A stretch of 64,000 nucleotides of DNA from Clytia hemisphaerica (Eukaryota; Cnidaria; Hydrozoa; Leptothecata; Clytiidae): the NCBI GenBank assembly GCA_902728285.1, contig CACVBU010000597.1:648215-712214 (forward strand), read 5' to 3'. Under the pieces are notes generated by a model. The model saw only the letters and a list, made by a program, of their open reading frames with translations, searched no databases and was not told where the DNA came from. Shown one piece after another: positions 1 through 64,000 of this stretch; within the stretch, counting starts at the first letter, position 1, and each line of letters begins with the position of its first letter. The translations under genes and the position numbers were made by a program.

Positions 1-325
1 AAACTAAGAGAAGACAGTACAACAAGGTCTCAATAAAAAAAAGGAGATTACTATATGAAGAGTGGAGAAAATAGGTACTATGTTAAAGGTATATACTGCA
101 TTATCACCTCTGATCCATTTTATTTCCCCGATATTCTATGGATAAATCAGGATAAATGCCTATTTACATTTTTCACAAAATTGTTGTTTAATATCGTAAA
201 GGACATTTCTAATGGGAAGGGGCATAAATGTCGTTTGAGGAATGTACAATTAGGCGGAAATGAAGGAAGAGGTCAAAAATTGGTAAATTTCAGAGAAAAC
301 TTTTTAGTGAGCTCTCTTAAAAAAT

Positions 326-447
326 CAATTGTGCATTTTGTGAAGAAGCTTTGGAATTTGGTACACACATCAAACATGAAACAGGGGGAAAAATTGAGGG
401 AGGCAAGCTTATAAAATTTTAGAGCTTCTTTACAAAATGCACAATTG
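326..447. repeat. Short foldback (25-bp inverted repeat)
   Basis: Bases 326-350 and 423-447 are inverted copies matching at 24 of 25 positions around a 72-nt spacer. This could be a tiny MITE or a structured transcript. No target duplication was identified. Apart from this foldback I see nothing supportable in bases 1-743. Confidence 0.6.
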
Positions 448-743
448 TTATGTTTTTGAGGCGTGGATGAAAATAAAACTTAAAAAATCCTAAGATTAAT
501 ACTATACTAACAAAAGATGCATAAATGACACAGATTATTGTAAATTCTTTTCAGAGTTTGAAATTTGGTTGAAAATGTCCAAAAAAATGTTAAAAGGAAA
601 AGGATTTTCTTTAAAAAAAGAAGGTTCAAAAGAAAAAATTAATAAAAACGGAAGAAATAAATATCAAAAAAATAACATCAAAGCAAAAACAAAAAAAATA
701 TCAAAGAGTTTTCAAGTTTTCAGTAACATATGAAAAGTCAAAG

Positions 744-2252
744 TCAAGCGAGATCAACAGCTTCTTCGTGGTCTTTGATGGATTTGACAACTTCATTCGC
801 TTTGTAATATACGATGTCGACATTTTCAAGTTCCAACAACATGTCTTCTAATTCCTCAACGTTTTCGGAATATTTTGTTTGAATATCTTTCAGGTTAAAG
901 TAACTATCTAAAACACCAGGAAAAACAGTCAACGATTCTTTTGAATCACCATTTCGGATATCCAGGATGCACGTTAATGATTTTTTGAGTTTCTTCACTA
1001 AGGCAATGTGTCCTTCAGTGCACTTTACCTTTTTCAAAAGTCCAGGTACTTCCATTCTTTTTTACTTTTTACAGGATCATAATTTTCCTTTGATTTGGTC
1101 GGATTATATTTCTCTTTTGCCTTAATTGAGTCATATTTTTCTTTCGCCTTAATGGGGTCATACTTTTCTTTAGCTTTATTTGGATCATATTTTTCTTTTC
1201 TCTTTAAAAGATCATAATTTAGAATTATTAGAAAGACCTTCAAAATGGACAGCTTTTCTTTTTCGTAATGGATATTCTTTCTTTATACATTCATTAACAG
1301 CATTTGCATTTTTTGCTTTTGTAAGATCAATTGTTTGACTTTCAGTAATATTTGATTGCTCAACAACAAAATCAATTTCAGAAGTCTTTCCATAAACACC
1401 AAAAAACCATCCTCCTGAAAGTTCTTGAACCATCTCATTTAAAGTTGCATAAAACATTCTATCTTGTTTAAGATCATCAAAATAAATCCATCTATTTTCA
1501 GACAATAAAGCACATGCAAAATGAGCACCAGTGTTTCTGACTAATGCTGACAACTTCAAAGTAAATTGTTCTAAAAAAATCCATCCATTCAAAACTGTTT
1601 CATCAAATTCGATCAATAAATAATGTGAAAGATTTAGCGACTGAGTATTTGCTGCAATATTAGCTCCACACGTATCACAAGTTCCTGCGTTGGGAAGATC
1701 AAAGGACTTTTCTAAATAGATTGACAAGTTATTTTCATTTATAAGAAGCTCAGGGTAGGATAAGTCAGAAATATAATTAACCATGATAGAAAGCTCAGAT
1801 TTTACTTCAACGCTGCATATGCAGGTAGCCTTAGCTGTGTTGGTTGTCTCAAAAAAACGTTTCTCCTCTTTCAATAACACTCTAAAAAAATTGCTCGAAA
1901 AAATTTCAGAAAATTGGGCAGTACAGTCTCTTTCCACAAAAGATCTACAATTTTTTATTATTTTTCTCCAAACAGGTTCCCGTACTCCATTTAATAACCT
2001 TATTGCATCACTTTTTACGTCAAAATTGCTACTTTCAATCTCTGTTGAACCACTAATTAAAAGTAAATTGAAAAATTCACTAAGATCGCTTTGAGGTACT
2101 TTCTCTTGGATTTTGGGAAGAAATAATCGATAACATATCTCAAGAAAAGAATCTACAGCACATGAATAATATCGAGAATTTCTACATGAATTCTGAAAGT
2201 GAGAAATTTCAAGAGCAGTCTCTAAGTCGATAAATTCTTCAACAATACTCAT
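744..2252 (-). pseudogene. USP-like cysteine protease with KEKYDP repeats (frame-broken)
   Basis: Three overlapping minus-strand reading frames (2267-1212, 1243-1034, 1055-744) read as one protein. Its first natural start is MSIVEEF at 2252. The N-terminal part has the signature of a ubiquitin-specific (C19) peptidase: a Cys box (YYSCAVDSFLEI), two paired-cysteine knuckles (CIC and CDTCG) as in the USP fingers, and a His box (GAHFACALL followed by WIYFDD). It is followed by about five tandem copies of a KEKYDPIKA-like unit and a short acidic tail. Two frame breaks, near 1215-1240 and 1040-1055, make it look inactive. The Helitron at 53-60 kb has the same order, USP domain then charged repeats, so this may be the truncated 5' end of a related element; no DUF6570, Rep or helicase follows. 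Family call moderate; element assignment is inference. Confidence 0.6.
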
Positions 2253-2267
2253 GGTTCTTTTTCTCAA

Positions 2268-2790
2268 TATCAGCCTGAACAGTCAGGTCCAAAATCAAGA
2301 GGTCTTTTACACAGATATCTAAGCCCGAAGGGCTAGATTTGCAACTTTAAGCTTTCTCCAGCAAAAAAAAGTGAAGCAAAAATTAGACTTTTTGAATTTC
2401 GTGCCGATGGATAGGATCTAGCATTTTAATTGTTTTCGGAGCGCGAGATCAAAAAACGTAGCCGGCAAACGCTATTTCACATCTCTCAAACCGGTGAAAT
2501 TGCATATTTTAGTCACGTGACTCTGGTAGGAAATCCTTCCAAAGATGAGCATCACTTTTTGATAAAAGCCGCAAATCTAGCCCTTCGGGCTTTACAGATA
2601 TCTGTGGTCTTTTAATTCTTTTTCTCAATTTCAGCCTGAACAGTCAGGTCCAAAGTCAAGAAGTCTTTCAATTCTTTTTCTCAATTTCTCAGCCTGAACA
2701 GTCAGGTCCAAAATCAAGAGGTCTTTTAATTTTTTTTCTCAATTTCAGCCTGAACAGTCAGGTCCAAAATCAAGAGGTCAAACAAGTTAG
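2268..2790. repeat. Tandem repeat split by a MITE
   Basis: Four copies of a roughly 57-bp unit containing CTGAACAGTCAGGTCC and an AAGAGGTCTTTT tail start near 2270, 2631, 2689 and 2747. The first is separated from the rest by the inserted MITE at 2310-2606. The array lies immediately upstream of the USP-like gene, in what would be its promoter or 5' UTR. Confidence 0.8.
2310..2606. mobile_element. hAT-like MITE with 8-bp target duplication
   Basis: A 297-bp element begins CACAGATATCTAAGCCCG and ends with the inverted form. About 30 bp of terminal inverted repeat includes AAGCCCGAAGGGCTAGAT. It is flanked by perfect 8-bp direct repeats GTCTTTTA at 2302-2309 and 2607-2614. An 8-bp duplication and C-A-start termini are typical of hAT elements. 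It has no coding capacity. A diverged relative lies at 51072-51322. Confidence 0.85.
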
Positions 2791-2802
2791 AAATTGTAAA
2801 TA

Positions 2803-3045
2803 TCAAAACAAAACTGTCCAGTCAGGCATCAACAGATAAACCAAAACCTTTTTTCTATGATTTCTCCTGTCAATTTTGAACTGTTCCATATATGCACAAC
2901 ACTTCACTTTCAGTTTCTCATTTTGCAAATCATAATCTACATTCTGTACATCCGGGTAGTTTTTAGCGCTAGAATCCAATCTACTCAACAACTTTGTGCT
3001 TAGACTCTTTTCACGCCCGCAGCCACGCCATAATTTGCGCCCCAA
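2803..3045 (-). CDS. Hypothetical 80-aa ORF
   Basis: An open frame beginning MGRKLWRGCGREKSL, Lys/Arg-rich with two adjacent cysteines (KCCAYM). I do not recognise it. It lies upstream of the USP-like gene on the same strand and could be a leftover 5' exon or a chance ORF. No convincing splice site or promoter was seen. Confidence 0.2.
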   Translation of the reverse strand: MGRKLWRGCGREKSLSTKLLSRLDSSAKNYPDVQNVDYDLQNEKLKVKCCAYMEQFKIDRRNHRKKVLVYLLMPDWTVLF

Positions 3046-3770
3046 AAGTATAACCCGGATAAACTACGGAATGTGAAACATACGGAAACTGAAAGACGAC
3101 AAAAACAAAAAAAACAACAGCGAAAGATTTTCACCGGCTTCTCACTCATCGCGAGTCTATTACGCCACCTACGCTCCGCTGCGCTCCGCTCGGTGGCAAA
3201 TACGTTCTGGAAAATATATGGTTAATACATAGCCCTATAATAACTAAACACTCCTCTCTCAATGACGTGTTGAGGACCCGGTAATGTAATAATACTCATG
3301 AGAATTTATTGAGATTTCCGAATAATGGAGTTGAAATTGGAGGGTTAACCTATGAGAAAATTTGCTTTTTATGTTTTGAATCAGTTAATAATTGCAGCAA
3401 TTCTTTCCATCCCCTAAACAAAAAAAATAAAAGCCCGGGCTAAGTATTCAGATTTGTAATTCATGACAGTACACAATAATGAATTTAAGTTTGATACTGA
3501 TAACAACTGATCCCTTCAATGGCAAAAATGATTAGATTATAACAATCATATATTAAATATTTATTCTGAAATGTCTTCTTGTGTTTCTCTGCACAATTAA
3601 GAGTGCTCAATACATAAGTAGAGCTTGATACATAAAGATTAAGAAACGTTGTATTTCTTTTCAATACTTAAAGTTTCTTGCTTAAATTTTGCTGAAATGT
3701 CTATATTACTGTAGATAGTAAATCATCCAAACCCGAATTTTAGCGTAATGCTCAACTAATTTCGGGAGGT
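3046..3770. other. Non-coding, AT-rich stretch
   Basis: No gene seen. Bases 3164-3197 form a GC-rich hairpin: GCCACC pairs with GGTGGC around two direct copies of CGCTCCGCT. This is an island of GC in otherwise AT-rich sequence, probably a decayed transposon end. Confidence 0.5.
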
Positions 3771-3774
3771 CGTC

Positions 3775-4278
3775 AGTAGTCCGACACTTTCTAGTCCGAC
3801 AGTAAAAATGTCCGACGTTGGATTTGACGAAAGTGTCAGTATTCCGACAACAGTTTTGTCCGACAACGAGTCAAAAAAAAACATACAAAAATCGAAATAT
3901 GAATCGTGGAAGAGGAAACACATCTTTTCCGATTTTGAGGTTAGGCCCCTAAACCCGACTTTTCTTAAATTTTGGAAAGCTTGTTACGATTAGGCTTTCA
4001 AGAGTCAAGAGATTGGATTTAGCTGTTTTTACGACCCTTCTTTAGTGATTTACAATCCTGATTGGTCCTTTATTTCTACTTATGTCAAAATGTCGCCAAA
4101 ATAAACTTTTATTAATATTATCTCAGAGAAAAACCCTTATTCAACATTCGACACTCTAAAATCTTGCGTTTTCGGACAAAAGTGACGTCGGAAAAAAAGA
4201 CTTCCAAATTTTAAATTTATTTTATAGATTCGGACTATTTTACTGTCGGACTAGAAAGTGTCGGACTAGTGACATGCA
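3775..4278. mobile_element. Foldback element with TAGTCCGACA termini
   Basis: Near-identical inverted termini of about 45 bp contain two spaced copies of TAGTCCGACA (left AGTCCGACACTTTCTAGTCC; right the inverted form at about 4225-4276). Further GTCCGA units lie just inside both ends. The ~400-bp core has no convincing ORF. A diverged single terminus of the same family lies near 34414-34465. Confidence 0.75.
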
Positions 4279-4399
4279 CCCCTAATTTCATAACCGATCA
4301 TCAAAGTTCAATATCATTAAAATGGAAACGATTCAAATCATTCGTGAGCAGTGTTCGATAATTCTTGCGTTGATGGTTGAGTGTATCTTCTTCTGGTCG

Positions 4400-4560
4400 T
4401 ACTTTTGTCCCATGGGGGGGGTGGTACTTAGGCAAAAATGGATGATGGGTATCTGCGGACGGTAAGGGTCGGTTTTTTCACCTTTCAAAGTCTCTCTAAG
4501 GGTCGGAAAAATCAAAAAGTTTAAATTAGTCTCTAAGGGTCGGAAAATTCAAGATTTTTA
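4400..4560. repeat. Left flank of a G-tract/GTCTCTCTAAGGGTC repeat
   Basis: The segment holds an eight-G run after CCAT, a GCGGACGG motif and two to three copies of GTCTCTAAGGGTCGG. The same motifs reappear at 9240-9405 on the other side of the LINE, with the GCGGACGG motif inverted (CCGTCCGC). This suggests that the LINE inserted into a pre-existing element. Confidence 0.6.
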
Positions 4561-4914
4561 GGAAATTCTTTTTTTACTTCTCTTTTATCACCATTAACAT
4601 TATTGGTATATATAAAGCTAAAAATATAATAACAACAACTTTTCGTTTTAAAAATATGTACAAAGATAAAAATGTCTTTTTTTTTTGTATAAAACATTCA
4701 TTATACCGACTCTAAAGTATGTTGGAACAAAAGCTAGGACAGGCTCTAGGAAGTAATAGTTGCTCGGATTGTAGTGGAAATAGGTACCCCAGATGAGGAA
4801 CAAAGCTAGAAAATGGCAACAAAAATAGGTTGAGTGTACCGGCTGGTAAACAAAAATAGTCAAAGGAATCGAAAACGAGCCTAAGGCGAGAGGAGTAACC
4901 AATAAGAAAATAGA

Positions 4915-7900
4915 TTAAGGCGTAAAATTCCTATTAATATTTCTATTAATAATCTCCCTCATTTCGTTCCTGCATTCAGCCGTGTTCCAGTTAGCAATCA
5001 ACAAATTTAGTTTGCTAACAAGTTCTGTATCCAACTGATCTCCCGTATTAACTTTAAACGATTTATGTCTGTTAAGGACCAAGTTACATATATCAATATC
5101 TTCACGATTGCATATGTTAAGAATTCCTGGAATTATTGAGTATTGACGGTCAGGTGTCGTTAACAGGTTGAGAAGGTATGCAGATGTTTGATGATTCTTC
5201 ATTAGCATTGTTAGAAGATTTAGTTTCCTGTTTTCGATGTACGGAATGATGTCTGCAACTCTAAAAAGTTTGTTGAGGTCATTTGTGCCATGTTTTGAAT
5301 GACCTAGCATGTTTTTGAAGGCCGAGCGACATTGTCGGTTTAGATACTCAAGAAACGATTTAGAAGTGTTAGTGATTTCCATTCCATAGAGAAATTTTGG
5401 AAGGACGATTGATTTGAAGATGTTTGCTATGATGTTGGGATGCATTTTCCTGACTCCACTAGAGATGAGAGAAGATGTGACGGCCCATAGTTCTTGGATA
5501 CGATTTTCCTGGTGTTTAGCGAGAGTGATCTTCTTCGATTTAGTGTCCCATAAAAAACCCAGATGTTTTAAGGTTTTTTGGGGAGATATTGATTTGTCAT
5601 TCATTGAGATACTGGGATTGTCTATTGGGCAATTACCAGATACAATAAATTGTGTTTTTGTATCATTGAACTTTAAGCCAATATTACCGCCTTTTTCCTG
5701 ACAAAGAGATATCATTTTCTGGAGATGTTTTAGATTAGGACTCAGGAGGATCAGGTCATCAGCGAAGGCGATAATTGATGTGTTGATGTTAGGGTTTAAG
5801 AAGGTTCCAACGTTAAGATTAGTTATCTCCTGAAGGATATCCTCGGTGTAGATGTTATATAGGTATGGGGACAGGATTGACCCCTGTCTGACTCCTTGAG
5901 ATAGAGAGAATGGCTTGGAAATATTACTGTTGTATTTGATTTTTGCTTCTCCATGACTGTAAAGTTTTATAAGAAATTGTAGCACCGTATTTGGAAGTAT
6001 GTTTTTCAATTTGAGTTTGTTAAAGAGTTCAAGCCAATTGCACGAATCGAAGGCTTTCTCTGCATCCAGACTACATATGTATACAGGGGTATTTTGGGTA
6101 TTATATTTTTGAATAGTTTCATTGATTAAGAATTCAGCATGTAGTGTAGATCCGTCTGATGAGAAACCGTACTGGTGGTCTGCGTGATGCTTTAATTGTG
6201 GGCATTTCTGTAAAATTACTTGTTCGATTAATTTGGTTAATATTGGGATTAAGCTAATGCCTCTGTAGTTGTTCGGGTCGCTGATTGGTTTCCGGTGGGA
6301 TTTGATGATAGGGACCAGGTGGGATGTGGCCAGTGATTCAGGAAAGTGTTTCGAGGTTAGAATTCTGTTTATGGTTAGTGAAAGAAATGAGAGATTCTGG
6401 TCGGAAGGGTGTGTAAAACCGTGGATAAAATGTTCAGCTTTGATACCAAAAGGGTCGTATGCCTTGTCTTTGTTTAGATTGTTTATAGCAGTTAGTAAGT
6501 CATTTTCGTTTACTAAAAAGTCGATTTCATCCATTTCTTGTAGATCAGACAATAGACTATCGAGGAGGTCGTTTGTACGAGTATTGTTGATTTGTTCTGT
6601 CCTTGGTGTATTGAGCAGTGTATCGAAGTGGTTTTTGAATTCGGTTGTAATGTCTTCAGTATTGGTTTTGTTATTGATGGTGTATAGTTTCTGTGGTGAA
6701 GATTTGGCTAATCGAATCTGACTCCAGTAAGATTTTGGTTTAATTTTCTTGACTTTTTCGATGTTACTGTAATGTTCGACTGTGGATTGGGATTTACTTC
6801 TCTTGACGAGGGATCTGAAGTTTTTTCTAGCAAAAAGATATCGATGATAATAAACATTACGGGGGTCTCGATTGAAGTTAGTTGAGCGCCATTGATTGAA
6901 CGTACTTTGGAGTAGTTTTCGACTTTTTGACAGCTCTGTCGTCCACCATGGCTTCCTGTTGATTGAATGGAAATCTGAGTCGTTTTTGAGCTGGTTATAG
7001 GCTTCCAGAGAACATGACTTTAAAGCATTCTGAAGGATTTCAATGGAGTCCATGTTTTCGGATTCAAGTGTCTGAAAAGTCATAGAATTCAATAATGACT
7101 TGTATCTTTTTAAGAATGTTTCATTTTTCCACATGAAGCTTGGTACAAAATCTTCTTCGATGTATTTGACTTGTGGTATGGATTCTGAGTTTGTTATTGC
7201 TTTGTAAACTGTCGATACTGGTAAATGGTCACTGATGTTCAGAAAGTGTGGATCAGAAATGATTGTGTCTGAAAATTGGTTTATGGAGTTTGACGAAACG
7301 CAGATGTGGTCGATGTATGACTGATTTGGAAGTGTAGGGTGGTTGTATGTGTAGCATGGACCAGAGCCATGGCTTATGTCGATTGGTATGAGGTTGTTTA
7401 CTGATAAAAAGTTCTCTAGAAAGGGTGATAGGGCATTGGACTGTGCAATTCTTTCTGATCCTTCAGATGACGGATATGATTAAAAGTCACCAAGTACAAT
7501 CGAATTTGATGAATCAACGAAGTGCTTTAAAATGCCACTGATGGTATTCAATTGTGATGCATATATGTCTTTGAAGTCATTTTTGTTTGCGATACATTGA
7601 AGGTAAACACCGATCATAAGCAATGGTGTGTCTGAATAGTTTATTTTGATGATTGTTGTGAAGTCTTCTTGTAAGATGAGTTCAGGTTTATGGTTTGATG
7701 TTTTTCTGAGAAATAGGGCAGTACCACCGTAGGGTCGACCAGTGTGTCCTTGTTTCGCAGGAGCAAAGAATACATGGAAGTCCTTTTTATAATCGTGTAG
7801 GAGATACTTTTCAGATTGAGTGATCCAGAGTTCGGTAAGAAATATAATATCATTTGAGTTGATAATTTTGTCAATGTAAACTGTGTTTGTTTTGAAACCA

Positions 7901-7941
7901 TTGCAGTTTAAGGTAATTATCTTATTTGTTGTGGTATCCAT
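4915..7941 (-). pseudogene. LINE ORF2: endonuclease and reverse transcriptase
   Basis: About 1,009 codons from MDTTTNKIITLNCNG at 7941. The N-terminal EEP endonuclease shows LNCNG, the TELW metal-site motif, LGDF, and a conserved SDH near 7245. RT follows with NNYRGISLIPILTK, SLDAEKAFD (motif A), SQGVRQGSILSP (motif B), AFADDLILL (catalytic YxDD equivalent near 5760) and KHLGF. One in-frame TAA at about 7480, just after LGDF where an Asn is usual in the family, divides it; otherwise the frame is open end to end. It starts inside the end of ORF1 with a 20-nt overlap, suggesting coupled translation. A recent insertion disabled by one base change is the simplest reading. Confidence 0.85.
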
Positions 7942-9178
7942 TGTGTCTGTCAAAGTCTAAATTTCTATAGTTCTCATAATTATCTCTCATTTCATTTGTA
8001 AACTGGTTTGGTCGGTAGTCCTCAGGATGGGTGTCATAGTCAAGGTTTCGGTGGTATCTGTTGTTTCGTGGCTCTTGGTAAGTCCGCCTGTCATGTGTAC
8101 GATATTGGGGAGATCTTGGAGGGTGGTACGGTTTTACGACAAGACCTTGGTACCAGCAGCTTGGATCGAGGGCCCTTTGCTTATCCTCACTACGAATATC
8201 TATCTTGCATGATTGGTTGTACAGATTTTGTTTGACTGGGGAGACATCAACGACATTTAGACCGATTTCATCTCGAACAATTTGTTGAATGTCATCCATT
8301 GAGTATCGCAGGTTGAATCCTCCCACAAAGAGAGAAAAGGGTTTGGTTTGTCCTACTACTTTGGAGTTTGTTTTCTTTCTCCCAAAGACTGGTGGTGATC
8401 TTTTCTTGTTCTTGTTTTCTGATGCGATATCCTTTGCATGGTTTGGAGATGCATTTAGTGGTTTATTTGGTCTAAAGTCTTCTGGATGGCTGTCTTTTGC
8501 TGGGGTACTCTTGAGGAGTACATTTTCTATTTGTTGGATTGGTTGTCTGTTCGTGTCAACGGTATTAATAGTAGAAGTCAGTAGAGGTGGTGGTGTAGGT
8601 AGTTGATGCTGTACCTGTAGTTGTTGTTGCTGATTTGCGACACTGAGTATGACTATCTCCATCTTCCTCTCTAGATTTTCAATATGGGTTTTCAGGTCAA
8701 TGTTTTCTTTCTGCATGATGTTTACTTTGTTAACAAGTTCAGTCATTTTTTCTAAAATAAGTCTGTTGTTCAGGTCAATAACATTTTGTGTCTGATCGTG
8801 AAGAATAGGGTGTTTCAGTATATCAGCAGCTAGTTTAATTGTTATTTTGTTTTCGAATATGCTGAGGCCCATGTTATAGATGCCCTGGACAGCATATTGG
8901 AGATTTGATCTTCGTTTTAGGCAGCTTTTTGGCTCATCTTCCGAGATTATAAATCCATTTGATGATAAGGTGTTGGTGTCAAAATGGTCCAAGAAGAGAC
9001 AGAAGAGTTGATCTCGTAGAAGATTAATTACTTTCGTATCAAGTCTTTTGAACAATTTGATTAGTTCATCCTTTGAGGCTCTGAAGAGGTCTTCTATTCC
9101 TGCAATGAATGGAGTTGATGGCTCTGAAGTGTTTGCTTCAATGTTTTTAACGATGTTAGCCACAACTCCTGCCGCCAT
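7922..9178 (-). CDS. LINE ORF1 protein (coiled coil plus RRM-like region)
   Basis: A 418-residue ORF1 beginning MAAGVVANIVKNIE. Residues around 140-185 form a heptad-rich coiled coil (LIL EKMTELVNKVNIMQ region), followed by a Gln/Pro-rich linker. A C-terminal segment near residues 290-360 resembles an RRM (SLFVGGFNLRYS as RNP2-like strand). The tail is Arg/Tyr/Asn-rich. Such proteins bind LINE RNA as multimers and escort it to the integration site. The stop overlaps the ORF2 start region. RRM assignment is by eye and moderate. Confidence 0.75.
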   Translation of the reverse strand: MAAGVVANIVKNIEANTSEPSTPFIAGIEDLFRASKDELIKLFKRLDTKVINLLRDQLFCLFLDHFDTNTLSSNGFIISEDEPKSCLKRRSNLQYAVQGIYNMGLSIFENKITIKLAADILKHPILHDQTQNVIDLNNRLILEKMTELVNKVNIMQKENIDLKTHIENLERKMEIVILSVANQQQQLQVQHQLPTPPPLLTSTINTVDTNRQPIQQIENVLLKSTPAKDSHPEDFRPNKPLNASPNHAKDIASENKNKKRSPPVFGRKKTNSKVVGQTKPFSLFVGGFNLRYSMDDIQQIVRDEIGLNVVDVSPVKQNLYNQSCKIDIRSEDKQRALDPSCWYQGLVVKPYHPPRSPQYRTHDRRTYQEPRNNRYHRNLDYDTHPEDYRPNQFTNEMRDNYENYRNLDFDRHNGYHNK

Positions 9179-9239
9179 CTTGAATATAGTTCGTTTCTAA
9201 TGCTCTTGCAAATATTTTGACTTCCAGAGAAAAAATTAT

Positions 9240-9410
9240 AATAAAGTCTATCTAAGGGTATGACTTTTCTCAAAAATTGAAAAAAGAAATTGAAAAAGTC
9301 TCTCTAAGGGTCACCTTTTCAGCAAAAATCAGTCTCTCTAAGGGTCGGTTTTCGGAGGTCCCGTCCGCACATATCCCCCATTCCCCCATGGGGGGGGGGT
9401 ACGTATACGT
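9240..9410. repeat. Right flank of the GTCTCTCTAAGGGTC repeat
   Basis: Three spaced copies of a GTCTCTCTAAGGGTC-like unit are followed by CCCGTCCGCACATATCCCC and a G10 run with GTAC. It matches the left flank at 4400-4560 and relatives at 28970-29270 and 40905-41030. Confidence 0.65.
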
Positions 9411-9496
9411 ACGTATAAATCCATTGGAATTATATTACCAGTGGTTAAAGAATCGTCCAATAGCTCAGGCGCCTTCTTTAAAAACACATGGGTCAT

Positions 9497-9730
9497 TCAT
9501 TGCCCATTTTTTTCAGAAGAATATTGACCGTATCCTTCTTTGGCTAAATATTCGCAGCATCTTTGATACTCCAGTGTCATTATATATGGTCGAATGTTTT
9601 TAGTAGTGCATATACGCACAGAACGCTGGGTAACAGTTGATCCCGGTGACGACAATATAACTTTGCACAAGTTTTGCTGACTTGGAACAAACATATTAAC
9701 TGTCCTTGATGGCATGATCGATCGTACAAA
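9497..9730 (-). pseudogene. Terminal exon of DUF3987-like P-loop gene
   Basis: The open frame follows a strong 3' splice site (TTTTAATTTCAG ends at 9731) and runs FVRSIMPSRTVNMF to a stop after EKNGQ. It enters in phase 0, which is the phase in which the upstream exon at 12376-12631 leaves. The middle reads LSSPGSTVTQRSVRIC and ends with CCEYLAKEGYG, consistent with the compact C-terminal winged-helix-like end I associate with this family. The exon itself is undamaged. It is read here as the last exon of the gene whose other exons lie at 12.4-15.0 kb, separated from them by a LINE. Confidence 0.5.
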
Positions 9731-10115
9731 CTGAAATTAAAAGCATAATATAATAATTAAGAATAATTTGAGGCTCAAAAAAAATATCTAGGATACTAAA
9801 TAAAAAAAAAACAAAGCTTACTAAGAACATCGTAAGAACATATAAGTCAGAATATATCAAAAAATTATGAAAAGCCTAGCATAAAATGCCTTTTCTTAAA
9901 TCGAAAACTTTAAATAAATCGTCCCAGGAAGTAATATGGTATTATTATTATTCTTATTATTAACTTTTTATTTTCTGTTGGTAACAAGATAGCTTCATAT
10001 AAATACAAAAGTAATAAAAACCAACTACGTTAATTTTAAAATCATAAAAAAACAAATATGTATATTAAAATAAAAAATTTAAAACGTGGAAATAAAAGGA
10101 GCGGATGGGTTATTT

Positions 10116-11215
10116 TTAATAACAGATTTTGCAGGTACAATTTTCACCAGACCAGCTTTGGAGTTTAATTTTGAAAAGCTTTGGAGAATCGGCAGACTTT
10201 ATATCAGCAGGTAGGCGATTCCAGAGAAGACTACCCCGAAAGACTAAAGAGTTAAGCCCATATGTTTGGGTTCTGCCTACATTGGGTAAGATGGTTTTCT
10301 TATCTCCAGATCGAAGCACATAAGGTGACTTCGTTATATTATACATATGCCAGAGAAACTTGGGCAATCTTTCCAAATAATACTATAAACTGCTCGTAAT
10401 AGAAATCTTAAATTCTTAACATGTATAGAAACACTTGCATCCTTTTCTAACAAAGTTTTAAAATTTGAGTTGAAGTCGAGGTAGATTGCACGCAATGCCC
10501 TTGTATGGACTTTATTGATAAGGGTGTCATTCCCCTTACAGCCATGCATCCAGATCAAAGGACAGTAATTAAAAGTTGATAAGATATATGCTTCAGAAAG
10601 TGTTTTGGCGCTGCTTATATTCAAAAAAGGTCTCATACGAAATAAGGCCTTGACTTTATTGGATGCAGATTTACATAATGTTTTAACATGTTCAGAAAAA
10701 TTCAATTTACAATCAATTTTAATACCTAGAAGTTTAACAAAATTTTTAGGTTCTAAATTGATATTCCCAATTTTAAGTTTAATATGATCAATATTTCCTA
10801 CGTTATCAAGAAGCATCAATTGGAATTTTTCTGGGTTGGCGGCAATGGAATTTAATCTGAACCACTCGAGTAAATTCACTGTTTCTTGTTTTAAAGATTG
10901 TAAAACTTGAAGAAAGTTTTTTGCAAAAGTGGATAGGGTATTATCGTCAGCAAAATTACAAATTCAAATAAATCATTAATAAATATATTAAAAAGTAAAG
11001 GTCCCATAATGGAGCCTTGTGGAACACCAGTTTTTAGTAAAAGGAAATTGCTAAAATTATTTCCAACTTTTACTCTATGATATCTATTGGATAAATAATC
11101 TTTCAACAAACAAAGACTTTCAATACTAACTCCGTATGCCGCACATTTTGCTATTATTAGATCATGCGGTAAACAGTCAAAGGCTTTAGATAAATCCATT
11201 AGGATTGTACCAACT
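10116..11215 (-). pseudogene. LINE reverse transcriptase fragment
   Basis: Three frames read through one RT. 11215-10891 carries TILMDLSKAFDCLPHDL (motif A) and TGVPQGSIMGPLLF (motif B). A frame shift falls just before NFADDNTLS (about 10945), the catalytic Asp pair. 10879-10334 carries EWFRLNSIAANPEKFQ and KLLGIKID. The C-terminal frame 10376-10116 ends RGSLLWNRLPADIK and a Cys cluster (CTCKIC), the usual end of this LINE group. At least two frame breaks; inactive. Confidence 0.8.
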
Positions 11216-11231
11216 ACATTTCCACCGTCTA

Positions 11232-11385
11232 AATTCTAGTTTTGTTTCAGCGATACACATGATGTCAAATTTATTTTCAGTAAAACCAAGCAGATCATCT
11301 AACTTATTTCTCACAGAATTGATATTCAGATATCCTAGCAGGAATTTATTTGGATACTTTTCTTTGATTTTTCTAATTTTTTTAA
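11232..11385 (-). pseudogene. Remnant of LINE endonuclease N-terminus
   Basis: Minus-strand translation gives FLLGYLNINSVRNKLDDL and DIMCIAETKLE, the first two conserved blocks of an APE-type endonuclease. The reading then jumps directly into RT motif A at about 11215, so the rest of the endonuclease and the RT fingers are missing. Confidence 0.7.
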
Positions 11386-11419
11386 CTCCAAAGGGCAGTT
11401 CAAGAGTACCTTCAGCACA

Positions 11420-11926
11420 TCAGTAGAGATCAACCAATTTTGAATTGAGATTTTTGGCAAATATTTTCTTACCATCTTTGGAAAAGTGTAGTCCTTTCTT
11501 TCCAAGATCTTTGGATGTGATATTTTTGTTGTCAACGATATCGATGTCCAATTGACGTAGATGGGTGTTAAAGTTTCGAATTGTTAGATTTCCTTTACCA
11601 TTATCGGTCCGAGTTGTTAGTGATGAAAGTATAACTTTTGTTGACGATGACTCCTTTTCTAGGCGATGTTTTAGTAAGAGGAGTTCATCCAGTATTTCAT
11701 TTGATACCATATCAGGAGCATTACTTGTTCCAACGTGTAAGATCACATAATCTGGTTTCTCTTTAACTATTTCATCAGTCTTTTTAGCTATATCACAGAT
11801 TTTTGCCCCAGAAAAAAACTTGATTTTTACATCGAAATTTTTGCCACAAATTTGATTTTCGTCCATACCATTCAACATTGAGTCTCCAACTTTCAAGACA
11901 GATTTTTTGTCAAAACTTTCTTTCAC
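11420..11926 (-). CDS. LINE ORF1 SGNH-hydrolase-like domain
   Basis: The 168-residue frame contains KVGDSMLNG (block I, GDS), DYVILHVGTSNAP (block III, G-x-N region) and KGLHFSKDGKK (block V His). These are the hallmarks of the SGNH/GDSL esterase domain found in ORF1 of some CR1/L2-type LINEs. It is preceded by the coiled-coil ORF at 12205-11948 with a short frame break between them. Blocks are intact, so loss of function is due to the element as a whole. Confidence 0.7.
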   Translation of the reverse strand: MKESFDKKSVLKVGDSMLNGMDENQICGKNFDVKIKFFSGAKICDIAKKTDEIVKEKPDYVILHVGTSNAPDMVSNEILDELLLLKHRLEKESSSTKVILSSLTTRTDNGKGNLTIRNFNTHLRQLDIDIVDNKNITSKDLGKKGLHFSKDGKKIFAKNLNSKLVDLY

Positions 11927-11947
11927 ATCAGAATTAATTGCTTTCTT

Positions 11948-12205
11948 TTAATTTTGTTCATTGAATAAAAGATGATTTCTTTCTCTATACTTAGCAATTT
12001 GAGATTGAATATCACTATGAATGTTAATAGCTTCAAAAGGAGAGTTATTTTCAACAGATTGTATTTCCTCATGAGAAATATCTTGAGTGTGTGTTAAGTT
12101 TGACTCACGAGCAATGTCAAACAAGGAGTGTTCCTTAATGTTTTCAGTTAGATTTCGAATCAAATCATTCTTTTCACGAATCTCTTCCCTTAAAAAATGA
12201 ATCAC
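11948..12205 (-). CDS. LINE ORF1 coiled-coil segment
   Basis: An 85-residue Lys/Glu/Asn-rich frame beginning MIHFLREEIREKNDL, the coiled-coil start common in SGNH-type LINE ORF1 proteins. It ends 22 nt before the SGNH frame and probably once read into it. Confidence 0.6.
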   Translation of the reverse strand: MIHFLREEIREKNDLIRNLTENIKEHSLFDIARESNLTHTQDISHEEIQSVENNSPFEAINIHSDIQSQIAKYRERNHLLFNEQN

Positions 12206-12375
12206 TTTGTATTCCAGAAATCAACTCCTCTGTTTCTGGAGTGACTTCTTTCCTTTTCTTCGTCTCTGTGATGTTGTTGCTGGTTTCATGAACATGCTTC
12301 ATCATCTTCTCAAAAATATATTATGGAGTCGGCTTTTGTTTTACTTTCAATTAAAGAGTGAAATAAGTTATTTAC

Positions 12376-12631
12376 CTCTTTGAGGACGAATTTTTGTTCC
12401 TCTGAATTATTTATGATGTTTCTGGCTTGTATCACCATTTCGAGTGAGACTTCTTCGTCCAAACCAATGGCAGAATTATCAGAGAAAATAGAAAAAATCT
12501 TTTTCATAGTGTGTAGCGCCACCGCTATCTTTGGAATGGTATCGGCCAATTTAGTAGATTTAACGGGTATGGCCATCCTCATTTTCGAATTCGAGTCGTG
12601 CATGAACTCTGTTTCCAATTTATTGAGAAAT
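12376..12631 (-). pseudogene. Internal exon of DUF3987-like P-loop gene
   Basis: This exon lies between a strong acceptor (TTTCATTCTTTTCAG, ending at 12632) and a donor GTAAAT starting at 12375. It encodes FLNKLETEFMHDSNSK through QKFVLKE: an all-helical stretch with PKIAVALHTMKKIF. Its first base completes a Gln codon left open by the upstream exon (phase 2), and it exits in phase 0 to match the exon at 9497-9730. It is intact in itself. Confidence 0.5.
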
Positions 12632-12924
12632 CTGAAAAGAATGAAAGAAAGCAAATTATTTTTGGGTGTCTGCTGCCAAAATTAGTTCCGCAAAATGCAA
12701 ATTTTAGTTAAAATTTTTGAAAATCTTTAGGCAAAAAGTGGGTGTCTACCGCGAAAATTAGTTTCGCAAACAATGACGATTCCGCACCCTCGGACCGCTG
12801 AAATAAGTTCCCTCAAAAATTATTTCCCTCAAGGTACTGAAAAAAATGTAAAAATAAAAAATGTCGGTTTCCGCAATTTCGTAATCTAGTACACCTTCTT
12901 TATTTAATTTAATTATCTACTTAC

Positions 12925-13139
12925 TGAGCAGCACTCGAACCAAGATAAAAGATTGGAGGATTTTCTTTATCCAATATCTCTTCCAGTTTTGAATAAAAAT
13001 CATTCATGTCGAAGTTGGCCAAAATTGCGATTAGCAGAAACTTGTTCCTCTGGAAGTATAACTAAAAATCTCTCTCAGAATCCATCATTTCTGTCTATAC
13101 TAGGAAGTAGCATTGAAATGTTTTTCATTTGGGTTGATC
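12925..13139 (-). pseudogene. Damaged exon of DUF3987-like P-loop gene
   Basis: This exon has an excellent polypyrimidine acceptor (CTTTTCTCTTTCCTTAG, ending at 13140) and donor GTAAGT starting at 12924. It encodes STQMKNISMLLPSIDRNDGF, an in-frame TGA, then ERFLVILPEEQVSAN; a later frame reads NFDMNDFYSKLEEILD up to GSSAA. The NDGF.ERFLV segment is what I remember from DUF3987-type P-loop proteins. One stop and one frame shift indicate a pseudogene, or sequence errors. Incoming phase (two bases) matches the exon at 14829-15016; outgoing phase matches 12376-12631. Confidence 0.5.
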
Positions 13140-14828
13140 CTAAGGAAAGAGAAAAGAAAAACCGTTAAAACTTATTTATAAGGGAATCAAATTTTGATAG
13201 CATTGTTCGAAAATTTTATTCAAAAATGCAATGTGAATTTTAACCAAAAAATGTGAAAAATAAATTTGTGTCTTTAAATGATAGGTTCGTAACCAAGGAA
13301 ATCTTATATACATTAAATCGACCGCGATGGAATAATTTGTTATGATGAATGATGTGTACGTACCCAAAATACAAAACGAAATATTGCCTTTCAAGTGTCG
13401 CTGATTCTCCGTCGCATAGTTTATGTTGATTGTTTCTCCGCTATATATTTTACATATGTTCTCGATTCCTCCAGCCCGTAAACTTTTTTTTGATTTTGAT
13501 ATTTCTTATGTTTACGGTCTGGTTTACCTAGATCGTCTGCATTCTGACCTGAGGATGGTTATGCGGATATTCTGATTGGTTGGTCCAAGCGAATCAGAGA
13601 TCTGAATGGTGGCGCGCGTATAAGAAATTATGCGAGCCGACTTGAAGTGTTCGCCTAAGTATTTGGATGGACCGCGCGGGCGATCAGCAAGGCGCGTAAG
13701 CTGCTTTTGCAAATCTTCCTGATTTTTCTTTTTCGAAGCAAATAACAATAGAATAGCTAATTATCTCCCTTGGGTGTTTGACCACGCGTCCAAATAAAAA
13801 TAACAATAATGGTAGGGAAGAATTGGGACGATCAAAACATGGGAATTTTTAGATGTTCTGGTTGTTTTCTTTTCATACTTGCTTAGATATTCTTGTTGTT
13901 TTAATCTTCTTAATGACTTGGTTGCATCGTGTAAAGAACTAAAGGTATATCTTTATTTTGCTTCAATTCTTCTTTTCTGTTTGCCAATTTTGTAGTGCTG
14001 TTTTGGGTTGGAAGATTTGTTTTGATAATGTTTTTTCTTCAAAATTCACTTTGCACTTTTTCTGTCTAACAGACTTTCCACCACCCTGTCTATATTTTAT
14101 GGTCAAGGCTGCCATTCTAAATTGGTTTATCACTGCTGGGGTACCATCTTGAAATTATGCATGTCATTATGTGCATATATTTATTTGCAGCCATGGGATT
14201 CATGCAGGAAAATCTGTCAACAGGGGTTCACCTGATTTCTAGGTAAACCAAGCTCTATAATTTTAGAACTTTGTCTCGCTGAGGTAAAACTTATTTTTTC
14301 TAAAATTTTGAGCTTGGATATCCAGGCTAGATTTCTCCTATAAAATAGAAAGTATAATAAATAGAGAAATAAACTCTATTTTTTTATTCAACAAACTCAA
14401 CAAAGTTAAGAGACATTTCAAAATGACGGCTGGAATGGTGTTTTGTAGGTTTTAAAACGTATATGTATAAAGGGAACATTTAGATTGTGAGTCAGAGACT
14501 CATAGGGGGTTTATAGGGGTTTGAAATACTGTTTTCCCGTCAAAATTGTGGCTGAATCCCGGAATTCCGAAAATTCAAAAAAATAATAACATCGTCACCA
14601 CCAGTTTGTAGAGGTTAAAGTACCGGCATAATGATAAAGAATAAGGCTAAATACCGCCACCGTCTGATTTTGACATTTTCCCGTATCTTTTTTCGTAAAA
14701 TCTTGCAATATCTTACTGAAAAGGAGAAATCTCTTCACGCCGTAAAAGTACAAAACACCTATTATTATGTACAGTAGAATAATGATTGCTTAAATCGGAC
14801 CTCGGTAATGAATAATCAAAGAATTTAC
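13140..14828. other. Intron-like spacer, no other gene seen
   Basis: Lies between two exons of the DUF3987-like gene. Small open frames are AT-rich and show no recognisable domain. One or more exons of the gene could be missing here, since the joined product looks shorter than the family usually is. Confidence 0.35.
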
Positions 14829-15016
14829 CTGTGTTATTTTCATCATTCTTTGCAAAGCGCGAAATGTATTCTGAGATCTCCGAGTTCACAATGTAAGCTT
14901 CTGACTTTTTCGAAAGAAGTTTCGTCAAGCCACTGCTTGTAGTAGACGAAATTAGGGCATCCTTGATCGAATCGGGAATGGGATCGGTTATTCCATGTTT
15001 TATTGCAGAAGATTTT
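14829..15016 (-). pseudogene. P-loop exon of DUF3987-like gene
   Basis: The exon runs from an acceptor ending at 15017 (TTTCACTTACAAG) to donor GTAAAT starting at 14828. It encodes KSSAIKHGITDPIPDSI and SKKSEAYIVNSEISEY. Its first base completes the codon before Lys-Ser-Ser; if the missing upstream exon ended in GG this would read Gly-Lys-Ser-Ser, a Walker A. The VNSEISEY segment suits Walker B. These proteins are P-loop ATPases of unclear role, often in genomes as mobile or multi-copy genes. It exits in phase 1, matching the exon at 12925-13139. Confidence 0.45.
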
Positions 15017-16089
15017 CTTGTAAGTGAAATAAAATTGCACATAAAAATTGGCTGAAGTCAGGATATATTTACATAAAAATATGATCTCTTCCCTTCTCTT
15101 TCCAGTAGAGAATATGTTCAACCGGGGTGGTGGAATGAATTCGAAAAACAACCAAACATGTGGTTGGTACTAAAAATGATTTTAAAAAACTTACACCGTG
15201 ATGTTTCACTACTCTCTGAAGGCGACGTTTCCCCTAGACAGGAACCCGTCTGCGTATTTTTTTTAAATCTGATGAATACTTGACGGGTCAGAGCTGTGAG
15301 TCCGATTTTGGCCTCAAAAAAATTACAGTGGGAAATTCGAATTTAGCGCTGTCCTCACTAACTAAAATAAAAACCAAATTTCGGAACTTGCGCTTTCTTT
15401 AAGAAAGTGTGACCAGTGAAACAATAACAGGATTTGATTGGCTGTGTTTTCAACCGTTATTAGGATATGGGAAATTCAAACTGTCAGCCCATACCATGCT
15501 ATATATTTCGCCATCAGTATATAGAATAAGAAATCATAGCATGGATCTCCAGGCTACGTTTCCCCACACTCATTTTATTCGTGCGTCCGATATTGCCGAT
15601 TAAGAAATATGATACTATCGCGTACCTAATAGCCGGGGGATGCAATAGAGTGGGGGTTGGAAAAAATCTCAAAACTAAATAAGCACAGGGTAAGATTAAA
15701 AATGTTTTGGGCGTCCTGGTTGGAAAAATTTAGGAAAACTAATTAGGGGGGACTTCTATTTAATTACCCGAGAGAAAGGTAAATAAAGTAAATGCTTAAA
15801 CTTACCAGTGGTGGGTTGACCTACGAATAGCCAATATGTATTCAAATTCAATACGAATCGTGAAACTTATGAATACCACATTAAAGAAGGTTACCTTCTT
15901 AACCAACGTTTCAAAACCAACAAAACATTCCTGCCACCATTTTGAAATTTCTCTTAACTTTTTGAACCTTCGTAACCTACAGCCTACTTCTGAAATAAAC
16001 GTCACACTGCGCGGGAGCGAGGAGAAAAAAACTCTTGCAGTTGGCGTTCCGAAAATTGCGACGTCGCTTATTTAAAAGAAAACCTTGAA
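15017..16089. other. Spacer between oppositely oriented gene pieces
   Basis: No supportable gene. If the 5' exon of the DUF3987-like gene was inverted, one breakpoint should be in this stretch. Short ORFs on both strands are unconvincing. Confidence 0.3.
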
Positions 16090-16603
16090 ATGCTTCAACG
16101 GGTCTTTCTAAAAAATGACGTCAAGTTCAGAAAAGAATCTATTGACATGTTTAACGGTTTAACTCATGTTCTAAATATGGATATTTTAGAAGCCACTGTA
16201 AAACGGTCATGGAGAAGACTTTCTAGTGCTCAATTTAAAAAACGCAAGAAAAAACGGCCATTCATTCATTTAACAAAAGACACGAGACGACAAAGAGGGC
16301 TCCACAAGAAATGCATCAAAAAGAAGAGCAATCGATTCGATGGAAGATGATGGTTGGGCTGAATTGTATACCAGACTGATCAACTCTGCCGACGATAGGG
16401 GCAACAACGGCGCGGGCGAGGTGACGGTAAATTTGATTAACAACAAAGCAGCAAATTTCCTAAAATTATATACAAATAAACATGGGTTTAATGGTGCGTT
16501 CTTGATGCCAGCCATACTAACAACAATAAATTTTATGTTGTCGAGAATTGGAGCACGTGTTCAAGGGGGAAAAATGCTGACGTCAGCAAAACTTGTTCTT
16601 TAA
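16090..16603 (+). pseudogene. 5' part of a DUF3987-like gene, truncated by a foldback
   Basis: Two overlapping plus-strand frames (16090-16350 and 16340-16603). The first is Lys/Arg-rich and ends KKKSNRFDGR; the second begins MEDDGWAELYTRLINSA and contains NNKAANFLKLYTNKHG and LMPAILTTINFMLSRIG. This is the kind of N-terminal helical block that precedes the P-loop in DUF3987-like proteins. The frame then runs into the foldback at 16576 and stops inside it. The minus-strand exons at 9.5-15.0 kb lack exactly this part. One frame break at 16340-16350. Confidence 0.4.
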
Positions 16604-16872
16604 ATAACTCCAGTTTGGCTAATGGTATGAACATGAACTTTGAACCAAAGTTGCACATCATTAAAAGAATCATTTTGAAAAAAATCAGCACTTTATTGCA
16701 AATTTTCGTATTTTGCTGATTTCTGCTGACGTCAGCAAAATTTGAAAAAAAGGATTATGCAAAAATGTTTTTATTAATGATATGCAACTTTGGTCCGAAT
16801 TTCATGTTTATACCATTAGCCAAACTGGAGTTATTTAAAAAACAAATTTTGCTGACGTCAGCATTTTTTGGT
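16576..16872. mobile_element. Foldback MITE with three TGACGTCA palindromes
   Basis: Nearly perfect inverted arms of about 100 bp (GCTGACGTCAGC, then CTCCAGTTTGGCTAATGGTA and its complement). GCTGACGTCAGC is itself a 12-bp palindrome and occurs at both ends and once in the middle (about 16726). The element has no ORF. The TGACGTCA core is the CREB/ATF site, so copies could carry regulatory potential; that is inference. Confidence 0.85.
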
Positions 16873-17390
16873 TTTTGGGGTTTTTCGCAAAATTGGCAAA
16901 CCTAAATTTAAGTAACACCGATTTTCATGTTCTACATTGTAATACGCTTCTTTAAAGGTATAATTTATTATGCTAGGAGGGGTGGAATTGCCTCCGAGAA
17001 ATTAACTAAAATTTGGACACGCATTAATTTACCCAAGATTCTATAATTTAGCCGGAATTTAGTGGGTATTCTATAATTTTATAATTTATGGACTCTTAAA
17101 TCTCAAATGGGTTATGCCCATTTCATTTTCTATTAACTTGGTTCAATCAGCCATTTCTGGTTCCAAGACAGTTACTAAGATTAATGGGAAATCTGCTCCA
17201 GCTGGAAGTTGTCACCTTACAATTGGTTCACCAATAATGGGAAAATACCCATTGATTGCCCTGAAGGAGATTTAGAAACATTGTTTGATAATATTGGGAA
17301 GTATCAGAAATAAAGCTACAAAGTATCAAAAGACAAAACTGGATCTGCAGACATTGTCACATCCACTTTCACTGGGCGAAATTATAAATT
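16873..17390. other. No gene seen
   Basis: AT-rich unique-looking sequence with no supportable ORF or repeat. Confidence 0.3.
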
Positions 17391-17439
17391 TCCTAAGTCG
17401 GAAATATATAGGAAATATTATATTCGAGGGTAAATGTGG

Positions 17440-17800
17440 TAAGATGACATTCCACATATTTACAATCTTGATAAAAGTCCATATTTACCAAATTTACAGA
17501 GAATTGAAATATCATATTTACCAGATTTACAGGAAATGGAAATATCATATTTACCAAATTTACAGGAAATGGAAATATCATATTTCCTATAAAATTGTAA
17601 ATGTGGTAAGATGACATTCCGGATATTTACATGGAATGGAAATATCATATCTACCAAATTTACAGGAAATGGAAATATCGTATTTCCCGTGAAATTGTTA
17701 ATGTGGTAAGAAGACATTCCGGATATTTACATGGAATGGAAATATCATATTTCCCGTGAAATTGTAAAGATCTGGTAAGATGACAATCTTGTAAAAAGTT
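17440..17800. repeat. Tandem repeat, ATTTACAGGAAATGGAAAT type
   Basis: A 36-bp unit (GAAATATCATATTTACCA then AATTTACAGGAAATG) repeats three times. It then alternates with a longer ~110-bp unit containing TGTGGTAAGATGACATTCC. The ORFs across it on both strands are by-products of the repeat. Confidence 0.75.
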
Positions 17801-19040
17801 CATATTACAAAAACTACACAGAAAGGAAATATCAATTTTAAAAGACTCAAAAATAGCAAACAAATACAATGCAAACAGAATGAGGGTATAATAATAAAGT
17901 ATTTTATTTCATGAAAATTCCTAATTCATGAAAATACACTTTTCTTTTTTAAGGCAATATATTTTAAAAATATATTACAGTATATATATCTACTCTCTTC
18001 ATAAAGATAAAATGAAAACATATAAAATATAAACTTGTCTTGAACCAATTACACCAAAACGTTTCTTTTTTTCTAAAAACGTCACTCGAAAAGTCAAATG
18101 TTGGTCAAGGTGAATTTAAATTTTATATCTATCTGTAAATTTTCGGTTTCCTATTTAGTAAAATGACATAAAAATGGCACCTTAAAATAAATCAAATAGC
18201 TAAAATGTAATAACCCCATAGAAAAGTTTTTGTCTTGCTAAATTTTCATACCTGTTAAGCCCAGCTGATATTAGTTGCTGGTAAATGCAATGTTACTTGG
18301 ACCGCAAAAATTAGTTCCGATAATGTAAAGGATTGTTCGTGTAGTCCATATGAACATTATGTGAATTTTCGGTTTTCTGCTGTGTAAATAAATAACATAC
18401 AAAGAAAATGAAACTAAAGTAAATAAACGTGAAAAAACTAAAAAATCTGAACAAAAAGAAACACTTTTTAATACAAAAGATTTTGTTATAGAATAAAAAA
18501 CTCTAATGATCAAAAAGCTAATCAAAACTGACAATATAAAATGTAGTTTCTCTAAATTTCAAGAAAATCATGAAAATTATTTTAAAAAGCTCTCACTAGG
18601 GTTTCAAATTTTTATGACTTCGACAGAGTTAAAATATATAGCAGGGGCAAATTGTAGAATCGCTCGACTTTTTTAATCAAAGCACTTGTTATACATCTTT
18701 GGAAAGCTAATGGATAGAGGAAACACATAGGTGCCAATTTTATTTCGGACACTTTGGTTTATTTTTCGGACAAAACAGGAGTTCCATTTCAAAATTATAG
18801 GGGTAAATATTTTGGAAATTTCAACCTAAAAAAGTACAATCCTGTTGTATATCATTCGAAAGCTCTGAAAAATCGACATAGAAGACTTTTGAGTGGACAT
18901 ACTTCTGTACTGGTATTGAGATATTTGGACTCAAAATATGAGCTTCTTGCGTACTTTTTGATCAGGAAGGTCGAAATGGCTGCTAGCCCTAATAACTAAA
19001 TATCAGTAAAGAAATCGACTTTTGAATGTCTTTTATTCGC
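17801..19040. other. No gene seen before the tRNA array
   Basis: AT-rich sequence with A- and T-runs. Short ORFs show no domain. From 19022 onward the sequence matches the flank of the tRNA unit (ATTCGCAACATGAAAGTGG). Confidence 0.35.
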
Positions 19041-19055
19041 AACATGAAAGTGGCA

Positions 19056-19127
19056 CTCCCGTGCGGGGAATCGAACCCCGGCCGCCTGGGTGAAAACCAC
19101 AAATCCTAACCACTAGACCACACGGGA
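19056..19127 (-). tRNA. tRNA-Glu(TTC), copy 1
   Basis: 72-nt cloverleaf: acceptor TCCCGTG/CACGGGA, loop TTTTCAC with anticodon TTC, T arm CGGGG TTCGATT CCCCG, G at position 73. The anticodon stem has G28 opposite G42 (mismatch). Confidence 0.93.
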
Positions 19128-19293
19128 CATGTCTTTACAAAACGATTCTTCGTCGAGTACACCAAATCGTATTTATCCTTCCTAAAGTGACGCAAAAAGT
19201 CTTTTGATTGACACAAACCTAAAGCAACTCCAAGCACGAACTTTGGAGACTCTTATGATCATTATCTGATACTTTGAGACAAGAAAACTGACG

Positions 19294-19366
19294 AGGCACT
19301 GCCCGGATTTGAACCGAGGATCTCCTGTTTACTAGACAGGCGCTTTAACCGCTAAGTCACAGCGCC
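19294..19366 (-). tRNA. tRNA-Thr(AGT), copy 1
   Basis: 73-nt cloverleaf: acceptor GGCGCTG/CAGTGCC, anticodon stem CCTGT/ACAGG, loop CTAGTAA with anticodon AGT. It differs from all other copies in the D arm (GTGACTTAGC) and T stem (CTCGG). TTTT lies 8 nt downstream. Confidence 0.93.
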
Positions 19367-19549
19367 GAATGATGTTGACGCAGGGAAATTTGAATGGCAA
19401 TACTCTACGTACTTTGTTCATGTCGAAGAGTAGGTATTGGTCTGTCGATAGCCTTTTCATTTCATCTGGCAATACACCTTCTTTCTATCATCGTCTGTCT
19501 GTTGGTTTAGGTCAGCGAGATGTATTTTATTCGCAACATGAAAGTGGCA

Positions 19550-19621
19550 CTCCCGTGCGGGGAATCGAACCCCGGCCGCCTGGGTGAAAACCACAAATCC
19601 TAACCACTAGACCACACGGGA
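19550..19621 (-). tRNA. tRNA-Glu(TTC), copy 2
   Basis: Same cloverleaf as copy 1, anticodon TTC; G28-G42 mismatch in the anticodon stem. Confidence 0.93.
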
Positions 19622-19787
19622 CATGTCTTTACAAAACGATTCTTCGTCGAGTACACCAAATCGTATTTATCCTTCCTAAAGTGACGCAAAAAGTCTTTTG
19701 ATTGACACAAACCTAAAGCAACTCCAAGCACGAACTTTGGAGACTCTTATGATCATAATCTGATACTTTGAGACAAGAAAACTGACG

Positions 19788-19860
19788 AGGCACTGCCCGG
19801 ATTTGAACCGGGGATCTCCTGTTTACTAGACAGGCGCTTTAACCGCTAAGCCACAGCGCC
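19788..19860 (-). tRNA. tRNA-Thr(AGT), copy 2
   Basis: Consensus copy; T stem CCCGG/CCGGG, anticodon AGT. Confidence 0.95.
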
Positions 19861-20043
19861 GAATGATGTTGACGCAGGGAAATTTGAATGGCAATACTCT
19901 ACGTACTTTGTTCATGTCGAAGAGTAGGTATTGGTCTGTCGATAGCCTTTTCATTTCATCTGGCAATACACCTTCTTTCTATCATCGTCTGTCTGTTGGT
20001 TTAGGTCAGCGAGATGTATTTTATTCGCAACATGAAAGTGGCA

Positions 20044-20115
20044 CTCCCGTGCGGGGAATCGAACCCCGGCCGCCTGGGTGAAAACCAGAAATCCTAACCA
20101 CTAGACCACACGGGA
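20044..20115 (-). tRNA. tRNA-Glu(TTC), copy 3
   Basis: Anticodon TTC; C28-G42 pair gives a fully paired anticodon stem. Confidence 0.95.
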
Positions 20116-20281
20116 CATGTCTTTACAAAACGATTCTTCGTCGAGTACACCAAATCGTATTTATCCTTCCTAAAGTGACGCAAAAAGTCTTTTGATTGAC
20201 ACAAACCTAAAGCAACTCCAAGCACGAACTTTGGAGACTCTTATGATCATAATCTGATACTTTGAGACAAGAAAACTGACG

Positions 20282-20354
20282 AGGCACTGCCCGGATTTGA
20301 ACCGGGGATCTCCTGTTTACTAGACAGGCGCTTTAACCGCTAAGCCACAGCGCC
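20282..20354 (-). tRNA. tRNA-Thr(AGT), copy 3
   Basis: Consensus copy, anticodon AGT. Confidence 0.95.
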
Positions 20355-20537
20355 GAATGATGTTGACGCAGGGAAATTTGAATGGCAATACTCTACGTAC
20401 TTTGTTCATGTCGAAGAGTAGGTATTGGTCTGTCGATAGCCTTTTCATTTCATCTGGCAATACACCTTCTTTCTATCATCGTCTGTCTGTTGGTTTAGGT
20501 CAGCGAGATGTATTTTATTCGCAACATGAAAGTGGCA

Positions 20538-20609
20538 CTCCCGTGCGGGGAATCGAACCCCGGCCGCCTGGGTGAAAACCACAAATCCTAACCACTAGAC
20601 CACACGGGA
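20538..20609 (-). tRNA. tRNA-Glu(TTC), copy 4
   Basis: Anticodon TTC; G28-G42 mismatch variant. Confidence 0.93.
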
Positions 20610-20775
20610 CATGTCTTTACAAAACGATTCTTCGTCGAGTACACCAAATCGTATTTATCCTTCCTAAAGTGACGCAAAAAGTCTTTTGATTGACACAAAC
20701 CTAAAGCAACTCCAAGCACGAACTTTGGAGACTCTTATGATCATAATCTGATACTTTGAGACAAGAAAACTGACG

Positions 20776-20848
20776 AGGCACTGCCCGGATTTGAACCGGG
20801 GATCTCCTGTTTACTAGACAGGCGCTTTAACCGCTAAGCCACAGCGCC
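20776..20848 (-). tRNA. tRNA-Thr(AGT), copy 4
   Basis: Consensus copy, anticodon AGT. Confidence 0.95.
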
Positions 20849-21031
20849 GAATGATGTTGACGCAGGGAAATTTGAATGGCAATACTCTACGTACTTTGTT
20901 CATGTCGAAGAGTAGGTATTGGTCTGTCGATAGCCTTTTCATTTCATCTGGCAATACACCTTCTTTCTATCATCGTCTGTCTGTTGGTTTAGGTCAGCGA
21001 GATGTATTTTATTCGCAACATGAAAGTGGCA

Positions 21032-21103
21032 CTCCCGTGCGGGGAATCGAACCCCGCCCGCCTGGGTGAAAACCAGAAATCCTAACCACTAGACCACACG
21101 GGA
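21032..21103 (-). tRNA. tRNA-Glu(TTC), copy 5
   Basis: Anticodon TTC, paired C28-G42; variable loop CGGG in place of CGGC, shared with copy 9. Confidence 0.93.
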
Positions 21104-21269
21104 CATGTCTTTACAAAACGATTCTTCGTCGAGTACACCAAATCGTATTTATCCTTCCTAAAGTGACGCAAAAAGTCTTTTGATTGACACAAACCTAAAG
21201 CAACTCCAAGCACGAACTTTGGAGACTCTTATGATCATAATCTGATACTTTGAGACAAGAAAACTGACG

Positions 21270-21342
21270 AGGCACTGCCCGGATTTGAACCGGGGATCTC
21301 CTGTTTACTAGACAGGCGCTTTAACCGCTAAGCCACAGCGCC
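21270..21342 (-). tRNA. tRNA-Thr(AGT), copy 5
   Basis: Consensus copy, anticodon AGT. Confidence 0.95.
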
Positions 21343-21525
21343 GAATGATGTTGACGCAGGGAAATTTGAATGGCAATACTCTACGTACTTTGTTCATGTC
21401 GAAGAGTAGGTATTGGTCTGTCGATAGCCTTTTCATTTCATCTGGCAATACACCTTCTTTCTATCATCGTCTGTCTGTTGGTTTAGGTCAGCGAGATGTA
21501 TTTTATTCGCAACATGAAAGTGGCA

Positions 21526-21597
21526 CTCCCGTGCGGGGAATCGAACCCCGGCCGCCTGGGTGAAAACCAGAAATCCTAACCACTAGACCACACGGGA
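21526..21597 (-). tRNA. tRNA-Glu(TTC), copy 6
   Basis: Anticodon TTC, paired C28-G42. The following spacer is one A shorter. Confidence 0.95.
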
Positions 21598-21762
21598 CAT
21601 GTCTTTACAAAACGATTCTTCGTCGAGTACACCAAATCGTATTTATCCTTCCTAAAGTGACGCAAAAGTCTTTTGATTGACACAAACCTAAAGCAACTCC
21701 AAGCACGAACTTTGGAGACTCTTATGATCATAATCTGATACTTTGAGACAAGAAAACTGACG

Positions 21763-21835
21763 AGGCACTGCCCGGATTTGAACCGGGGATCTCCTGTTTA
21801 CTAGACAGGCGCTTTAACCGCTAAGCCACAGCGCC
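21763..21835 (-). tRNA. tRNA-Thr(AGT), copy 6
   Basis: Consensus copy, anticodon AGT. Confidence 0.95.
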
Positions 21836-22018
21836 GAATGATGTTGACGCAGGGAAATTTGAATGGCAATACTCTACGTACTTTGTTCATGTCGAAGAGT
21901 AGGTATTGGTCTGTCGATAGCCTTTTCATTTCATCTGGCAATACACCTTCTTTCTATCATCGTCTGTCTGTTGGTTTAGGTCAGCGAGATGTATTTTATT
22001 CGCAACATGAAAGTGGCA

Positions 22019-22090
22019 CTCCCGTGCGGGGAATCGAACCCCGGCCGCCTGGGTGAAAACCAGAAATCCTAACCACTAGACCACACGGGA
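22019..22090 (-). tRNA. tRNA-Glu(TTC), copy 7
   Basis: Anticodon TTC, paired C28-G42. Confidence 0.95.
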
Positions 22091-22256
22091 CATGTCTTTA
22101 CAAAACGATTCTTCGTCGAGTACATCAAATCGTATTTATCCTTCCTAAAGTGACGCAAAAAGTCGTTTGATTGACACAAACCTAAAGCAACTCCAAGCAC
22201 GAACTTTGGAGACTCTTATGATCATAATCTGATACTTTGAGACAAGAAAACTGACG

Positions 22257-22329
22257 AGGCACTGCCCGGATTTGAACCGGGGATCTCCTGTTTACTAGAC
22301 AGGCGCTTTAACCGCTAAGCCACAGCGCC
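22257..22329 (-). tRNA. tRNA-Thr(AGT), copy 7
   Basis: Consensus copy, anticodon AGT. Confidence 0.95.
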
Positions 22330-22512
22330 GAATGATGTTGACGCAGGGAAATTTGAATGGCAATACTCTACGTACTTTGTTCATGTCGAAGAGTAGGTAT
22401 TGGTCTGTCGATAGCCTTTTCATTTCATCTGGCAATACACCTTCTTTCTATCATCGTCTGTCTGTTGGTTTAGGTCAGCGAGATGTATTTTATTCGCAAC
22501 ATGAAAGTGGCA

Positions 22513-22584
22513 CTCCCGTGCGGGGAATCGAACCCCGGCCGCCTGGGTGAAAACCACAAATCCTAACCACTAGACCACACGGGA
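22513..22584 (-). tRNA. tRNA-Glu(TTC), copy 8
   Basis: Anticodon TTC; G28-G42 mismatch variant. Confidence 0.93.
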
Positions 22585-22750
22585 CATGTCTTTACAAAAC
22601 GATTCTTCGTCGAGTACACCAAATCGTATTTATCCTTCCTAAAGTGACGCAAAAAGTCTTTTGATTGACACAAACCTAAAGCAACTCCAAGCACGAACTT
22701 TGGAGACTCTTATGATCATAATCTGATACTTTGAGACAAGAAAACTGACG

Positions 22751-22823
22751 AGGCACTGCCCGGATTTGAACCGGGGATCTCCTGTTTACTAGACAGGCGC
22801 TTTAACCGCTAAGCCACAGCGCC
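22751..22823 (-). tRNA. tRNA-Thr(AGT), copy 8
   Basis: Consensus copy, anticodon AGT. Confidence 0.95.
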
Positions 22824-23006
22824 GAATGATGTTGACGCAGGGAAATTTGAATGGCAATACTCTACGTACTTTGTTCATGTCGAAGAGTAGGTATTGGTCT
22901 GTCGATAGCCTTTTCATTTCATCTGGCAATACACCTTCTTTCTATCATCGTCTGTCTGTTGGTTTAGGTCAGCGAGATGTATTTTATTCGCAACATGAAA
23001 GTGGCA

Positions 23007-23078
23007 CTCCCGTGCGGGGAATCGAACCCCGCCCGCCTGGGTGAAAACCAGAAATCCTAACCACTAGACCACACGGGA
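23007..23078 (-). tRNA. tRNA-Glu(TTC), copy 9
   Basis: Anticodon TTC, paired C28-G42; variable loop CGGG as in copy 5. Confidence 0.93.
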
Positions 23079-23244
23079 CATGTCTTTACAAAACGATTCT
23101 TCGTCGAGTACACCAAATCGTATTTATCCTTCCTAAAGTGACGCAAAAAGTCTTTTGATTGACACAAACCTAAAGCAACTCCAAGCACGAACTTTGGAGA
23201 CTCTTATGATCATAATCTGATACTTTGAGACAAGAAAACTGACG

Positions 23245-23317
23245 AGGCACTGCCCGGATTTGAACCGGGGATCTCCTGTTTACTAGACAGGCGCTTTAAC
23301 CGCTAAGCCACAGCGCC
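23245..23317 (-). tRNA. tRNA-Thr(AGT), copy 9
   Basis: Consensus copy, anticodon AGT. Confidence 0.95.
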
Positions 23318-23500
23318 GAATGATGTTGACGCAGGGAAATTTGAATGGCAATACTCTACGTACTTTGTTCATGTCGAAGAGTAGGTATTGGTCTGTCGAT
23401 AGCCTTTTCATTTCATCTGGCAATACACCTTCTTTCTATCATCGTCTGTCTGTTGGTTTAGGTCAGCGAGATGTATTTTATTCGCAACATGAAAGTGGCA

Positions 23501-23572
23501 CTCCCGTGCGGGGAATCGAACCCCGGCCGCCTGGGTGAAAACCAGAAATCCTAACCACTAGACCACACGGGA
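23501..23572 (-). tRNA. tRNA-Glu(TTC), copy 10
   Basis: Anticodon TTC, paired C28-G42; 5' flank CGTGTCC in place of CATGTCC. Confidence 0.95.
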
Positions 23573-23738
23573 CACGTCTTTACAAAACGATTCTTCATCG
23601 AGTACACCAAATCGTATTTATCCTTCCTAAAGTGACGCAAAAAGTCTTTTGATTGACACAAACCTAAAGCAACTCCAAGCACGAACTTTGGAGACTCTTA
23701 TGATCATAATCTGATACTTTGAGACAAGAAAACTGACG

Positions 23739-23811
23739 AGGCACTGCCCGGATTTGAACCGGGGATCTCCTGTTTACTAGACAGGCGCTTTAACCGCTAA
23801 GCCACAGCGCC
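23739..23811 (-). tRNA. tRNA-Thr(AGT), copy 10
   Basis: Consensus copy, anticodon AGT. Confidence 0.95.
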
Positions 23812-23994
23812 GAATGATGTTGACGCAGGGAAATTTGAATGGCAATACTCTACGTACTTTGTTCATGTCGAAGAGTAGGTATTGGTCTGTCGATAGCCTT
23901 TTCATTTCATCTGGCAATACACCTTCTTTCTATCATCGTCTGTCTGTTGGTTTAGGTCAGCGAGATGTATTTTATTCGCAACATGAAAGTGGCA

Positions 23995-24066
23995 CTCCCG
24001 TGCGGGGAATCGAACCCCGGCCGCCTGGGTGAAAACCAGAAATCCTAACCACTAGACCACACGGGA
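23995..24066 (-). tRNA. tRNA-Glu(TTC), copy 11
   Basis: Anticodon TTC, paired C28-G42. Confidence 0.95.
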
Positions 24067-24232
24067 CATGTCTTTACAAAACGATTCTTCGTCGAGTACA
24101 CCAAATCGTATTTATCCTTCCTAAAGTGACGCAAAAAGTCTTTTGATTGACACAAACCTAAAGCAACTCCAAGCACGAACTTTGGAGACTCTTATGATCA
24201 TAATCTGATACTTTGAGACAAGAAAACTGACG

Positions 24233-24304
24233 AGGCACTGCCCGGATTTGAACCGGGGATCTCCTGTTACTAGACAGGCGCTTTAACCGCTAAGCCACAG
24301 CGCC
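24233..24304 (-). tRNA. tRNA-Thr(AGT), copy 11, 1-nt deletion
   Basis: One A is missing at the anticodon loop/stem border, leaving a six-base loop and 72 nt in all. Probably non-functional, or a base-calling error in an A-run. Confidence 0.8.
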
Positions 24305-24487
24305 GAATGATGTTGACGCAGGGAAATTTGAATGGCAATACTCTACGTACTTTGTTCATGTCGAAGAGTAGGTATTGGTCTGTCGATAGCCTTTTCATTT
24401 CATCTGGCAATACACCTTCTTTCTATCATCGTCTGTCTGTTGGTTTAGGTCAGCGAGATGTATTTTATTCGCAACATGAAAGTGGCA

Positions 24488-24559
24488 CTCCCGTGCGGGG
24501 AATCGAACCCCGGCCGCCTGGGTGAAAACCAGAAATCCTAACCACTAGACCACACGGGA
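24488..24559 (-). tRNA. tRNA-Glu(TTC), copy 12
   Basis: Anticodon TTC, paired C28-G42. Confidence 0.95.
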
Positions 24560-24725
24560 CATGTCTTTACAAAACGATTCTTCGTCGAGTACACCAAATC
24601 GTATTTATCCTTCCTAAAGTGACGCAAAAAGTCTTTTGATTGACACAAACCTAAAGCAACTCCAAGCACGAACTTTGGAGACTCTTATGATCATAATCTG
24701 ATACTTTGAGACAAGAAAACTGACG

Positions 24726-24797
24726 AGGCACTGCCCGGATTTGAACCGGGATCTCCTGTTTACTAGACAGGCGCTTTAACCGCTAAGCCACAGCGCC
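24726..24797 (-). tRNA. tRNA-Thr(AGT), copy 12, 1-nt deletion
   Basis: One C of the CCCC run at the variable-loop/T-stem border is missing (72 nt). The T arm can still pair. Confidence 0.8.
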
Positions 24798-24980
24798 GAA
24801 TGATGTTGACGCAGGGAAATTTGAATGGCAATACTCTACGTACTTTGTTCATGTCGAAGAGTAGGTATTGGTCTGTCGATAGCCTTTTCATTTCATCTGG
24901 CAATACACCTTCTTTCTATCATCGTCTGTCTGTTGGTTTAGGTCAGCGAGATGTATTTTATTCGCAACATGAAAGTGGCA

Positions 24981-25052
24981 CTCCCGTGCGGGGAATCGAA
25001 CCCCGGCCGCCTGGGTGAAAACCAGAAATCCTAACCACTAGACCACACGGGA
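24981..25052 (-). tRNA. tRNA-Glu(TTC), copy 13
   Basis: Anticodon TTC, paired C28-G42. Confidence 0.95.
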
Positions 25053-25219
25053 CATGTCTTTACAAAACGATTCTTCGTCGAGTACACCAAATCGTATTTA
25101 TCCTTCCTAAAGTGACGCAAAAAAGTCTTTTGATTGACACAAACCTAAAGCAACTCCAAGCACGAACTTTGGAGACTCTTATGATCATAATCTGATACTT
25201 TGAGACAAGAAAACTGACG

Positions 25220-25292
25220 AGGCACTGCCCGGATTTGAACCGGGGATCTCCTGTTTACTAGACAGGCGCTTTAACCGCTAAGCCACAGCGCC
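25220..25292 (-). tRNA. tRNA-Thr(AGT), copy 13
   Basis: Consensus copy, anticodon AGT. Confidence 0.95.
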
Positions 25293-25475
25293 GAATGATG
25301 TTGACGCAGGGAAATTTGAATGGCAATACTCTACGTACTTTGTTCATGTCGAAGAGTAGGTATTGGTCTGTCGATAGCCTTTTCATTTCATCTGGCAATA
25401 CACCTTCTTTCTATCATCGTCTGTCTGTTGGTTTAGGTCAGCGAGATGTATTTTATTCGCAACATGAAAGTGGCA

Positions 25476-25547
25476 CTCCCGTGCGGGGAATCGAACCCCC
25501 GGCCGCCTGGGTGAAAACCAAAATCCTAACCACTAGACCACACGGGA
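25476..25547 (-). tRNA. tRNA-Glu(TTC), copy 14, two indels
   Basis: One extra G in the T-stem G-run and one base lost in the 5' strand of the anticodon stem (compensating in length). Structure is weakened; likely a pseudo-tRNA or an assembly error. Confidence 0.75.
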
Positions 25548-25714
25548 CATGTCTTTACAAAACGATTCTTCGTCGAGTACACCAAATCGTATTTATCCTT
25601 CCTAAAGTGACGCAAAAAGTCTTTTGATTGACACAAACCTAAAGCAACTCCAAGCACGAACTTTGGAGACTCTTATGATCATAATCTGATACTTTGAGAC
25701 AAGAAAAACTGACG

Positions 25715-25786
25715 AGGCACTGCCGGATTTGAACCGGGGATCTCCTGTTTACTAGACAGGCGCTTTAACCGCTAAGCCACAGCGCC
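25715..25786 (-). tRNA. tRNA-Thr(AGT), copy 14, 1-nt deletion
   Basis: The 3' strand of the T stem has lost one G (CCGG in place of CCGGG); 72 nt. Confidence 0.78.
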
Positions 25787-25969
25787 GAATGATGTTGACG
25801 CAGGGAAATTTGAATGGCAATACTCTACGTACTTTGTTCATGTCGAAGAGTATGTATTGGTCTGTCGATAGCCTTTTCACTTCATCTGGCAATAACACTT
25901 CTTTCTATCATCGTCTGTCTGTTGTTTAGGTCAGGCGAGATGTATTTTATTCGCAACATGAAAGTGGCA

Positions 25970-26041
25970 CTCCCGTGCGGGGAATCGAACCCCGGCCGCC
26001 TGGGTGAAAACCAGAAATCCTAACCACTAGACCACACGGGA
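25970..26041 (-). tRNA. tRNA-Glu(TTC), copy 15
   Basis: Anticodon TTC, paired C28-G42. Neighbouring spacers carry several changes shared with copy 16. Confidence 0.95.
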
Positions 26042-26208
26042 CATGTCTTTACGAAACGATTCTTCGTCGAGTACACCAAATCGTATTTATCCTTCCTAAA
26101 GTGACGCAAAAAAGTCTTTTGATTGACACAAACCTAAAGCAACTCCAAGGACGAACTTTGGACACTCTTATGATCATAATCTGATACTTTGAGACAAGAA
26201 AACTGACG

Positions 26209-26281
26209 AGGCACTGCCCGGATTTGAACCGGGGATCTCCTGTTTACTAGACAGGCGCTTTAACCGCTAAGCCACAGCGCC
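26209..26281 (-). tRNA. tRNA-Thr(AGT), copy 15
   Basis: Consensus copy, anticodon AGT. Confidence 0.95.
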
Positions 26282-26464
26282 GAATGATGTTGACGCAGGG
26301 AAATTTGAATGGCAATACTCTACGTACTTTGTTCATGTCGAAGAGTATGTATTGGTCTGTCGATAGCCTTTTCACTTCATCTGGCAATACACCTTCTTTC
26401 TATCATCGTCTGTCTGTTGGTTTAGGCCAGCGAGATGTATTTTATTCGCAACATGAAAGTGGCA

Positions 26465-26536
26465 CTCCCGTGCGGGGAATCGAACCCCGGCCGCCTGGGT
26501 GAAAACCAGAAATCCTAACCACTAGACCACACGGGA
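26465..26536 (-). tRNA. tRNA-Glu(TTC), copy 16
   Basis: Anticodon TTC, paired C28-G42. Confidence 0.95.
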
Positions 26537-26703
26537 CATGTCTTTACGAAACGATTCTTCGTCGAGTACACCAAATCGTATTTATCCTTCCTAAAGTGAC
26601 GCAAAAAAGTCTTTTGATTGACACAAACCTAAAGCAACTCCAAGGACGAACTTTGGACACTCTTATGATCATAATCTGATACTTTGAGACAAGAAAACTG
26701 ACG

Positions 26704-26776
26704 AGGCACTGCCCGGATTTGAACCGGGGATCTCCTGTTTACTAGACAGGCGCTTTAACCGCTAAGCCACAGCGCC
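26704..26776 (-). tRNA. tRNA-Thr(AGT), copy 16
   Basis: Last complete gene before the gap; consensus copy, anticodon AGT. Confidence 0.95.
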
Positions 26777-26842
26777 GAATGATGTTGACGCAGGGAAATT
26801 TGAATGGCAATACTCTACGTACTTTGTTCATGTCGAAGAGTA

Positions 26843-27775
26843 NNNNNNNNNNNNNNNNNNNNNNNNNNNNNNNNNNNNNNNNNNNNNNNNNNNNNNNNNN
26901 NNNNNNNNNNNNNNNNNNNNNNNNNNNNNNNNNNNNNNNNNNNNNNNNNNNNNNNNNNNNNNNNNNNNNNNNNNNNNNNNNNNNNNNNNNNNNNNNNNNN
27001 NNNNNNNNNNNNNNNNNNNNNNNNNNNNNNNNNNNNNNNNNNNNNNNNNNNNNNNNNNNNNNNNNNNNNNNNNNNNNNNNNNNNNNNNNNNNNNNNNNNN
27101 NNNNNNNNNNNNNNNNNNNNNNNNNNNNNNNNNNNNNNNNNNNNNNNNNNNNNNNNNNNNNNNNNNNNNNNNNNNNNNNNNNNNNNNNNNNNNNNNNNNN
27201 NNNNNNNNNNNNNNNNNNNNNNNNNNNNNNNNNNNNNNNNNNNNNNNNNNNNNNNNNNNNNNNNNNNNNNNNNNNNNNNNNNNNNNNNNNNNNNNNNNNN
27301 NNNNNNNNNNNNNNNNNNNNNNNNNNNNNNNNNNNNNNNNNNNNNNNNNNNNNNNNNNNNNNNNNNNNNNNNNNNNNNNNNNNNNNNNNNNNNNNNNNNN
27401 NNNNNNNNNNNNNNNNNNNNNNNNNNNNNNNNNNNNNNNNNNNNNNNNNNNNNNNNNNNNNNNNNNNNNNNNNNNNNNNNNNNNNNNNNNNNNNNNNNNN
27501 NNNNNNNNNNNNNNNNNNNNNNNNNNNNNNNNNNNNNNNNNNNNNNNNNNNNNNNNNNNNNNNNNNNNNNNNNNNNNNNNNNNNNNNNNNNNNNNNNNNN
27601 NNNNNNNNNNNNNNNNNNNNNNNNNNNNNNNNNNNNNNNNNNNNNNNNNNNNNNNNNNNNNNNNNNNNNNNNNNNNNNNNNNNNNNNNNNNNNNNNNNNN
27701 NNNNNNNNNNNNNNNNNNNNNNNNNNNNNNNNNNNNNNNNNNNNNNNNNNNNNNNNNNNNNNNNNNNNNNNNNNN
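26843..27775. other. Assembly gap (933 N)
   Basis: Unknown bases. The first bases after the gap (AAAAAGTCTTTT, 27776-27787) match the tRNA-unit spacer, so the array appears to continue through the gap. The gap length does not fit a whole number of units at that register, so its size is probably an estimate. Confidence 0.95.
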
Positions 27776-27899
27776 AAAAAGTCTTTTCGAAAGCAGCACC
27801 GAGGACCTTTTTTTAACAGCTGTTCCCTACCCCATTGTCTGGAAAATTGAGCTTTTTCCCATTCTTAGAAAATCGCCTTCCTAGAAATAAAATCTGTTT

Positions 27900-28170
27900 C
27901 CTGGAAAAATATGAGCCTCCATTCAAAAATCATATTTCCTGGAAATTCAACCTGGTTCTAGGTTTTATCAAGGCGAGTTCCTGAACTCAAATTACATTTC
28001 CTGGAAATTTCGACCTGTTCCTGAGTTTTTGCAAGGTTATTCTTGAACTCAAATTCATTTCCTGGAATTTCGACCTGTTTCCTGGGTCTTTTTGGGGAAA
28101 TAATGTGTCGCAAATTACTTTTCCTGGAAATTTTGACCTGTTTCCTCGATTCGTCCTTGGTAAAATCAAC
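27900..28170. repeat. Degenerate tandem repeat, TTTCCTGGAAATTTCGACCTG
   Basis: Four diverged copies of a ~65-bp unit, each with TTCCTGGAAATTT followed by CGACCTGTT. TTCCTGGAA is a near-palindrome of the STAT-site type, but repetition in a degenerate array is the likelier reason for it. No gene. Confidence 0.65.
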
Positions 28171-28960
28171 CTCAAATACCGACGAAACCGTTTGTTTGTA
28201 AAAAGACTGTCGTTTGTAAAGGACTGCGCAGGAAGAGGAAAAACTAAAAACGCTTCACGCCCCTAGAGATGCTTTCTTGCCCTCCCTGATATCGATTGCT
28301 AACTCCATCGTCACCAAAAGTCAAATTTGGTGTAATTTCTAATGTTGGTTCATTATGCCTGTTATTATGCCTTATGTGTTTTTGCATTATGAACATATTT
28401 ACCTGTTTTATTGTGTTCTATACATTAACATTATTACACGTTCTATATTATTATGCATCATTATGGGTTATATATTTTGCATGCATTATGTATTTTTAAT
28501 TATTATGCGATGAGGTTAGTAGAAACCACTCATCTAAACAAGTTTCGGTCCCAGCATTTCCAAACTCAAAGATCCGACTCTCTACTCAAGATTTCCGACT
28601 CACGGCTCAAACTTTCGGACCCATTACTCAAGAGTTACCTAGACTTTAATAACATCACAGTATTACGCCAGTGACAAACAGACAAATAAATAACGCTAGT
28701 GGTATTAGACGATCCTATCGTCTAACTTAGGTCACTGTGTAAAGGGAATAATTTAGAAGAGGGAAATTTCGGAAATTTTCGGTGCAGAAGTGTTAACAGT
28801 TTATCCCAAACTCTACCGCTCTATCTAACAAGGTATGAGAGGCTTTTTCTTTACTTTAATTCTGTTCCACTTCTTTTTTTCTGGACCCACTGTATACGAA
28901 CCAAAGTTTGAAAATAGACCTTTAATGAGACTCGGATCCCATCGGAGAGATTGGCAGATG
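28171..28960. other. No gene seen
   Basis: AT-rich, with runs of ATTATG. Bases 28705-28725 form a 9-bp perfect hairpin (TTAGACGAT/ATCGTCTAA, 3-nt loop), nested inside CAGTGAC/GTCACTG at about 28668-28736. This may be a cruciform-forming MITE relic. Confidence 0.4.
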
Positions 28961-28969
28961 TCTTTAATG

Positions 28970-29275
28970 TACCCGGGGGGGTACCAGGCAAAATGGGCTA
29001 CGGGGATGCGCCGCTGGTCAGGGTACCTATTTTAACCTCTGCGAGTCCCAGGTAGGGTTGCAAAAACAACCAAAATAGAAAAATCAGTCCCTCGTAGGGT
29101 GCCTTTTTTTTTGGAAAATTTGGGAAAAAGTAGTGAATTTTGAGAAAATTTTGGAATTTTTAGTCCCATTCAGGGTTACTTTTTTTGCAAAAGCGAGTCC
29201 CACGTAGGGTCCATTTTTCGAACCTCAGCGGAGCACCCCCGTCGGTCGGCAAGAGTAGTACCCCCCGGAACGTAC
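28970..29275. repeat. Dispersed repeat with GTAC-G-tract tips and GTAGGGT units
   Basis: Tips GTACCCGGGGGGGTACC and GTAGTACCCCCCGG enclose four spaced GTCCC(A/T)NNNAGGGT units about 50-65 bp apart, with inverted GATGCGCCGCTGGTC/CAGCGGAGCACCCCCG-like pieces. Same architecture as 4400-4560 plus 9240-9410 and 40905-41030. Confidence 0.6.
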
Positions 29276-29535
29276 CGCCATCAGCAATCAATCAGGCGGC
29301 TCTCGACTCTCTTTGTTGTTGTAACCTTAAATGTTGATCGTTGGACCCGATAATCTCGAAAATTCGGGGCTGCGGCGGCGTGGTGCCAAAGACTTTTTCT
29401 AAAAATTTCCGTTGTACGGTCAGGTGAAATTGTGTAAACCAAACCATCCAGTAAATCACTCGGAAAAAAAATTGTACGAGCTCGGAAGACTCATGGAATT
29501 TTTTGAGATTTTCGGGATTTTTGAGACTTTTGGAT
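29276..29535. other. No gene seen
   Basis: Unique-looking, moderately GC-rich start then AT-rich; no ORF or repeat supported. Confidence 0.3.
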
Positions 29536-29536
29536 A

Positions 29537-29755
29537 ATACACCTATTTCCTATTAACAGATTCATGCAAAAGTCACGAAAAAACGTCGAGTAAACAAACT
29601 TTTGTTTGATTGGCGGAGGCATGCAAAGATTACCTCATACTCTGGACATTTTGAAAAATATGCTTGTATATGCAATATTTCAGCCAATCAGAGACTTTCT
29701 CGACGTTTTTCGTGACTTTTTTACATGAATCCGCTAAGAGGAAATACGTGTATTG
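29537..29755. mobile_element. Short MITE with ~55-bp inverted termini
   Basis: The left arm contains AGATTCATGCAAAAGTCACG and AAAACGTCGAG, preceded by TATTTCCT. The right arm is the inverted form ending AGGAAATACGTG. The core is about 100 bp with CCAATCA/TGATTGG pieces. No ORF; target duplication not resolved. Confidence 0.75.
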
Positions 29756-29759
29756 CAAT

Positions 29760-30255
29760 TAAGTGCGGCTGATTAAATAATTATTTTTTTGGAGGTACTG
29801 CACTAATAGTAGGAGGAAATAATTTACTTTGAACCGTTTACTTTCCTATGGCACTAAAAATTAGAGGAAAATTTCAGTCTACCCGCACTAAATAAGAGGA
29901 AAAATAATAAAACAGACAAATTTGCTTTTGTTTTTGTTTTTTTCTTAAACTTTTGAGGAGTAGAGCTTTCTACAAACAGTGCTTGTCTCAAAAGTCAATT
30001 CCTTCCGTCAAGAAGAAAAATCAAGAAACAGATGATCCTTCTGATTTTTAGTATTATTGGAGCTTCAGATTGTGAAAGAGAGATCTTAAAACAGAATTTT
30101 AACAGCATCTTTTATAATCCGCACTATGATTAGAGAAAAAATCGACTTTTACCCCGTTAAATTAGAGGAAAATCAGAAATAGTTGAAAAGCGTCCGCGCT
30201 AAATTTCAGAGGAAATAAATTAGTCCGACTTTGTCAAAATAATTAATCCGCATTA
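29760..30255. repeat. Irregular repeat of a GCACTAAAT-AGAGGAAA motif
   Basis: Variants of GCACTAA(A/T)TNAGAGGAAA recur six or seven times at uneven spacing (for example near 29800, 29860, 29888, 30120, 30160, 30205, 30250). No ORF. Possibly the remains of a tandem array. Confidence 0.5.
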
Positions 30256-30256
30256 A

Positions 30257-30570
30257 TTATAGAGGAAGAATAAAAGCTGACAACCCAATTATAACACCAC
30301 CCACTACACGACTCTGCCGGCACACAGGACAGTCCGGTGTCAAAAAGTATCCTTTCACTACACCGGACGTGGTAAGTCCGGTGTTGAATACCGAGAGTTC
30401 TAGGCACCAGGCATATGCATCGGAAAAAAATTTACCCGCACAAAACACATTGGACTTTGAGTCCGGTGTTAGGATTGTCCGGTGGTAAAAAGTATGCTTA
30501 TCCAACACCGGAAATCGGACATCCACTACGTTCAGTGCTGTCGAGTCCGGTGCGCCGGCAGGTTCGTCCC
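30257..30570. repeat. Cluster of alternating TCCGGTG/CACCGGA motifs
   Basis: GTCCGGTG or its complement occurs about eight times in 300 bp in alternating orientation, with GCCGG at both ends (about 30317 and 30552). It is strongly self-complementary. The 89-aa ORF across it is a by-product. Confidence 0.6.
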
Positions 30571-31268
30571 ACTACCCTCTTTTAAAATGAAATAAGTCAA
30601 AAAACCCTAAATGTCTACGAAAATAAAATCTTTAGTTTGTCAAAAAAAAAAATGCCGAAAATCCCCTAATTGTCCCTAAACTTCCTCTTAAAAAATCCAA
30701 AAGATTTCTAAGATTTAGAATTCAGAAAATCTCTGAAAATTTTTTTAAAAAATCTCAGAAAATCCTGAGAAATCCAAATAATCTCTAAAAAATTCCCCAA
30801 AACCATTGAAATCTCTATGAAAAAACGCTTTTGGCCTCGTACACTTCTCAAGTGATTTACCCGCCTCAATTTTTCTCTCAGGGCGATTAAAGGGCATCTG
30901 TGTTAACTAAGGTTGTCGACCTAACTATGACAATTCGACAATTTTATTACATTATTTCATACCACCGAAAAATCCCGAAAAATTTCCAGAATTTTTTAGA
31001 AAAATTAGCGAAATCTCAAAAAATTCACATTAAAAATCTCAAAAATTTCACATAATCTCAAAAACTTACTGAACTTAGTCCGTACCTTGAATATTTTAAT
31101 GAGAATAACGATTCCAGAAATTACAGAATAACATTTTTGATAACTTTACAGTTTAGATAGATACTTTTTAACATAATACTGATGGCAGATAGGCATAGAT
31201 ACAGAACAAAGTTAACAAAAAATATAAGTTGAATAAGAATGGTTCATTGTTCTTTATTTTAAATTCAA
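30571..31268. other. Low-complexity AAAATCTC-rich stretch
   Basis: A/T-rich simple sequence with many AAAATCTCA and AAATCC pieces; no gene. It lies just 3' of the gene at 31271-31897. Confidence 0.5.
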
Positions 31269-31270
31269 TG

Positions 31271-31897
31271 TCAATTCCTCCTCTTGGAAACTTTCATCGT
31301 GACAATGTCTTCGTCATCTAAGTCCAAGACGAGTTTTTCTTGTCCGTTTATCTTCAGTCGCTCACCATATCGATCGTATGCCCAGGCATGGACATCGCGT
31401 TTGTTAAGAGATGGTTTTACGTGACATTTCGTTCGAATTGAGGTCCCGGCTGCCACGCGTTTCCTTTTTATTGTCACTTTGCTTGCTTCTGGCTCCGATA
31501 GTGTTGATGCTTTCAGTATTACTTCAATTTCTAAGTCCGTTTCATTGTTAACTTTTATCGAACTTGTCGTGGCTGGACGTGCAACAGGTGCAAGTGGCAT
31601 TTCTTGGGTTTCGATTTCAATCGTTTCTACAAATAGAAAAAAAAGTACTTAAATATACTGAATGCAGTATTTCCACGTGACACAAGTGCTACTCTTACTA
31701 AAATACAGGAAAACGGTTTTTCCTTTCCTTAGAGATTTATTTGACTGATACTTCGAACCTTAAACTCGAGCCATCAAAATCATATAAAGTTAGCCTGGGG
31801 ATGTGGAATGAGCAGCGAAGGGTCAATAACAGAATCAATTAGAATTAGATAATATTCACTTTCTATACATACCTTGTGTGCTTTGTTCAGCGCCCAT
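31271..31897 (-). CDS. Two-exon gene, small N-myristoylation-type protein
   Basis: Exon 1 is 31897-31873 (MGAEQSTQ plus one base). A 246-bp intron with donor GTATGT and acceptor TATTTGTAG follows, and exon 2 is 31626-31271. The splice phase is exact and gives a 126-residue protein. Gly at position 2 and Ser at position 6 fit the N-myristoyltransferase recognition pattern, so membrane attachment is likely. The body has an acidic beta-rich stretch (KVNNETDLEIEVILKAS), a basic segment (TIKRKRVAAGTS) and a tail LDLDDEDIVTMKVSKRRN. I do not recognise the family; an all-beta small domain is possible. Frame, splice sites and ends are undamaged, unlike nearly everything else here. A TATAAAT lies about 100 bp upstream. 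Confidence 0.75.
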
Positions 31898-31994
31898 GAT
31901 TAAGATGTTATGGTTACTCTGGTTAGATGCGACGACGTCTTGACCGAATGGATGATGAAAGGCAAATGATTATTGCCTAACGTCAACAGCTCGA

Positions 31995-32135
31995 ATTTAT
32001 ACGAATATTTTCGAATACACCCCAGACAGACGACAGACTGTTGTATAGTAAGAGATTGAATGAGCACGAAAGGACATATATCGATTTGAACTTATATACA
32101 AAAAATTTCGAATGCGCCAGACAAAGTTGTCTGGA
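31995..32135 (-). promoter_or_regulatory. Putative promoter of the two-exon gene
   Basis: On the minus strand TATAAAT lies at 32001-31995. Just upstream is ATTCGAAAATATTCG, which resembles a heat-shock element with one mismatched unit. A perfect palindrome CCAGACAAAGTTGTCTGG lies at 32118-32135. All are by eye; function is inference. Confidence 0.35.
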
Positions 32136-33440
32136 AGTTTGTCTGTGAAGAAAGGAAAATGAAATCGAACTTCTTTTTCGTTTTTAAACGCCTTTGAAGT
32201 GCCGACACAGATAATGCGTTACGGCGTTACAGAGAATCGTCTGGAATCTTTTCGGACGAAAGCAGTCGGAAAAAGGCAAAGAAATTCGGTCGATTCGTTA
32301 AATCTTAAAAACCTTTGTAGTTCCGACATGGTGCCTTGAATTGTATTGTCTAAAAACATTTTTAGGGTCGAAAGCAAAAAGTGGTTCGACCGAAATGTAT
32401 TTTTATTCCTATTTGAATTTTCCAGAAATTCGTGACCAGACGTATATGACGTAATATTTAGACTGGAATAATTTTCGGTGTTATTCCCATTCCCTCATAA
32501 TTCGATAATTAATACGATAATATTGTTACGGGATAGGTCTGAAACTATACTATACCAATAATTCCGCTCCTTTTTTTTTTATCATAATATTCAGCTTATA
32601 TCATAATTAGTTTCTCGGTTTAGTCGTCTAGGATACTAGACTACACGTAATGTAGGAAAAGCCTTTGAAGTGCCGACAGTGCGCCAGGTAGAATTGTCGA
32701 TTCTTCAAGCGTGCTTCATAAAAACCCGGGGGTATCTTGCCGACCGATTGGGGTTCGCCGCTGGGGGCTCGAAAAAGTGTCCCTGCCTGAATAATGAGAC
32801 TGAAGTTGACATTTTCTTCTTAATTAAGAAATATGTAATAAATTTGATAAAGTCATAACTGTATGCTGTTATAATGTTGTTAAATGAAGGAACATATATG
32901 CGGAAATAAAATCACGTGAAATTTTTCGATTAATCGCGTGCTTTGGCTGCCACACCCTTTGCTCTACTTTTGCAACCTTGTGTATTTATAGAAATTCAGC
33001 TGAGAAATTCTAGCAAAAAAATCCGATTGGGGCCCAAGGCTATGTCAATTAGTTTCCCGCGCACGATCCATCCATAAAAAAAAAATTGATGTGGACTTGA
33101 TTCACGGGGGTTGAATATCAATAATTAGATCTATTCTCTATTGAATTATTACTGAAAAATATGCCAATTTAAGATTCATAGGATAAAAATTATTATTTGA
33201 TATAAATTAAAACAATATTATATTTTCACGCTTCTAAAACTACATAACAGAATTTTTTCTTTATTTGTTCACCCCCGTCGGGACAATCTGAACGACGGGG
33301 GTCTCGTTTTAAATTTATATTGCTTTAAAATCTATGGTATGCAAATTAAATAACTATTTTTTCTTAAATTTATAAAAAAATGTATTTTTATTAATCTTGG
33401 GAAATTGTTAATTCTTTTATAATCATGCATTTTTTTGACA
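32136..33440. other. Intergenic, with three copies of a CCTTTGAAGTGCCGACA motif
   Basis: Copies near 32190, 32312 and 32658 are each followed within 30-40 bp by a cytosine-poor stretch. A 10-bp perfect stem (ACCCCCGTCG/CGACGGGGGT, 12-nt loop) lies at 33271-33302. No gene supported. Confidence 0.4.
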
Positions 33441-33459
33441 AAATACATCAGTTCCTCAG

Positions 33460-33573
33460 TTTCATACCCCCGGTTTTTACGATGTACGTTTTCGAAAAGC
33501 AGTGAAACTTGAAGATGATGGACTTGTAAAGAAAAACGAGGAATCACGAAATCGCACAAGCCACATGCTGCAG
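33460..33573 (+). CDS. Possible isolated exon
   Basis: An open phase encodes FHTPGFYDVRFRKAVKLE and KNEESRNRTSHMLQ, followed by donor CAG-GTAAAA at 33574. An acceptor-like CTCAG precedes it at 33459. The amino-acid composition looks coding, but no partner exon was found: joining to the next good acceptor at 33888 gives an immediate stop. Family unknown. Confidence 0.25.
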
Positions 33574-34940
33574 GTAAAAGTTGGAATTTTACATGATTCA
33601 TACACAAGACGACAAGACTTCATCAAGATCGAAAGAAATGCTGATTTTACTTTTTAAAAGTACAAAAGGTATGAAGTTTCTCTCACTGTTTTCAAAAATG
33701 TGTATTAGAATTTAGGATAGGATTACTGTAGTACTACAACTCAATATAATCAAACTACGAAACTAATGATGATGAATGTTTCCTGTCACCTTGCTTGGGT
33801 ATAATCTGTCATTTTGAATGTTTGTTTTTCCAATTTTTTTTTATGTTTTGAGTCTAAGCAAACAGCTGAATCATCCATCTCCTTTCAGTAATTAAAATTT
33901 GTATTGATAAAAACCAGGCACCAGAAAAGTCTGTTATTTGGAGGTGATGAAAGTTATCCCTCGTTGTTTGATGAAAGTATAACCCCAGTTGACAGTACCT
34001 TCAGAAAAAATAACAATAATATCAAGTCAGCTGGTTTGGTCACTTTTTACACTGGTTTTCTGATTTTGAAGATGTGGAAAATGGGCTGAAAAACAATTTG
34101 CCCTGACATTTTCTTTTGGGGAAAGGATTGTGGTTGATTTTTCATAAACTTTATTCAGAAATACTCTTTCTGCCCACCATTTTTTGACACAAAATCCTGC
34201 CGGCAAACCCAAAATGCTGGGGCTTTTTTTGGGTGAAAGACTTTGATTTTTCACGATTTTCAAAAATTTATATACTGTAGTACTGAAAGACCTTGACTTG
34301 TTTATTTATTTCGGTTCTATCGCGTAGGTCTATAAAGGTATTACTTCTTTATTTTCAAGATGAAAGAACTTTTCTCTAAAAAAGTGTATGAAAAGGTGCT
34401 AGTGGGTATATCTCACTAGTCCAATATTTTCTAGTTCAACAGCAAAACAGTCCGAATCTAGACAAAATTGAATCAGCCTGGAAGTTTGTCTACTCTGACT
34501 GCTATTTTGTCCGAATATCGACGCACAATCTGTAAATATTAACAAGCTTTTTCTTTTGTCTAGCAGCGGCCTGCCCAAAATTAAGCCATCTTAGAAACAA
34601 ACTATTTTGCCAATTCTGGTCATTCAATTTTTCATATTTCAAATATTACCCATTCCTCTACTTTGTCACTAATATCAGTGAACTGTCTCCCTCCCTCAGC
34701 AAATGGACGAACTGGCTTATTCCATGCACGATGCAAAAAAAATTTAATTGCCTGGCTAGTACAGCATGCTGCCGTTGCTTATTGCTGGAACACTAATTTT
34801 TTTCTATTACTCGTCAGACAAAATCTGTTTCGGAAAACTGGCGCAACCGTCAGATGTATTGTTGAATTTAATTTATGGTCGGACAATAAAGAGTTGACTT
34901 TGAAAAACTCCCACAGACAGTATTGATCATACAAAAGATT
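33574..34940. other. Intergenic with a decayed TAGTCCGACA-type end
   Basis: Bases 34414-34465 (CACTAGTCCAATATTTTCTA then AGTCCGAATC) are a diverged copy of the terminus of the foldback at 3775-4278. A segment at about 34740-34860 resembles, in inverted orientation, bases 40710-40850. No gene supported. Confidence 0.4.
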
Positions 34941-34949
34941 TATTTTCTC

Positions 34950-37880
34950 AAGTTGTTGTTGAAAGGCTAAAGCTAAACTGACCCACTTCGCAATCAAAGT
35001 TTTTATGAAATTGGGGGTTGGGAAAAGGGCTGTGTGGAGTGCTTAGCATCGCCTTTTTAAGGTTGTCCTTGCTTTGGCACACAGTTCCTTCTCTTTCATA
35101 CCAAAAACAAGTTAATATACTAGCCCAGGCTGTTTGGAGTGCTTAGCATCGCCTTTGTCAAAAGGTTGTCCTTGCTTTGGCACACAGTCTCTCACGCTTA
35201 ATCAAAGAAATTAATAAATTGCGTACTTTTTATCAATGACATTTGTTCTTTTTTATTTTCAAGATAATAAATAGAGAGCAAATTCTTTGAAAAGAAAGTG
35301 TAGGGAATGGTATAAGCATAGCCAGTATTTGTCATACAATCTCATTTTCTGAATCAAGAATAAAGTTGTTGTTGTTTTGGGGCTAAAGCTAAACTGATCC
35401 ACTTCGCAATCAAAGTTTTTATGAAATTGGGGGTTGGGAAAAGGGCTGTGTGGAGTGCTTAGCATCGCCTTTTTAAGGTTGTCCTTGCTTTGGCACACAG
35501 TTCCTTCTCTTTCATACCAAAAACAAGTTAATATACTAGCCCAGGCTGTGTGGAGTGCTTAGCATCGCCTTTGTCAAAAGGTTGTCCTTGCTTTGGCACA
35601 CAGTCTCTCACGCTTAATCAAAGAAATTTAATACATTGCGTACTTTTTTATCACTATGACATTGTTCTTTTTCATTTTCAAGATAAAAGAGAACAAATTC
35701 TTTGAAAAAAAGTGTTGGGAATGGTATCAGCATAGCCATTATATGTCATACAATCTCATTTTCTAAATCAAGAATAAAGTTGTTGTTGTTTTGGGGCTTA
35801 AGCTAAACTAACCCACTTCGCAATCAAAGTTTTTATGAAATTGGGGGTTGGGAAAAGGGCTGTGTGGAGTGCTTAGCATCGCCTTTTAAGGTTGTCCTTG
35901 CTTTGGCACACAGTTCCTTCTCTTTCATACCAAAAACAAGTTAATATACTAGCCCAGGCTGTGTGGAGTGCTTAGCATCGCCTTTGTCAAAAGGTTGTCC
36001 TTGCTTTGGCACACAGTCTCTCACGCTTAATCAAAGAAATTAATAAATTGCGTACTTTTTATCAATGACATTTGTTCTTTTTTATTTTCAAGATAATAAA
36101 TAGAGAGCAAATTCTTTGAAAAGAAAGTGTAGGGAATGGTATAAGCATAGCCAGTATTTGTCATACAATCTCATTTTCTGAATCAAGAATAAAGTTGTTG
36201 TTGTTTTGGGGCTAAAGCTAAACTGATCCACTTCGCAATCAAAGTTTTTATGAAATTGGGGGTTGGGAAAAGGGCTGTGTGGAGTGCTTAGCATCGCCTT
36301 TTTAAGGTTGTCCTTGCTTTGGCACACAGTTCCTTCTCTTTCATACCAAAAACAAGTTAATATACTAGCCCAGGCTGTGTGGAGTGCTTAGCATCGCCTT
36401 TGTCAAAAGGTTGTCCTTGCTTTGGCACACAGTCTCTCACGCTTAATCAAAGAAATTTTAAATACATTGCGTACTTTTTATCAATGACATTGTTCTTTTT
36501 TATTTTTAAGATAATAGAGAACAAATTCTTTGAAAAGAAAGTGTAGGGAACGGTTTCAGTGTAGCCAGTATTTGTCATACAATCTCATTTTCTGAATTAA
36601 GAATAAAGTTGTTGTTGTTTGGGGGCTAAAGCTAAACTAACCCACTTCGCAATCAAAGTTTTTATGAAATTGGGGGTTGGGAAAAGGGCTGTGTGGAGTG
36701 CTTAGCATCGCCTTTTTAAGGTTGTCCTTGCTTTGGCACACAGTTCCTTCTCTTTCATACCAAAAACAAGTTAATATACTAGCCCAGGCTGTGTGGAGTG
36801 CTTAGCATCGCCTTTGTCAAAAGGTTGTCCTTGCTTTGGCACACAGTCTCTCACGCTTATCAAAGAAATTTAATACATTGCGTACTTTTTTATCAATATG
36901 ACATTGTTCTTTTTCATTTTCAAGATAAAAGAGAACAAATTCTTTGAAAAAAAGTGTTGGGAATGGTATCAGCATAGCCATTATTTGTCATACAATCTCA
37001 TTTTCTAAATCAAGAATAAAGTTGTTGTTGTTTTGGGGCTTAAGCTAAACTAACCCACTTCGCAATCAAAGTTTTTATGAAATTGGGGGTTGGGAAAAGG
37101 GCTGTGTGGAGTGCTTAGCATCGCCTTTTTAAGGTTGTCCTTGCTTTGGCACACAGTTCCTTCTCTTTCATACCAAAAAAAAACAAGTTAATATACTAGC
37201 CCAGGCTGTGTGGAGTGCTTAGCATCGCCTTTGTCAAAAGGTTGTCCTTGCTTTGGCACACAGTCTCTCACGCTTAATCAAAGAAATTAATAAATTGCGT
37301 ACTTTTTATCAATGACATTTGTTCTTTTTTATTTTCAAGATAATAAATAGAGAGCAAATTCTTTGAAAAGAAAGTGTAGGGAATGGTATAAGCATAGCCA
37401 GTATTTGTCATACAATCTCATTTTCTGAATCAAGAATAAAGTTGTTGTTGTTTTGGGGCTAAAGCTAAACTGATCCACTTCGCAATCAAAGTTTTTATGA
37501 AATTGGGGGTTGGGGGTTGGGAAAAGGGCTGTGTGGAGTGCTTAGCATCGCCTTTTTAAGGTTGTCCTTGCTTTGGCACACAGTTCCTTCTCTTTCATAC
37601 CAAAAACAAGTTAATATACTAGCCCAGGCTGTGTGGAGTGCTTAGCATCGCCTTTGTCAAAAGGTTGTCCTTGCTTTGGCACACAGTCTCTCACGCTTAA
37701 TCAAAGAAATTTTAAATACATTGCGTACTTTTTATCAATGACATTGTTCTTTTTTATTTTTAAGATAATAGAGAACAAATTCTTTGAAAAGAAAGTGTAG
37801 GGAACGGTTTCAGTGTAGCCAGTATTTGTCATACAATCTCATTATCTGAATCAAAAAAAAGTTGTTGTTGTTTTGGGGGA
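34950..37880. repeat. Satellite, seven ~415-bp units with paired dyads
   Basis: Each unit has two similar ~56-bp modules (GGCTGTGTGGAGTGCTTAGC, then GTTGTCCTTGCTTTGG and CACACAG). Module pairs begin near 35028/35125, 35446/35541, 35866/35957, 36272/36366, 36686/36787, 37100/37204 and 37526/37625. Each module can fold: CTGTGTG pairs with CACACAG, with a small inner CCTT(T)/(A)AAGG hairpin. Spacers are of three types in the order A, B, A, C, B, A, C. Two type-A blocks (around 35259-35498 and 36088-36327) are identical, so exchange is recent. The 79-aa ORFs here are by-products. Confidence 0.9.
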
Positions 37881-39264
37881 GCTAAAGCCAATCTGATTCA
37901 CTTGATATATACAGGCTTGTTTATAAGAATAGTACCAAGATTCGGGTGAGTGTTGAGAGTGAGATATTAAGAAAATTAAAAGAAATTAGGTCAAAATTCT
38001 CTTGTTTCTGGAAATCGACCAGATGAATATTTATTTTGGCAGCCACCCGGGCTGTAAAATCTTTTTTTATTTTGATGTTTATTCAATTAACACAAACAGT
38101 ATTCGTCCTTGAAAGTATGGAAAAAGCATAATTTTTGCGAAGAAAATCAGTCAAACAAATATTCTTCTTGAAACAGTAGAACGATCTTTAAAATGTAAAA
38201 AAATTATTTTGTGTTGTCTGAGTGAGATTTTTTTTGTCACTCGCATTTCCAGAAACAATATTTCTTTTTTGTGTAAGCGTAACTTTTAACAGAAGATGCT
38301 TTGCTTTATAATGATATGGTTGGATTACTAGCTCTGATACAGATAAATGAAAAAGAAGAATATTTTAAGAATATATCACCCTTAGATTGGGACTTATTCC
38401 TAAGAGTACTTTATTTTCAGATGAAAAGACCTATATTAATAGAAAAAAATTGTGTAGTCAGCTGATTATTAAATTGGGGTTCAAGGTGCAGTTAAAGGGT
38501 ACACAATTGTCTGTGACTGTCTAGAGAAAATTGGTTCTGGAGATTTTTATCTTACTTTTTAAGCTTTCCAGCCCAAAAGACGTATATTTTTGTCTTCAAG
38601 ACCTTAAATTAAAAGGCCGATTTGTTTCATCACTATTATTGCTATATTTACTATAAGTGCTCTCATTTCAATTTTTTGTCTCCAAAACCTTAGCCCTTTT
38701 TTGTAAATAAACTTGCAAACTCCCTATCAGCAAAAATAGTAAAACTTCAACCTTCTGCAAGCAAAGCAAAGATTGCAATTTCTTCCAGTTTCTTCGCAGT
38801 AAACATTTGCATCTTAAATCAGACTGGATGATGTTTTTTTAGCCTGATTGCTGACTCTAAACTAATAAAGTTAGAAGAGTGAAGAGCTGCAACTGTAGTT
38901 TGCTCCATGCACGGGTCTATATCTGAGATCAAAATAGCAGTTATTTTCATAATGGTGGAAAAGGGGCCACACAGCTGTGAATAAACAATTGATTGAAAGT
39001 TACTTTTTAAATTTTAAAGCACAACCAGGGATCGTCAAGATAGCAGACAACAAAACTTGCAATATTTGCTATCATTTTCAAAGTTTTCATGGAATTTCAT
39101 AGCATATCTGCTAAAATCAGATAGCATCTACAGCATTTATAGTAAGTGAAACAAATATGTCCAAAGTATTTCAGATGTTCAAATGACTCTTAATAAACCA
39201 GCTGTGCTGGAAGGTCAGCCCGAAATGATAAGAAAGATTAGAAGATAAGAAGATTAAAATAATT
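37881..39264. other. No gene seen
   Basis: AT-rich single-copy-looking sequence. No ORF, splice pair or repeat that I can support. Confidence 0.35.
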
Positions 39265-39269
39265 AATTC

Positions 39270-39893
39270 AAGGAAAACTAGTTGTCCCGTATTTTCCAAG
39301 GAAAATTACTTATCGCGTATTTTCCAAAGAAAATTAGTTATTGCGTACTCTTAGGTGCCAAATAAACGGGCCCACCTGCTTGTTAATTTTTCGATTTTGG
39401 GGGTTTCAGAAGTACAATTTCCAACCCCCCGGCAATTAGGTCCCCCCGTTTATCAAAATTTCGAAAATTTTCCAACCCCCCCCCGTTTATTTGGCACCTA
39501 AGAGTATTTTCCAAGGAAGATCACTAGACCGTATTTTCCAAGGAAAATCACTGCTCCGTATTTTCTGAGGAAAATTAGTTGTTGCGTATTTTCCAAGGAA
39601 AATTAATTATTGCGTATTATCCAAGGAAAATTAGTTATTGCGTATTATCCAAGGAAAATTAGTTATTGCGTATTATCCAAGGAAAATTAGTTGTTGCGTA
39701 TTTTCCAAGGAAAATCACTGGTCCGTATTTTCCAAGGAAAATCCTTTGTTCCGTTCTTTCCCAGGAAAATCAATTTTCACGTATTTTTCAAGGAAAATTA
39801 ACCATTACATACTTTCCAAGGAAAATCAATTGTTCCCTATAGCTAATTTCCAAAGGAAACCATTCTAATTTCCAAAGGAAATCATTTGTGTCG
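39270..39893. repeat. 30-bp tandem repeat, TTTTCCAAGGAAAA
   Basis: About eighteen diverged copies of a ~30-bp unit: TTTTCCAAGGAAAA (an inverted repeat TTTTCC/GGAAAA) plus a spacer such as TTAGTTATTGCGTA. The array is interrupted by the MITE at 39348-39504. Further relics lie near 40270 and 40470. Confidence 0.85.
39348..39504. mobile_element. 157-bp MITE with perfect 23-bp TIRs and TA duplication
   Basis: Ends 39348-39370 and 39482-39504 are perfect inverted repeats beginning CTCTTAGGTGCCAAATAAAC. TA flanks both sides (39346-39347 and 39505-39506), as in Tc1/mariner-type insertion. The core has C/G runs of five to ten bases. It splits one unit of the 30-bp array, so it is younger than the array. 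Confidence 0.88.
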
Positions 39894-40269
39894 TACATGT
39901 TTTTTTTTATAAGCAAGTGTATGCCCCTTGGTCAGGCTCGTGTATGCTTAAGTTCTCAAAGCATCCAGGCATAGTTTATGCTTATTATATGCTTAAGAAT
40001 CATGCTTATGATTCACCCCGAGCCAAGTTTTTTATGAAATTTCTGAAATTTTGTAAAAGTTTGTTCAGATTTTGGGAGCAGTGGAATGTTAGCTTGCCGT
40101 GGAATGTCTTATTTTTTACTTGACCTCTACAAAACCTTTTTAAACAGATAAAAATGACCACTTGAAAAATATTTTAGGCTGACATATATGCTCATGTTAT
40201 GCTTAGGAATTCTGCAAATTTCAGCCTTCATATGCTTAAGCGTTATGCTTATAAAAAAAAAAACATGTA
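39894..40269. mobile_element. Foldback module 1, TACATGTTTTTTTTATAAGCA ends
   Basis: Inverted ends TACATG plus an A/T-run plus ATAAGCA at 39894 and 40269 enclose a core with repeated TATGCTTA. It shares its left 60 bp with module 2. Confidence 0.6.
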
Positions 40270-40322
40270 TTCTCCAAGGAAAATCACAGCACTTTATTGA
40301 TTTTCTTTTGAAAGAAAAGACG

Positions 40323-40480
40323 TACATGTTTTTTTTAATAAGCAAGTGTCTGCCCCTACATCAGGCTTGCATTATGCTTAGCATTCTATTGTTCTCAAAC
40401 AATAGAGCCATTGTTTAGGTACCAAAAACTGAGCCTGCATATGCTTATAAACGCTATGCTTATAAAAGAAAAAACATGTA
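40323..40480. mobile_element. Foldback module 2, same ends as module 1
   Basis: 158 bp with the same TACATG...TAAGCA inverted ends and GCAAGTGT(A/C)TGCCCCT just inside. A shorter relative of the neighbouring module. Confidence 0.6.
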
Positions 40481-40904
40481 TTTCCCTTGCAAAAAAAACA
40501 AAATAACTGAAATTCCTTGAGCAATCATTAGTTGGATTTTTCTTTTTGAAAAAGAAGATTATTATTCCCTTGAGAAACACACAAAATCAATTTCCTATGC
40601 GAAAATTCATAGCCTGTCTTATTTAATTGAAAATACAGATTTTATTTATTTTTCTCTTGGAAAACTGCTCAGAATGATGATTTCACAAACTGGGGGGAGG
40701 AGTCTTCAAAAGTCATGCATCCGACATGTTCTAGTCCATGATTGCTCCAGTTTTTCCGAAACCAATTTTGCCCGACAAAAAGTGTCAAAAGAATATTTGT
40801 TTCAGAAAAAACGTTATTAGCCTGTCTGACTAGCCAACCAATTTTTAACAGTTCAAAGTAGGCGGAGGACCGTGTCCGTCTAGTACAGACTTTTAAACTA
40901 AATT
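40481..40904. other. No gene seen
   Basis: AT-rich. Bases 40710-40850 resemble 34740-34860 in inverted orientation, so they are probably two copies of an old mobile element. Confidence 0.35.
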
Positions 40905-41030
40905 TAGGGAAAAAGTCTCTCAAAGGGTCCTAAAATCATCAAAATTTTGTCTCTCAAAGGGGCGATTTTCGATTTTTGCCTCGGACATACCTGTCACCTC
41001 GCAAACCTAAGTACCCCCCCCCCTCCCGGA
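40905..41030. repeat. Dispersed repeat, GTCTCTCAAAGGG units and C-tract
   Basis: Two copies of GTCTCTCAAAGGG, then CGGACATACCTGTC and GTACCCCCCCCCC. Closest in layout to 9240-9410; a single short copy of that family. Confidence 0.65.
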
Positions 41031-41230
41031 GCATCCCTGTACCCCTTTTTGCCAAATATTCACCCATGTATATCTCGAGGAAAGTGTATTGGAACTTTGT
41101 GATTCAAAGGCAGATTTTGGATGAAAATTGTATCAAAAGTATCAAAAGATTAAAGGACAACAACAAGATCTGCTATTTAAAAAGATAATTTTCTCGTCCT
41201 CCATCATCTTCCGTGCAAATTTTGTTAACA

Positions 41231-41298
41231 GCTAGTTAAGCATCGTCGGGGCAGGGCGGGACGATACTTGGATGGGGGACCAACCTGGTAAGTCTGTT
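41231..41298 (+). ncRNA. 5S rRNA-like fragment
   Basis: GTTAAGCA followed by TACTTGGATGGGGGACC and ACCTGG matches the internal promoter half (A box, IE, C box) of eukaryotic 5S rRNA. The first ~45 nt and the 3' end are missing or unrecognisable. Probably a pseudogene or the head of a 5S-derived SINE. Confidence 0.65.
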
Positions 41299-41584
41299 TT
41301 AGACTTTTAGAAAGAAAAATATCAACAAGGAGTATGAAAATCTAGTGAAAATCAATTGATATTTAAGGTTAAAAATATTCATAGAGCCTCGTTTTTTGTT
41401 TGACATTCTGTTTTTATCTTTTTGAAGGCGTTTTCAAGCTCAGAAAATTATGATCTGTACCTCAAGACTGAGGACCGTCTGGACCGTTATAAAGCCAAGG
41501 AGTGCTTGAAAAATCAATGTTTTTGATTAGGTCTGAAATATTTTTTATCCCTGTGGATAGATAAGTTTAGAAAAGAAAAAAAAA

Positions 41585-41654
41585 TACATGTGGGGGAATC
41601 GAACCCTAGACCATCTGGCTCTGAGTCTGATGCTCTACCGACAGAGCTAATTAA
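41585..41654 (-). tRNA. tRNA-like pseudogene (Lys-type body)
   Basis: Minus strand: D arm GCTCTGTCGGTAGAGC, T arm GGGTTCGATTCCC, both close to animal tRNA-Lys. The anticodon stem has mismatches and the loop CTCAGAG would give anticodon CAG. Acceptor strands do not pair. Read as a decayed tRNA or a tRNA-derived SINE head. Confidence 0.55.
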
Positions 41655-43057
41655 TCGAAAATATGCGCGAAAGCAAATGTTTTTATATTACAAAAAAAAG
41701 TAATAAAAAATGACGTAATGTAATTGCGTAAAACATTTTCATTGGCGCATACAAAACAATAGGCAGGATTTTCATTGTTATTTTGTCGATACTGGCGTAA
41801 TCATTTGAGAGCAGGTGTATTCCGATCAGAATAACAACTAATACTTACTTAGCGCTAGCCATTAGCGATACAAGGTTCTAGAAATCCGTTCGGGAATGTT
41901 TTGCCGAAAACGTAAATCGGGGAAACACTTTTTTGAACACGGACGCAGCATGGAAAAAGCCGATTTGAAAGCTCAGCTTGGGCTGACCAAAAAGTATAGA
42001 ATTGTATTATTTAGCTATAAAAAAAAGTGTTTTTGATTAATTTTTTAGAGATCTATAAAATTTTGAAGATTTGAACAAAAATGACTTTTTAGAAACATTG
42101 ATTTTTCATATACCTTTTGTGTTGCCTCATAATTTTTGCCCTAAATCAAATCGAATGTTCACTTGGACGTATTTCTATAAAAAATGTTGCGCACTGGAAA
42201 GGTTAATTAAAGAAATGATTTGTATACTATAGTTTGATGGTACATTATTAGACCTTTAACGCCAACCCTTATTGGGGTTATTTTCGGGCATTAAAAGAAC
42301 TGGCATTTAAAAGGGCTGATATATTCAATGTTTCACAAAAATCAGTGATTCCAACTACTTAATACCAACAAATTTTAGTCAATTTACTTTTTTTAGGCCT
42401 TAAATTAATTAAATTGTGATTTTTGTACGTTTTGGTGTTATATTTACGACCCTAATAGGCATAATCCCAAAATTAGGCTGTGGGGTAAAATGGCAGGGCC
42501 AAAAAGATACTTAGTTAGAAACTCAATTAAAATTGACTATCAAACTGTATCAAATAATAAGGGTACCAGACAGTCATCAATTCTCTTTAATTTTCACCTC
42601 ATTCTTCAAAGCTCTTTGAAAGTTTGTAGATTTGTAATCTTGATCATTATGCACAAATTAGATTGAACCCATGAAGCTTCAAGCTGAATGTCGCTTTAAA
42701 CAGGACACAATTTATACAAACTTCAATCATATCGACAGATTGTACCTAGCCCACTTAGTGTTAAGGCAAGCACCAGTGAGCTCATCTGAAGTTTAATATT
42801 GTTAAAAAGTGAAGTTGATTTTAAGTAAAACAGGACAGGAAATATATTTATATTATATGAATTTGATTTATTTAATTGCATCTAATATTCTTTTGATAAT
42901 GATTGAGTAGAGTCCAGTATTTATTTCTTGTCTTCATCTCTAAAACTTTTTACTCACACAGGTGACAATATGAAAGTGAAGATGAAACAACGTTGAGCTG
43001 ATATCAAAGAACTTGGGTTTGCAACTATCCAGGTGTTTCTTTTTACAATTTTTCATT
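41655..43057. other. No gene seen upstream of the transposase-like gene
   Basis: AT-rich. I looked for terminal inverted repeats of the element that follows and did not find a convincing one. Confidence 0.35.
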
Positions 43058-43282
43058 ATGGCTTCTAAGCTCGTAAACTCATGGTTTGATGAGTGTGTTT
43101 CATTTAATGAGAACAAGTACGTCTTGTTGAACAAGTTGAAAGAAAGCTTCAGGCATTTCCATTTTCCTTTTGGTGAGGAGGTTGATAATGATTGTTTAGA
43201 AAATGAAATTAAAAGAATTTTCATGGAGAAGGGTGTCAAGTTTCTTCGAAAATTTTCAGGAAACATGGAAAGAAATTTTTGA
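43058..43282 (+). CDS. N-terminal segment of the transposase-like protein
   Basis: An ATG-led 74-residue frame, MASKLVNSWFDECVSFNENK through EKGVKFLRKFSG. The next frame (plus one) takes over near 43260, where ATTTTCAG makes a possible acceptor. Either a small intron or a one-base shift links them; I cannot decide which. Confidence 0.45.
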   Translation: MASKLVNSWFDECVSFNENKYVLLNKLKESFRHFHFPFGEEVDNDCLENEIKRIFMEKGVKFLRKFSGNMERNF

Positions 43283-45759
43283 AGGTATTTAGAGTTGAGT
43301 TGAGGAGGGATTTGAGCATTGCCCATAAAGTTTCTGTGATTAAAACGGTTGGAACATGTCAAGAGCTATCCATGTCCCATGAAGGAATGAATGCTGAAAG
43401 TGTAGCTGACGAAGAAACAATGTCCAACTGGGACAATGATTGTTTGCCTTTAGAAACTTGTTCAGACCTTAAAGATACATCAATTGCAGATAAAACACCA
43501 ATAGTCCAAGGAAAATTAAGTTTACCAGGTGATTCTTATATGAGTGAAAATGGGGTTGAGGAAATGAATGTTCCAGGTTCCATTTCTGATTTTGAGTTCG
43601 ATGCCTATTCTGTCAGTGACTCCAGCATCTCTCCTATGTGTCCAAAAAGTAGTTTTCTTGAAGGTGAGGATCGTTTCACTTCTGAGGATGAAAGTAGCGA
43701 TGAAAGTAGCGATGTTGCAGTGGAAGAAACCAACAGTGGGAAATATCCAATTGAACCTGTTTCGGAAAAACCTTTTGATAAAAAATTGGACAACAACCCT
43801 TTTGGCAACAAGTCCCCGTCCTCATCTAAACCTGCAAAGTGTGAGATTCACAATGATACTCAAGAAACAAAAAAAAAGAATTCTTTTGTTGATTATTTTA
43901 AACAAAGCCAAACAAAGAAAAGATCGTCTGACACATTATCAACATACCCTGCAAAACAGTTTTCTTTTAGAAAAGTAAAGGAATCTCTTTACTATGACAA
44001 TTTGGTCTTTTCAAGATTTTATGAGAATTACAAAACAATTACGCCTTCTAACCTACCATCATGCCAATTTGATAGCTCTGAAAAATTCCTTGATGCAAAA
44101 TTTCCGATATCTGGTTGCGAAAAAGAGAAAATGGCAAATATAATAGACAGGGCAAAATCTTATAAAGGTTTTCTAGAGTTAAAAATGAACGTTTTTTTAT
44201 GTGCTTCTTTTCCACCAATCCCAGCAGGAAATCTTGTAAAACAATTTATTGATTATATTGAACCTGGTACTCCAATACCACAATTTTCTTCTCTGAGCAG
44301 TGCTTCAAAACTGTTGTTTAAGTGTGAAGTGTGTGAATTGTACTCTTTTTACCTGAAAACAACTGGCAAAGGCTGTCAAACACGCTTAGGGAAACTGGAA
44401 GGCTGTCGCCAACTGTACGAACATGGAAATGCAAACCATCACATTAACGCAATTGAATTTTTGAAAAGTCAATCAAAAGAATCAGAAAAAGTTATCACGC
44501 ATCAACAATCTAAAAAACATGTTTCGAACTACTTTAAAGATTTGATATCAGAAAAGGGTAAACAAGTTCCTTGTATGTTTGTTTGGGACCAAAAAATAGT
44601 TACTACATTTGAAGACGATCAGTCAATAAGGCGCAAATCACCTAAGACCTTTTTCAAAGAACAGAAATTGTGGAAAAATTGTGAAGCTCATCATCAAGAC
44701 TGTAATATATTTGCAAACTGGAAAAAAAATCACTCCGAAGAGCATGCTAAATTATGCAGGGAACTTGAATTTCGATCTGGCAGATCTGTTTTTGTCCCAG
44801 CAAACAACCAGAAAATACTAATTCAAGGTGAGACGGTCACAATTAAAGGCGGTATAAAATCACTTGATCCTCCATGCTTAGGATCTGCAGTAAATATTGG
44901 CCCACACCCTTACACTTGTCAGAATTGCCATCGACAGCTAAAAGATCTCAACAAAGTATTGAAAAGTCGTGAAAATAAAGCCTCACTTCCTACAAGTGAA
45001 TCAAGGGTTGGGAAAAAAGGCATGAGAAAAGATTATTACACTAAAAGTGAAAAGGAAAAACACTTTCATGAAACCTTTCAAAGGAATGAAGCGTTAGTGA
45101 AAGAAAACAAAGAATACAGAAGAATGATTTACAGTAAAACAAACTGGCAAAAACTTTTACTTGAAAGTTGCGAAAATGACGACGTTAAAAAGCTAGTTCT
45201 AGACCTTGTATTCTTACTCAAGCAAAGCATCAACCAAACAATAAAAAAAGAAATCATCACAAATGTTTTAGGGAAACTGAAATCTGGGGTTAATCACAAA
45301 TTCAAACCAGTAATTAAAGATATTGCTACGTTTTTTCACAATTCTTTAGGCCCCAATAAGTACAGCTTACTTCAGGATCTATTTGGTTTACCGGGTAAAA
45401 CATTAGCCAAGTCTCACGGGAAGCAGACTCAACTTTGTCTGGGGTTAAATGAGAAGGTGTTTGAAAATGGCACGGTGTTGTACGATGGGGGACCGGTTGT
45501 TGATGCCACAGATGAAGCAAGAACTTTGAGGTTTCTCACTGCTGTTGTTGGGAAGGATGAAAGGATCGAAATCATTGGTGAATGTTGGGATCCAGATATC
45601 AGCAAGTGGGATAATTCGAGAGTCTTTTTGGAGGATATTGTCAAGAAAGAAGGATTTGTAGATGAGTTTTCTGCTCTGGAAAATTATGTCACCAAAACAA
45701 TCAAGCAAAATCAACTGGCTAAAGATACAGCCATCCACAATTTACTTTCTGCATCAGGA
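43279..45759 (+). CDS. Transposase-like protein, N-terminal half
   Basis: About 827 codons. The first 230 residues are acidic and Ser-rich, probably disordered (DESSDESSDVAVEE). Then come possible metal-binding pairs: CEVCELYSFYLKTTGKGCQTR near residue 350 and YTCQNCHRQL near 555. A helical, Lys-rich region follows. Near 690 there is LGPNKYSLLQDLFGLPGKTL, of the kind that precedes a DDE core in THAP/P-type and related transposases. It is open from 43279 with no stops. It leads into the next exon across a predicted 49-nt intron (45760-45808). The first ATG in this frame is at 43373. Confidence 0.65.
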
Positions 45760-45808
45760 GTAGAGTCTAAACCTTTGATATATCTAATCTGGCCCACTGC
45801 TAATTCAG
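45760..45808 (+). other. Predicted 49-nt intron
   Basis: GTAGAG donor after NLLSASG and CTAATTCAG acceptor before VTVLHLLKIWD. 49 nt accounts exactly for the plus-one change of frame between the two long ORFs, and removes the stop TAG at 45847 from the reading. A one-base error would also explain the shift. Confidence 0.5.
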
Positions 45809-48800
45809 GTTACCGTTCTGCATCTTTTGAAAATTTGGGATGTTGTTAGACAAAAATGCTTTTTATCACCATCTGGAGAGTGGCGAAAAAAACCGATCAA
45901 TCTTGTCGGTCATGCCTCGGATTCTGCCGGCTTTCAATTAGCTGCAGCTGTCACTTTAATGACACCTTTAACTAAAGCTTTCCAAAAAGACGTCAAGTAT
46001 TTGACATTGGATGCTGGAGCAAGCCAGTATGCTGCCCCATATTTTGGTCCTTTACCTTCGATTGCTTACTTGGATTATGACCACAATCTTCGCCTTTTCC
46101 TCAAATGTTTGAAGTACGAGACATTAGATCTCAACTTATTTCCAAATTCATCTAATACTCACATTGCATCCATTAATCATCTTCAAGAACTGAAGATCAT
46201 TCTTGATGATTCTGGTAATGGTCATCTTTGCACCTTTTCAAACAATGATCTGCTTTTTGCTCGCTTCCTTGATCAAAATTGTGATGCTGCTTTGAAGGTG
46301 TTCACCAATAGAATTGCAGATCTTTTGCGGGAGCATGTTCCAGGCTCAAGTGGGACATCTTTATACATCAAAGGTGTGGTAGCTCTGTTCAGACCATTTC
46401 TTTTTCCAGAATGTGACCCTATTTCAATAATGGAAAGTTTGTCAGAGGGAATAACTATTTTTAGAATCTGGAGGAAAATATTGCAGCTTAAAGGTAAGAG
46501 ATTGAGCGCTGTTGCAGGGGCAGCTAAAAATGCTTCTAAACGGGGTAGTTTTCTCACTTATGGATGTTTCAAAACTGCTGAAATTTTATTCGCTGCTGGC
46601 ACGTGTCACATGTTAGCCATGTTTGCTCATTTTAAAGATAAGGGCACATCGATGCTCCCCCTTTCCAATTGTGGCACCAAAACTACTGAGAGGATCATAA
46701 GCGAGGTTCAAGGAAAAACAAACCAGTTGCAATCTTTAGATGCACAGCCGACATTAGCAGGAATCATGAGTAAGATTTCAAAGGTGCAAACTAATCATAC
46801 TGCCTTGGATAACATAATAGCGGCTGGAGGAAAAAAACAAAGTTCAACAAACAGGAGAAGACTATCAGACAAGCTTGTAAAGGCAGCCAAATCTGATTAT
46901 ATGTATCCCGAGTCTTATGCTGATTTTCAGAAGCAGCTGACGATTGCCTTCAAAAAGGGTGTTGATAAGGGTATCGACTTGTATAGAGAATATTGCAAGG
47001 AAGGTTTGAAATTTTTGAAGGAAAAGAAGGTTAGTCTGAGTTTTTTGACTGAGTTTAAGAATGGAGTTCCAAAGAAAAACATGTTTGATGGCTCTGTAAG
47101 TGAGGAATACGCCATGGAGAAATTGAAGATGAATCCTGCAGAACTTTTTGTTGAGGATGCTGTGAGTGAAGAAAATCTTATCACTAAATATCTCAATCCT
47201 GAAGATATTGGTAAGATTTGGGACTCAGATAAAGACAGTGACAATGTCAAAGATGAAGAATTGATCCCTGACGAGATGTTGACCGATCTTGAGTCAAATG
47301 ATGACAAGACCGAAGGTGTAAATTCCGAAGGACGAAAGTGGTTTCTTTCAAAAATAATCAATGGAGAAAAGAAAGAGATTCATCTGGCACAGGCTTTGAA
47401 ATTGCTGATCCCAAGAGAGTTTGTTTCAAGAGAACGTTCACGTAGGCACATTGCATCGAAGTTTCTTCCAGATAGAAAAGAGATAAATGAAAGTCACAAT
47501 GTCATTCTTTTCAGGTTTGTTGTTGCAAAGATTTCAGGAAAGATCACCATTTGCAAAGTCGCAGCTTTAAATTCGAGTGGCAAAAGTGTCAAGAGTGCTT
47601 CTAATTTGGATTACGGTGTAACATGCCAACTCATTCCTCTTAAAAAGTCGGAACAAAATTTGTATGTGTTGCCTCAGAAAATCCTTGTTAGCAGTTGGAT
47701 AAATGTTTGCAATATTTTAGGAGAAGTCAAAATGTCTTGTAACAAATCCAACCAATTTAGTATACTGGAAAAATCGCTTAGTGTTTTGGAAGAGGCTGAA
47801 CAAACTCTCAAGGAAGCTGCTGATCGTAAATTTGCTCAAAGTGTTTCGAAAAACCTGCTACCTGCAGAATTTTACGAGGTAGAGGATATCATTGATAAGA
47901 AGATAGATCCAAAAAGTGAAGAGTATTTGTATCTTGTGAAATTCAAGGGGAAAGAAGACTCTCCAGTGTGGCTCAACCAATCTTGTTTTGATCGTAAAAT
48001 CCACTTTAGTAAGAGAATGGGCTTCAAATGTAGCGAAAAGGTATTTGCCTCTCAAAACTCATCTTTTATGGAGTTCGCTTTGAAAGACGGAAAGTCTTCT
48101 CATCAAACCTCTTCTTCTGCAAAGCGAAAATCATCTAATCCAACCCTGACACCAATCCCTTCTAAAAGAAAGCGAACGAAGCAACCTGTCTCTGTTTCTG
48201 CAAAGTCGAAATCCATACTTAAGGCATTTTCATTTGATAAAACACTGTCTTTGAATAAAAAGGAAGGTTCTGCTGCGGTTGATGTCGATGTTGTAATTTC
48301 TTCTGACACTGAAGAGAGAAGTGCTGACCGTAGCGACGAAAAGATCTTTCAGGATGCCATGAAAAAGTTAAGGAACGGTGAATGGGTTAGTGGTGTTATT
48401 GTCAAGAAAGCTACTGATATATTGAAAACACAATTTCCTCATCTTCAAGGGCTCCAAGAAACTTTGAAATCCAAAAGTCAATTGTCAAAGTTCAAAGCAG
48501 TAGATTTCGAGGTTGATAGCATCCAAGTTCATCATGCTGGTGGTTCCCACTGGGTTTTGTCATCGTCAAAAGAGGGCAACGTTTTTGTATACGATAGCCT
48601 TTATGATGAACCTACAGATGATTTGAAACTACAGTTATTGCTATGCTATAAAAACTTTATGAAAGATGGTCAGTTAAAAGTTCAATATAAACCAGTTTCA
48701 AAACAGGCTGGTTCAACAGATTGTGGTATTTTCGTCATTGCTTATGCTTTCGATATTGCCAGTGGGAGATCCCCTGAAAAAATCATTTATAACCAGTTTA

Positions 48801-48913
48801 CCATGAGAGCACATCTTTCGACTTGCATTAATAGAAGGTCTTTTTCACATTTTCCAGTTGTTCTCAATGATAATTCAGATACTAAAATTTGTTCAGTATT
48901 TATGATCAAGTAG
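45809..48913 (+). CDS. Transposase-like protein, C-terminal half: core, chromodomain, Ulp1-type protease
   Basis: About 1,034 codons. Residues 20-320 resemble an RNase-H-like transposase core (GHASDSAGFQLAAAVTLM; SIAYLDYDHNLRLFLK; CGTKTTERIISEVQGK). Near residues 685-725 lies a chromodomain (YEVEDIIDKK, LYLVKFKGKED with aromatic cage candidates), which could bind methylated histone. A basic Ser-rich linker follows. Residues about 845-1015 are a C48/Ulp1-type cysteine protease: NGEWVSGVIV, catalytic His in GGSHWVL, Asp in VYDSLYDE, Gln and Cys in KQAGSTDCGIF. All four catalytic residues are present, so SUMO-protease activity is plausible. No stops. Confidence 0.7.
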   Translation, partial: VTVLHLLKIWDVVRQKCFLSPSGEWRKKPINLVGHASDSAGFQLAAAVTLMTPLTKAFQKDVKYLTLDAGASQYAAPYFGPLPSIAYLDYDHNLRLFLKCLKYETLDLNLFPNSSNTHIASINHLQELKIILDDSGNGHLCTFSNNDLLFARFLDQNCDAALKVFTNRIADLLREHVPGSSGTSLYIKGVVALFRPFLFPECDPISIMESLSEGITIFRIWRKILQLKGKRLSAVAGAAKNASKRGSFLTYGCFKTAEILFAAGTCHMLAMFAHFKDKGTSMLPLSNCGTKTTERIISEVQGKTNQLQSLDAQPTLAGIMSKISKVQTNHTALDNIIAAGGKKQSSTNRRRLSDKLVKAAKSDYMYPESYADFQKQLTIAFKKGVDKGIDLYREYCKEGLKFLKEKKVSLSFLTEFKNGVPKKNMFDGSVSEEYAMEKLKMNPAELFVEDAVSEENLITKYLNPEDIGKIWDSDKDSDNVKDEELIPDEMLTDLESNDDKTEGVNSEGRKWFLSKIINGEKKEIHLAQALKLLIPREFVSRERSRRHIASKFLPDRKEINESHNVILFRFVVAKISGKITICKVAALNSSGKSVKSASNLDYGVTCQLIPLKKSEQNLYVLPQKILVSSWINVCNILGEVKMSCNKSNQFSILEKSLSVLEEAEQTLKEAADRKFAQSVSKNLLPAEFYEVEDIIDKKIDPKSEEYLYLVKFKGKEDSPVWLNQSCFDRKIHFSKRMGFKCSEKVFASQNSSFMEFALKDGKSSHQTSSSAKRKSSNPTLTPIPSKRKRTKQPVSVSAKSKSILKAFSFDKTLSLNKKEGSAAVDVDVVISSDTEERSADRSDEKIFQDAMKKLRNGEWVSGVIVKKATDILKTQFPHLQGLQETLKSKSQLSKFKAVDFEVDSIQVHHAGGSHWVLSSSKEGNVFVYDSLYDEPTDDLKLQLLLCYKNFMKDGQLKVQYKPVSKQAGSTDCGIFVIAYAFDIASGRSPEKIIYNQFTMRAHLSTCINRRSFSHFPVVLNDNSDTKICSVFMIK

Positions 48914-48939
48914 ACCAAAACATTTAAGAAAACACGATT

Positions 48940-49660
48940 ATGTACCGAATCAATTGCACTTCACTGTTCCTTAGATGTATGGCAGTTTTAATAATGTATG
49001 GTGGGTTAGTGGTTTTTTTCCTGGGTTGGTGTACAGTTCGATTTTTTTGTAGATTGGTAATGGTTTGGTTTTTCCAGATGGAGTTGCAGTTTTGTTGTTT
49101 CTGGGTAGGGTTGCAGTTTTGTTGTTTGTTGGTGGGTTATAGTTTCAGTGTTGCCAGATGGGGTTCCATCATTGCTGTTTGTGGGTGGCTGACATTTTCG
49201 GGGCTGCTAGATGGGGAGTTCCAGCATTGCTGTTTGCGGGTGGGCGATAGTTTCAGTGTTGCCAGATGGGGTTCCAGTATTGCTGTTTGTGGGTGGCCGA
49301 CAATTTCAGTGCTGCTAGATGGGGCTGGCTTGTAATTTAGTTGTTTGCAGGTGGGTGGGGGTTTCAGTGCTGCTAGATGGGATTACATTTTTGTTATTTG
49401 CGGGTGGCTGACAGTTAGTTTTTATGGATGAGGTTGCAGTTTTGTTACTGAATGAGCTGGCAACTATGGTGTTCCTGAATTGGTTGTGCTGGCAACTATG
49501 GTGTTCCTGAATTGGTTGTGCTGGCAACTATGGTGTTCCTGAATTGGTTGTGCTTGCAACTATGGTGTTCCTGAATGACCTGGCAGCTACAGCCGTTCCT
49601 GAATATATTGACAGTCTTTGTGTTCCGGGCTGGCATTTTGGTGTTACTTTTCTTTTGTTT
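48940..49660. repeat. G/T-rich minisatellite region
   Basis: Two blocks. 49060-49420 has diverged ~60-bp units with GATGGGGTTCCA and TGCTGTTTGTGGGTGG. 49455-49600 has about four copies of a 38-bp unit TGCTGGCAACTATGGTGTTC. It follows the transposase-like gene and may be its 3' UTR; the ORFs on both strands are by-products. Confidence 0.7.
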
Positions 49661-50084
49661 GTTGGTGGTTGGATTGAAATTTTGATTTTTTGGGATGGGT
49701 GACGACAGTCTTTCTCATCATGGAAGGCGGTCGTGGTTTTTTATCTTGTTTATAGATCTTTGGTCTTGCGTGACTTGATCCTTTCTTTTACTTTTTATAA
49801 CGGTTTGATTGCAGAGTTCGTGTGTGGCGAGGATACCAGTTTTGGAGGAGTTAGATGGAGTACAATATTGAATGATGAGATGCAAATTATTAAGATTCTA
49901 TGAAATTGAAGTGGGCTCCACGGTTTTTTCTCATAATTGGCTTACGCAACTAAAGCGGTTAAAACATGCCTGTTTCATTGGGTAAACGAGTTTTTTATCC
50001 GAAGAGTCTGAATTACCACCGCAGATTTGAAAAAGGTGCATAATTCCAATTCATAGAATCAAAGGTACATAATCTTGTTAACTC
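49661..50084. other. No gene seen
   Basis: AT-rich, no repeat or ORF supported. Confidence 0.3.
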
Positions 50085-50675
50085 GGGACCACCAGTAGGA
50101 CGGAATGTTACCTTTGAATTATTCTGTTTTCAGATGACAATCCCGCATCACTTTGGATTTTGATTATTTTGTATATAGTAGCGGTTTTCAGGTTAATATT
50201 AGTCTTTTGGAATTTTTGTTTTAATCAAACATAGTTAGTGTTCATAATTAAATCTCACTACTTCAAACCAGTAATCGAATATTTCGGGGAGTGGTTAAAT
50301 CTTATCTTTTTCGTTCGTATTAATTCATGTACAGTCAACAGAAGACAGCTTGTTTGATCCAGTTGTCAAATTTTTTGGGAGTGGTTGAAATTTATCTTTT
50401 CGTTCGTATTAATTCATGTACAGTCAACAGAAGACAGCCTGTTTGATCCAGTTGTCAATTTTTTTGGGAGTGGTTGAAATTTATCTTTTCGTTCATATTT
50501 ATTGATGTAATATACAGTCAACAGAAGATCAGAGTTGCAGCTTGTTACTTTGATCCAGCATCCAAATATTTTGGGGGAGTGGGGTTTTGTTTCAATTGTT
50601 CATGGAGTTGACTGAATCGATTATAGTAAACCGAGTATCGTAATTCAAAGGTAACGTTCTGTTGGTGTGGTGGAC
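50085..50675. repeat. Possible foldback enclosing a ~93-bp tandem repeat
   Basis: Inverted ends share GTTACCTTTGAATTA at 50107-50121 and 50641-50655, with CCACC pieces beyond. Inside, 50285-50535 has three copies of a ~93-bp unit (GGGAGTGGTTGAAATTTATC, TACAGTCAACAGAAGACAGC). Confidence 0.55.
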
Positions 50676-51070
50676 CAGCCTGACCCAATTTTTGGGTCAT
50701 GCCAAGGCGCGAGTGTGGGGCGCCTTCTACTCCAAATATAAAGGATTCTACTATTGGTCATGAATAAGAACGGTTACTTTTTACTGCAAACTAAAACCGT
50801 CATAATTCATGTCTCATTAAAATAGGAATAAGATCATAAATTGTTTTTGTTAAATATTCGTCTAATTAGTTGCGGGACGGCGGTTCGGGGGGTGGAATGG
50901 GTTCCCTGATTCCGTGCGTCAATTTGTACCTAAATTTCCGACCCAAATTTCCGTCCGTAAATTCCGACACAGCTTTTTAAGAACGTCTTTACAATGTGTT
51001 CTCCTCGAATTCAAGAGTTTTCGATTTGTTTCCCTTTTCTATCTCTTGCTCTCAGAATTTTACGCTGAAA
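50676..51070. other. No gene seen
   Basis: Contains a short palindrome CCCAATTTTTGGG near 50696; nothing else supported. Confidence 0.3.
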
Positions 51071-51071
51071 G

Positions 51072-51322
51072 TAAGCCTGAATTTTAAGCCCGAAGGGCTA
51101 GAAGTGAATCTCATGTCTTTCCCGGACAAAACCAAGTGATGCTTCAACAATTTTCACCAAATAACGGATGAAGAATTGAATAGAAATGATATTTTTTCCG
51201 AAATGTCATTTTTTCAAAATCTAGCGGTAAACGCTTTTTTCAATCTTTGCATTTGTATGATAACCATGTGGGTCGCGCAACTTTGGAAGATTCGTTTCTA
51301 GCCTTCGGCTTAATTCATTGTG
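51072..51322. mobile_element. Diverged hAT-like MITE, relative of 2310-2606
   Basis: The ends contain TTTTAAGCCCGAAGGGCTAG and, inverted, CTAGCCTTCGGCTTAATTC. Internal AATCTAGCGGTAAACGCTTT parallels ACGTAGCCGGCAAACGCTAT in the copy at 2.3 kb. Target duplication not clear. Confidence 0.65.
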
Positions 51323-51800
51323 CCTGAGTGTGTGTACTCTATTTTGCTTTTCTTTTCTTTAAGCTTCTGGCTGTACAATACCCGTATGTGGCAAGATTCT
51401 ATCAGTTATCTTTAGTAAGTGGCTTTTAAAATAATTTTTGTTAGTTTTTAATTCGCGAAATTTTATTGTAAACTTCGCGGTTTTATGGCATAAAAGTTGG
51501 TACGATTTCTCTCTTCTGGAATATTGAGTGTAAGTAAAGAAATTGTGGGCAGAATGTTGATTCATTTTTTTTTACCTTTCAGCTATCGATCATCTGGGTT
51601 CTCTGGCAACTGGAGTGGGAATATACATATAACGACCGACTATCGAGAGCACCTTTAACTTTCCTCCGATATTAGAACGCTGAAGATTTGCTACAAAGTT
51701 CAAAAATCGCTTTCAACCGCTTTCAACAAAATTTTCAACCAACGAAAATAGTGACCGAGAGAGAATATTCCGTCGATAAGGAATTTTAGTCGAGTTTGGA
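51323..51800. other. No gene seen
   Basis: No ORF or repeat supported. Confidence 0.3.
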
Positions 51801-51805
51801 AACTA

Positions 51806-52275
51806 TTCTAGTCGCGAGTTAGGGAGTTGTTAGTTTCGAGTTGGGGAGTTAAAAAATTACCGGCTAGCGAAAAAGAATAACATACATCAAAAGTACGATT
51901 TTCAAAGTAAATGTAATATGAGAGTAATATATAACACATATAATACGTATAATACATATACCACCTGTAATATGCTTATTTGCCTTAAACATGTGCGCTG
52001 AGAGCATGGAAAGCTATTTTCTACTGTCAATTCATATCCATTTATATTTCCTGCATCACATTGAGTAACTGTATTTTATAATGTGATCAGAATTTTTATT
52101 AAAAAGTGTATCAATTCCAATGATAAAATGACAAAAGAAAGTGTCATTATTTTTCTAACTCTATAAGGTATCTCTGCGAATTTTTTAAATTAGAAAATTT
52201 TCGGTCGCCGTAAATTTTTACGAACTCCCCAACTCGAAACTAGCAACTCCCCAACTCACTAACTAGAACATTACC
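51806..52275. mobile_element. Foldback MITE with internally repeated ends
   Basis: Imperfect inverted ends of about 65 bp. Each has two direct copies of GAGTT(G/A)GGGAGTT around TAGTTTCGAGTTGGGGAG, then a matching AAATT(T)ACCGGC/ACGGCGACC piece. The core of ~340 bp is AT-rich with no ORF. Confidence 0.75.
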
Positions 52276-52971
52276 TAGACTAATTTTAGTTCCATTGCAA
52301 TTGAACTTTTTTCGAACTTTAGTCTACTTTTTGAGATTTTCTATTTATACTACTGTACCGACTGATTTGAATTCCAAACCAGACTCTTTTAATTTTTTAA
52401 ATTTTCAATGAATTTTTGTAATATGACCAGTATTAAATAATTACCGAAGAACGTTTGATAAAACTGAATTCGTAGTACGTTATTCATAGTCGAACGTGCG
52501 CAACGCACTGGGCTCAACTTCAGTGGCTTCAAATCATTCATAGGACCGATTGTAGCAAAACAAACTAACTTTAAAACTCATTATTGAAGTCACAAAAGAT
52601 AATTCCACAAAGATTATAACAGTAAATATTTGTCAATGCTAGTTTTAATTAAATCATACAATTCTAATACGAGCTGAAAGAATATGAGATGGCGAAAACC
52701 AAGCAAGCATACTATCAGAAAATTTACATGTAACTCCAACTTTAAAATCAATGTTAGTACCTTAAAAGAATTTATTTTCCCAAGAACTAAAATATTTTTG
52801 AATAGCCAAAATCCAAAGAAAATTCTTCACTGAGAACTTAGTTTAAGCAATTTGACGACTTTTAGGTTTTTTTGTCAAAGTAGAAAAAAAAATTATTTGA
52901 GCTATAAAACTAGTAGTGTTCGGCAAATCAATTCATTTTAAGTATTAAAAAATGGTTAACAGCCAAGTCAT
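52276..52971. other. 3' region of the Helitron or flank
   Basis: No gene. On the minus strand GTGCGTTGCGCAC (5-bp stem, about 52496-52508) is a hairpin where a Helitron 3' end might be, but no CTRR end follows at the usual distance, so the terminus is not called. Confidence 0.3.
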
Positions 52972-53806
52972 TCAAACATCTTTACAGAGGTCTCTGTTTT
53001 TAAAATCTTCCATCATTGCTTTGCAGTCGCTATCCATGGGGAGATTCAAAATATTTTGGTTGAATGGTCTAAGGATTGTCAAATCAGACAATCTTCTAAT
53101 CCTACTTAAAGGGACATAGACAAAACTAAGATCGATCCTCTTCATCCCCTTTGGAGGAATTAAGTCAATGACAATACTGCTCAAAGTTTGCCCTTGACTT
53201 TTATGAGCTGTGCAAGCAAAGGCAGGGACGAGCGGAAAGTGATTCCTTTTGATTGTGAGACTTTTCGCTCCCGGTTTGATAGTAAACGATCCATGCGCAG
53301 GGAAGACTGGAACATGATTTCTATCCAATCCTGTTAGCCCATGTAAATTGATACGATTAAACTCCACAACAAGATAAGGTAATGGTTCGTTTAAAACTAC
53401 AACTCCAGCATGGTGAGAATTTGTTTGATTTTTGGGAGTTGGAATTGACCTGATGACTCCTGTGGCGCCGTTTGTCAAGCCAAGCTCAGTTGATATATTC
53501 CTCGTAAGAAAGACAGGCATTCCTTGATACAATGGAAGTTGACCAAGTAGACCATCAGTTTTAGTGCTTGGTAGCGATTTTAATGTGGATATCTCATTTT
53601 CATCTAGCTCTTTTTTTGACATCGACAGACTTTGAAACATAGACTGTATTTGATTTTGCATAGTCATCAATAAAAAAAATTATTGATTTCTCGAACTAGC
53701 TGATTGCCAGGAACAATAATTGGATCTTTGGTAGGAGTAACGGGGCTTGAATTGCATCCAATCACCCTGGACGATAACACCATGTAATCCTCGAGTGTAG
53801 ATTTCC
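52972..53806 (-). pseudogene. Helitron PIF1-type helicase, C-terminal exon
   Basis: The exon starts after acceptor TTTTCTTTTTTTTAG at 53807: GKSTLEDYMVLSSRVIG and PIIVPGNQLVREINN. The frame then changes in a run of eight T at about 53676, after which the 53670-52972 frame continues with PLYQGMPVFLTRNI, FACTAHKSQGQTL (motif V) and VYVPLSRIRRLSDL (motif VI). It is the complete C-terminal half of a Helitron SF1B helicase. The break in a homopolymer could be a sequencing error. Confidence 0.8.
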
Positions 53807-53992
53807 CTAAAAAAAAGAAAACATCCGCGGAAGAAAGAAGGTCATGAAACAAATATTTCATATGAAAAAACATTCCAAGTGTTATCGGTTATTAGTAATT
53901 ATTGAAGAAGGGATAGTTCTTTTTAAATGATATTAATGGTGAATTTTATGCAAAATATTAAAATTAGGCGAAATTTGGCTTTTAATGCTTAC
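53807..53992 (-). other. Helitron helicase intron (186 nt)
   Basis: Donor GTAAGC after ELLDRLRTG and a polypyrimidine acceptor ending TTTTTTTTAG before KSTLEDY. The splice is phase-exact and restores the continuous RTGKSTLEDY reading expected in Helitron helicases. Confidence 0.8.
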
Positions 53993-55484
53993 CTGTTCGT
54001 AGGCGGTCCAACAATTCTTGGTAAGCTTTGTCGGTAATCCTCATCTGCTGATCAAGAAGGACAATATGAGTTAGTTGTTTCCAAATTGATCTGCCCAATT
54101 CTCTTTGAATAGATGACTGGCTAGTTGAAGAAGGTATTTCATTGCTGTTGTATCTCCAAAACAGAGGTGTATCCAAGACAGGTGGGAACTGGGTGAAATC
54201 CCCAAAATAAATAATGTCGATTCCACCAAAAGGGATATCTGGATTACTGTGTTTTGCACGTGTGACGTTGCTGCTAAATTTAGCCAAAAGCCGACAACCA
54301 ACCATCGAAACTTCGTCAAGCAATACTGTCTGAACATGCTCCCACTTATCCTCAAGTTTTGCTATTTTGGTGTTTCTTAGTCCTGCCAAAGAGGTTATTG
54401 TGCTACCACCAATATTATTTGCTGCAGTCCCCATGAAGGCGCATAAACGAAGTTGATGTCTTATCTTTAATTCATCATGAAAATAAACGATGGCCTTAAT
54501 GACTTGGCTTTTTCCTGTGCCCCCAGGTCCTCCAACATACGCCATAACTTGTTCGGTATCTTCATTACGTATTCTTTTGACGATGTTAGACGTTGCAAGT
54601 CGAAAAACTCTTTCTTGTTTCTCGTTAAGAGAAAACTCTAGCACAACATCATCGATGACATTTTCAATATCTGTTTCTTGACGTTCAACATTGAAGAGTA
54701 TAGAGTTCTCGCGTGTCCGGTTTGAAGCATCTACATCCAGTGTGGTATCTTCACAAGTATTTGCAAACATGTTTTCCATTTCTTGTTCATTGAGAGACTT
54801 AATTTCCTTCTTCCAATGAAGTTGCTGTGATGTTGGAGCGATAAATTCATCGAATGAAGAAGATTCGTGCGATGATTGCGACTGACTGGCCCACCCACTA
54901 GATTCAATGATATCCAAAGCTTGGGATGTTAGCACGTCTAATTCCTGTGATCGAATAAGTGTAATTTCATTTCGAGTCTCCTCAAGAGTGAAATCGATTT
55001 CTTCTTCGTTATCATGGTTTCCTTCAAAAACATCAGGGCTACGCACTTGAATGCTTTCTTCTTTTTCTTTCATACCAATATGCATTTCTTTGATGTTCCA
55101 AATAAAACCAATACTTTCCTTAAAGTCAGTGTTCATATAAGTTTCTTCCCAGCTAATTCCATTGTATAGCTGATCAAAATTCGAGAAAGGTTTGAAGAGT
55201 AACAACATAAAAGTGTAAAATTTTTCCTTGTCACCATCTTCACTGGGTGGTAGGAGTGATAGGGCTGGGATGACTGCTTCTGCCCTTTCAATTTGTAAAT
55301 GGGTTTCTGATTGAGGGTGACCTTCGGCAAAAAGGTATCGTGGCTGCGGTTTGCGTCCCCTGCCTCCTGTCTTTTTGGAAAGTTTTCTCTTTTCTTCATC
55401 TGATAATTTAGCTTTGTAAATTTTGGAGCAGTAATTATAGAGACAAAATATCGGATAGCTCTGACCCTCTATTGATGTAGTCAA
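53993..55484 (-). CDS. Helitron PIF1-type helicase, N-terminal exon
   Basis: Begins in YNYCSKIYKAKLSDEEKRK; the preceding frame (about 55545-55450) supplies NEGLVLVNLMVDYINRG. Motifs are GGPGGTGKSQVIKA (Walker A), VLLDEVSMVG (Walker B), YFGDFTQFPPV (motif III) and LLDQQMRI (motif IV). It unwinds DNA during rolling-circle transposition. The frame is open for 497 codons up to the intron donor at 53992. Confidence 0.85.
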
Positions 55485-55555
55485 CCATTAGATTAACCAA
55501 AACCAACCCCTCATTTCCAAGTGTTATGTTATAGCCCACTTGTGTTTGTTGTTCT

Positions 55556-57673
55556 TCATCTTCCTCGTTTTTCGAATACTTCGTCAAGACAATCGAATCG
55601 TCGCATTTCTTCGTGCACCCATGCTAAACTGGAATGCAAGTTCAATCGGACAAAAGAATGAGACGTCTTCTTGTCGGAATTTCCCAATAAAAAGTGACAA
55701 ACGTGCGACCCTGATATCTCTACTTCTGTAGTTATCCTATTAAGGCATTTTGTAATCAACATCTTGGAACGGCTTATATAATCACCTGGTACATTAGCGA
55801 TATCCATTTTTTTCCTCGAAGCTGCAATAAGCGGAAGCATTTGGTGGGTTGAGAGTTGCGACTTGGTGGCATAATCAGTCATATAAAACACACAAGCCTT
55901 ACCGTCCTTTCCACTAGGGATAAACTTGATGTCGTGGTTGCTTCTGATGCATGTCATGACGATCGGGTTGTAATTGTTTATAATTGGGCTCGTTCTTTTT
56001 AATTTGATTTCGTTCTCGGTTATAACCGTTTCAGGGTAAAGGTCACGTGGAAACCCAAACCTGCATTCTCGTGATTTACCATACTTGTAACAGGTGAATG
56101 TATGTCTGTGCGTATTTGCGACTTTTACAAGCTTATTGACATCATTGGCAAGTTCTTCAGCAAATTCTTCTGTCGAGGGGTTCACGGGTCTCCGCAATGA
56201 TATTTCAGAAACTTCTACTTGAGGTACTGTTTGAACATCGTCCATGTAGCCTTCTTTGATGATCGATTCTAAATAATTCACCAAATCGTTCTTGAAAATA
56301 TCATTCTGTAGCTCAGTCTCTAGATCAGTAATTGCTTTAAAACCTACCAGCCAGACCAGCATGTGAATATGTAACGTGCCAGTTCCTTGCTCCTCTATGC
56401 AACCATAGTATGCTGATGATGTCCCAAAGATACCACCACCTGATTGGTGATATCCTAACAAATACGAAGTGAAAGCATTTACAACGATATTGAAATATCT
56501 AGCAGCAGAGACAGGGTCATTTGCTACGTATCTTGCTCTATCAATAGTGGATGGTAGATCTGATGCTGATATCCTGCTGAAATCGATTTCATTCCCATTT
56601 AAAGAGAGGAAAATTGGTGAATGGACAACTGCGGGGCTTATTGTTATCCATAATGGTGGCGTCCCATAACGTATCATCAAACCAAAGATTTCCCTCCTGT
56701 AGCTTTGCTTGCAAAAAGGTGAACCTCGAATGTGTGATCCAGTTGAAGAAAGACTTTTCATGAGTGTTTTAATGTTTGGATCTGTAATTGTCGTTTTATT
56801 CTCAAAAGATTGCAACATCTGTACCAAATTTCCTTGCGTGATTCTAGCAATATCAGCCGCTGAAGAATGAAAATTGGGTCTTCTAATCAAAAGTGAGGTG
56901 TGAAGAGAAACGTCGCGCTTCTGGAGAACATTGAAGATGTGGAATTTAAAAGAAATATCCATGCTAAACCTTTTATCAGCAAGTAGTAACATATGACGGA
57001 TGTATGTTTTCAAACTAACAGGTGGGTGGCGCTTGATTTCTGGACCCCCTAATCCATAAGGAAACAACCAAGGATAGGCACCGACCCATAAAACAGGGTT
57101 ATTGTAATCTGTGACAGGTAGAGCGCCATGCGGGACGTACATTGCCCCTTGGAGTGAATGGACTGCAGCAGAAACTTGTTCTTTGGAATGCACAGATGAT
57201 CCATTGACATCAACCACGCCAGATGATTCCATAACCACAAAATCAGAAGTGGTGCTTTCATTGTCAGCCTCACTGAGGTCCATCTGTGGTGTGTAATTTG
57301 CGTGTTCCTTCCCGTCCTCATCATCTGGATCTTCGTGTGATGTTATGGTGGATAGAATTGCATCAGGTACATCATCGTCAGGCAGATCGACAGACGATAA
57401 AATGACATCAGAGTAAAGTGGGTGGTTGGAAATTAAGAAGTTCAATGCATCATAAATCTTTTGCCGTCTCACTTTGAATACTTTTTTTAAAAGTTCTCTT
57501 GACGGAGCACCATTACCAATAAAAACAACCTTCAAATGGTCTGCCAAAATTTTTGGGTTCGCTGGTAAACTTTCAGCAATCTTGGCAACGTCTTGAGGAA
57601 ATGTGATTGTATTTCCTTTTATTGCTGATTGTGCAGTTCCTGGACCGGCAAAAGACCGAAAGCGTTGTGACAT
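55556..57673 (-). CDS. Helitron Rep protein: N-terminal domain and HUH endonuclease
   Basis: 705 codons. It starts with the end of the DUF6570-like block (RSFAGPGTAQSAIKGN). Then NPVLWVGAYPWLFPYGLGG marks the Helitron-like N-terminal domain. GTGTLHIHMLVW near residue 434 is the HUH metal site, and FYMTDYATK near residue 596 has two Tyr three residues apart, the Y2 nucleophile pair. Cysteines in FTCYKYGKSRECRFGFP form the usual Cys-rich stretch. It nicks and rejoins single strands during transposition. Frame intact within this segment; linked upstream and downstream by frame shifts. Confidence 0.88.
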   Translation of the reverse strand: MSQRFRSFAGPGTAQSAIKGNTITFPQDVAKIAESLPANPKILADHLKVVFIGNGAPSRELLKKVFKVRRQKIYDALNFLISNHPLYSDVILSSVDLPDDDVPDAILSTITSHEDPDDEDGKEHANYTPQMDLSEADNESTTSDFVVMESSGVVDVNGSSVHSKEQVSAAVHSLQGAMYVPHGALPVTDYNNPVLWVGAYPWLFPYGLGGPEIKRHPPVSLKTYIRHMLLLADKRFSMDISFKFHIFNVLQKRDVSLHTSLLIRRPNFHSSAADIARITQGNLVQMLQSFENKTTITDPNIKTLMKSLSSTGSHIRGSPFCKQSYRREIFGLMIRYGTPPLWITISPAVVHSPIFLSLNGNEIDFSRISASDLPSTIDRARYVANDPVSAARYFNIVVNAFTSYLLGYHQSGGGIFGTSSAYYGCIEEQGTGTLHIHMLVWLVGFKAITDLETELQNDIFKNDLVNYLESIIKEGYMDDVQTVPQVEVSEISLRRPVNPSTEEFAEELANDVNKLVKVANTHRHTFTCYKYGKSRECRFGFPRDLYPETVITENEIKLKRTSPIINNYNPIVMTCIRSNHDIKFIPSGKDGKACVFYMTDYATKSQLSTHQMLPLIAASRKKMDIANVPGDYISRSKMLITKCLNRITTEVEISGSHVCHFLLGNSDKKTSHSFVRLNLHSSLAWVHEEMRRFDCLDEVFEKRGR

Positions 57674-59079
57674 ACATTTTTGGGCGATAAAATGCTATCA
57701 ATAATTTTTTCTGGTAAGGTCAAGTCGCAAAGCTCGGGCGGTGCTTTTCCAAATTGAAAATGATTAGCAATACTTAACGGTGGTAACTTTCCATTTTGTA
57801 GATGATGCAAACATGCTTTGCAACAGACAACATTCTGTTCATCGGTCCCACTAGATGATAAGATCAAAGCATCATGTTTATATTCTTCTAATATCTCACC
57901 GTCAAACGAATCTTGAGATAGGAGTTCTTTACTTGGTACGTCTTCAATGAAGAATTTTTCAAAGTCTTGAACTGATTCAGCACATACGGCGCATTCAACT
58001 ACACTCAGGGATTCATTTGATGTTGCTTGGATGAATTTTGTCAGACAGCTCATTTTATGCTCTTCAGTGACTTGAGGAGGAAATGTTATTTCAGATTCTT
58101 CTGTTTCTTTGTTTCTGCTAGCTGCGGTCTTTGCTGCATTTTTCTGTTGTCGCTGTTTCTTCTTTCCTTCTGTTTCTTTGTTTCTGCTAGCTGCAGTCTT
58201 TGCTGCATCTTTCTGTTGTCGCTGTTTCTTCTTTCCTTCTGTTTCTTTGTTCCTGCTAGTGGCAGTCTTTGCTGCATTTTTCTGTTGTCGCTTTTTCTTC
58301 TTTCCTTCTGTTTCTTTGTTTCTGCTAGTGGCGGTTTGTGTAGCATTTTTCTGTTGTCGCTGTTTCTTCTTTTCTTCGGTTTCTTTGTTTCTGCTAACTG
58401 CAGTCTTTGCTGCATCTTTCTGTTGTCGCTGTTTCTTCTTTTCTTCTGTTTCTTTGTTCCTGCTAGTGGCGGTTTGTGTAGCATTTTTCTGTTGCCGCTG
58501 TTTCTTCTTTTCTTCTGTTTCTTTGTTCCTGCTAGTGGCAGTCTTTGCTGCATCTTTCTGTTGCCGCTGTTTCTTCTTTTCTTCTGTTTCTTTGTTCCTG
58601 CTAGTGGCGGTTTGTGTAGCATTTTTACTCTTTTTTTCTCTTCTTGTCTGATATGATTCAGCAGATCTCTTTTCTTTTATGTATAAGCTTGCCTTTTCCT
58701 TTCTTTCTTCAGCTATTCTTGCGGGTTCTCTTCTTCTGTAATCGCTCTTTCGTTGAGCAGTCTTTGATATCTGATTGGAAAAGTATGATGCCAAATCTTT
58801 CTTGACCACAGGATGAATTGATTGATTTTCCTCTAACAAACGATCTATCTGACGATTTTCAGCATAGTTACTTTCCAATTGTTGAGTTGGGACAGAAGAC
58901 AGTATTTCACGGTCAATGACTTCAGATTTTTGATAAATCAACAAATAAGGCGTTGAATTATCATTTGATGTAGAGTGAAACTTGTGGAATCTCTCTGATA
59001 TCCTGATCATTTGTAAGGTACCATTTCCCATTCCGTTTGACTGATGAAGTGTAATGTCCAGTATTCGGGTTCTGTCCAC
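57619..59079 (-). CDS. Helitron repeat-rich linker and DUF6570-like zinc region
   Basis: 486 codons. The first part holds the end of the USP fold (PYLLIYQK near 58940). Then eight tandem ~22-residue units such as KKQRQQKDAAKTATSRNK, highly charged and probably disordered or helical. The C-terminal third has CAVCAES and VVCCKACLHHLQNGKLPP, the cysteine pattern of DUF6570, which precedes the Rep domain in many Helitrons. The 66-bp DNA repeats (58105-58620) are similar enough to vary in number. The frame passes to the Rep ORF by a shift near 57690. Confidence 0.75.
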   Translation of the reverse strand: MDRTRILDITLHQSNGMGNGTLQMIRISERFHKFHSTSNDNSTPYLLIYQKSEVIDREILSSVPTQQLESNYAENRQIDRLLEENQSIHPVVKKDLASYFSNQISKTAQRKSDYRRREPARIAEERKEKASLYIKEKRSAESYQTRREKKSKNATQTATSRNKETEEKKKQRQQKDAAKTATSRNKETEEKKKQRQQKNATQTATSRNKETEEKKKQRQQKDAAKTAVSRNKETEEKKKQRQQKNATQTATSRNKETEGKKKKRQQKNAAKTATSRNKETEGKKKQRQQKDAAKTAASRNKETEGKKKQRQQKNAAKTAASRNKETEESEITFPPQVTEEHKMSCLTKFIQATSNESLSVVECAVCAESVQDFEKFFIEDVPSKELLSQDSFDGEILEEYKHDALILSSSGTDEQNVVCCKACLHHLQNGKLPPLSIANHFQFGKAPPELCDLTLPEKIIDSILSPKNVCHNAFGLLPVQELHNQQ

Positions 59080-59971
59080 TGTGCCAGATGATACATTTCA
59101 AGAAGAAGTTTTCAAATTGGATTATGTTTTCTTCTATTACGATGTTGGGGAAGATCTTCCGGCTTTCACCATAGATATCATATCGGAATAATTTCAGCTG
59201 TATGACCAATGATTCGGAAACATCTGCAAGAAGTGACGCTTTGGTACAGTGGCCACGTTTACCACATCCACCATATCGCATGTCACAAAAATAATCTTCT
59301 TGTGGAAGTCCGTATGCGTTGAAATGGATGTCCAGTAACTCTTGCACGGATTGCTGTTCGTTGGTATCATTCGGAATCAATTGTAAAATGTTCTGTTTCT
59401 CGTCTCTCTCAACTCTTTTGTTACACCCTGTATCAAAAATGCCAGGCCTTCTTTCACATACAATAGATTCCTTGATGGTGAAATCAAACATGCTAGGTAC
59501 CGGGAAGCAGTGCTCAAGGAGATAATTAAGGCACTCCGGAACGTCATACTGAGTTCCAAATGTGTAGTTCCCAAGATTTAAGCTCCTAATGTGCACAGAT
59601 GTTTTGATGATTGTTTGTGTTTTCATCTTGTTGTACAAATCTTTTAGTGTTCTTGTGATGTGATTTTCATTTTCACTTTGCTCCAGGTAATCACGAAACC
59701 CCTTTATCGACACAAGTCCTTGAAGAATTGCATTGAAGAAACAAACATTGACTCCTTCGTTCATCAATTTTACTGGCACGTTTGGAATGGATGAGTGGCA
59801 GGGGACTCTACTCTCTTCCCCAGTTGTCGATTGTTGTTGAACTGGTTGCTGATGATTTTGACCGATTTCTTTTGATATCAAACGCTTCTTTTTGGTATCA
59901 GTGATTTGGTGTAACTTGAAGCTATTGATTTTTCTTTTCTTGCTTGGCGTAACCATGTCACTATAAACCAC
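58961..59971 (-). CDS. Helitron-borne USP (C19) deubiquitinase-like domain
   Basis: 336 codons. A basic N-terminus (TPSKKRKINSFK, possible nuclear signal) precedes a USP domain: Cys box NEGVNVCFFNAILQGL, central CNKR and CDMRYGGCGKRGHC finger-like cysteines, and a His box NTGHYTSSVKRNGKWYLTND with the catalytic Asp. After PQVSLYIK the frame shifts; the adjoining frame completes the fold with PYLLIYQK. All catalytic residues are present. It could protect the Rep-helicase from ubiquitin-dependent destruction or cleave it from a precursor; both are inference. Confidence 0.78.
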   Translation of the reverse strand: MVYSDMVTPSKKRKINSFKLHQITDTKKKRLISKEIGQNHQQPVQQQSTTGEESRVPCHSSIPNVPVKLMNEGVNVCFFNAILQGLVSIKGFRDYLEQSENENHITRTLKDLYNKMKTQTIIKTSVHIRSLNLGNYTFGTQYDVPECLNYLLEHCFPVPSMFDFTIKESIVCERRPGIFDTGCNKRVERDEKQNILQLIPNDTNEQQSVQELLDIHFNAYGLPQEDYFCDMRYGGCGKRGHCTKASLLADVSESLVIQLKLFRYDIYGESRKIFPNIVIEENIIQFENFFLKCIIWHSGQNPNTGHYTSSVKRNGKWYLTNDQDIREIPQVSLYIK

Positions 59972-60119
59972 AAAAAAACGAAGATTATTTGTCTAATGTA
60001 TGAAATTTAAAAATATACGTACGAGTCATGAAGAAAAAAAACACCCAAAAATAAAACTATGTAAAACTTTTCAAAGAGAAAGCTGAAAATAATCTGGATT
60101 TTAACTTATATCAATTATT
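59972..60119. other. 5' flank of the Helitron ORFs
   Basis: Short AT-rich stretch between the USP start and the satellite; no promoter recognised. Confidence 0.3.
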
Positions 60120-62490
60120 CTTACACTGAAGCCAAGAACTAAGTCAGCAAAGTGTTATCAAAACCAAGTCAGCAAACTGTTATTAAATCCAAGACTATAA
60201 TCAAAATAAGCCAGCAACTGTGAGCCTGAAAAATGGAAAAGGAACAAGTTATTAATGTCTGATAAATAAACAGAATACAGGCGATGGCATCCTCAAGTCA
60301 AATCTAAAAGAAAACTGACAAATATCATCTGGGTTTATCTTACTTAAATCTATCATCCTTACACTGAAGCCAAGAACTAAGCCAGCAAACTTTTATCAAA
60401 ACCAAGTCAGCAAACTGTTATTAAATCCAATCCAAGACTATAATCAAAACAAGCCAGCAACTGTGAGCCTGAAAAATGGAAAAGGAACAAGTTATTTCAA
60501 TGTCTGATAAATAAACAGAATACAGGCGATGGCATCCCTCAAGTCAAATCTAAGAGAAAACTGACAAATATCATCTGGGTTTATCTTAAATCTATCATCC
60601 TTACACTGAAGCCAAGAACTAAGCCAGCAAACTGTAATCAAACCAAAGTCAGCAAACTGTTATCAAAACCAAGTCAGCAAACTGTTATTAAATCCAATCC
60701 AAGACTATAATCAAAACAAGCCAACAACTGTGAGCCTGAAAAATGGAAAAGGAACAAGTTATTTCAATGTCTGATAAATAAACAGCAGAATACAGGCGAT
60801 GGCATCCTCAAGTCAAATCTAAGAGAAAACTGACAAATATCATCTGGGTTTATCTTACTTAAATCTATCATCCTTACACTGAAGCCAAGAACTAAGCCAG
60901 CAAACTGTAATCAAACCAAAGTCAGCAAACTTTTATCAAAACCAAGTCAGCAAACTGTTATTAAATCCAATCCAAGACTATAATCAAAACAAGCCAGCAA
61001 CTGTGAGCCTGAAAAATGGAAAAGGAACAAGTTATTTCAATGTCTGATAAATAAACAGCAGAATACAGGCGATGGCATCCTCAAGTCAAATCTAAGAGAA
61101 AACTGACAAATATCATCTGGGTTTATCGTAAATCTGTCATCCTTACACTGAAGCCAAGAACTAAGCCAGCAAACTGTAAACAAACCAAAAAAAAAGTCAG
61201 CAAACTGTTATCAAAAACCAAGTCAGCAAACTGTTATTAAATCCAATCCAAGACTAAAATCAAAACAAGCCAGCAACTGTGAGCCTGAAAAATGGAAAAG
61301 GAACAAGTTATCTTAATGTCTGATAAATAAACAGCAGAATACAGGCGATGGCATCCTCAAGTCAAATCTAAGAGAAAACTGACAAATATCATCTGGGTTT
61401 ATCTTACTTAAATCTATCATCCTTACACTGAAGCCAAGAACTAAGCCAGCAAACTGTAATCAAACCAAAGTCAGCAAACTGTTATCAAAACCAAGTCAGC
61501 AAACTGTTATTAAATCCAATCCAAGACTATAATCAAAACAAGCCAGCAACTGTGAGCCTGAAAAATGGAAAAGGAACAAGTTATTAATGTCTGATAAATA
61601 AACAGCAGAATACAGGCGATGGCATCCTCAAGTCAAATCTAAGAGAAAACTGACAAATATCATCTGGGTTTATCTTACTTAAATCTATCATCCTTACACT
61701 GAAGCCAAGAACTAAGCCAGCAAACTGTAATCAAACCAAAGTCAGCAAACTGTTATTAAAACCAAGTCAGCAAACTGTTATTAAATCCAATCCAAGACTA
61801 AAATCAAAACAAGCCAGCAACTGTGAGCCTGAAAAATGGAAAAGGAACAAGTTATTAATGTCTGATAAATAAACAGCAGAATACAGGCGATGGCATCCTC
61901 AAGTCAAATCTAAGAGAAAACTGACAAATATCATCTGGGTTTATCTTAAATCTGTCATCCTTACACTGAAGCCAAGAACTAAGCCAGCAAACTGTAAACA
62001 AACCAAAGTCAGCAAACTGTTATCAAAACCAAGTCAGCAAACTGTTATTAAATCCAATCCAAGACTATAATCAAAACAAGCCAGCAACTGTGAGCCTGAA
62101 AAATGGAAAAGGAACAAGTTATTTCAATGTCTGATAAATAAACAGCAGAATACAGGCGATGGCATCCTCAAGTCAAATCTAAGAGAAAACTGACAAATAT
62201 CATCTGGGTTTATCTTAAATCTATCATCCTTACACTGAAGCCAAGAACTAAGCCAGCAAACTGTAATCAAACCAAAAGCCAGCAAACTGTAATTAAACCA
62301 AAGTCAGCAAACTGTTATCAAAACCAAGACTATAATCAAAACAAGCCAGCAACTGTGAGCCTGAAAAATGGAAAAGGAACAAGTTATTAATGTCTGATAA
62401 ATAAACAGAATACAGGCGATGGCACCCTCAAGTCAAATCTAAGAGAAAACTGACAAATATCATCTGGGTTTATCTTAAATCTGTCATCCT
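60120..62490. repeat. Satellite, nine units of 238-280 bp
   Basis: Units begin CTTACACTGAAGCCAAGAAC at 60120, 60358, 60600, 60873, 61142, 61422, 61693, 61960 and 62229. Each ends with ATATCATCTGGGTTTATCTT. Length differences come from two to four copies of an internal ~23-bp piece (AAGTCAGCAAACTGTTAT). It lies directly upstream of the Helitron genes and may be part of the element or of its insertion site. Confidence 0.9.
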
Positions 62491-62906
62491 TATGCCTTCT
62501 ATTTTGCAAAAAGCTTTACAATAAATTAGATAAATATTACTGACCATGGGAATCCAATTCCCAAATCCAAGTTGATGAAGTTTTCCAATTTATCACTGAT
62601 TGAGACTTGAATTTTTACTGTTATTGTTTACTGTTTTGTTAAATCTGATAATAGAAATGAAAAACACTTGAAAGACCTAAATATTGGTGACTTAAAAAAA
62701 AAGAATCTTAAACTTATAGACCCAAAACTTGACTGAAACAACACAATAGCCCCCACAAAGCACTAGAATGAAGCTAAAATCAAAAAACTAAATTGGCGGA
62801 ACTTAAGCAAAGTCTAGTGTAACAAGTCTAGTGAAACAAATCTAGTTTAAACAAAATGGGAAAAATATTGAACATAATATTAACTTCTGACAAGACAGCA
62901 AAAATT
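62491..62906. other. No gene seen
   Basis: AT-rich; GTCTAGTGTAACA and GTCTAGTGAAACA repeat at about 62813-62845. Could be the 3' UTR of the ORF that follows. Confidence 0.3.
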
Positions 62907-63347
62907 TCAAAAATCACTGCCAAACAAGTCAACAAGAATTTCTTCTTCCTTTTTGTTTTGATCTTCCTCAGCTTTTTTGGCAAGCTTTAGTTGGAACATT
63001 AGCTCCTTGTTTCGAGCTTTCAGCAGGCGATTTTGCTTCTCCAAGAGCTCCAAATCTTTCATATTTTCTATTTGTCTTCTTTTGATTCGGTTAACTATGT
63101 CCTGTATTTCGGAGCTTTTGCTGTCCACCACTTCAGAGGGACTCTGCTGAAAAATTTTCTTCAGTGGAGGCGATTGGAGGTGTGTAGGTGTGAACAAAAT
63201 GTTTCTTTTTGGTGGGCGATTATAAGGTGTGTGCTTTGGGGTTGACGGTTGGATGATGGTGGAGGATGATGATGGTTGGGTGGCGGTGGGGGTTGATGGT
63301 CGGGTGGATGTGGAAATTGCCGTTGTCTTAGGAGTTGCAGTAGCCAT
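62907..63347 (-). CDS. Ser/Thr/Pro-rich protein with C-terminal coiled coil
   Basis: 146 codons from MATATPKTTAISTSTRPS to a stop after DLFGSDF. Residues 1-60 are Thr/Ser/Pro-rich; 75-130 form a long charged helix (DIVNRIKRRQIENMKDLELL then KQNRLLKARNKEL), a clear coiled coil; the end is acidic. No family recognised. Similar small coiled-coil ORFs accompany mobile elements, and it lies on the same strand as the Helitron, 3 kb upstream, so it may be an accessory gene. The open frame and clear domain layout support it as real. Confidence 0.5.
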   Translation of the reverse strand: MATATPKTTAISTSTRPSTPTATQPSSSSTIIQPSTPKHTPYNRPPKRNILFTPTHLQSPPLKKIFQQSPSEVVDSKSSEIQDIVNRIKRRQIENMKDLELLEKQNRLLKARNKELMFQLKLAKKAEEDQNKKEEEILVDLFGSDF

Positions 63348-63389
63348 TTTTATTTTTATTTATTTTTAAATCTTTTCTTATTTTATGAT

Positions 63390-63910
63390 AACAAGGAACA
63401 AGTGTGCAAAATTTCAGCCAAATCCGACCGTTTTTGAAGTCTCCAGGCTGCCCCAAAGTTTTAACCTCGTTTTGGCGAAAACTCGTCCCCAGGCCCCAAA
63501 AATCAAAATTTTTGAAAAAATGAAAAAAACACCCCCAGATATTCACCCAAGGAACAAGTGTGCCAAATTTCAGCCAAATCGAACAATTTTTGAAGTCTCC
63601 AGGCTGCCCCAAAGTTTTAGCCTCGTTTTGGCGAAAACTCGTCCCCAGGCCCCAAAAATCAAAATTTTTGAAAAATGAAAAAAACACCCCCAGATATTCA
63701 CCCAAGGAACAAGTGTGCAAAATTTCAGCCAAATCCGAAGTTTTTTTTGAAGTCTGCAGGCTGCCCCAAAGTTTTTAAACCTCGTTTTGGCGAAAACTCG
63801 TCCCCAGGCCCCAAAAATCAAAATTTTGAAAAAATGAAAAAAAAAAACACCCCCATATTCACCCAAGGAAAAGTGGCCAAATTTTCAGCCAAATCGACAA
63901 TTTTTGAGTC
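63390..63910. repeat. Tandem repeat, four ~156-bp units
   Basis: Units begin AAGGAACAAGTGTGCAAAAT at 63393, 63549, 63703 and (degraded) 63864, with TTTTGGCGAAAACTCGTCCC inside. ORFs on both strands are by-products. The last unit decays into the microsatellite. Confidence 0.88.
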
Positions 63911-63930
63911 TCCAGGGCCCAAAGTTTGGG

Positions 63931-63966
63931 ACATACACACACACACAGACACACACACACACAACA
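63931..63966. repeat. (AC)n microsatellite
   Basis: About 17 AC dinucleotides with one CAGAC interruption and one missing C. Confidence 0.95.
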
Positions 63967-64000
63967 CATTCTCAGATTCTAACTCAACTGAAGTTGAGAA

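Follow-up and report, generated by a model that had tools for sequence, protein, structure and literature searches.

A transposase-like protein with a likely chromodomain fold and a Ulp1-type protease, encoded by a multicopy family in Clytia hemisphaerica

The window analyzed here is a 64,000-nucleotide stretch of the 417-Mb Clytia hemisphaerica assembly (C416:648215-712214), and its positions 43058-48913 hold a copy, disrupted by frameshift, of a gene encoding a single ~2,000-residue protein. All features described below lie on the forward (+) strand and are numbered from the start of the window. The copy opens with an N-terminal coding piece (43058-43279) with an ATG at 43059, the start having been aligned by eye with the intact relative P0001 (the protein of the intact locus L009, located on contig C411), and continues in two long open reading frames. 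ORF 1 (43279-45849; 856 aa) encodes an acidic and serine-rich N-terminal region, Cys/His clusters, and the start of a transposase-like core, while ORF 2 (45827-48913; 1,028 aa) encodes the remaining core, a middle domain, the chromodomain, and the C48 protease. Using tblastn, P0001 matched the window in frame 1 at 43462-45819 (49% identity) and in frame 2 at 45821-48859 (65% identity), and because the match passes from one frame to the other we place a frameshift at about 45820 (segment 45820-45849). An intron at the ORF boundary was ruled out, given that the two matches abut within two bases and that relatives are open at that point. The window copy shows a further frame change near 43220-43280, a stretch across which a near-identical copy on contig C700 is open.

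The surroundings of the gene are common to other contigs in large part. Positions 36000-39196 and 42096-45255 are 96-99% shared with C700, the 5' region proper (42096-43058) being 99% shared, and a separate high-copy repeat occupies about 39192-42006. Between 48000 and 52487, most of the sequence recurs on contig C850 at 96-98% identity, including the greater part of the 3' region (48914-52486), in which short tandem repeats (about 49083-49576) and a MITE-like repeat (about 51792-52281) are found; the sharing extends up to about 52487. We looked for the termini of the window copy itself and did not find them. A right end at 52486 was not accepted because the sequence past it belongs to repeats common to C787 and C113, adjoining a Helitron.

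Searches of the genome recovered at least 44 DNA matches to window positions 45000-47000, the window included (40 of 47 candidates scored), and, with 23 of 263 candidates scored, at least 35 match rows for P0001, in which some loci appear as more than one piece. Uninterrupted relatives span 2,048 (L009), 2,185 (L023), and 2,213 (L030) codons from stop to stop; of 18 ten-kilobase loci, the first two have an open frame of more than 2,000 codons measured in that way, and L030 was added separately. A previous sequence-only reading of the window had described one protein of ~1,950 residues from a multicopy element, and had named a single-copy conserved gene as the finding that would speak against it. 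The gene is multicopy, and the fusion in a single ORF holds in the three relatives, but the window copy is frameshifted. Protein identity between subfamilies falls to 42-45%, and several copies are 98-99% alike across several kilobases, so that certain pairs of near-identical loci may be alleles. A Q-rich ORF, P0003, was limited to one subfamily among the loci examined and was left out of the family definition for that reason. A search for kin in viral contigs gave 172 pattern matches, none of which was confirmed. As to the host, a mitochondrial COX1 uses TGA as a Trp codon.

Upstream of the core, a candidate zinc finger, FKCEVC ... YEH ... HH (44317-44443), is recognizable from the sequence and conserved in relatives, where it would presumably bind zinc, and a second Cys/His cluster, HPYTCQNC (44905-44928), has its H, C, and C invariant in 6 of 6 aligned rows. 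The candidate first catalytic Asp is provisionally assigned to DEARTLR (45511-45531), of which DEAR is present in window ORF 1 and in the 6 relatives with letters at the site. The candidate second catalytic Asp (GHASDSAGFQ; 45908-45937), the D and H of a DxxH motif (YLDYDH; 46067-46084), and the candidate catalytic Glu (TTERIIS; 46682-46702) are each invariant in all 7 sequences. In P0001 the candidate first Asp, second Asp, DxxH, and Glu are D912, D1052, DxxH 1103-1106, and E1308. A search of the core against the PDB returned no matches at E up to 10, Pfam yielded weak unrelated rows (best E=0.066) with no transposase or integrase model matched, and a single-sequence structure prediction of the core had a pLDDT of 34.5, too low to be of use. 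The RNase-H-like core that had been proposed for this protein has invariant motifs but no sequence match in Pfam or the PDB, and its assignment as RNase-H-like or DDE-like is a candidate one resting on these motifs and on the transposon context. The earlier reading could not place the core in a named superfamily, and these searches did not place it either. The order of the candidate residues, D, D, DxxH, E, resembles that of the hAT/P/MuDR/Kolobok/Dada group; hAT, Kolobok, P, MuDR, and Dada all have a DxxH (or CxxH) following the second Asp, according to the available part of PMC3706591.

The region at 47849-48052 likely adopts a chromodomain fold, as indicated by Pfam, a PDB profile search, and the predicted fold. 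With isolated domains, PF00385 was matched at E=4.3e-5, just under the cut-off, and 5 of 6 domains gave matches to this model (E up to 10), while whole-protein Pfam scans of P0001 and P0002 contained no chromodomain. The best PDB match of the chromodomain profile had E=0.037; the predicted fold of the region, a three-stranded sheet with a helix, retrieves chromodomain proteins. We aligned the 6 copies to the aromatic cage of CDYL, which we take to be Tyr/Trp/Tyr. The first position holds Y, Y, K, K, H, and H, the second is Phe in 6 of 6, and the third is aromatic in none of the 6, such that the canonical methyl-lysine cage is unconserved in these copies, which argues against classical reading of H3K9me. 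The chromodomain recognized previously is thus likely as a fold, but without conservation of its methyl-lysine cage.

In the C-terminal C48 (Ulp1-type) cysteine protease (48278-48871), His, Asp, Gln, and Cys are all present at the catalytic positions, and none of the four varies among the 5 copies compared. The isolated window domain matched PF02902 with E=1.6e-4, above the curated cut-off, and all 5 isolated domains gave C48 matches (E up to 10). Whole-protein scans were weaker, with ORF 2 giving C48 at E=0.0039, below the cut-off, and no C48 row listed for P0001 or P0002. A C48 profile searched against the PDB matched a Ulp1-like SUMO protease (E=6.4e-7) and SENP1 (E=2.6e-4). With the His-Asp-Cys triad and the Gln falling within the C48 profile match, the Ulp1/C48 identity of the protease is well supported by sequence, in agreement with the intact protease claimed from the window letters. 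As expected of its family, this conserved protease would most probably target SUMO or a related modifier.

Every region of the protein that we tested is under purifying selection: in pairs with estimable dS, dN/dS stayed under 0.3 for each of the five regions. Values were 0.05-0.11 for the core (5 of 21 pairs with estimable dS), 0.07-0.25 for the chromodomain (7 of 15), and 0.16-0.26 for C48 (5 of 10), and were below 0.3 for the N-terminal region (5 of 10 pairs) and the middle region (4 of 15); most synonymous distances are saturated, as are all of the remaining pairs. These values bear on whether the chromodomain and the protease are passengers without a role in transposition. Such a reading draws on the unconserved cage and on the faster evolution of C48 relative to the core. 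Against it speak the invariance of the C48 catalytic residues and the low dN/dS of the two domains, neither of which exceeds 0.26 in pairs with estimable dS, and we consider it quite improbable.

The boundaries of the element could be located in relatives of the window copy. In subfamily S3 the right boundary is a sharp common stop and the left boundary was reached by following copies outward; left ends at C356:74795 or 74194 were rejected, as other copies extend further. The S3 ends read CAGAAGCATCCGGCGA and, inverted, AAGAAGCATTCGRCGA, and AGAAGCATYCGRCGA is present at both ends in inverse orientation, giving inverted ends of ~15 bp in these relatives. AGAAGCATYCGRCGA occurs 55 times exactly in the genome and 231 times at ≤1 mismatch, versus 35 for the reversed control; one variant, AGAAGCAGCCGGCGA, accounts for many of the one-mismatch matches and is perhaps unrelated. 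Among nine end pairs, five are flanked by an exact 6-bp target duplication (TTTGGG, GATCTA, ACGTGT, TAAGTG, and AAAAAT) and the remaining four match at 5, 5, 4, and 2 of 6 bases; none has an exact duplication of 7 to 9 bp, and a mispaired-flank control gave no exact match in 10,000 shuffles. The ends and target duplications that the sequence-only reading had suggested looking for are therefore present, in relatives.

No common motif is obvious among the five exact duplications, which bears on the further suggestion of a protein that chooses and opens its target by reading heterochromatin and removing SUMO at such sites. A chromodomain and a protease are indeed both present and conserved, but with cage residues unconserved in 6 copies and five exact target sites of no obvious sequence preference this part of the earlier reading finds no backing, and we regard it as unlikely.

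The clearest of the nine loci is C356, where the element has split a Gypsy-like ORF with a match to the integrase core PF00665 (E=2.9e-5, below the cut-off). Its rejoined flanks are found as an empty site matching at 108 of 109 bases in two paralogues and at 96 of 109 in a third. C356 (67207-90879) and C786 (606258-626907) are the two elements seen with both ends and the gene, which is broken in each. Nested repeats inflate their lengths, so that 23.7 and 20.6 kb overstate the size of the element proper. The contig of the intact P0001 gene, C411, has a right-type end about 10 kb past the stop codon and stops before the left end. For the window copy, whose own ends were not found, the ends are attributed from a relative subfamily with ~67-71% DNA identity.

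Shorter elements retain both ends and noncoding blocks on C38 (5.5 kb) and C133 (10.4 kb), and proteins P0001 to P0005 had no matches in either (E up to 1e-3), though 40 bases of the C133 element still match the DNA of the gene region. We counted an 11-bp motif, ATSTGCTGTTC (≤1 mismatch), in the C38 element and at the C356 right end. The former contains 19 copies versus 0.17 expected, all of them near the ends (10 in the first ~0.4 kb, the other 9 in a final stretch of ~0.4 kb), and the latter contains 9. These arrays are natural candidates for transposase binding sites.

Because relatives of the window copy have inverted ends, 6-bp duplications, an empty site, and gene-less derivatives, we interpret the family as one of cut-and-paste DNA transposons; the terminal inverted repeats, the fixed-length duplication, and the empty site are those of a TIR transposon. 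The window very probably holds a decayed copy of an autonomous family of this type with a single ~2,000-residue transposase ORF, laid out from its N-terminus as Cys/His clusters, a DDE-like core with DxxH, a middle domain, and a chromodomain fold, with the Ulp1-type protease closing the C-terminus. A single-copy host gene is ruled out by copy number, ends, and the empty site. It is also most improbable that segmental duplication or unmerged haplotypes have multiplied what is really a host gene or a domesticated transposase, since related copies are bounded by inverted ends and target duplications, one insertion has an empty counterpart, and subfamilies diverge to 42-45% protein identity, even though the copies that are 98-99% alike over several kilobases, and may be alleles, would fit such an origin.

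We treat this transposon family as a candidate new superfamily, its ends and duplications arguing against Dada, Kolobok, P, hAT, and Ginger as those groups are described. Catalytic residues in P and hAT follow the order D, D, DxxH, insertion, E, and the candidate residues here fall in the same order. Kolobok duplicates TTAA and Zisupton/KDZ elements have 8-bp target duplications; none of the five exact duplications is TTAA, the duplications here are of 6 bp, and no KDZ row appeared in Pfam. P and hAT have duplications of about 8 bp, as given in the accessible portion of PMC3706591, versus 6 here, and neither a Pfam P nor a hAT model matched the core. Dada shares several features with the family, combining a large DDE transposase, a DxxH after the second Asp, a Cys-rich N-terminus, and long elements with target duplications of 6-7 bp, but is described as without terminal inverted repeats, and many, though not all, of its families insert in multicopy small-RNA genes (excerpts of PMC3706591), whereas the targets here are varied. 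Within flanks that are often ~60-500 bases, we found no tRNAs in 22 loci and no Rfam matches in 12. A term search of the available text of PMC3706591 and PMC8869645 gave no Ulp1 or chromodomain in Dada, while chromodomain and C48 are both present here.

It is quite possible, if short of probable, that the family belongs, as a divergent branch, to one of the described DxxH superfamilies, with Dada or P/hAT the likeliest, and has captured a chromodomain and a Ulp1 domain. In favor of this are the DxxH after the second Asp, as in Dada, hAT, P, MuDR, and Kolobok (PMC3706591, in part), and duplications overlapping those of Dada; set against it are, for Dada, the inverted ends and the lack of tRNA or Rfam matches in the flanking loci scanned, for P and hAT their longer duplications of about 8 bp (same source, in part), and for all of them the failure of any Pfam transposase model to match.

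Ulp1 domains recur in unrelated transposons, namely, Ginger1, Mutator-like elements, and plant KIU. Several hydra families of Ginger1 carry a C-terminal Ulp1 protease on a DDE transposase, but Ginger1 has a Gypsy-type integrase, inverted repeats of 40-270 bp, and 4-bp CCGG/CCGT duplications (available part of PMC2836005); the present family has 6-bp duplications, and an integrase match is absent from its core. The Ulp1-bearing Mutator-like elements are plant non-TIR MULEs, with Ulp1 in a VANC-type anti-silencing gene; in these and the KIU/VANC elements the transposon-borne Ulp1 is under conservation and has been linked with noncoding element motifs and escape from silencing (excerpts of PMC13317346). 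Neither the openly licensed literature, among the matches listed and as far as the texts were available, nor a term search in the available text of PMC3706591, PMC8869645, and PMC12730594 yielded a protein that joins transposase, chromodomain, and Ulp1. A described superfamily with this architecture, the other finding that the sequence-only reading had set against itself, was likewise not found in the searches run.

We hypothesize that the transposase is expressed from full copies and uses its Cys/His clusters to bind the end-repeat arrays; once the ends are paired, its DDE center would cut the element out, and insertion would follow with a 6-bp stagger. The shared ends suggest that the same transposase would also move the gene-less relatives. 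Less certainly, either the transposase or a chromatin repressor present at the element could be the substrate from which the protease strips SUMO or a related modifier. Equally tentatively, the chromodomain fold could dock on some component of chromatin that is not a classical methyl-lysine mark. We advance tentatively, as a possibility, the fuller reading of a new superfamily with short inverted ends, 11-bp arrays close to both of them, and 6-bp duplications that show no obvious preference of site, in which a single giant deSUMOylating transposase with a cage-less chromodomain would both move the element and lift SUMO-dependent repression. A part for Ulp1 in transposition has been suggested (PMC2836005, in part), and the available text of PMC13317346 calls the function of Ulp1 in transposons unknown. 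In the family described here, the transposase itself contains a chromatin-type domain and a protease whose catalytic residues are intact, and defined ends together with gene-less derivatives make a role for SUMO removal in transposition testable.

Downstream of the transposase gene, five loci of subfamily S3, the subfamily in which the inverted termini were located, carry a Q-rich, coiled-coil-like ORF (L016:8715-9599 at one of them). A search of two derivatives that lack the gene did not detect this ORF, and we consider it a possible second protein of the subfamily. Two shorter elements of 0.76 kb (L056) and 0.4 kb (L057), each with both family ends, are MITE-like derivatives. At a further locus lies a mitochondrial COX1 fragment (L067:5-967), with TGA read as Trp.

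Within the window, a ∼2.8-kb high-copy repeat with many genomic relatives (39192-42006) is inserted upstream of the transposase gene, and a MITE-like repeat with 35-nt inverted arms and a copy number in the tens lies at 51792-52281. The neighboring Helitron (52972-59971, minus strand) encodes Pif1 helicase and Helitron_like_N domains adjoined by a UCH-type ubiquitin hydrolase ORF, a second transposon in the window with a ubiquitin-family protease. The window also contains a reverse transcriptase ORF on the minus strand (4915-7134; RVT_1, E=2e-32) and three long, overlapping ORFs at 26779-27850, two on the plus strand and one on the minus strand, that are perhaps repeat coded; a Pfam search with the two plus-strand ORFs returned no match.
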